Shown here: in pieces, positions 1 to 32,507 of the stretch | How positions within the stretch are numbered: the stretch's first letter is position 1 | How the letters are laid out: every line of letters begins with the position of its first letter | NCBI GenBank assembly: GCA_024280635.1 | Contig: JAJRPS010000032.1 | Span: 1 to 32,507, forward strand | From: Bacteroidota bacterium | GTDB lineage: Bacteria > Bacteroidota > Bacteroidia > Flavobacteriales > Flavobacteriaceae | DNA: 32,507 nt | Direction: 5' to 3' | Translations under genes and position numbers: made by a program | The notes under the pieces: model-generated | Seen by the model: only the letters and a program-made list of their open reading frames with translations | Database searches by the model: none | What the model was told of the DNA's origin: nothing

Positions 1-1
1 A

Positions 2-3000
2 ACTTTATTAGGAATTGACCCTGCAATTTATGACGTAGTATATTTTGCTACTCAAGCAGATATTGCTACTAACACCCCAATTGTTGCACCAAACATTACT
101 AATTATGTTAGCGCAGGTAATGAAACCATTTATATTAAACTCTTCAACATACAAAGCAATACGTTTTGTGATGCCGAGTTAAACTTCGATTTATTATTGG
201 AGGCCAATATTGTGGCCACACAACCTAATGATATGCAATTGTGTGATGTAGCAGGAGCAACCGCAATATTAACCGATCAGGATGCTACCATTTTAAATGG
301 ACTAAACCCTACTGATTACACAGTTAGCTATTACAGTAACCAAAATGATGCTCTAGCAAGCACTGGTTCTATTGGTAATACCTTAACGGTTACCTTAGCA
401 ACATCACCTCAAACCGTTTGGGCAGCAGTACAAAGCAATAATAATCCTGATTGTAGCGCTGTCACCTCTTTTCAAGTCATTGTAAATCCATTACCCCCCG
501 TTTCAACAATACCCAATGTTATTGAATGTACTGATTTTACCTTACCAACAATAACAAACGGGATTTATTATGATGCTCCTGATGGACCTAACGGAACTGG
601 AACCATGTTAAATGACGGAGATGTAATAGATGATGCTGGTACCTACTACATTTATAACGGTCCTGACGCAAACGGTTGTTTTAATCAGTCTAGCTTTGTA
701 TTGACATTTATTGACGAATACTCTATTGCAGAAGATTATTGCGGAGAGTTTATAGTGCCTACACCTCCCGCTGGTAATTATTATACTGAAATAGATGGAC
801 CTAACGGCACAGGAACCCTAATACCACCTGGAACGGTATTTACTAACAGTTTTACCATTTATTATTATGCCGAAATTAATGGAGTTGTATGTAGAAATGA
901 ACCTTTTCCTATAACCATACACACACTCCCTCCTGTAGACACTTTAACTGATATTACCGAATGCACACAAGCTATTTTACCTGCGCTTACCAATGGCGCA
1001 TATTATGCTGACAGTGCAGGAACAACCCCCTTACCAAGTACAACTATAACCACTTCACAAACCATTTATATAGTCAATACCGAAACCCATAATTTAGGAT
1101 TAGCGACAGAAATTACTTGTACTAACTCTAGCTCTTTTGACGTTACCATAATCAATACCACCTCAGATGTTACTGAATGTGGAAGCTATACCTTACCTAC
1201 ATTAACTACTGGAAATTATTTTACAGGACCCGCAGGTAGTGGAATACAAATACCCGTTGGTACTGTAATTAATACAATTGGTAATACAGATGTGTATGTA
1301 TATGCACCAACAAGTACCGCACCTAACTGTACTGATAACTTAAAGTTTACAGTAACTATTATTGCAAACCCTCCAGTAGATACTGTTACACCACCAACCA
1401 ATTTATATTGTGTTGATGCTCCGTATGTTTTACAACCTTTAACTAATGGAGCATATTACAATGCACCTAATGGACCGAACGGAACAGGAAGCTCTTTAGT
1501 TGTTGGGAGTAGTATAACCACTATTGGGATGTCAACAATATATGTATACAATCAAGTACAATGGGGACCAAACCCTTCGGATTATTGCTATAGTGAAACT
1601 TCTTTTACCATAGAAACACGTGATTTACCACCCGTAGATAATTATACCGATGTATATCGTTGTGACCCCTATACCTTACAACCACTAACTAATGGGACGT
1701 ATTATGACGCTCCTGATGGACCAAATGGCACAGGAAATATTATTCCTACAGGAACTGTTATTAGTACCACGCAAACCATTTATATTTATAATGAATGGGC
1801 AGATTTAAATACTTGTATCGCAGAAACTGTAATTACCGTTTATATTTTAGGAGTAGATGTAGGTGACAGAGCAGATGTTACAGAATGTGACACCTATACA
1901 TTACCAACTTTAGATACTTCTGTTGTCAACATGCATTATTATACTGCTTCAGGAGGAAACCCTGCAGATGAGATTTTACCCGCAAACTTCACTTACAACA
2001 CTCCTGGAACGTATACGGTTTTTGTATATGCCGATAATGGTGACCGTTTTGTTTGTACCGATGAAGATGAATTTACCATCACCATATCAGCAACACCTGT
2101 ATTACCAACTTTTAACAATTTATCAGAATGCGGCACATACACATTACCAGCATTAGACACTACCAATTATAACGTAGCATATTATACTGCACCAAACGGA
2201 GTAGGCTTAATTGACACCTCAAATTACACCATTACAACTGTTGGTACACAAACTATTTATGTATATGCAACCGCATTTAACAACACCTCTTGTTCTGATG
2301 AAAAAAGTTTTGATTTAGAAATTAAAGCCATCCCTCCTGTAGATGCATTACCTAATGCGCTAAATTGTATTGATGACCCTTTTCAATTGCCTATCTTAAC
2401 AAATGGTGAATATTTTACAGGACCTGGACGTACGGGTGCTCAATTAAGTGCTGGAAGTTTCATTAATACTGTTGGCACAACCACCATTTATATCAATAAT
2501 TTAGTAAATGGCTGTGATAATGAAACAAGTTTTGATGTAGAAATAAGAGCATTACCTACCGTAGATAGTTTTACCACTATAAATGAATGTAATAGTTATA
2601 CACTTCCTATTTTAGCTAATGGAACATATTATACAGAAACCGATGGACCTAACGGAACAGGAGCTGTTTTAGCAGTAGGAACTGTAATTACAACTACACA
2701 AACCATCTATATTTATAATAATTATGCCGATTTAACGACATGTGATTCAGAAACTTCATTTGATGTAAATATTCTAGGCATTCAAGTAGATACACCAATG
2801 GATGTAAATGAATGTGATAGCTATTTATTACCTACTTTAGACACTACCACTATTAATCAAGCATACTATTCAGCACCAGGAGGAAATAGTGCTGACTTAA
2901 TTACAAACCTAAACCTAACTATTATAGGCACACAAACCATTTATATTTATGCTGAAATTAACAACCCTATATTTTGTAGTAGCGAATCATCGTTTACAGT

Positions 3001-4015
3001 AACACTTAACAATTCGCCAATACTACCACCTTTACCTGACCAAGAAGCATGTACCTCTTTTACGCTTCCTGTATTAAATACTGCAAATTACAATGCAGCT
3101 TATTATAGCGCATCAGGAGGAAATAGTGCCGATTTAATTGATGTATCAAATTACACCATTACCAATGAAGGTGTCAATACCATTTACGTCTATGCATCAA
3201 ACACTACCGCACCTAATTGCTTTACTGAAACTTCTTTTAATGTCACTATTTATCCATTACAAGAATTAAACATTGCTGATGGTGTCATTTGTATTGACCC
3301 TATTACAGGACACACCATACAACCTGTTTTATTGGAATCTAATATTCCAAATGGAGGGAATGGCTTTATTATCAATTGGTATCTTAATGGTACTTTAGTA
3401 CACACAGGTCTTAATTATTTAGCAAATCAAATTGGCACCTATACCATTGAAACCATAAAGAATACACCAGATGTTCCTCCATTATGCAATTACACAACCA
3501 CAACTGTAACCGTTACACAATCTAGTATTGCTACTGCAACCGTATTGGTTTCTGAAGAGTTTGAAAATGAAGGCGTATTAATTGTAACTGTAACCAGTGG
3601 TTTTGGAACCTATGAATATCAATTGGACAACGGACCTTTTCAAATCAGTAACGAATTTCACAATGTATCTTCAGGAGATCACATTATTACCGTACGTGAT
3701 GTTTCTACTGCAAATTGCGGGCAAATTACTTTAAATGCAACCATTATTATGTACCCTAAATTTTTTACTCCAAATGGAGATGGGTTTAATGACACTTGGA
3801 ACATTATTGATTTAAACAATCAACCAAAATCAGAAATTTATATCTTTGATCGTTTCGGGAAATTTATTAAATTTTTAAGACCTAATGGAGCGGGATGGGA
3901 TGGTTTATACAATGGTAGACCACTACCTTCTACTGACTATTGGTTTAAAGTTTTATATAAAAATAGTACTGGAGAAGACAAAGAGTTTAGAGCACATTTT
4001 TCATTAAAAAGATAA
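2..4015 (+). CDS. Repetitive secreted adhesin with T9SS type B sorting domain (5' partial)
   Basis: The reading frame is open from base 2 with no stop, so the true start lies left of the window. A TTG near 197 is inside the gene and is not its start. About 1,337 residues are visible. Most of it is a tandem array of Thr/Asn/Tyr-rich modules of roughly 70-90 residues (separate entry). The last ~87 residues, from YPKFFTPNGDGFNDTW to the end, are the gliding-motility-associated/type B C-terminal sorting domain used by the type IX secretion system. By family knowledge such proteins cross the outer membrane through T9SS and are cell-surface or released adhesins. The acidic, Cys-poor, strand-rich repeats fit an extended stalk of Ig-like modules (inference). 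The ligand is unknown. The next genes are on the opposite strand, so it ends its transcription unit. Confidence 0.9.
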   Translation, partial: TLLGIDPAIYDVVYFATQADIATNTPIVAPNITNYVSAGNETIYIKLFNIQSNTFCDAELNFDLLLEANIVATQPNDMQLCDVAGATAILTDQDATILNGLNPTDYTVSYYSNQNDALASTGSIGNTLTVTLATSPQTVWAAVQSNNNPDCSAVTSFQVIVNPLPPVSTIPNVIECTDFTLPTITNGIYYDAPDGPNGTGTMLNDGDVIDDAGTYYIYNGPDANGCFNQSSFVLTFIDEYSIAEDYCGEFIVPTPPAGNYYTEIDGPNGTGTLIPPGTVFTNSFTIYYYAEINGVVCRNEPFPITIHTLPPVDTLTDITECTQAILPALTNGAYYADSAGTTPLPSTTITTSQTIYIVNTETHNLGLATEITCTNSSSFDVTIINTTSDVTECGSYTLPTLTTGNYFTGPAGSGIQIPVGTVINTIGNTDVYVYAPTSTAPNCTDNLKFTVTIIANPPVDTVTPPTNLYCVDAPYVLQPLTNGAYYNAPNGPNGTGSSLVVGSSITTIGMSTIYVYNQVQWGPNPSDYCYSETSFTIETRDLPPVDNYTDVYRCDPYTLQPLTNGTYYDAPDGPNGTGNIIPTGTVISTTQTIYIYNEWADLNTCIAETVITVYILGVDVGDRADVTECDTYTLPTLDTSVVNMHYYTASGGNPADEILPANFTYNTPGTYTVFVYADNGDRFVCTDEDEFTITISATPVLPTFNNLSECGTYTLPALDTTNYNVAYYTAPNGVGLIDTSNYTITTVGTQTIYVYATAFNNTSCSDEKSFDLEIKAIPPVDALPNALNCIDDPFQLPILTNGEYFTGPGRTGAQLSAGSFINTVGTTTIYINNLVNGCDNETSFDVEIRALPTVDSFTTINECNSYTLPILANGTYYTETDGPNGTGAVLAVGTVITTTQTIYIYNNYADLTTCDSETSFDVNILGIQVDTPMDVNECDSYLLPTLDTTTINQAYYSAPGGNSADLITNLNLTIIGTQTIYIYAEINNPIFCSSESSFTVTLNNSPILPPLPDQEACTSFTLPVLNTANYNAAYYSASGGNSADLIDVSNYTITNEGVNTIYVYASNTTAPNCFTETSFNVTIYPLQELNIADGVICIDPITGHTIQPVLLESNIPNGGNGFIINWYLNGTLVHTGLNYLANQIGTYTIETIKNTPDVPPLCNYTTTTVTVTQSSIATATVLVSEEFENEGVLIVTVTSGFGTYEYQLDNGPFQISNEFHNVSSGDHIITVRDVSTANCGQITLNATIIMYPKFFTPNGDGFNDTWNIIDLNNQPKSEIYIFDRFGKFIKFLRPNGAGWDGLYNGRPLPSTDYWFKVLYKNSTGEDKEFRAHFSLKR
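524..3258 (+). repeat. About 12 tandem protein modules inside the adhesin
   Basis: Each module begins with a Cys in a context like ECxSYTLPxL, followed by an xNGxYY strand, often a GPNGTG loop, a GT-VI-TTQTIYIY strand, and a second Cys before an ETSFxVTI strand. I count twelve module starts between residues encoded at 527 and about 3050. Two sub-types alternate: a short one with xNGxYYxxxxGPNGTG and one with xDTxxxxxxYYxAxGGNxAD. The GPNGTG loops at about 583-600, 1471-1488, 1717-1734 and 2644-2662 are close in DNA as well as protein, which suggests expansion by recombination. Confidence 0.85.
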
Positions 4016-4076
4016 AAAACACCTCCTTTTCTCTTTAATTAGGAAAGAATATTTTAAATGTCTGAAAAAAATTACG

Positions 4077-4421
4077 CTATTCTTCCTCTTTAAAATCTTC
4101 TTTTATTTCTTTAGAAAATGATTTGAATTTAGTTGCCATTTCTATCATAAACTCTTTAGTTAAGGTATACGACAAATAGTAATTTCGAGTTTTAGGGTTG
4201 GTTAGCAAAAAGGTCTCTACAATATCTTTTCCGCCTTTTAGTGAAAAAGGAAAAACCTTATTAAAAAATGTTTTCTATAGATCCTTTACCTGTTAATGTA
4301 GATATAAATTTAACTAAATACTTTCTTGTATTTTCTGTTCTTGTTGCTTAATAGCTGCTTTTAATCTTGTTCTTTTGACATTTAAATCATCATAAGCCGA
4401 TACTTTTTTTTGTTTTTTTAT
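4077..4421 (-). pseudogene. Decayed small charged protein gene, two frameshifts
   Basis: No intact ORF spans this stretch, but three consecutive frames on the minus strand each give protein-like sequence. First is KKQKKVSAYDDLNVKRT with following Gln/Lys-rich residues (about 4421-4325). Then comes YLVKFISTLTGKGSIENIF (about 4322-4263). Last is a tail from NKVFPFSLKGGKDIVE to KEIKEDFKEEE, ending with TAG at 4077-4079. The joins sit near 4325 and at an A6 run near 4263. The usual ATG is also missing: the codon before KKQKK reads ATA. Together they would have made a soluble protein of about 115 residues. I do not recognise its function. It directly follows the decayed membrane-protein gene, as if they were once an operon. 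Confidence 0.65.
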
Positions 4422-4426
4422 AGCAA

Positions 4427-4716
4427 CTATTTTATTTCTGGTTCATCAAAATACTCCAGTGTCAATGCTACTATTGAGTTTTTTACCGTGTACTCTAATT
4501 TCTTTTTATGGATAGCATGTATAATACTAAATAAACTATCTCTCGTACAATTCCAAAACTAATAGCAATAATATAATCACCAACACTGCCAGCCCCTAAT
4601 ACCGAAGATACTATTTTTGAATTTATTTTTACAGTAGCACTAATAGACTCTAATTTTAATAGTTGTATTCTATTTTCTAAATATTCCGTAAGTTTATTAA
4701 TCTTTAAAAAATACAT
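4427..4716 (-). pseudogene. Decayed small membrane protein, resembles holin superfamily III (phage holin family)
   Basis: The frame from 4716 reads MYFLKINKLTEYLENRIQLL and on to SSVLG, which resembles the N-terminal helix of the small flavobacterial phage-holin-family (Holin-X) membrane proteins. It then loses the expected hydrophobic pair and stops at 4495. In the neighbouring frame the sequence continues as HAIHKKKLEYTVKNSIVA then LTLEYFDEPEIK with TAG at 4427-4429. That looks like the true C-terminus, so a frameshift near 4540 and probably an internal deletion have broken the gene. The family assignment is from memory of motif style and is uncertain. The frame-change is seen directly. It lies immediately downstream of rsmI with no gap, which would place it at the end of that transcript. 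Confidence 0.55.
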
Positions 4717-5388
4717 TTAATTTTTTCCTTCCACTATAATTACAATTTCTCCTTTAGGTGCTTTTTGTGTATAATGCGCTAATACTTCTGTTACCGTTCC
4801 TCTAGTGGTTTCTTCATATAATTTAGTCAGCTCTCTAGATACAGAAACTTGACGCTCTGCACCAAAATATTCAGCAAAATGTCCTAAAGTTTTTACTAAT
4901 TTATGCGGTGATTCGTAAAAAATTATAGTTCTACTTTCTTCTGCTAATAATTTTAAGCGTGTTTGACGTCCTTTTTTTACAGGCAAAAATCCTTCAAAAA
5001 CAAATTTATCATTTGGCAAACCACTATTTACTAATGCAGGCACAAAAGCAGTAGCCCCTGGCAAACACTCTACATCAACATTATTTTGCACACAAGCACG
5101 AGTTAATAAAAAACCTGGATCAGAAATGGCAGGTGTACCAGCATCACTAATTAATGCACAAGTTTCTCCATTTTGAATACGATTTAAAACCCCTTCAACC
5201 GATCGATGTTCGTTGTGCATGTGGTGACTATACATTTGTGTGTTAATTTCAAAATATTTTAGTAATTTACCGCTTGTACGGGTGTCTTCAGCTAAAATAA
5301 AATCTACTTCTTTTAAAACCCGAACAGCTCTAAAAGTCATGTCTTCTAAATTTCCGATAGGCGTGGGTACTAAATATAATTTACTCAT
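4717..5388 (-). CDS. rsmI: 16S rRNA (cytidine-1402-2'-O)-methyltransferase
   Basis: A 223-residue tetrapyrrole-methylase-fold protein. The N-terminal VPTPIGNLEDMTFRA (residues 7-21), AEDTRTS (33-39) and ISDAGTPAISDPG (79-91) are the SAM- and substrate-binding signatures of RsmI, which 2'-O-methylates C1402 in the decoding centre of 16S rRNA together with RsmH. It is shorter than the roughly 286-residue E. coli enzyme because the C-terminal extension is missing, which is usual in Bacteroidota. The ATG overlaps the stop of the upstream gene by one base (TAATG), so the two are translationally coupled. The function assignment is secure. Confidence 0.95.
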   Translation of the reverse strand: MSKLYLVPTPIGNLEDMTFRAVRVLKEVDFILAEDTRTSGKLLKYFEINTQMYSHHMHNEHRSVEGVLNRIQNGETCALISDAGTPAISDPGFLLTRACVQNNVDVECLPGATAFVPALVNSGLPNDKFVFEGFLPVKKGRQTRLKLLAEESRTIIFYESPHKLVKTLGHFAEYFGAERQVSVSRELTKLYEETTRGTVTEVLAHYTQKAPKGEIVIIVEGKN

Positions 5389-6074
5389 TAGTATTTGCCT
5401 TCAATAAAAGTTAAAAAACGAGCTTCATAATCTTCTTTTCCAATCCAATTATTATATTCTGGCTTTACCATTGTGTTCAAAAACTCCAATGCTGTCAACT
5501 CACTATCTAGCGTATTTAATTGAGATATCACCCTATTAAAATCGGCAGTACTATCATTAAACAAATGCTTTACAAAAGCAATACGATCATTTAATCCTAT
5601 TGTAATTCCTTTTTTTAAACGATCATTTAATGATTTTGAAAGCGTTTCTGAAGCTGCAATATCTTCTGCATCAGGCGTAACCATTTTCATGTCGTTTTTT
5701 GCAAATGTAGGAGTCGCTATAATTTCTTCTAGCAAATCATCTACTTGTTCGGTTTCAGGTTCCATTTGCACCATAATATCAATCATTTTTTCAGTAGCGG
5801 GTTCTAATAAATCAGATGCTACAGATTCATTCGCTACAAATAAATCTTCATCTAAAGCCGAAATTAATTCTTCTTCAGTAGTGGCAATAATGGTTTCCTT
5901 TTCTGCAGAAATATTGATATCCGATTGTGGCTGGGTATTAAAAAATTGCAACACCGCCGTTTTTTCATATAATTTTCTTGCCAAAACATATAGTTTTTCA
6001 GCATCGTTTAGCTTGCTAGTAATTAATATTTTTTCAGCAAGATTGTCTATTTCTGTTTTCAAGGTATTTTTCAT
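5388..6074 (-). CDS. Conserved-looking acidic protein coupled to rsmI, function unknown
   Basis: A 228-residue soluble protein with no signal peptide and no membrane segment. The N-terminal third (residues 1-45) is predicted helical (LAEKILITSKLNDAEKLYVLA). The middle, about 60-140, is very rich in Glu/Asp/Thr and low in complexity, probably disordered. The C-terminal part, from about 150, is more structured: GLNDRIAFVKHLFNDST, a Leu-rich helix, and NNWIGKEDYEARFLTFIEG. It begins at an ATG preceded by an A/T-rich leader and overlaps the rsmI start by one base, so it is co-expressed with it. Its placement hints at a link with ribosome maturation, but nothing in the sequence proves that. I do not recognise a named domain. 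Confidence 0.8.
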   Translation of the reverse strand: MKNTLKTEIDNLAEKILITSKLNDAEKLYVLARKLYEKTAVLQFFNTQPQSDINISAEKETIIATTEEELISALDEDLFVANESVASDLLEPATEKMIDIMVQMEPETEQVDDLLEEIIATPTFAKNDMKMVTPDAEDIAASETLSKSLNDRLKKGITIGLNDRIAFVKHLFNDSTADFNRVISQLNTLDSELTALEFLNTMVKPEYNNWIGKEDYEARFLTFIEGKY

Positions 6075-6184
6075 CTGTAAAAAAATTTTTAATGGCTGTA
6101 AGATACTAAAATAAACGCTAAAAAAATAAAGAGATATTGTTTATAAATTTTCACTACTAAAAAACGACAATCTATTTTTTTATG

Positions 6185-6192
6185 TAGCTTTG
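6185..6192 (+). promoter_or_regulatory. Candidate -7 box for tdk-alr
   Basis: TAGCTTTG matches the Bacteroidota -7 consensus TAnnTTTG and lies 36 bases before the tdk ATG. No clean TTG is found 17-23 bases upstream, so the -33 element is weak or absent. Confidence 0.5.
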
Positions 6193-6228
6193 TAATTCAG
6201 ATTAAATAATCGTTTAGTACCCAAACTC

Positions 6229-6858
6229 ATGTTTTTAGAAAATACCGTAAATCATAAAGAAAAATTTGGATGGATTGAAGTTGTTTGCGGATCTATGTTT
6301 TCCGGAAAAACAGAAGAGTTAATTCGTCGTTTAAAACGTGCTCAATTTGCCAAGCAAAAAGTGGAAATTTTTAAACCAGCTATTGACACGCGTTATGATG
6401 ATGAAATGGTAGTTTCTCATGATGCCAATCAAATTCGATCCACACCCGTACCCGCAGCGGCAAACATCCCTATTTTAGCAGATGATTGTGATGTTGTAGG
6501 TATTGATGAAGCACAGTTTTTTGATGATGGCATTGTAAAGGTTTGTAATGATTTAGCCAACAAAGGCATTCGGGTTATTGTAGCTGGTTTAGACATGGAT
6601 TTTAAAGGAAATCCTTTTGGACCAATGCCTGCATTAATGGCAACTGCTGAGTACGTTACTAAAGTACACGCCGTTTGTACTCGTACGGGTAATTTGGCAC
6701 AATACAGCTATCGTAAAGCCATAAGTGATGATATTGTTTTACTAGGTGAAGTTGATGAATATGAACCGCTTAGTAGAGCTGCTTATTACAAAGCAATGTT
6801 AACCGAAAAAATAAAAGATTTTGATGTAGATGCTGACGAGGTCTCTGTAAAATCATAA
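6229..6858 (+). CDS. tdk: Thymidine kinase (type II)
   Basis: A 209-residue deoxynucleoside kinase that phosphorylates thymidine to dTMP in the cytosolic salvage pathway. The P-loop GSMFSGKT is at residues 21-28, and DEAQF at 93-97 carries the Walker B acid and the catalytic base Glu94. The region [15 protein letters not shown] (148-162) corresponds to the lasso/zinc region, but only one Cys (150) remains of the usual CxxC...CxxC/H zinc tetrad, and no second pair follows. To my knowledge other Bacteroidota enzymes also look like this, so it need not mean loss of function. Length fits the family. It is followed by alr after only two bases, so the two form an operon. Confidence 0.93.
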
Positions 6859-6860
6859 CC

Positions 6861-7964
6861 ATGGATGCAATTCAAGAAACCGTACTAGAAATAGACCTAC
6901 AAAAATTAAAACATAATTTTGAGTTTATAAAAAGTAACATCAATCCTAAAACCAAAGTTTTAGCCGTTGTAAAAGCCTTTGCTTATGGCAGTGATGCCGA
7001 AAAAGTATCCTTATCTTTACAAGAATTAAAGGTTGATTATTTTGCCGTAGCATACACACAAGAAGGGGTGCTGTTACGCAAAGCAGGTATTACAAAACCC
7101 ATTATTGTATTACACCCACAACCCATAAATTTCAAAACTATTATTGACAATTGTTTATCGCCTAGCATTTATAGCTTCAGGTTATTGAAACAGTTTATAC
7201 AAGCAACCAAAACCTTAAAAACAAAACACTACCCTATCCATTTAAAATTTAACACCGGTTTAAATAGATTAGGATTTGTTTTAGAAAATATCCCTCAAAT
7301 ACTCACAAAAATAGCAGTAAACGATTCTATAAAAATAACGTCTGTTTTCTCTCATTTAGCCGTAAGTGATGATGAAAATGAAAAAGCATTTACACAAAAA
7401 CAAATTCAATTATTTACACAAATAAAATCCGAATTTAAAAAATTTGACTCCGCTATTTTTTATCACTTAGCTAATACATCTGGTATTTTAAACTATCCAA
7501 AAGCACATTTTGATATGGTGCGTACTGGCATTGGATTATACGGTTTTGGTAATACTGACAAATACGATAAACAGTTGCAACCCATTGCGAGTTTAAAATC
7601 GGTAATTTCCCAAATACACACGCTTCAAAAAGGAGAAAGTTTGGGTTACAATAGAGCGTTTATTGCGGATCAAATAACAAAAACGGCAACAATACCCATT
7701 GGTCATGCTGATGGTATCAGTAGACAGTATGGTAATGGCAATGGCTTTGTAATTATCAACGATAAAAAAGCATTTATTATAGGCAATGTATGTATGGATA
7801 TGATTATGGTAAATATTACCAATATTGATTGTAATGAAGGTAATGAAGTTATCATTTATGATAATAAAAATACTGCAATACCCTTTTCAAATGCAGTGGG
7901 GTCTATTTCTTATGAAATTATCACCGCAACTTCACAACGCATAAAAAGAGTATTTAAACAGTAA
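6861..7964 (+). CDS. alr: Alanine racemase
   Basis: A 367-residue PLP enzyme that interconverts L- and D-alanine for peptidoglycan. The PLP lysine is Lys38 in LAVVKAFAYGSDA (the usual motif is VVKANAYG). The second catalytic residue is the Tyr of GESLGYNRAF near residue 255. NVCMDMIMVNIT and AVGSISYEIITATSQRIKR are the C-terminal domain signatures of the family. The N-terminal TIM barrel and C-terminal beta domain are both complete. The ATG lies two bases after the tdk stop, so it is expressed with tdk; this is a convenience operon rather than a pathway link. Confidence 0.95.
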   Translation: MDAIQETVLEIDLQKLKHNFEFIKSNINPKTKVLAVVKAFAYGSDAEKVSLSLQELKVDYFAVAYTQEGVLLRKAGITKPIIVLHPQPINFKTIIDNCLSPSIYSFRLLKQFIQATKTLKTKHYPIHLKFNTGLNRLGFVLENIPQILTKIAVNDSIKITSVFSHLAVSDDENEKAFTQKQIQLFTQIKSEFKKFDSAIFYHLANTSGILNYPKAHFDMVRTGIGLYGFGNTDKYDKQLQPIASLKSVISQIHTLQKGESLGYNRAFIADQITKTATIPIGHADGISRQYGNGNGFVIINDKKAFIIGNVCMDMIMVNITNIDCNEGNEVIIYDNKNTAIPFSNAVGSISYEIITATSQRIKRVFKQ

Positions 7965-7968
7965 TATT

Positions 7969-7997
7969 TTGTGTTAAAAAAAAAACATCTATCTTTA
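7969..7997 (+). promoter_or_regulatory. Candidate promoter of mscL
   Basis: TTG at 7969-7971, an 18-base spacer, then TATCTTTA at 7990-7997. This is close to the Bacteroidota -33/-7 pattern TTG-N17-23-TAnnTTTG with one mismatch, 31 bases before the mscL ATG. Confidence 0.5.
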
Positions 7998-8027
7998 CGG
8001 TAAGTCTAACTAATTAATTAAAAAAAT

Positions 8028-8429
8028 ATGTTAAAAGAATTTAAAGCATTTATAATGACGGGTAACGTTGTTGAATTTGCAGTAGCAGTAATTATGGCAA
8101 CCGCAATTAGTGGTGTCGTAAAAGGTTTTGTAAGTAATATTGTAATGCCACTTATTGGTTTGGTTACCGGTGGGGTCAGTTTTGCAGACAAAAAATATAT
8201 ATTATCTGAAGCAGTAGGAAAAGCAGGAGAAGCAGGTTTTATTGCTGAAAATGCAATTACCTATGGTGTTTTGGTAGATGCTATTATCAACTTATTAATT
8301 GTTGGTTTTGTAATGTTTTTAATTGTTAAAGGATATAACAAAATGAAAAAACCAGCGGCTCCCACAGCTCCTGCAGGACCATCTGATAACGATTTATTAA
8401 AAGAAATTTTAGAAGCCTTAAAAAAATAA
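8028..8429 (+). CDS. mscL: Large-conductance mechanosensitive channel
   Basis: A 133-residue inner-membrane channel that opens under membrane tension to release solutes on osmotic downshock; it acts as a homopentamer. The N-terminal amphipathic helix MLKEFKAFIMTGNVVEFAVA leads into TM1, with the family signature VAVIMATAISGVVKGFVSNIVMP given here in two parts (AVAVIMATAISGVV, then KGFVSNIVMP, residues 15-40). A short periplasmic loop with VSFADKKYIL follows, then TM2 (about 77-103, ITYGVLVDAIINLLIVGFVM). The cytoplasmic end has a Pro/Ala-rich linker and a C-terminal helix DNDLLKEILEALKK. Full length for the family. It has its own promoter and terminator and is monocistronic. Confidence 0.95.
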   Translation: MLKEFKAFIMTGNVVEFAVAVIMATAISGVVKGFVSNIVMPLIGLVTGGVSFADKKYILSEAVGKAGEAGFIAENAITYGVLVDAIINLLIVGFVMFLIVKGYNKMKKPAAPTAPAGPSDNDLLKEILEALKK

Positions 8430-8450
8430 GTTTCTAGTACATTTTTATAT

Positions 8451-8480
8451 AAAAACCACTCCAAACAGAGTGGTTTTTTT
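8451..8480 (+). terminator. Rho-independent terminator after mscL
   Basis: AAAACCACT, an 8-base loop, and AGTGGTTTT form a stem of about nine pairs that runs into a T tract. It lies 22 bases after the mscL stop. Confidence 0.85.
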
Positions 8481-8538
8481 GTTTTTATGTTTATTTTTAC
8501 ATTCAAATTTAAAATATTCGTTTTTACGAAAAAAGATT

Positions 8539-9528
8539 ATGAAAATAGCAATAGTAGGCGTAACAGGAATGGTAGGACAAGTTATGTTACGTGTTTTAGA
8601 AGAACGAAACCTACCCATTACCACATTAATTCCTGTAGCATCAGAAAAATCTATCGGTAAAAAAATAACGTTTAATAATAAAGAATATGCCATAATTTCT
8701 TTAGCAGATGCTATTTTGAATAAACCTGATATTGCGCTATTTTCGGCAGGAGGAGCAACAGCACTGGAGTGGGCTCCAAAATTTTCAGCAGTAGGTTGTA
8801 CGGTAATTGATAACTCATCTGCCTTTAGAATGGATCATGATAAAAAATTAATTGTACCTGAAATTAACGCCAACACACTAACCCTTGAAGATAAAATTAT
8901 AGCCAACCCAAATTGTTCTACCATACAAATGGTATTAGCATTAGCTCCCTTACATGCTAAATATAAAATCAAACGAATAGTAGTATCTACCTATCAATCT
9001 ATTTCTGGAACAGGTATAAAAGCTGTACAACAATTAGAAAATGAAATGAAGGGTATTGATGGACAAATGGCGTACCCACATCCAATACACCAAAATGTAT
9101 TACCACACTGTGATATTTTTGAAGCAAGTGGATACACAAAAGAGGAAATGAAATTAGTACGTGAAACACAAAAAATACTAAATGACTACACCGTTGCCGT
9201 TACCGCTACTGCAGTACGAGTACCTACTGCTGGAGGGCACTCCGAAAGTGTAAATGTAGAATTTGAAAATGATTTTAATATAAAAGAACTTATTACCATT
9301 TTAACAAACACCGAGGGTATTATTGTGGAAGATGACTTGCCTAACAACATATACCCAATGCCAATAAATGCCCATGGCAAAGATGAAGTTTTTGTGGGGC
9401 GCATTCGTAGGGATCTATCGCAACCCAATACGGTAAACATGTGGATTGTTGCCGATAATTTAAGAAAAGGGGCTGCAACCAATACCGTGCAAATAGCGCA
9501 ATATTTAATTAAAAATAATTTAGTGTAA
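8539..9528 (+). CDS. asd: Aspartate-semialdehyde dehydrogenase
   Basis: Reduces aspartyl-4-phosphate to aspartate semialdehyde with NADPH, the branch point to lysine/diaminopimelate, threonine and methionine. The start is placed at ATG 8539 (MKIAIVGVTGMVGQ), giving 329 residues. An in-frame upstream ATG at 8470 would begin inside the mscL terminator and add 23 hydrophobic residues unlike the family. VGVTGMVGQ (6-14) is the dinucleotide-binding loop, and Cys126 in ANPNCSTIQ is the acyl-enzyme nucleophile. SISGTG and AGGHSES contribute substrate-binding residues, and GKDEVFVGRIRRDLS is the C-terminal signature. It is a single gene between mscL and a small membrane protein. No convincing -7 box was found directly upstream. 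Confidence 0.95.
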   Translation: MKIAIVGVTGMVGQVMLRVLEERNLPITTLIPVASEKSIGKKITFNNKEYAIISLADAILNKPDIALFSAGGATALEWAPKFSAVGCTVIDNSSAFRMDHDKKLIVPEINANTLTLEDKIIANPNCSTIQMVLALAPLHAKYKIKRIVVSTYQSISGTGIKAVQQLENEMKGIDGQMAYPHPIHQNVLPHCDIFEASGYTKEEMKLVRETQKILNDYTVAVTATAVRVPTAGGHSESVNVEFENDFNIKELITILTNTEGIIVEDDLPNNIYPMPINAHGKDEVFVGRIRRDLSQPNTVNMWIVADNLRKGAATNTVQIAQYLIKNNLV

Positions 9529-9720
9529 TCTCATATCCATTTAATTTTTCACCTTTTAGATAAAATACATAATCCAACACTCCTTACCAGAAAAAAAACA
9601 AAGCTAAATACCTAATCATCGGCTAATTATACTGATTGTCGAATATATTCTCTTACTTCCATTGTAAATTGTATCTTAGAGTTAGTGTTAGCACTATTAA
9701 CTAATTTAAATATTTACATT

Positions 9721-10068
9721 ATGGAATCAAAATATGCACTTCTTATTCGGTTTTCTTTAGGGATTATTTTAATTGTTTTAGGGATAAACCAATTTTTTAA
9801 TTTCTTAGGTTTTTCAGACGCCTTAGTTGTTTTAGAAACAAATAAAGTATTTTATGGCATTCGTTTTATTATTTCAGGTATTTCCGTACTTACTCGTAAA
9901 GCAGTCCCTGTTGCTTTAATTATTTTATCCTTTTTTGCAGTACAAGCATTTTTCTATTTCCTTTCTAACAATCCTGAAAATCTAATTAGTCCAATTGGCA
10001 TTGTTGTTTTACTTGTTATTTTAAACATTGCTAACAACAAAAATCGATTTAAAGGACTCTTTAATTAA
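9721..10068 (+). CDS. Small four-helix membrane protein, DoxX-like
   Basis: 115 residues from ATG 9721 (MESKYALLIRFSLGIILIVLG). An in-frame TTG further upstream gives 12 extra residues but no family-like sequence. Four hydrophobic segments are visible, roughly residues 7-26, 42-58, 62-83 and 88-106, with a Lys/Arg-rich C-terminus. The opening RFSLGIILIVLGINQFF resembles the first helix of DoxX/TQO-small-subunit-like proteins, a broad family of small membrane proteins with a proposed role in redox or sulfur metabolism in some members. The match is only in style, so the function is open. It stands alone, converging on the ferredoxin gene. Confidence 0.7.
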   Translation: MESKYALLIRFSLGIILIVLGINQFFNFLGFSDALVVLETNKVFYGIRFIISGISVLTRKAVPVALIILSFFAVQAFFYFLSNNPENLISPIGIVVLLVILNIANNKNRFKGLFN

Positions 10069-10093
10069 AATAATGAACTACTATAAACCTAAA

Positions 10094-10117
10094 AAAACCT
10101 ACTATAAAGCAGGTTTT
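10094..10117. terminator. Bidirectional terminator between the convergent genes
   Basis: AAAACCT (10094-10100) and AGGTTTT (10111-10117) pair around a 10-base loop. A-rich bases precede and T-rich bases follow, so it can serve both the small membrane-protein gene (+) and the ferredoxin gene (-). Confidence 0.6.
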
Positions 10118-10142
10118 CTAAGTTTTTATATCTCTAAATTTA

Positions 10143-10481
10143 TTACAACTCTTCTGGAGCTAAGGTAATGGCTAAACCATCTAATTCTGGAGTAATGGGT
10201 ATTTGACAACCTAAACGCGAGTTATCTTCTACATGAAAAGCTTCTGCTAACATCGCTTCTTCAGCATCTTCTTTTTCTGGTAATTCGTGATCAGAAGTTA
10301 CATAACATTGGCAAGAAGCGCACATTGCCATACCACCACAAATACCTATAGTACCTTCTGGAGCAATTTCATACGCCCGTACTACTTCCATAATATTCAT
10401 TGCCATGTCTGTAGGTGCGTCAATTGTATGCAATACCCCTTCCCTATCGGTTATATTTAAAGTGATGTCGTTATTTTCCAT
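10143..10481 (-). CDS. 2Fe-2S ferredoxin, adrenodoxin type
   Basis: A 112-residue soluble electron carrier. The cluster ligands are Cys48, Cys54 and Cys57 in ICGGMAMCASCQC, with Cys92 in SRLGCQI completing the C-x5-C-x2-C-x34-C pattern of adrenodoxin/Isc-type 2Fe-2S ferredoxins. Cys59 is an additional cysteine in the loop. The protein is strongly acidic (LPEKEDAEEAMLAEAF), as expected for docking to a reductase. It follows the ferredoxin-NADP reductase gene by 31 bases on the same strand, so that flavoprotein is the likely electron donor. The final acceptor is not shown by the context. Confidence 0.92.
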   Translation of the reverse strand: MENNDITLNITDREGVLHTIDAPTDMAMNIMEVVRAYEIAPEGTIGICGGMAMCASCQCYVTSDHELPEKEDAEEAMLAEAFHVEDNSRLGCQIPITPELDGLAITLAPEEL

Positions 10482-10512
10482 ATTATTTTAATTATAAAGG
10501 TCGATTATCGAC

Positions 10513-11568
10513 TTAGTTGATTGCTTTTATAACTGCTTTAGGCGCTTCTTTTTTAGTACCATCAAAACCTTGTACGCCACCAACAGTAGTATATTTCATT
10601 ACGTATTTTTTTCCTGGATGGATGCGCTTGTAAGCACTTTGACACATTAACGTCGCTTCATGGAAACCACATAAAATTAATTTTAATTTACCAGGATATG
10701 TGTTCACATCTCCAATAGCATAAATACCCTCTATATTAGTTTGATAATCCAATGCATTGTTAACTACTATTGCATTTTTTTCAATTTCTAATCCCCAATT
10801 TCCAATTGGCCCCAATTTTGGTGATAATCCAAATAAAGGAATAAAATTATCACATGGTAACGTATATTGCTCTTCTCCTTTTTTAGTAATTACAACCCCT
10901 TCAACCTTATTTTCTCCTGCAATTCCTGTTACCTCTGCTGGGGTAATTAAGTTTATTTTACCCGCATCTTTTAACTCTTGTACTTTATCAACCGAATCTA
11001 AAGCGCCTCTAAATTCATTACGCCTATGCACTAAAGTTACTTCTTTTGCGATATCTGTTAAAAAGATAGACCAATCCAATGCACTATCTCCACCACCAGC
11101 AATAACTACTTTTTTATCACGGTACACTTCTGGGTCTTTAATCATATACGCAACTCCTTTATCTTCATAATTCGCTATTCCTTCAATAGGTGGTTTTCTT
11201 GGCTCAAAAGAACCTAGTCCGCCAGCAATAGCAACTACTGGAGCTTTATGTTTTGTTCCTTTATTTGTTGTTACAATAAACGTACCGTCTTCTAATTTTT
11301 CAATCGTATCTGCACGTTCACCCAACGTAAATGTAGGTTCAAAGGATTTGATTTGTTCCATCAATTTATCCGATAAATCACCAGCTAAAATTTCTGGATA
11401 AGCAGGGATATCATAAATAGGTTTTTTAGGGTAAATTTCTGAGCATTGCCCTCCTATTTGTGGTAAAGCATCTATTAAATGGCATTTGAGTTTTAATAAA
11501 CCCGCTTCAAAAACCGTAAATAATCCTGTTGGACCTGCTCCAATTATTAATATATCTGTAGTAATCAT
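10513..11568 (-). CDS. Ferredoxin-NADP(+) reductase, thioredoxin-reductase-like (YumC type)
   Basis: A 351-residue FAD/NAD(P)H flavoprotein. GAGPTG at 10-15 binds FAD. AGGGDSALDW at 157-166 is the second Rossmann motif for NADPH, and IEGIYAIGDVNTYPG is the C-terminal FAD motif. The CxxC disulfide of true thioredoxin reductases is missing between the NADPH motifs, and the length is slightly above that family, both of which mark the bacterial FNR2/YumC group. It should pass electrons from NADPH to the 2Fe-2S ferredoxin encoded 31 bases downstream. The gene starts 286 bases from metK on the opposite strand, so the two have separate promoters. Confidence 0.92.
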   Translation of the reverse strand: MITTDILIIGAGPTGLFTVFEAGLLKLKCHLIDALPQIGGQCSEIYPKKPIYDIPAYPEILAGDLSDKLMEQIKSFEPTFTLGERADTIEKLEDGTFIVTTNKGTKHKAPVVAIAGGLGSFEPRKPPIEGIANYEDKGVAYMIKDPEVYRDKKVVIAGGGDSALDWSIFLTDIAKEVTLVHRRNEFRGALDSVDKVQELKDAGKINLITPAEVTGIAGENKVEGVVITKKGEEQYTLPCDNFIPLFGLSPKLGPIGNWGLEIEKNAIVVNNALDYQTNIEGIYAIGDVNTYPGKLKLILCGFHEATLMCQSAYKRIHPGKKYVMKYTTVGGVQGFDGTKKEAPKAVIKAIN

Positions 11569-11673
11569 ATTTTTTTATAAAATAATTCCTGCAAAAATCG
11601 CATTTATAATTATCTTTCTAACTGATTTTTATCATTATTAAAGCTGAAAAATACAAATTTATCTTAAAAAGAG

Positions 11674-11703
11674 TTGATTTTAGTTCTTGTTTATGTAGTT
11701 TTG
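11674..11703 (+). promoter_or_regulatory. Promoter of the metK leader
   Basis: TTG at 11674-11676, a 19-base spacer, and TAGTTTTG at 11696-11703 match the Bacteroidota -33/-7 consensus. Transcription would start near 11709, a dozen bases before the riboswitch-like element. Confidence 0.75.
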
Positions 11704-11720
11704 TCCCGTTAAAATAATAA

Positions 11721-11769
11721 TCGAGGATGGATTTGACTGATTGTAACCTCATAAAAAAATGCTAAACCC
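11721..11769 (+). promoter_or_regulatory. Class II SAM riboswitch (SAM-II) aptamer
   Basis: GAGG (11723-11726) pairs with CCTC (11747-11750). The loop reads GGATTTGACTGATTGTAA, followed by ATAAAAAAATGCTAAACCC. Compared with the known metX/metA SAM-II aptamer, this keeps the GATTTnA, ATTGnAA, AUAAAnnnnGCUAAA order and the spacing from stem to 3' strand. The 3' segment AAACCC can pair with GGATTT in the loop, as the H-type pseudoknot requires, with one mismatch. Its position between promoter and the SAM synthetase gene supports the call. A covariance-model search (Rfam SAM-II) was not run. Confidence 0.75.
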
Positions 11770-11821
11770 AGTTTCTTCTACTGAATATTTAATTTCAGTT
11801 TACAAACTCCCTTAGCTTTTT
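11755..11821 (+). promoter_or_regulatory. Candidate expression-platform hairpin in the metK leader
   Basis: The aptamer's AAAAA-T-GCTAA (11755-11765) is complementary to TTAGC-TTTTT (11812-11821), which resembles the closing stem of an intrinsic terminator. Inside it, ACTGAA (11780-11785) pairs with TTCAGT (11794-11799). The stem competes with the aptamer for GCTAA. Whether it terminates is not shown. Confidence 0.4.
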
Positions 11822-11854
11822 ACGTCAAATTACAGCTTCACATAAAAGATAAAA

Positions 11855-13126
11855 ATGGCATATTTATTTACCTCAGAAAGTGTTTCTGAAGGACACCCAG
11901 ACAAAGTAGCAGATCAAATTAGTGACGCATTAATTGATAATTTTTTAGCCTTTGACCCACAATCAAAAGTAGCTTGTGAAACGCTAGTAACCACTGGTCA
12001 AGTAGTATTAGCAGGGGAAGTAAAATCAAACACTTATTTAGATGTTCAAAAAATTGCACGTGATGTAATTAACAAAATTGGCTATACTAAAAGCGAATAT
12101 ATGTTTGACGGCAACTCTTGTGGGGTATTTTCTGCTATACACGAACAGTCAGAAGACATTAATCAAGGTGTAGAACGTACTGATAAAGAAAATCAAGGTG
12201 CGGGTGACCAAGGAATGATGTTTGGATACGCTACCAACGAAACGGATAATTACATGCCGTTAGCGTTAGATTTGAGTCATATCATTTTAAAAGAATTAGC
12301 AGTTTTAAGACGTGAAAATAACGAAATTAAATATTTACGTCCAGACGCAAAAAGTCAAGTTACTATTGAATATAGTGATGACAATAAACCACAGCGCATT
12401 GACACAATTGTAATTTCAACCCAACATGATGATTTTATAAAAGGTGATAAAAAACAAGCGGATGATGAAATGTTGGCTAAAATAAAATCCGATTTAATTT
12501 CCATATTAATACCACGTGTAATCGCACAATTACCAAAAAAAGTACAAGTATTATTTAATAATAAAATCACCTATCACATTAATCCTACCGGCACATTTGT
12601 TATTGGTGGACCTCATGGCGATACGGGTTTAACAGGTCGTAAAATTATTGTAGATACTTACGGGGGTAAAGGCGCTCATGGTGGTGGTGCTTTTTCGGGT
12701 AAAGACCCTAGTAAAGTAGACCGTTCTGGAGCCTATGCAACACGTCATATTGCTAAAAATTTAGTAGCAGCTGGTTTATGTGATGAGGTTTTAGTACAAG
12801 TTTCCTACGCTATTGGAGTAGCAAAACCAACCAGTATCAATGTAGAAACGTATAACACTGCTAAAATAAATATGACAGATGGACAAATTAGCAAAATAGT
12901 AGAAAAATTATTTGATATGCGTCCGTATTTTATTGAACAACGCTTAAAATTACGTAATCCTATCTATAGTGAAACTGCTGCTTACGGACACATGGGACGT
13001 AAAAATGAAATCGTTTCTAAAACGTTTAATTTACCAAATGGGGAACCAAAAACAATAGCAGTAGAATTATTTACCTGGGAAAAATTAGATTATGTAACCC
13101 AAGTACAAAAAGCTTTTGACTTGTAA
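11855..13126 (+). CDS. metK: S-adenosylmethionine synthetase
   Basis: 423 residues; makes SAM from methionine and ATP, releasing phosphate and pyrophosphate. [13 protein letters not shown] near residue 14 is the ATP/methionine site. [12 protein letters not shown] near 119 and [20 protein letters not shown] near 275 are the two MetK signatures, with the Lys, Asp and Gly-rich loop that bind triphosphate and metal. It is longer than the roughly 384-residue E. coli enzyme because of an insertion around residues 155-215, which is common in Bacteroidota. The leader carries a SAM-II-like aptamer, so the enzyme is probably feedback-controlled by its own product. A strong hairpin follows it, so it is monocistronic. 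Confidence 0.97.
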
Positions 13127-13150
13127 AGCTTAATCGTTAGTATAAAAAAA

Positions 13151-13181
13151 TCCTTGAAAAAAAATATTTTCAAGGATTTTT
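13151..13181 (+). terminator. Rho-independent terminator after metK
   Basis: TCCTTGAAAA (13151-13160) pairs perfectly with TTTTCAAGGA (13167-13176) and runs into TTTTT. It lies 24 bases after the metK stop. Confidence 0.9.
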
Positions 13182-13205
13182 CATTTTACAATAATTTTAT
13201 AGTTG

Positions 13206-13213
13206 TACTTTTG
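13206..13213 (+). promoter_or_regulatory. Candidate -7 box right at the LysE-type gene start
   Basis: TACTTTTG matches TAnnTTTG exactly and ends four bases before the ATG at 13218. Transcription from it would start at or next to the start codon. No TTG is present at the right distance upstream. Confidence 0.4.
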
Positions 13214-13217
13214 ATTT

Positions 13218-13895
13218 ATGTTTACTGATATTATAAAAGCCATACCCATCGGAATTATTTTAGCCCTTACCATTGGACCTGTATTTTTTGTATTACTAGA
13301 AACCAGTATTACAAAAGGATTTCGTGCAGCATTAACTTTTGATTTAGGCGTTATATTTGCCGATAGTGTTTTTATTTTAATTGCCTATTACAGTACCTCT
13401 TCTATTTTAGATAAAGTTAAAGACGACCCCAATTTACTAATGTTTGGCGGTATTGTCTTGGCTGTTTACGGATTAATATCTTACATCAAAACCTCAAAAT
13501 CTTTTCGAGAAATTTTTAGAGAACACCACAGCATTGAGATCAAAAAAAACTATACTGCACTTTTTTTTAAAGGGTTTTTACTCAACTTTATCAACATAGG
13601 TGTTTTAGGAGGGTGGATTGCCGCAATCATTTTTGCAAAATCATTAACACAAAACGAAGATGGCGTTATCCTGTTTATAGCAACCGTATTACTTACGTAT
13701 TTTATCGTAGATATTTTAAAAATATTGGCAGCTAAAAAAGTAAAACACAAATTAACCCCACGCTTTGTTTTTAAAATGAAAAAAATGATCAGTTTAATTA
13801 TCCTAGGAATTGGCTTGATTCTAATTATTCAGCGTTTATTTCCTAGTCAAATGGAAGAAATACAAAATCAAATTGAGGAACAAATTGTACCGTAA
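13218..13895 (+). CDS. LysE/RhtB-family amino-acid exporter
   Basis: A 225-residue inner-membrane protein with about six hydrophobic segments. The N-terminal MFTDIIKAIPIGIILALTIGP is the family signature (a first helix ending in IGPxFF), followed by LLETSITKGFRAALTFDLGV in the first cytoplasmic loop. The family exports amino acids or small metabolites, but the substrate cannot be read from the sequence. The start is fixed by the family pattern: nothing plausible lies upstream. The C-terminus is charged and Gln/Glu-rich. It is flanked by its own terminator-like palindromes and by the metK terminator, so it is probably transcribed alone. Confidence 0.85.
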   Translation: MFTDIIKAIPIGIILALTIGPVFFVLLETSITKGFRAALTFDLGVIFADSVFILIAYYSTSSILDKVKDDPNLLMFGGIVLAVYGLISYIKTSKSFREIFREHHSIEIKKNYTALFFKGFLLNFINIGVLGGWIAAIIFAKSLTQNEDGVILFIATVLLTYFIVDILKILAAKKVKHKLTPRFVFKMKKMISLIILGIGLILIIQRLFPSQMEEIQNQIEEQIVP

Positions 13896-13960
13896 CACTA
13901 AACTTGTTTCAATAAATTAACGATTGTTTTCACACTGTTTCTTATCGAAAAAATCAACAA

Positions 13961-14049
13961 CCTCGACCCAAAGGCGCGAGGTATACTTCTGAAAAACCGT
14001 TTTCAATTTCGAGGCAAGCCTCGGAGAATTAATCCCTCAATGAGGGATT
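13961..14049. repeat. Cluster of three short palindromes
   Basis: CCTCG-N11-CGAGG (13961-13981), CGAGGC-AA-GCCTCG (14010-14023) and AATCCCTC-AAT-GAGGGATT (14031-14049) follow one another. The CCTCG/CGAGG words recur in an order that also allows pairing between the first and second palindromes. GC content here is visibly above the surrounding sequence. This could be a mobile repeat such as a REP-like element or a structured 3' UTR. No ORF overlaps it. Confidence 0.65.
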
Positions 14050-14050
14050 A

Positions 14051-14078
14051 AAAAAGCGAGCTAAATAGCTCGCTTTTT
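14051..14078. terminator. Bidirectional terminator between the LysE-type gene and tRNA-Cys
   Basis: AAAAAGCGAGCTA-AA-TAGCTCGCTTTTT is a perfect palindrome with A and T tails on the two sides. It can end the + transcript of the exporter and the - transcript of tRNA-Cys. Confidence 0.85.
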
Positions 14079-14098
14079 TAGGCTTTACCCTTTTCTAG

Positions 14099-14170
14099 AG
14101 GTGTCGAGCGGATTCGAACCGCTGTAGATGGTGTTGCAGACCACTGCCTAGCCACTCGGCCACGACACCT
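14099..14170 (-). tRNA. tRNA-Cys (anticodon GCA)
   Basis: 72 bases on the minus strand fold into a complete cloverleaf. The acceptor stem is AGGTGTC/GACACCT. The D-arm contains GGCCGAGTGGCTAGGC, and the anticodon arm GTGGT-CTGCAAC-ACCAT has GCA at positions 34-36. The T-arm is AGCGG-TTCGAAT-CCGCT. CCA is not encoded, as usual in this phylum. Confidence 0.97.
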
Positions 14171-14206
14171 AATTATGACGGCAAATATAACAAATGTTTT
14201 TAATTA

Positions 14207-14563
14207 TTAACGGTCTTCACTTAAAAGAATCGTTACTTTTTCAACATCACCACCAATTGGAGGGTTTAATTTAGATACAGCTACCTCAGTATGAGTAACT
14301 AAACTGCTTTCTGAAAAAATTCTATCCACAATACGTTTGGCAACCGTTTCTAGTAATTTAGAGCGTTTTGCCATTTCTTCAAAAACAATGGTATTAATTA
14401 ATACATAATCTACCGTATCCTGTAACTCATCTGTTTTAGCCGATTTTTGCAAGTTTGCCCTCACTAAAACATCTACACTATACTCGCTTCCTATGCGTCC
14501 TTCTTCTGCCAAACAACCATGAAAAGCATATACTTTTATATTTTCAACCTTTATAATCCCCAT
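14207..14563 (-). CDS. folB: Dihydroneopterin aldolase
   Basis: 118 residues from ATG 14563 (MGIIKVENIKVYAFHG). Converts 7,8-dihydroneopterin to 6-hydroxymethyldihydropterin and glycolaldehyde in folate synthesis. Glu21 in GCLAEEGRIG and Lys98 in AVSKLNPP are the expected substrate-anchoring and catalytic residues, and the fold forms an octamer in the family. An upstream in-frame ATG at 14605 would add 14 residues, but it lies upstream of the promoter at 14590-14621 and adds non-family sequence, so the shorter start is preferred. Divergent from glnS; tRNA-Cys lies downstream on the same strand, 36 bases away. Confidence 0.92.
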   Translation of the reverse strand: MGIIKVENIKVYAFHGCLAEEGRIGSEYSVDVLVRANLQKSAKTDELQDTVDYVLINTIVFEEMAKRSKLLETVAKRIVDRIFSESSLVTHTEVAVSKLNPPIGGDVEKVTILLSEDR

Positions 14564-14585
14564 ACCTTTTATTCTTTGCGTAAAA

Positions 14586-14618
14586 TTAGCAAAAATATCA
14601 TGCATTTTGGTATTTTTG
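14586..14618 (+). promoter_or_regulatory. Promoter of glnS
   Basis: TATTTTTG (14611-14618) followed by CA is a full -7 match. A TTA at 14586-14588 stands at the -33 distance (22 bases) in place of TTG. It overlaps the folB promoter on the other strand. Confidence 0.6.
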
Positions 14619-14621
14619 CAA
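14590..14621 (-). promoter_or_regulatory. Promoter of folB
   Basis: On the minus strand, TTG (14621-14619), a 21-base spacer and TATTTTTG (14597-14590) match the Bacteroidota consensus. Transcription would begin near 14584, about 20 bases before the chosen folB ATG. Confidence 0.7.
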
Positions 14622-14654
14622 ATAAATAACCTTAACTGATAAAGGAGTTGAGGT

Positions 14655-14702
14655 ATGAAATTAATAATTCCCTTTTTTATTTAGATGTAAGCATCAGGGA
14701 AT
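14655..14702 (+). promoter_or_regulatory. glnS leader: nine-codon ORF and a two-part hairpin
   Basis: In the roughly 125-base leader, ATG at 14655 opens a nine-codon ORF (MKLIIPFFI) with TAG at 14682-14684. ATTCCC (14667-14672) pairs with GGGAAT (14697-14702), and inside it GATG (14684-14687) pairs with CATC (14692-14695). The hairpin overlaps the end of the small ORF. There is no Gln codon in it. A function is only inferred. Confidence 0.35.
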
Positions 14703-14747
14703 AAAAACTCGTTAGGATATTTTACCCTACAATTCAAAATTTGAAAC

Positions 14748-16781
14748 ATGTCAGTAGAAAAAAAATCACTCAATTTTATTGAGCAAATTATAGAAGACGA
14801 TTTAAAAAACGGATTAGCAAAAGAAAAGTTGCATTTTCGTTTCCCGCCAGAACCTAATGGGTATTTACACATTGGGCATGCCGCTGCCATTTGCTTAAAT
14901 TTTGGATTAGGAGCGGATTATAACTCACCTGTAAACCTTCGTTTTGACGATACCAATCCTGCTAAAGAAGAGCAAGAATATGTAGATGCCATTAAAAAAG
15001 ATGTAAGCTGGTTAGGATTTCAATGGGCAAATGAATGCTATTCATCTGACTATTTTCAACAATTATACGATTGGGCAATCCTTTTAATAAAAAATGGAAA
15101 AGCCTATGTAGACAGTCAATCGTCTGACATCATGCGTGAACAAAAAGGAACACCCACTACGGTAGGTATTGATAGTCCGCATAGAAATCAATCTGTGGAA
15201 GAAAATTTAGCCTTATTTGAAAAAATGAAAAATGGCGAATTGGAAGAAGGGAGTTCCGTTTTACGCGCCAAAATTGACATGCAATCAGATAATATGCTTA
15301 TGCGTGATCCTATCATGTATCGAGTATTAAAAAAAGAACATCACCGTACCGGAAACGATTGGTGTATTTATCCAATGTACGATTGGACGCATGGTGAAAG
15401 TGATTATATTGAAGAAATTTCACATTCTATTTGTACCTTAGAGTTTAAACCACATCGCGAATTATACGATTGGTTTTTAGATCAAATTTATGATGAAAAC
15501 AAAGTAAGACCCAAACAACGTGAATTTGCACGCCGTAATTTAAGCTACACCATTATGAGTAAGCGAAAATTACTAAAATTGGTTGAAGCCAATGCTGTTA
15601 ACGGTTGGGATGACCCACGAATGCCTACCATTTCTGGATTAAGACGTAGAGGTTATACCGCAGCATCCATTCGTAAATTTAGTGAAATTTCAGGAATCTC
15701 CAAACGCGATAGTGTTACTGATGTTTCTTTATTAGAATTTTGTGTGCGTGAAGATTTAAACAAAACTGCCGAACGTGTTATGGCGGTTATCAATCCGTTA
15801 AAAGTAGTTATCACCAATTACCCTGAAGATAAAGAAGAATTTTTTACTGCAGATAAAAACCCTGAAGATGAGCATTCCGGAACACACCAAGTACCGTTTT
15901 CAAGAGAAATTTATATTGAAAAAGAAGATTTTAAAGAAGAAGCCAGTAATAAGTTTTTCCGATTAAAATTAGGTAAGGAAGTTCGTCTAAAAAACGGATA
16001 CATTATTAAAGCCGATTCTTGCACCAAAGATGCAGCTGGAAACATTATAGCAGTACAATGTACTGCCGACTTAGATTCTCGTTCTGGTAGCGGTACCGAA
16101 GCCAGTAAACGTCATGTAAAAGGAACCTTACATTGGGTGTCAATAAAACATGCCATACCCGCAGAAGTACGGGTATATGACCGCTTGTTTAGCCATGAGG
16201 CACCAGATAGTCAATCGGATAAAGATTTTATGGAGTTCATCAACCCAAACTCGTTACACATTATTAAAAATGCTTTTGTAGAACCGTATTTAAAAACGGC
16301 AAAAATTGGAGCACAATTTCAATTTCAACGCTTGGGTTATTTTAATATAGATGATGAAAGTACTGCTGATAAATTAGTGTTCAACAAAACTGTGGGATTA
16401 AAAGATTCGTGGGCAAAACAAAAACCACAACAAGAAAATACCCCTAAAACAGAACAAAGGCAACCACAACAGCAATCGGATAAAAATCCACTTAATGAAA
16501 TTAAAAAATTAGGGAAAAAATTAGCCCATTTATCTGGTGTTAAATTGGACAAAACGAAAGCAAAAATTTTAAATTATGCCGAAGCGGTAACGTATGAAGA
16601 AGTAGCTGAACTTTTTGATACCCCTGTTAAAAAAGTAGGAAACCGTATTGCAATTGTATTAATTCTACAAGTACTACTGAAAAATGGACAAGAAAAAACA
16701 GACGCCATTACCGAATTTATTGAATTGGCGTTAACCGATGAAAATAAATTGTTAGTAACTGAAAGTGAGTTAATTAAATAA
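14748..16781 (+). CDS. glnS: Glutaminyl-tRNA synthetase with C-terminal extension
   Basis: A 677-residue class I aminoacyl-tRNA synthetase charging tRNA-Gln. The HIGH region is PEPNGYLHIGHA (35-46), the KMSKS loop is IMSKRKLL (269-276), and RFDDTNPAKEE (65-75) is typical of GlnRS/GluRS. The catalytic core and anticodon-binding beta barrels end near residue 558, matching the 554-residue E. coli enzyme. About 119 further residues follow: a Gln/Pro/Lys-rich linker (about 559-580), then a helical region with LNEIKKLGKKLAHLSGVKL and IAIVLILQVLLKNGQEK. I do not recognise this extension; it is not obviously the YqeY domain known from Deinococcus GlnRS. It is transcribed alone, divergent from folB. 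Confidence 0.95.
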   Translation: MSVEKKSLNFIEQIIEDDLKNGLAKEKLHFRFPPEPNGYLHIGHAAAICLNFGLGADYNSPVNLRFDDTNPAKEEQEYVDAIKKDVSWLGFQWANECYSSDYFQQLYDWAILLIKNGKAYVDSQSSDIMREQKGTPTTVGIDSPHRNQSVEENLALFEKMKNGELEEGSSVLRAKIDMQSDNMLMRDPIMYRVLKKEHHRTGNDWCIYPMYDWTHGESDYIEEISHSICTLEFKPHRELYDWFLDQIYDENKVRPKQREFARRNLSYTIMSKRKLLKLVEANAVNGWDDPRMPTISGLRRRGYTAASIRKFSEISGISKRDSVTDVSLLEFCVREDLNKTAERVMAVINPLKVVITNYPEDKEEFFTADKNPEDEHSGTHQVPFSREIYIEKEDFKEEASNKFFRLKLGKEVRLKNGYIIKADSCTKDAAGNIIAVQCTADLDSRSGSGTEASKRHVKGTLHWVSIKHAIPAEVRVYDRLFSHEAPDSQSDKDFMEFINPNSLHIIKNAFVEPYLKTAKIGAQFQFQRLGYFNIDDESTADKLVFNKTVGLKDSWAKQKPQQENTPKTEQRQPQQQSDKNPLNEIKKLGKKLAHLSGVKLDKTKAKILNYAEAVTYEEVAELFDTPVKKVGNRIAIVLILQVLLKNGQEKTDAITEFIELALTDENKLLVTESELIK

Positions 16782-16817
16782 CATATCCAAAATTAGTAGA
16801 TAACAAGAAAATAAGAG

Positions 16818-16825
16818 TATCTTTG
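16818..16825 (+). promoter_or_regulatory. -7 box of the DnaJ-KTSC gene
   Basis: TATCTTTG followed by CA is an exact Bacteroidota -7 box, 24 bases before the ATG at 16850. The -33 site shows only TTA-like sequence. Confidence 0.6.
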
Positions 16826-16849
16826 CACCCGATTTAAAAAGAAATTAGA

Positions 16850-17293
16850 ATGAAACGTATTAACCAGTATAAAAAATTATTTAATGTTGAAAAAGACACC
16901 GATCTTAAACAACTTAAAAAAACATATAGAGGTTTGGTAAAACAATGGCACCCTGATAAATTTCAGGACGAAGCTGAAAAAGCTGAAGCTGAAAACAAAA
17001 GTACCGAAATTATTGACGGATATCACTTTTTAGTGAGTATTAACCCCGAAACGAAAGCTGCAGGTTTAGAAGAGTATAAAGAAACACTAGCAAGTGGTAT
17101 TAATGATTACCACCACAAAGGAATGGTTTTGGAAATTATTTTTAACAATGGCGCTACCTATGAATATTTTGGAATGACAAAACCTGTTTTTCAAAAAATG
17201 ATTAATTCTGGTAAACCGTTGCGTTTTGCAAAACGTAATGTTTTTGGTAAAATGACCTATAGAAAATCAAAACGTGATGAAGTAGCGGTATAA
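16850..17293 (+). CDS. J-domain protein with C-terminal KTSC domain
   Basis: 147 residues. Residues 3-70 form a J domain: the HPD motif is His34-Pro35-Asp36 in KQWHPDKFQ, which in the family stimulates DnaK ATPase. Residues about 86-140 (MVLEIIFNNGATYEYFGMTK, then VFQKMINSGKPLRFAKRNVF) match the KTSC domain, a small module of unknown role often found alone or in RNA- and nucleotide-linked proteins. The pairing suggests a co-chaperone that brings DnaK to a specific client (inference). No signal peptide or zinc-finger region is present. It has its own promoter and terminator. Confidence 0.85.
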   Translation: MKRINQYKKLFNVEKDTDLKQLKKTYRGLVKQWHPDKFQDEAEKAEAENKSTEIIDGYHFLVSINPETKAAGLEEYKETLASGINDYHHKGMVLEIIFNNGATYEYFGMTKPVFQKMINSGKPLRFAKRNVFGKMTYRKSKRDEVAV

Positions 17294-17314
17294 TTTATAC
17301 GTTATTTTTATCCT

Positions 17315-17352
17315 AAAAAGCTCCTCAATTTAAAATTGAGGAGCTTTTTTTT
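17315..17352 (+). terminator. Rho-independent terminator after the DnaJ-KTSC gene
   Basis: AAAAAGCTCCTCAATTT pairs perfectly with AAATTGAGGAGCTTTTT around a minimal loop and continues into T. It ends 59 bases after the stop and could also work in the reverse direction. Confidence 0.9.
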
Positions 17353-17408
17353 ATCAAAAACTATTTTTAGTGCGTTAGAACCTTGTGTGTAGGATTCTCT
17401 TAATTAGA

Positions 17409-17449
17409 ACTGTTATGTGATTTCTTACAAAAAAGTTCGAAATGACTAA
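17409..17449 (+). repeat. Copy A of an imperfect 41-43 bp direct repeat
   Basis: Begins ACTGTTATGTGATTTCTTAC and ends GTTCGAAATGACTAA. It matches copy B at 17755-17797 with two substitutions and two one-base A insertions. Confidence 0.8.
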
Positions 17450-17754
17450 GTATTTATTAGGTGTTGTAGGTTTTAGGGGTTCATGATGCTTTGTTCATTT
17501 TTTGCTTGATAAAAAAACGAACCAAAAAAATCAAGTCAAACATAAGGAAATTGCTAAAGCATCTTTCGCTCCCGAATCTGCATGCGTCATGCTGCGCATC
17601 GCAATTCCGATTCTTCTCTCATTATTTCTGTAGTCTGACAAATTATGTTACTTACTAAGAATGAAATTAAATGTTAAGTTTTGGATTGTAAGTTGTCAGT
17701 TTTCCCTTTTGGCCCTTTACATTTTTATAAACTTTTGTGCTAATAACTGTTACC

Positions 17755-17797
17755 ACTGTTATGAGATTTCTCACAAAAAAAGTTCGAAAATGACTAA
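17755..17797 (+). repeat. Copy B of the imperfect direct repeat
   Basis: Begins ACTGTTATGAGATTTCTCAC and ends GTTCGAAAATGACTAA. It lies 24 bases before the stop of the aminotransferase gene. Copies A and B bracket about 305 bp. Confidence 0.8.
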
Positions 17798-17820
17798 ACA
17801 TCAAACTTTTCTACTTTTAC

Positions 17821-18966
17821 CTATTGCTTACCATTAAAAATGTTTTCAAACGCGACTTTGATTCGAGTTTTATCCTCACTTGTTAAATTAGAACCACTTG
17901 GTAGGCACAAACCTGTTTGAAATAAGGTTTCGCTAAAATTTGTCCCATAATGCGCTGTTCCTTTAAAAACGGGTTGTAAGTGCATGGGTTTCCATAATGG
18001 GCGAGATTCGATATTTGATTCTAATAAGGCTAAACGAATTTGATTGGCAGTAACACCTGCTTTTTTTTCATCCATAACCATACAGCTCAACCAATGGTTG
18101 GAGAAATAATTTGTATTAGGTTCGGTAAAAACGGTAACGCCTTCAATAGTTGCAAATATTTCTTGATACATTTTATTATTAGCTCTACGCAACCCAATGT
18201 GCTCATCCAACACTTCCATTTGTCCACGCCCAATACCTGCTACAATATTACTCATGCGGTAATTATACCCTATTTGACTATGCTGATAGTGTGGTGCTTC
18301 ATCTCGTGCTTGTGTGGCTAAAAAGATGGCTCTCTGCTTATCTGTATCTGTTTTACAGACTAATGCACCACCTCCAGAAGTGGTAATTATTTTATTGCCG
18401 TTAAAAGATAAGATTCCGAAATCACCAAACGTACCACATTTTTGACCTTTGTAGGTTGATCCTAATGCTTCTGCTGCATCTTCTATTAGTTTGATGTCGT
18501 ACTTTTTTGCAACAGCAACAATTTCATCCATTTTTGCAGGCATTCCGTACAAATGCACGACTATAATAGCTTTTGGTTTTTTGCCGTTTGCAATATTTTC
18601 TTGTATGGCTTCTTCCAAAGCAACAGGACACATGTTCCAGGTTTCTTTTTCACTATCAATAAAAACAGGTATTGCTCCTTGGTATGCAATAGGATTTGCA
18701 GATGCTGAAAAGGTAAAACTTTGACACAACACCACATCATCTCTTTGTACTCCTGATAAAATCAATGCTAAATGAATGGCTGCGGTACCTGCGGATAATG
18801 CTGCTACTTTTACGTTGTTACCTAAATAGGTTTCTAAGTCTTGCTCAAAACCGTTTACGTTGGGGCCTAAAGGTGCTACCCAATTGGCATCAAAAGCTTG
18901 TTGTACATATTTTTGCTCTGTACCGCCCATGTGTGGTGAGGACAACCATATTTTTGAGTTATTCAT
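17821..18966 (-). CDS. pglE: DegT/DnrJ/EryC1 sugar aminotransferase, PglE-like
   Basis: A 381-residue PLP-dependent aminotransferase. Lys192 in LSFNGNKIITTSGGG is the PLP lysine, Asp163 in IEDAAEALGS contacts the PLP ring nitrogen, and SAGTAAIHLAL (58-68) binds the phosphate. The start IWLSSPHMGGTEQKYVQQAF closely follows the style of PglE, which aminates UDP-4-keto-6-deoxy-GlcNAc on the way to UDP-bacillosamine. Adjacent PglD-like and PglC-like genes support that role. The 4,6-dehydratase (PglF) that would make its substrate is not in the window. It is the last gene of the locus in the direction of transcription, four bases after the acetyltransferase. Confidence 0.88.
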   Translation of the reverse strand: MNNSKIWLSSPHMGGTEQKYVQQAFDANWVAPLGPNVNGFEQDLETYLGNNVKVAALSAGTAAIHLALILSGVQRDDVVLCQSFTFSASANPIAYQGAIPVFIDSEKETWNMCPVALEEAIQENIANGKKPKAIIVVHLYGMPAKMDEIVAVAKKYDIKLIEDAAEALGSTYKGQKCGTFGDFGILSFNGNKIITTSGGGALVCKTDTDKQRAIFLATQARDEAPHYQHSQIGYNYRMSNIVAGIGRGQMEVLDEHIGLRRANNKMYQEIFATIEGVTVFTEPNTNYFSNHWLSCMVMDEKKAGVTANQIRLALLESNIESRPLWKPMHLQPVFKGTAHYGTNFSETLFQTGLCLPSGSNLTSEDKTRIKVAFENIFNGKQ

Positions 18967-18970
18967 AATA

Positions 18971-19618
18971 CTAATGAAATTTTATTGGTTTAGCAGGAAT
19001 TCCAACTGCTGTACAATTTCCTGGAATTGACTTTGCTACCACAGCACCTGCTCCAATAATAGTATTTTCTCCTATTTCCAATTGATTAATAATTTTAGCA
19101 CCCGTACCTACATATACTGATTTATGAATAATTACTTCTCCTGAAATATTAACGGAAGGCATAAAAGAAGAGAAAGCTTCAATTATAGTATCGTGTCCAA
19201 CTGTGCAAGATAAATTTAAGGTAACAAAATTACCTAATTTAATATCACAAGTTAAAATATTACCTGCGGTAATAATAGAGCCTTTTCCTATTTCTATATT
19301 ATTCTCAGATTTAATTACTGATGGATGGATTAATGTTGGGTAAACTATATTTTTATTTGTAATGCTTTTTACAATCTTTTCCTTAAGGTTTGGCACTCCA
19401 ATTCCTAATACAACATTTAATTTTCCTGTAATTTCATTTAAGTCCTCTACACAACCCAAAACTGGAAGATCATGTATTAAGGTTCCTTTTTCTATTCCGT
19501 CATCATAAAAACCTACAACCTCATATTGAACACCCTTTTTTGAGGCATTTATATCTTCTATTAATGACTTTACCTCTCGCCCAAAGCCACCAGCTCCTAT
19601 TATTACTATTTTACTCAT
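18971..19618 (-). CDS. pglD: Sugar O/N-acetyltransferase with left-handed beta helix, PglD-like
   Basis: 215 residues from ATG 19618 (MSKIVIIGAGGFGREV). An ATG at 19648 lies within the preceding gene and adds sequence not typical of the family. The N-terminal Rossmann-like half IVIIGAGGFGREVKSLIED binds the nucleotide sugar, and the C-terminal half is hexapeptide repeats, with GHDTIIEAFSSFMPSVNISG containing the catalytic His of this family. It would acetylate the 4-amino group made by the neighbouring aminotransferase. It overlaps the pglC stop by eight bases (ATGAGTAA), which means tight coupling. Confidence 0.88.
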   Translation of the reverse strand: MSKIVIIGAGGFGREVKSLIEDINASKKGVQYEVVGFYDDGIEKGTLIHDLPVLGCVEDLNEITGKLNVVLGIGVPNLKEKIVKSITNKNIVYPTLIHPSVIKSENNIEIGKGSIITAGNILTCDIKLGNFVTLNLSCTVGHDTIIEAFSSFMPSVNISGEVIIHKSVYVGTGAKIINQLEIGENTIIGAGAVVAKSIPGNCTAVGIPAKPIKFH

Positions 19619-20216
19619 TTCCTGTAAATCTTGTTGTTGTAGCTTCACCTACTCTGTTGATTCCTTCTGTTTTAAATACTTTTTGAACCGTTTTAAATAA
19701 AATTTTAATATCTAATGTTAAACTTATATTGTTTACATACCACACATCATATTCAAACTTTTTTTGCCAACTGATGGCGTTACGTCCATTTACTTGTGCC
19801 CAACCTGTTATTCCGGGTTTAACTAAATGTCGTTTCTGTTGGTCTTCATTATACAAAGGTAAATATTCTGGCAATAGTGGGCGTGGACCTATTAAACTCA
19901 TATCGCCCTTTAATACATTGATGAGTTGCGGTATTTCATCTAAAGATGTTTTACGAATAAATTTTCCTAATGCTGTTAACCTAATTTCATCTGACAGTAA
20001 GTTACCCTGCTTGTCTTTTTTGTTATTCATAGTTTTAAACTTGATTACCTTGAATATTTTACCATTTTTACCTGGGCGGTCTTGAAAAAAGAAAGCGCTG
20101 CCTTGGTTGTTGATTATTAAGATTACATACACGATAATAAATACTGGAAATAGTATTAACAAGCCCATTAAGGCTACTAAAAAATCTAAAAAAGGTTTGA
20201 GTATGGTTTTATACAT
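19611..20216 (-). CDS. pglC: Undecaprenyl-phosphate phosphosugar transferase, PglC-like
   Basis: A 201-residue monotopic transferase that moves a phospho-sugar (bacillosamine type) to undecaprenyl phosphate, starting the lipid-linked glycan at the inner membrane. The single N-terminal hydrophobic segment is at about 12-35 (FLVALMGLLILFPVFIIVYV). The catalytic Asp-Glu pair is in RKTSLDEIPQLINVLKGDMS, followed by LIGPRPLLPEY and RHLVKPGITGWAQVNGRNA, all core signatures of the small phosphoglycosyl transferases. This is the minimal form without the large N-terminal WbaP-type domain. Four bases separate it from the upstream lipoprotein gene. Confidence 0.93.
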   Translation of the reverse strand: MYKTILKPFLDFLVALMGLLILFPVFIIVYVILIINNQGSAFFFQDRPGKNGKIFKVIKFKTMNNKKDKQGNLLSDEIRLTALGKFIRKTSLDEIPQLINVLKGDMSLIGPRPLLPEYLPLYNEDQQKRHLVKPGITGWAQVNGRNAISWQKKFEYDVWYVNNISLTLDIKILFKTVQKVFKTEGINRVGEATTTRFTGNE

Positions 20217-20219
20217 TGT

Positions 20220-20768
20220 TTAATTTTCTAACGAATCTAAAGCTTTTTTATTAAGCATGATAATTGGCAAATATTTACCTGCTACCATTTTTGTTGTTAA
20301 GATCCCTGATAACTCATCAAAGTCGACATATTTAGAGGTTTTAATAAAGTCATTAAAATTACCTTTATCAATTTTAATCATAATGTCATCCGTAAAAAGT
20401 CGTAAACTATTTAATTTAATTTTTTGCTCTTTTTTTGCTCCAAATATAAATTGCACATACTCTGGAAATGAATTATTTTCCAAATCATACTCCAAATCGA
20501 TTGTTTGAGGTATACTTACTTCTTTTATAGAAAAATACTCAATTATCCTTTTTTTTGGCTCATCTGGATTTTTTATTTTTATTTGAAATAAACCTTCTGT
20601 GTCTGTTTCAAAATTCATTTCAACTTTTAAAGCAATCTTATCTAATAGCTCTGTCTTTTTAGTAAAAACTGCAGCTTCTTCTGTGTTTTGTTCTACACTT
20701 GACTTACTCTTATCTGACTTACAAGATAACAACATCAAAACGGTTAATAAAAAAAATATTTTTTTCAT
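20220..20768 (-). CDS. Predicted lipoprotein of unknown function inside the glycan locus
   Basis: 182 residues. MKKIFFLLTVLMLLSC is a lipoprotein signal with Cys16 as the lipidated residue, followed by KSDKSKSSVEQ. The mature part has a beta-rich look, with alternating hydrophobic and charged residues (LKVEMNFETDTEGLFQIKIK, then a conserved-looking FGAKKEQKIKLNSLRLF). It ends in a Ser/Leu/Asn-rich tail. No recognised domain. It sits between the GT4 gene and pglC with gaps of 10 and 3 bases, so it is co-transcribed with the glycan genes. A role in export or anchoring of the glycan at the outer membrane is possible but not shown. Confidence 0.8.
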   Translation of the reverse strand: MKKIFFLLTVLMLLSCKSDKSKSSVEQNTEEAAVFTKKTELLDKIALKVEMNFETDTEGLFQIKIKNPDEPKKRIIEYFSIKEVSIPQTIDLEYDLENNSFPEYVQFIFGAKKEQKIKLNSLRLFTDDIMIKIDKGNFNDFIKTSKYVDFDELSGILTTKMVAGKYLPIIMLNKKALDSLEN

Positions 20769-20778
20769 GTTACATATT

Positions 20779-21927
20779 TTAAAATAATTGGTACTCTTTT
20801 AATAATTCGTTCCAGACAAATTCTCGTTGGTACTTTTCTAGCATTCTATTTCTTGCAAAATTAGACATTTTAACCATACTATTTACATCATTACAACAAA
20901 AACCCATCATATTTACTAAGTTTTCTGTGCTTTTTACTGGAACAATAAAACCGTTTTTACCTTCTAAAATTATTTCATTACAACCGTTAATATCAGACAC
21001 TATACTGGGCAAACCCATTGCCCCTGCCTGCATGACTACATTTGGAAACCCCTCTCTATAACTTGGGAAAACCAACACATCGGCAATTGCAAAATACGGA
21101 CGTACATCTTGCTGATATCCTACGGGTATAATTTTAGGGTTATTATTTATTTGTTGTATCGTTTGCGCTTTTAATGGGTCTAAATCCGTTTCTAAAGGCC
21201 CTACTAATAACAATTTTATATTTGAATTATCATTTAATAAGCTCGTAAAAGCCGATATCAGCTCATTAATACCTTTATCGCCTACAATACGACCTACAAA
21301 TATAAAAACAAAATCTTTTTTTGTAATGCCTAAAGATTTTTTTAAGTTATTATTGGTACTTTCAGAATACACCTTAGGATTAAAATAAGTGGTATCAATA
21401 CCGTTTGAACTCCCGTTTGCAATTACTTTTAATTTATTTGTGGTTGTAAAGCCCTCGTCAATTATAATTTGTTGCAAGCCAAAAGAGTTTGGATATACTT
21501 TTGTAGCACAACGGTAGGTTAACTTTTCAACAAAATTTAAAATTTTTCTTTTAAACCCCGTTGCCTCCATTAAGGGCATTCCTGCAACAGTATGTAGCCT
21601 ATTGGGTACTTTTGCTAAATAAGACGCTAACATACCTACAATACCTGCTTTTGGGGTATGCGTATGTACTATAAAAGGCTTTTCGTTTTTTAAATACTTA
21701 TATAGTTTTAGTACCGCCTTTAGGTCTTGTAAGGGGGTGATTTTACGAGTAAGTGCCACCTCAAAGGTTTTTACCCCTTGTTGCTCCCCAAATTGCGATA
21801 AACGTTCTTTATCTGCTGAAATTGCCGTTATCTCATAGTAATCAGACATGAATTTTAGCTGATTTTCTAAAAGTTTCTCTAAAGAAATAGGTACTGTAGT
21901 TATTCTAATTAGTTTTTTCAAAATCAC
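20779..21927 (-). CDS. GT4-family glycosyltransferase, PglA-like
   Basis: A 382-residue GT-B enzyme. The N-terminal half carries VHTHTPKAGIVGMLASYLAK (acceptor-side HTHTPK motif of PglA-like enzymes). The C-terminal half has FIFVGRIVGDKGINELISAF and the nucleotide-sugar motif YREGFPNVVMQAGAMGLPSI. The usual EX7E pair is changed: the first Glu is present, but the second position is Gln (EGFPNVVMQ). The protein should add the second sugar onto the lipid-linked first sugar at the cytoplasmic face. It is the only clear glycosyltransferase in the whole locus. The gene is 21 bases from the upstream membrane-protein gene and 10 from the lipoprotein gene. Confidence 0.88.
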   Translation of the reverse strand: MILKKLIRITTVPISLEKLLENQLKFMSDYYEITAISADKERLSQFGEQQGVKTFEVALTRKITPLQDLKAVLKLYKYLKNEKPFIVHTHTPKAGIVGMLASYLAKVPNRLHTVAGMPLMEATGFKRKILNFVEKLTYRCATKVYPNSFGLQQIIIDEGFTTTNKLKVIANGSSNGIDTTYFNPKVYSESTNNNLKKSLGITKKDFVFIFVGRIVGDKGINELISAFTSLLNDNSNIKLLLVGPLETDLDPLKAQTIQQINNNPKIIPVGYQQDVRPYFAIADVLVFPSYREGFPNVVMQAGAMGLPSIVSDINGCNEIILEGKNGFIVPVKSTENLVNMMGFCCNDVNSMVKMSNFARNRMLEKYQREFVWNELLKEYQLF

Positions 21928-21948
21928 ATAAATTACCTTACAAAGATA

Positions 21949-23022
21949 CTAATGTTTGTGAATTACAGGAATGTTTTTATTGTGTAAATTACAAAATAAT
22001 ACAAAAAATAAATAAGGCACAAACATTACTCTCATTCTTGAAGCTAACCCCATATTATACATGTAAATACTATAAAATAAAATTAAAAAAACAGCAACCA
22101 ACAACGGGAATAACATATTCCTATTAAAAAATAAAATTCTATTAACCACTAATAATTTTACTATAATACCCCACGTTAATATATTTTCAATAGACACAAT
22201 CAATTGCTTATAGGTAATTGATTCAAAAACAAAAGGCCTAAAAAGTACTAAAATAAAACGGTCAAAATAATTAGAATTAGCTAAATCAATAGAAGATTTT
22301 CCATTTTGTTGCGCATATAAAACCACTTGATGAAACGCTTTATTAAAATTTAAAATACTTAGGGTTTCTAATTTCAGAAAACTTTGAAGAATTGGGAATG
22401 TAGTTATTAGAAGCAAAAGTAAGCCACCTACTATAACAATTCCCTTTTTTAAATTAAATGAATTATTAAAAACATAATGAATAGCAAATGCTATTACTAA
22501 AATAAAAAATACATATGGTCTAATCATTAATACGAAAAACAACACAATAACTATTTGAAAAAGTTTTTTTTTAGTACTATATAAATGATGTAAAATAAAA
22601 GTCATTAAATAAAATAGTAATGCATCTTTACTTATAAAACTTGTCCAAAAATGAAGTGTTGGCAATAGTAAAAAAATCAAATACAAATATGCATTTGAAT
22701 TATCGTCCTCTTTACTGTCATTAAATAACATATCAACAAATAGCAAAAAACCTTTCAAACCAATTAATGAAAACACTACTGAAATAACAATAGGAGGGAT
22801 ATTTAATGTAACTAACGGGTATATTAAAAAGGTTATAAATTTAGAACCTGTTCCAAATAAATCAAACCAATTATTACTCGCAGATGCTAATTTGTAAAAA
22901 CGATCTGGATCAGTCATTTTTAAAACAGACACCAAATACAACCATGAAATAATTGTAAAAACCAAATGATATATTATAACTATACTCTTTATATTTTTTT
23001 TACTACTCAATTGCTTTAACAT
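21949..23022 (-). CDS. Multi-pass membrane protein, paralog A, putative glycan polymerase or GT-C
   Basis: 357 residues with about ten hydrophobic segments and no signal peptide. Landmarks: SDP-like TDPDRFYKL near residue 38, WFDLFGTGSKFITFLIYPLV, the motif LPTLHFWTSFISKDALLF near 121, MIRPYVFF near 166, LFRPFVFESI and the C-terminal YNMGLASRMRVMFVPY. The same landmarks occur in the same order in the next gene upstream (23003-24148), so the two are paralogs. I recognise no named family. Position and topology suggest a Wzy/EpsG-type polymerase or a GT-C-type membrane glycosyltransferase (inference). ATG 23022 overlaps the end of the neighbour by 20 bases. Confidence 0.8.
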   Translation of the reverse strand: MLKQLSSKKNIKSIVIIYHLVFTIISWLYLVSVLKMTDPDRFYKLASASNNWFDLFGTGSKFITFLIYPLVTLNIPPIVISVVFSLIGLKGFLLFVDMLFNDSKEDDNSNAYLYLIFLLLPTLHFWTSFISKDALLFYLMTFILHHLYSTKKKLFQIVIVLFFVLMIRPYVFFILVIAFAIHYVFNNSFNLKKGIVIVGGLLLLLITTFPILQSFLKLETLSILNFNKAFHQVVLYAQQNGKSSIDLANSNYFDRFILVLFRPFVFESITYKQLIVSIENILTWGIIVKLLVVNRILFFNRNMLFPLLVAVFLILFYSIYMYNMGLASRMRVMFVPYLFFVLFCNLHNKNIPVIHKH

Positions 23023-24148
23023 TATTTTTCTTTAGATTATTAAAGTAATAGAGTAAGTATATAAAAATTGGTACAATCATATATTTTTGCCTGTTTACCA
23101 ATCCTAAATTATATATTAGATATGAATTTACAATTAAAAATATTAGGCAGTATAAAAAAAGTACCTTAAGTTTAAATGACTTTTTAAAATGCTGATAATT
23201 AAATACTATTATGAATTTTATAAAAAGTATGAAAAAAAATAAATTTTCAAAGGACACATATAATTGTCCTATTCCTTTCGCATCATAGAAAAAAGGTCTA
23301 AACAGGTAAGCAAATATTTTTTCTAGCCACCCCATTTGCTTGGGATCCAAAAAAGAACCTTCTTTTTTGTAATGTGAATAATAGCTAACATTATCTAGAC
23401 GTTCTGAAAAATATGTCATAATATCTATTTTTAATAAGTATAAAATTAAAAATCCAGCTATCAATCCAAAAAACATCAACCCTATCAGCAGTAAGAAACG
23501 TTTTGACGAATTAATCTTTTGAAAGGAAAAGACAAGTGTTATAGCTAATAAAGCAAAAATTAGCAAATATGGTCTAACAAAGACTAGAATTAAAATTGGC
23601 AATATAACTTTTATATAAATAAATTCTTTCCTTATAAATTCTCTTAACAAAAACATTGTTGCCATAAAGGTAAGACTATCTTTTCCTAAAAAAGACATCC
23701 AAACATGATACATTGGCAAGAATAAAATTAAATATTTAATGTCTACAGACCCAATTTTCAGCACTTTAAATTGCAATAACATATCATATAATAACAAAAA
23801 AGAAACTATTGAAAAAATACCAAAGAAAATAAAAATCGTATAGTAATTAAAAAATAGGTAGTTTACAAATGGGTATATTAAAAATCGAATTGAAGTAGAG
23901 CTTACTCCAAATAAACTAAACCATGTCTCCGCCTCCTGTGCATGCAAAAAATACATCGGAGGGTCCGAATGAGTTCCTGCAGAAAAAAAAGCAGATATAT
24001 ATGTTAAACCGATTTGGAAGACAACTAAAAAGAAGACAATTGGTAATGATATATGTTTTTTTTTTGCATACTTAAAGGCAAAATGAAATATTAAAATAAT
24101 TAAGACTAATTGAATAATTATATTATATGCAGTATATATTAATTCCAA
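23003..24148 (-). CDS. Multi-pass membrane protein, paralog B, putative glycan polymerase or GT-C
   Basis: 381 residues with about ten hydrophobic segments. It shares with paralog A: GTHSDPPMYF, WFSLFGVSSTSIRFLIYPFV, LPMYHVWMSFLGKDSLTF, FVRPYLLI, LFRPFFYD, SFENLF and YNLGLVNRQKYMIVP. A TTG at 24148 is the start: an in-frame stop lies two codons upstream and the first internal ATG is at about residue 65, so a shorter protein would lose the first helix. The start is two bases after the stop of the acetyltransferase gene. Function unknown; see paralog A. Confidence 0.8.
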   Translation of the reverse strand: MELIYTAYNIIIQLVLIILIFHFAFKYAKKKHISLPIVFFLVVFQIGLTYISAFFSAGTHSDPPMYFLHAQEAETWFSLFGVSSTSIRFLIYPFVNYLFFNYYTIFIFFGIFSIVSFLLLYDMLLQFKVLKIGSVDIKYLILFLPMYHVWMSFLGKDSLTFMATMFLLREFIRKEFIYIKVILPILILVFVRPYLLIFALLAITLVFSFQKINSSKRFLLLIGLMFFGLIAGFLILYLLKIDIMTYFSERLDNVSYYSHYKKEGSFLDPKQMGWLEKIFAYLFRPFFYDAKGIGQLYVSFENLFFFILFIKFIIVFNYQHFKKSFKLKVLFLYCLIFLIVNSYLIYNLGLVNRQKYMIVPIFIYLLYYFNNLKKNNVKAIE

Positions 24149-24151
24149 ATT

Positions 24152-24721
24152 TTATATTTTTTTTAATTGCTTTACGGGTACTCCTCCGTAAATATAGCAG
24201 GATTCTAAATTTCTATTTACTACTGCTCCTGCAGCAACAATTACTCTCTCATGTATTGTTATTCCGCTAAGCACTCTAACTCCACAGCCAATCCAAACAT
24301 CATCTCGTATTTCTAACCCATTTTTTATTATATCATTATATTTAATGGGTCTCTTTTTATCTAAATAAGTATGTGTGCCTGAAAGTAATGTTGAATTATG
24401 GGCTATAGAAACATTTGAACCTATGCTAATTTCTCCACCTGCATCAATATAACAGTTGTCATGGATTGAAACATTTGAACCCAACTCAAGAAAATTCCAA
24501 CCTTTAATAGTTACATTTGTTCCTATCACAACATTATCTTCACAAGTTTTAGCTCTAACTTTTAAAATTAAATACCTCAACAAGATAAATGGCAGTTGAG
24601 AGTAAGGCTTACTCATATCCCAAAAAAATTGCAATAAAAATTTAGGAAATATTCGAAATATCACAACCAATATATTAATTATCGGCTTCACTTTATTATA
24701 TAAATTTCTCTTGTTATTCAT
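24152..24721 (-). CDS. Hexapeptide-repeat acyltransferase
   Basis: 189 residues. A hydrophobic N-terminal segment (about 12-50) is followed by left-handed beta-helix repeats from about 64 (VVIGTNVTIKGWNFLELGSN). NSTLLSGTHTY holds the catalytic-type His, and IGCGVRVLSGITIHERVIVA and GGVPVKQLKK form the end typical of maltose/galactoside O-acetyltransferase-like enzymes. It probably O-acetylates a sugar of the glycan using acetyl-CoA. Its ATG overlaps the deacetylase stop by four bases (ATGA), so it is translated from the same operon. Confidence 0.87.
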   Translation of the reverse strand: MNNKRNLYNKVKPIINILVVIFRIFPKFLLQFFWDMSKPYSQLPFILLRYLILKVRAKTCEDNVVIGTNVTIKGWNFLELGSNVSIHDNCYIDAGGEISIGSNVSIAHNSTLLSGTHTYLDKKRPIKYNDIIKNGLEIRDDVWIGCGVRVLSGITIHERVIVAAGAVVNRNLESCYIYGGVPVKQLKKI

Positions 24722-25695
24722 CGTTTGTTAAAATACTTATTATAAATATCTATCATGCTAGAAGATCTCATTTGATACTTTTCATGCAAAAAAGTATAAT
24801 GATTTATTATTTCCTTTAAACTCTCCATTGATTTTTCTGGATTCTCTCCAAAGTTATGTGGGTGCCACCACAAATGATAACATTTATTATTTTTTGCAGC
24901 ATCTGTCATTTCATTTTTAATTCTAATATTTCTTAGCTTATTTAGTACTGAAAATTTACTTATGGGCTTTAAAAACCTACTTGACGGCAATAAAACTAAT
25001 TTATTTGCATAGGTCTCTATTTCACTAATATCATACACTGTATTTGTAATTGGAAAATAACAATCTAATGTTCTTACAGCTTTTTTTATAAAAGTTTCTT
25101 TCTTATTTATATCCCAAAACCAATCTTTTGGATTCGCTCTTACTACATTAATATCATGACTAAGACAATTTTCTAAATATTCTTTATTAAACTGATTTCT
25201 AGGAAAAACTAAGGAATAGCATTCTGACTTTAACCTCTTAATCTGTTTGTCAAATAATTTAAGGTCTAACTCAAAATCTGCTTTACCTTGTCCCTCTTCT
25301 AAGCAGTAATAATGAGAAAATGTATGAGATGCTAACTCCTGTCCTTTTGTTTTAAAAATTTCATCTATCAATATTGGTGCAAAATGACAAACTCCATTTA
25401 AAAGTGATTTTTCATTCTCACCTCCCCATACATATGCAGATAATTTTTTATTTAAATAGCAGGGATATAACTCTGGTTTTATTTCCTTCCATTTTTCATA
25501 GTTTTCTAAGAATAACATTCCAACAGTTGCCCATGTAGCATTTATATTGCTACTAGCAAAGATTTCTAGTATTTTTGGAATTACCATTTTGGTTTTTGTG
25601 AAATATTTCACATTATCCTCAACAATCATCTTATCAAAAACACCCCAATGTAACTCAAAATCTAATGATATTATAAATTCTCCTTTTTTCATCAT
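24718..25695 (-). CDS. NodB-type polysaccharide deacetylase
   Basis: 325 residues from ATG 25695 (MMKKGEFIISLDFELHWG). That start overlaps the previous stop by four bases, while an ATG at 25728 lies deeper in the upstream gene. FIISLDFELHWGVFD holds the first metal Asp and the catalytic-base region in the variant SxDFE form, and LASHTFSHYYCLEEG holds the HxxxH metal ligands. WWHPHNFGENPE near the end carries the last catalytic His. The family removes N- or O-acetyl groups from sugars. With no signal peptide, it would work on a cytoplasmic lipid-linked intermediate (inference). It lies between two acyltransferase-type genes. Confidence 0.85.
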   Translation of the reverse strand: MMKKGEFIISLDFELHWGVFDKMIVEDNVKYFTKTKMVIPKILEIFASSNINATWATVGMLFLENYEKWKEIKPELYPCYLNKKLSAYVWGGENEKSLLNGVCHFAPILIDEIFKTKGQELASHTFSHYYCLEEGQGKADFELDLKLFDKQIKRLKSECYSLVFPRNQFNKEYLENCLSHDINVVRANPKDWFWDINKKETFIKKAVRTLDCYFPITNTVYDISEIETYANKLVLLPSSRFLKPISKFSVLNKLRNIRIKNEMTDAAKNNKCYHLWWHPHNFGENPEKSMESLKEIINHYTFLHEKYQMRSSSMIDIYNKYFNKR

Positions 25696-26735
25696 ACCGT
25701 ATCTGAATCTGAATAGCTTAAGTACCAATTTTCTCTTTTACTCAATAACTTAGCATTTGTAGAACTCAGTAACCTATACCCAAAATGTAACTCTATTGGC
25801 TTTAACTTCTCTGGAATCTTAAAAAACCCATTTTTTTTATAACTTTTATAATTAGGAGAAAAACTAAAGCACCAACTCAATATAACATCAGCCTCGTCTT
25901 TCTTAATTTGTTTTACAGCAAACCCTAACAATTCTTCGCCTACCCGAGGAATTAATGGGTCATAAATTAACTCCATAATATAGCCTATTTTACCGTTATG
26001 TTTTTCTTTTACACAAAAAACAACAAAACCAATATACTTATTATCTTCGTCATATGAATGAATAATTCTATAATTTTCATTTGGCTTTTGCAAATATCTC
26101 CATGTTAAATAAGACTGATCTCTTTTTATAGAAACCGAAAAATGTTTTGAAAAAATTGCCCAAACTTGGTTTACGTCTTCTGAAAATGAAAAATCCTCCA
26201 GCAATCTATATTTATAGTTAATTTTCCTTTCCAATAAGGGCAATTTTAAATTTGGGATCCAACGTAAATAACTTATTTTACTAGAAAAATATTTTGTATT
26301 TAGTGGTTTTATTAAAAAAGGTAATGGGTCATGATTTTCCCATTCCAACTTCTTAGTAAACCCATGAATAGAATTCCCATTTGGAAACCCATAAACTAAC
26401 TCTAATTTTTCTTGCTTTCCTTTTTCATATACTAAATTAGCCAAATGAGTAAAAAGTCCTTTCCCTCTATAATTTATATCTGTAATTGTATCTAATGATT
26501 GTGCAGCTAAAAAATCTTTATTACCTATTTGAAAAACAACAGTTGAAATTGCGTATATTCCTGCTGTTCGCTGCTTAGCATCATCTCTTGCAATAATCGT
26601 AAAATCATTTGGTAGCTTGTTTTTAAAAAATTGCCAAATGATATTTTGTTTATTCTTAGTTCCTCCATTTTCTGAAAAACAACTTGTATAATCTTCTAAA
26701 TTATCACCCCTTAAACTAATATAATTAAATTTCAT
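25692..26735 (-). CDS. GNAT-fold N-acetyltransferase
   Basis: 347 residues. DTITDINYRGKGLFTHLANL near residue 90 is the acetyl-CoA-binding motif A (RGKGLF) of GNAT enzymes, and YGFPNGNSIHGFTKKLEWEN follows the style of large GNAT proteins found in glycan loci. The second half, from about 170, looks like another degenerate GNAT-like domain (YIGFVVFCVKEKHNGKIGYIM). It may acylate an amino sugar or attach an amino acid (inference). It overlaps the flippase gene by 11 bases and the deacetylase by 4. Confidence 0.75.
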   Translation of the reverse strand: MKFNYISLRGDNLEDYTSCFSENGGTKNKQNIIWQFFKNKLPNDFTIIARDDAKQRTAGIYAISTVVFQIGNKDFLAAQSLDTITDINYRGKGLFTHLANLVYEKGKQEKLELVYGFPNGNSIHGFTKKLEWENHDPLPFLIKPLNTKYFSSKISYLRWIPNLKLPLLERKINYKYRLLEDFSFSEDVNQVWAIFSKHFSVSIKRDQSYLTWRYLQKPNENYRIIHSYDEDNKYIGFVVFCVKEKHNGKIGYIMELIYDPLIPRVGEELLGFAVKQIKKDEADVILSWCFSFSPNYKSYKKNGFFKIPEKLKPIELHFGYRLLSSTNAKLLSKRENWYLSYSDSDTV

Positions 26736-27984
26736 TTTTATTCGTTTTTAAATAATAAAAGTAACTTATAAAATACAATATACATATTATTGTTTCAGTA
26801 TATATAAGGTAATTTACAAATTTATATATTGTTAAATTATTTTGATTTAAAGTTACCATTATAATTAATAACACTAAACCTATTACACTTATTGGTACTT
26901 TTATATAATGTTTTCGCATACAAGTTAACGAGGTGCTTAAAAAAGAATATAAATACGAAATACCGCTAGAAATTGCTATCAGGAATAACAATTTACTATG
27001 TTTAGCATATTCTTCCGTAAATAAAAACCTTAATATATACTCTCCTGTATAATTTAAAATTATTACTAAAAATCCCCCTATAAAAGCCCCTAAAATCACT
27101 AGTTTTAAAACCAATTGATTAAATTTTTTTATTTTATTTAACCCATATAGGTTTGATAATTTTGGTTCTACCAAATTAATTATTTGCGTTAATATTTGCC
27201 CCCCTATTGCCTTAAAATATATTATTGAACCGAAAATTGCTAAAGTTTCTAATCCAAAATATTTTTTAACAGATAGATTAGGGTAACTTTCATAGTATTT
27301 CATAACAATTTCAAGGAAAAACAATGTCCAAGCAAAAAAGAATATTTTCTTTACTTTTTTAAAATTAAAATACTCCTTAAATCGTAAAAAGTGCAAATCT
27401 TTTTTTCTAGCCATTGGGATGTCAAGAAAAAGGAGTACCGATAATGATATCAATACCCATGCTAGTATTACATTTTCAAATTTAAAATTTAAAACTAATC
27501 CTAAATAAACTACAGCTATAATTAAAATACCATTTATAGTTTTTGACACTCCTATAAAGACCATCTCTTGCTTTTTTTGATATACAGCATGACACATTTC
27601 CGACTGACTTTCAATGATCTTAATAAAAAGAATTAACATCAATATTGGTATTTGTTCTATATTAGATAAATATGCAATGATAAGAACACTTAATACTGTT
27701 ATTACATTCCCGATTATTCGCAAACTATGATAATCTTGTATTTTTAATTGCTCGTCCGTTTCTGTTACAAAAAGACTTCTTAACTGTAAGTTTAGTGGAA
27801 TAAAAATTGGCTTTATAAAAGTTAAAGCGTAAATATAAATACCCACTTCTTCTTGTGAGTAATTTTTAGTAAATAATATTAAAATTAAATACTGTATACC
27901 ATAATAAAAAAAATTACTAAATACTAAAGAAATAAAATTTGCTTTATTTTGATTTGACTTTATAAAACTATCAACCTTACTCAT
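26725..27984 (-). CDS. Polysaccharide flippase, Wzx/PST type
   Basis: 419 residues with about twelve to fourteen hydrophobic segments. The N-terminal NFISLVFSNFFYYGIQYLIL, TKNYSQEEVGIYIYALTF and LNLQLRSLFVTE match the Wzx/MATE-like polysaccharide transporter family in pattern. It should flip undecaprenyl-linked oligosaccharide across the inner membrane. Positively charged residues face the cytoplasmic loops (FKEYFNFKKVKK). ATG 27984 overlaps the wzy stop by eight bases (ATGAGTAA), the same junction as between pglC and pglD. Confidence 0.88.
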   Translation of the reverse strand: MSKVDSFIKSNQNKANFISLVFSNFFYYGIQYLILILFTKNYSQEEVGIYIYALTFIKPIFIPLNLQLRSLFVTETDEQLKIQDYHSLRIIGNVITVLSVLIIAYLSNIEQIPILMLILFIKIIESQSEMCHAVYQKKQEMVFIGVSKTINGILIIAVVYLGLVLNFKFENVILAWVLISLSVLLFLDIPMARKKDLHFLRFKEYFNFKKVKKIFFFAWTLFFLEIVMKYYESYPNLSVKKYFGLETLAIFGSIIYFKAIGGQILTQIINLVEPKLSNLYGLNKIKKFNQLVLKLVILGAFIGGFLVIILNYTGEYILRFLFTEEYAKHSKLLFLIAISSGISYLYSFLSTSLTCMRKHYIKVPISVIGLVLLIIMVTLNQNNLTIYKFVNYLIYTETIICILYFISYFYYLKTNKNEI

Positions 27985-29277
27985 AATTCTCTGTTGTTCT
28001 CGCCATTATCACATTTCTTTTAATGAAAAAACTATTAAATAGTCCGAAAAAATAAACACCATAAATCCTATCTAGCACATTTTCAAATAAAAAATTTATT
28101 AAAATTAAACTAATAAATACTACAAATAAAACATCTTTTTTATCTATAGACATATTGATATTATTAACTATTAACCCTAAAAAAAGAAGCAAACATATTA
28201 AACCTCCAGCAATTGTAAAAGACAGATACTGATTATGAGTATTATAATTATTGTTCTTTAATATATCATACGTTTTATTCGACTTGTTTTTATAACAATT
28301 ATTCAACTCCTGTTGCTGGTCACCTATCCCTACACCAAAAATTATATGTTTTTTTGACAACTCCCATCCGCATTCCCATATTTCTTGCCTAAAATCATTT
28401 TCAATTTTAATTTTAATTTTTTTACCCTGTTTTTTTACAGTCTCAAAATTCATACCTATTAAAATTAATGTCACAAAAGTAACTACAAAGGCAATTACTT
28501 TTCTTTTTAATAAATAACTAACGCTTAAAATAATAGCACCAAATACAAAACCAATAATATTAGGTAATGATTGCATATAAAATACGAAGAAGCTTATTAT
28601 AATTAATGAGATGAATAGAAACAAATTTATGTAAATCTCATGTTTTTTATGCAATAATTTATAAATAATTATCAACCCAGACAAAGCTAATGATAAAGAA
28701 ATATATGCTTTATGGAAGAACAAATATATTTTAAAATCCCTTGAAGACCAATTAAAAGGTACGTTATATGGTGTTAACACAAATATTTCTATTTTTTTAA
28801 ACATATTTGCATCAATCAAGAACATCATTTTTTTAAATGATAAAATATCAATCGCAATGTTAAAAACATACACGCATAAAGCTATGTTGACAATAACAAA
28901 AACTCCAAGTAAAAACTCCATCGATTTTTCTGTAATATTCAAAAACCTCAAAAAGGAAATTGGAAAAATCAGTAGAAGAATTAGTTTCAATATTTCCCGT
29001 AAACCTTCATTGAAATTTTGAGAATATATTAATGAAAAAATAAGTGCTAAAAAAATAAAAATGACAGTAGTAATTCTTTTTTATTATATTTTGTTTGCTT
29101 TTTATTTCGAAAATTAATACTAATTACAACTACAGAAACCGAAACACCTATAAAACCAATTAATTTAATTGGAAGTAAAGGAAACAAGAACAATATACAT
29201 AACAAAATGAAATTAAAACTTTCAAGTTTCGTTAATTTCTTAAATAAAAAATCTAACACAATTTGCTTACCTCTCAC
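27977..29277 (-). pseudogene. Wzy/O-antigen ligase-type polymerase gene, split by a one-base frameshift
   Basis: Two frames together encode one family-like protein. The first (29277-29047, 76 residues) has KLTKLESFNFILLCILFLFP and LPIKLIGFIGVSVSVVVISI, then SFLFF and a TAG in a T7 run (A7 on the plus strand, 29049-29055). One extra T would fuse it to LALIFSLIYSQNFNEGLREI and on into the second frame without a stop, giving 433 residues, a normal Wzy/WaaL length. The second frame carries DFRQEIWECGWELSKKHIIF, GVGIGDQQQELNNCY and NTHNQYLSFTIAGG, the Wzy_C-type signature region. A start at 28990 would need a TTG with no family support. It could be a real mutation, phase variation, or a sequencing error. 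Confidence 0.75.
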
Positions 29278-30271
29278 AATACCATTTTACAGTTTTTTCA
29301 ATCCCCTCAGTAAACGAATATTTTGGATGATACCCAATTAATTCTTTTCCTTTTGAAATGTCCGCTAAAGAATGTACTACATCTCCTGCTCTATTAGGTC
29401 CGTGATTTATTTTTGTTTTGTCTGATGCAATACTCAACGCTTTTAAACCTGATTTTATTGCTACTACCAAGTCATTTAAATTGATGTTTTCACCATACGC
29501 TACATTATAAATTTGATTTACCGCCTTTGGATGATCGGATAGTGCTGCTTTAATATTGGCTTGCACTACATTTTCAATAAAAGTAAAATCACGCGAATGC
29601 AAACCATCACCATTTATGGTAATATCTTCTTTATTCAAAAACTGACCAATAAACTTCGGTATTACTGCTGCATACGCTCCATCTGGATCTTGACGTTGCC
29701 CAAACACGTTAAAATAACGCAATCCAATAGTTTCCAATCCGTAGGTTTTATAAAAAACATCGGCATACAACTCGTTTACATATTTGGTTACTGCATACGG
29801 TGATAAAGGTTTTCCTATTTCATCTTCTACTTTTGGCAACCCTGGATGATCCCCATAGGTAGATGAACTTGCTGCATACACCATCCGTTTTACGGTGCCA
29901 GATTCTTTTGCGGCAACCAACATATTCAAATGCCCCGAAACATTTACTGCATTGGTCGTTATTGGGTCATTTATAGAACGAGGTACGGAACCCAATGCTG
30001 CTTGATGCAACACGTAATCTACATTAACCATTGCTTTTTTACAGGTTTCCAAATCTCTAATATCACCTTCAATTAACTCACAACGGGAATCTTTTAAAAA
30101 AGGTGTTATGTTTTTTAAATGCCCTGTTGCAAAATTATCTAAAATGATAACTTTTTTAACTTCGTGTTTTAAAAGGTATTCTACTAAATTAGAACCGATA
30201 AATCCTGCTCCACCTGTTACTAAAAAGGTAAATTGTGATAAATCTTTGGTATGATATGCTGTTTGATACAT
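29267..30271 (-). CDS. UDP-HexNAc C4-epimerase, WbpP/TviC-like
   Basis: 334 residues, extended SDR family. GGAGFIGS (20-27) binds NAD, the catalytic Tyr159-xxx-Lys163 is in SPYAVTKYVNELY, and SSSTYG (135-140) holds the Ser/Thr. The opening FTFLVTGGAGFIGSNLVEYL with LDNFATGHLKNI matches WbpP/TviC, which interconverts UDP-GlcNAc/GalNAc and their uronic acids. Together with the dehydrogenase encoded just upstream it would supply UDP-GalNAc-uronic acid. It ends within the first codons of wzy (11-base overlap) and starts three bases after the dehydrogenase stop. Confidence 0.88.
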   Translation of the reverse strand: MYQTAYHTKDLSQFTFLVTGGAGFIGSNLVEYLLKHEVKKVIILDNFATGHLKNITPFLKDSRCELIEGDIRDLETCKKAMVNVDYVLHQAALGSVPRSINDPITTNAVNVSGHLNMLVAAKESGTVKRMVYAASSSTYGDHPGLPKVEDEIGKPLSPYAVTKYVNELYADVFYKTYGLETIGLRYFNVFGQRQDPDGAYAAVIPKFIGQFLNKEDITINGDGLHSRDFTFIENVVQANIKAALSDHPKAVNQIYNVAYGENINLNDLVVAIKSGLKALSIASDKTKINHGPNRAGDVVHSLADISKGKELIGYHPKYSFTEGIEKTVKWYCER

Positions 30272-30274
30272 TTA

Positions 30275-31555
30275 TTATAATCTTTTCGTTACTATTGATT
30301 CTGGCAATGTTCCTTTTACATCATACACTACTGCATTTTTGTTTTGCAATGCTTTTAAATCTAATTTCTTAAATTTATCATGCGCTACGGTATGTATAAT
30401 GGCATCGTATTTTTTACCTGTAATGTCTGCTACGGTATCCATACCATATTCATGTTGTACTTCTTCGGCATTTGCCCACGGATCATATACCTCAACATCC
30501 ATGTGAAAATCTTTTAATTGACGATACACATCAATTGCCTTGGTGTTTCTAATGTCTGGGCAGTTTTCTTTAAAGGTAATCCCAAGCATCAATACTTTTG
30601 CATTTTTTACTGGAATTTCATTCTGTACCAACAACTTCAACACCTCTGTTGCTACATATTCGCCCATAGAATCATTTAAGCGTCTTCCTGCTAAAATAAT
30701 TTCTGGGTGATAGCCTACTTCTTGTGCTTTTTGTGCTAAATAGTACGGGTCAACACCTATACAATGTCCGCCAACCAATCCTGGTTTAAAAGGAAGAAAA
30801 TTCCATTTTGATGCTGCTGCTGCCAATACCGCATGGGTATCAATATCTAATTTATTAAATATTTTTGCCAGTTCATTTACAAAAGCAATATTAATATCAC
30901 GCTGTGCATTTTCTATCACCTTAGCAGCTTCTGCTACTTTTAATGATGGAGCTAAATGCGTACCTGCTGTAATAATCGACAAGTATAACTCATTTACTAC
31001 CGCTCCTATTTCTGGAGTAGAACCTGATGTTACTTTTTTAATTTTGGTTACCGTATGGGTTTTATCTCCTGGATTAATGCGTTCTGGCGAATATCCGCAG
31101 AAAAAATCTTTATTGAATTTTAATCCACTTTCTTTTTCTAAAACAGGCACACAATCGTCTTCTGTAACTCCTGGATATACGGTAGATTCATAAATGACGA
31201 TATCTCCTTTTTTTAGTACTTTACCAATTGTTTCCGAAGCTTTAATTAACGGTGTTAAAATAGGACGGTTATTTTTATCTACTGGTGTAGGTACGGTTAC
31301 AATATATACATTACAAGATGCTAAATCTGAAGTATTGCAACTTAGTTTTATTCCGTTATCTTCTAAATTTAAAACCGATTGCAAGTTTTCATCTGAAACC
31401 TCTAAAGTAGCATCATGTCCGCCATTTAAAGCATTTACTCTACTTTGATTGATATCAAAACCGATTACTTTATATTTTTTAGCAAATTCTACTGCTAAAG
31501 GTAAGCCTACATATCCTAAACCAATTACGGCAATTTTTTTATCTTGTAAATTCAT
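30275..31555 (-). CDS. UDP-HexNAc 6-dehydrogenase, WbpO/TviB-like
   Basis: 426 residues. IGLGYVGLPLAVEFA (11-25) is the NAD site, and YESTVYPGVTEDDC is typical of the UDP-GlcNAc/GalNAc dehydrogenase branch. Lys207 lies in SLKVAEAAKVIENAQRDINI. Cys265 in LVGGHCIGVDPYYLA is the catalytic thiol, and LGITFKENCPDIRNTKAIDV is in the UDP-binding C-terminal domain. It oxidises the sugar C6 alcohol to a carboxylate with two NAD. It is the first gene of the polysaccharide operon, with 167 bases to scoA and no clear consensus promoter in that gap. Confidence 0.92.
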   Translation of the reverse strand: MNLQDKKIAVIGLGYVGLPLAVEFAKKYKVIGFDINQSRVNALNGGHDATLEVSDENLQSVLNLEDNGIKLSCNTSDLASCNVYIVTVPTPVDKNNRPILTPLIKASETIGKVLKKGDIVIYESTVYPGVTEDDCVPVLEKESGLKFNKDFFCGYSPERINPGDKTHTVTKIKKVTSGSTPEIGAVVNELYLSIITAGTHLAPSLKVAEAAKVIENAQRDINIAFVNELAKIFNKLDIDTHAVLAAAASKWNFLPFKPGLVGGHCIGVDPYYLAQKAQEVGYHPEIILAGRRLNDSMGEYVATEVLKLLVQNEIPVKNAKVLMLGITFKENCPDIRNTKAIDVYRQLKDFHMDVEVYDPWANAEEVQHEYGMDTVADITGKKYDAIIHTVAHDKFKKLDLKALQNKNAVVYDVKGTLPESIVTKRL

Positions 31556-31628
31556 TATTCTTATTTTATACTTATTTGAAAAGGTAATTAAATATGTTTC
31601 TTTACTCTTCTTTGCTTTTTTATTTATT

Positions 31629-31652
31629 GTTGTCAGTTGTGGTTTTCCCTTT
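31629..31652 (+). repeat. GTTGTCAGTT...TTTTCCCTTT tract between scoA and the polysaccharide locus
   Basis: Reads GTTGTCAGTTGTGGTTTTCC then CTTT. It resembles GTTGTCAGTTTTCCCTTT at 17692-17709 at the other end of the locus, with a four- to six-base insertion. Both are followed by CTTTA and a T-rich run. The rest of 31556-31722 is pyrimidine-rich on the plus strand and holds no ORF. Confidence 0.45.
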
Positions 31653-31722
31653 CTACTTTATAATTTTTATCTATTCACTTTCTACTCTACAACTTTACAA
31701 ACTTTTTTCTATTCCCGACCAA

Positions 31723-32421
31723 CTATTTACTTCTTACTGTGCGTTGTTCTATTCTTTTCTCGTAATTATTTCCTTCAAAAATACGTTGTACAAAAATACC
31801 GGGTATGTGTACTTCATTGGGGTCTAATTCACCTGCTTGCACCAACTCTTCTACCTCAGCAACGGTAATTTTTGCAGCACCCGCCATTGCCTGATTAAAA
31901 TTACGTGCCGTACCTTTAAATATTAAATTACCTGCGGTATCACCTTTCCACGCTTTTACAATTGCAAAATCTGCTTGATAAGCGTATTCTAAAATGTGCA
32001 TTTTACCGTTAAACTCACGCACTTCTTTACCTTTCGCTACCTCAGTACCATAACCTGCTGGGGTATAAAATGCTGGGAAACCTGCTTTTGCAGCTCTACA
32101 TTTTTCGGCTAATGTACCTTGCGGTGTTAACTCTACATCCAACTCACCTGATAACATTTGACGCTCAAACTCGTCATTTTCACCCACATAAGAAGAAATC
32201 ATTTTTTTAACTTGCTTTTCCTGTAGCAACAATCCTAATCCAAAATCATCTACTCCTGCATTGTTAGAAATACACGTAATATCACGAACATTCATTTTCA
32301 CCAATTCGGTAATGCAGTTTTCTGGTATTCCACACAATCCAAAACCACCTAACATTAAAGTCATGTTGTCTTGTACACCTGCTAATGCTTCTTGTACGTT
32401 TTTAACTTTTTTATTAATCAT
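31723..32421 (-). CDS. scoA: 3-oxoacid CoA-transferase subunit A
   Basis: 232 residues, alpha subunit of the succinyl-CoA:acetoacetate (or related) CoA transferase, used in ketone-body and branched-chain degradation. [16 protein letters not shown] near residue 22 is the signature GGFGxxGxP loop of subunit [32 protein letters not shown] and [13 protein letters not shown] follow in family order. The catalytic Glu is on subunit B, which is not encoded downstream; the polysaccharide locus begins there. scoB may lie right of the window. A normal ATG start at 32421 follows an AT-rich leader. Confidence 0.92.
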
Positions 32422-32475
32422 AATATATTATTTTTTAATTCGCCTTTACAATCAATAGCGTTATTAAATATCTTC

Positions 32476-32494
32476 AAACCAAGCATGTTGGTTT
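32476..32494. other. Perfect dyad upstream of scoA
   Basis: AAACCAA (32476-32482) and TTGGTTT (32488-32494) pair around GCATG. On the plus strand it is followed by ATTTTTTATT, terminator-like, but no plus-strand gene is seen before it. It may be an operator or part of the scoA leader; its outer context is cut off by the window edge. Confidence 0.35.
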
Positions 32495-32507
32495 ATTTTT
32501 TATTCGA

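Follow-up and report, generated by a model that had tools for sequence, protein, structure and literature searches.

The window, a stretch of 32,507 nucleotides representing a contig from an incomplete Flavobacteriaceae genome, contains a glycan locus in which two adjacent genes encode membrane proteins of an unrecognised family, here termed A and B. The locus raises the question which step of polysaccharide assembly these proteins may catalyze, and whether they share one task or have two. To address this question, homology and gene context were analysed computationally, as were the predicted fold, the conservation of residues, the topology from loop charge and the replacement by other genes.

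The A and B proteins and their locus

Both genes, A and B, are read from the minus strand, with a 20-base overlap like that of operon genes translated together (Table 1). A preliminary description of this DNA had proposed two adjacent paralogous membrane proteins; open reading frames were found accordingly, and A and B are paralogues with 29% identity over 359 columns (BLASTP, E 3e-27). The ordered landmarks WFxLFG, FLIYP, LPxxHxWxSFxxKDxLxF, RPY, LFRPF, SxEN and YNxGLxxRx6VP, which had been named as common to the two, were all located in A and in B. Scans of both proteins against Pfam and NCBIfam gave nothing credible, in agreement with the earlier view of an unrecognised family; a single Pfam match, to a phage base-plate domain (E 0.003), was below the cut-off and was dismissed. 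Sequence searches of the PDB with the family, by single sequence and by profile, gave no match. The family is an unnamed family of Bacteroidota and is covered by no Pfam or NCBIfam model. Members were found in 34 of 397 sampled Flavobacteriaceae genomes (~9%; sequence searches) and in 25 of 395 Bacteroidota genomes (profile search); searches of plasmid and viral contigs yielded no relatives.

Table 1. Genes and proposed functional residues of the locus, with positions in the window.
Feature	Position	Strand	Remark
DegT/PglE-like aminotransferase	17821..18966	(-)	sequence + position
PglD-like acyltransferase	18971..19648	(-)	sequence + position
PglC-like initiating phosphoglycosyltransferase	19611..20216	(-)	sequence; 201 aa, cluster c1
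Small putative lipoprotein	20220..20768	(-)	no Pfam match; only in three A-B loci
GT4 glycosyltransferase	20779..21927	(-)	next gene after A in most loci
Protein A, GT-C membrane protein (predicted), 357 aa	21949..23022	(-)	constant family member adjoining GT4-PGT
A Arg329	22036..22038	(-)	counterpart of B Arg353
A Arg168	22519..22521	(-)	counterpart of B Arg192
A Lys132	22627..22629	(-)	counterpart of B Lys156
A Asp38	22909..22911	(-)	counterpart of B Asp62
Protein B, GT-C membrane protein (predicted), 381 aa, TTG start	23003..24148	(-)	member in variable polymerase slot
B Arg353	23090..23092	(-)	invariant 79/79; aligned with EpsG Arg299
B Arg192 (RPY)	23573..23575	(-)	core-invariant, K/R in distant relatives; aligned with EpsG His173
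B Lys156	23681..23683	(-)	invariant 79/79; aligned with EpsG Arg139
B Asp62, proposed catalytic base, first periplasmic loop (DxxxY)	23963..23965	(-)	near-invariant; aligned with EpsG Asp52
Hexapeptide acetyltransferase	24152..24721	(-)	
Polysaccharide deacetylase-like protein	24718..25728	(-)	weak, E 0.0056; homologues match PF01522
GNAT acetyltransferase	25692..26735	(-)	
Wzx flippase candidate	26725..27984	(-)	weak MatE match; polytopic, position
Wzy_C protein (O-antigen ligase/polymerase type)	27977..28990	(-)	out of frame near start in assembly
SDR nucleotide-sugar epimerase	29267..30271	(-)	sequence
Nucleotide-sugar dehydrogenase	30275..31555	(-)	sequence

Besides the initiating phosphoglycosyltransferase (PGT), the locus encodes one ordinary glycosyltransferase, a GT4, and its Wzy_C gene is broken in this assembly, both as previously described. 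The frame break (window 27977-29270) is located at a T-rich run, and may be real or an assembly error. It had been suggested that the A-B pair compensates for the missing Wzy; in relatives that carry the A-B pair, the reading frame of Wzy_C is intact (417 aa in L062 and about 418 aa in L075), hence no such compensation is needed and the suggestion was dropped. Between the window and L062, identity is 41% for A, 60% for B and 69% for Wzx, and A is the least conserved gene of the operon, barring the acyltransferase (33%, perhaps not orthologous). The small putative lipoprotein has no known domain, and is encoded also in the A-B loci L062 (12200-12760) and L075 (2470-3018). The region is preceded by a large, repetitive surface protein (window 2-4015) whose C-terminal domain is of the gliding/T9SS type.

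Predicted fold and conserved residues

AlphaFold models were of pLDDT 87 for B and 83 for A. When the B model was compared with solved structures using VIA-align, rows 1-33 were all GT-C enzymes of the ArnT/PMT/OST/ALG type (Z 9.0-16.1) and the next row dropped to 5.2; the top matches were Pmt4 (16.1), ArnT (15.2) and ALG12 (14.8), and AglB, PglB, STT3, AftA/AftB and DPY19 were also among them. For the A model, rows 1-31 were all GT-C (Z 8.5-14.7, with ArnT at the top at 14.7), followed by a row at 5.3. The GT-C fold, which the preliminary description had named as one to look for, was hence found with both models. Foldseek alone gave no significant E-value (best, 0.55), and the fold claim therefore rests on VIA-align, on the sharp drop in its scores, and on an independent profile match: in hhalign, the family profile matched Flavobacteriaceae PMT_2 with 91% and EpsG with 73% probability, and proteins from the same loci with ~1% (Wzy_C) and 0.3% (Wzx). 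WaaL and SEDS proteins did not rank high in the structure comparisons, which is not proof of a different fold. Among 31 members scanned against Pfam, single weak matches to EpsG (one member, E 0.006) and to DUF2142 were observed, and the cut-off of the EpsG model (PF14897) was reached neither by A or B nor by any of the 31 relatives. A and B are predicted to be GT-C fold proteins of the ArnT/PMT/PglB/ALG type. Their models comprise features of GT-C_A enzymes, i.e. a GT-C transmembrane core with a periplasmic first loop, and in this loop an acidic residue (D62 in B, D38 in A) that aligns with the Asp region of PMT_2 and with the Asp of EpsG.

In the alignment of 31 relatives, the residues P145, H148, W150, K156, R192, P285, E301, N302, N347, G349 and R353 (B numbering) are invariant, and D62 is invariant wherever the alignment covers this position. 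When distant relatives were included (79 sequences), K156, P285, G349 and R353 remained invariant and D62 almost invariant; R192, which does not vary within the core family, is Lys or Arg in the distant relatives. Every invariant residue of the family is retained in both A and B. The preliminary description had listed a Lys-Asp, an Arg-Pro and an Arg as invariant: the Lys, the Arg of RPY (with the Arg/Lys exchange in distant relatives) and R353 were borne out, but relatives have D, E or G at the Asp of the KD motif. That list did not contain D62 (D38 in A), the acidic residue of greatest importance. The charged residues had also been placed in predicted loops; basic loops alternate along the sequence, and topology by loop charge assigns all invariants to the periplasmic face. 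The D, K, R, RP, E, G and R residues are also retained in a distant subfamily (~440 aa; L120-L130), whose members occur here and there in other families of Bacteroidota, next to varied genes.

Gene context and replacement by canonical polymerases

The typical gene order is a family gene directly upstream of genes for a GT4, a PglC-like PGT, a PglD-like acyltransferase, a DegT aminotransferase and CapD. In Flavobacterium psychrophilum, the reducing-end sugar is Qui2NAc4NR, placed there by the same Pgl-type module, and it is this sugar that Wzy connects with the following repeat (PMC6519341); a linkage of a polymerase gene with the module is therefore expected.

Ten sulfated-type loci were scanned, up to about 50 kb each; sulfotransferases and the CysN-like GTPase were identified by the scan, and CysC/CysD were assigned from gene order. 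All ten contain a single family gene and one Wzx gene, or two in one locus, and in none of them was a further polytopic candidate for a polymerase found within 14 kb. The family member is hence the sole polymerase candidate of a Wzx locus in the sulfated type (10/10), whereas the clade of the window has another polymerase. The loci L089, L095, L098, L100 and L103-L108 comprise sulfate-activation-type genes, sulfotransferases, Wzx, Wza/Wzc-like genes and a family member; such a widespread Flavobacteriaceae cluster of sulfotransferases with a family member points to sulfated exopolysaccharides. In three loci of the second clade, L084 (10816-14406), L086 and L090, the family gene is near that of a ~1200 aa protein without Pfam match, away from recognised glycan genes.

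For comparison, 20 loci were examined that encode a close PGT and lack a member of the family. A canonical polymerase was found in 13 of these, i.e. EpsG in four, Wzy_C in eight (two of them just under the cut-off) and PF14296 in one, often encoded just upstream of GT4-PGT. Among loci with a family gene, none of the ten of sulfated type and none of the nine of the second clade has a canonical polymerase (0/19 pooled); comparison with 13/20 gives Fisher p-values of 0.001 and, pooled, 1e-5, which are optimistic because the loci are related.

A replacement was observed also within the window's own type of locus. Eight loci with the Wzy_C of cluster c17 share the frame dehydrogenase - epimerase - Wzy_C, Wzx, a variable part, and A-GT4-PGT. 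In four of the eight, a second polymerase of canonical type is encoded in the variable part: Wzy_C in L063, PF01901 in L064 and L065 (scanned in L065, common to L064 by cluster), and PF14296 in L092. The other four (the window, L062, L075 and L067) hold B, and B was never seen together with a canonical second polymerase (4:4). Because the two are mutually exclusive in these loci, the repeat-polymerase role was assigned to B. Most loci of the A clade (L063-L065, L068, L069 and L092) encode a canonical polymerase as well, and A is therefore probably not the repeat-unit polymerase there. The c17 Wzy_C itself may be a ligase or a polymerase.

In the phylogenetic tree, A and B form separate, strongly supported clades. 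B occurs only alongside A (4/4 loci); A is mostly single-copy, as most family loci hold one copy, hence homologues are not always paired in glycan loci, a point that the preliminary description had raised. Other pairs of independent origin are those in L072, L073 and L112, and in L078 and L079, which puts the separate origins of pairing at three or more. In Lacinutrix algicola (L067 9869-12124), A continues in frame into the GT4 as one fusion protein of 751 aa, suggesting that both act on the same substrate. The earlier proposal that the two copies have different jobs agrees with their separate clades, and with the finding that B substitutes for canonical polymerases and A does not. The pair had also been proposed to supply polymerisation or sugar-transfer steps; gene context points to polymerisation, but not to filling in for Wzy.

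Proposed function and likeness to known systems

We consider A and B to be extracytoplasmic GT-C glycosyltransferases that belong to an unnamed family of Bacteroidota polymerases, equivalent to Wzy and distantly related to EpsG, at a probability of roughly 0.6. In the window locus, B is probably the repeat-unit polymerase, and A, with less certainty, a second linkage-forming enzyme; in its own clade, A may act as second polymerase, ligase or branch transferase. Substrate, chemistry and division of labour between A and B are what we infer from the computed results. The mechanism that we propose follows the example of GT-C enzymes. Repeat units would be built in the cytoplasm on undecaprenyl-pyrophosphate by the PglC-like PGT and the GT4, and be flipped by Wzx. 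At the periplasmic face, the family enzyme would bind the lipid-pyrophosphate-linked glycan via the invariant Lys156, Arg192, Arg284 and Arg353, and Asp62 of the first periplasmic loop would activate the acceptor hydroxyl; transfer to the next unit would take place from the reducing-end sugar of the glycan, probably as an inverting reaction. A may make a second linkage tied to the conserved PglC/PglD/PglE-type initiating sugar, probably Qui2NAc4N-like. We tentatively suggest, as a possibility on the doubtful side, that two GT-C polymerases work in one pathway on one lipid-linked glycan, one for the variable repeat linkage and one for the conserved linkage at the Qui2NAc4N-like initiating sugar. 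If so, some polysaccharides of Bacteroidota would be assembled by two dedicated polymerases.

Several observations count against a polymerase function: a Wzy_C gene is likewise present in the window locus, the profile match to EpsG is moderate (73%), the best solved GT-C matches include many users of lipid-monophosphate sugars (ArnT, PMT, ALG), and the genes in L084, L086 and L090 are not beside recognised glycan genes. The third of these would fit with transferases similar to Gtr, GT136 or ArnT, which add side branches in the periplasm from Und-P-monosaccharides, as would the co-occurrence of A with canonical polymerases; Und-P-sugar GT-C systems are also common in O-antigen loci (PMC11127046). 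The partners required for such a system were, however, not found: no GtrA-type flippase exceeded the cut-off in 20 genomes (one sub-threshold match), evidence against side chains made by a Gtr-type lipid-monophosphate system, and the ten sulfated-type loci were found to encode neither a small polytopic flippase nor a membrane-anchored GT2, though they may encode larger MATE-type flippases like those of GT136 systems. Side-branch transferases would also leave the sulfated-type loci without any polymerase, and we regard this alternative as unlikely.

We consider it still less probable that B is a polymerase and A a PglB-like ligase or transferase, which would move the Und-PP-linked glycan to lipid A-core, another lipid or protein. 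A is indeed a fixed neighbour of the initiating PGT-GT4 module, in contrast to the variable polymerase slot, and OST/PglB enzymes are among the structural matches; however, relatives at the same position in sulfated-type capsule/EPS loci are the sole polymerase candidates, and the usual ligase candidates are Wzy_C proteins. Presence in only ~9% of the sampled Flavobacteriaceae genomes (34/397) means that the family does not serve protein O-glycosylation in general. An obligate heterodimer of A and B with one active subunit, of which the preliminary description had spoken, appears very improbable: the genes are adjacent and overlapping, and B is never without A, but all invariant residues are kept in each of the two proteins, most A-type genes are single, and A and B are about 5 kb apart in L067.

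Many capsule and sulfated-exopolysaccharide clusters of Bacteroidota appear to be polymerase-less because no profile model recognises this family, and naming it would fill the apparent gap. It would also make directly testable which enzyme of the periplasm determines how the repeats of marine sulfated polysaccharides are linked.

Among known systems, Wzy_C/WaaL proteins (PF04932) are like the family in that they are polytopic, encoded in the same loci and have a periplasmic active site; they differ in that the family has no PF04932 match (profile, ~1%), WaaL is a poor Foldseek match (TM 0.22), and Wzy_C/WaaL are usually missing from sulfated-type loci with a family member. The GT-C_A enzymes ArnT, PMT, PglB/STT3 and ALG9/ALG12 share the predicted fold and the position of the catalytic Asp, but sequence identity is ~10%, the family lacks the large C-terminal domain, and gene context suggests lipid-PP-oligosaccharide rather than lipid-P-monosaccharide donors. 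The CAZy clan GT-C3 (GT122-GT124) comprises inverting bacterial polysaccharide polymerases with a long loop near the N-terminus and with one Asp, one His and two Arg, the conserved residues being located on the outer face (PMC10920833). By this published description, on which the comparison is based, the family is similar in its conserved Asp, basic residues, long N-terminal loop and outer-face location; if EpsG represents the clan, the conserved His is replaced by Arg in the family.

EpsG (PF14897) is an accepted Wzy polymerase family and is used as such in Acinetobacter (PMC10715181). It resembles the A/B family in its long loop near the N-terminus, its polymerase-type gene context and the profile probability given above. 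In an unguided profile alignment, the EpsG invariants D52/R139/H173/R299 fall on D62/K156/R192/R353 of B, i.e. D/R/H/R and D/K/R/R at the same positions, with Lys and Arg in place of Arg and His; RP, FRP, SxEN and NxG are invariant in the family but not conserved in EpsG. The family is probably a new GT-C polymerase family with a distant relationship to EpsG, and would link EpsG-type polymerases with the GT-C enzymes ArnT, PMT and PglB.
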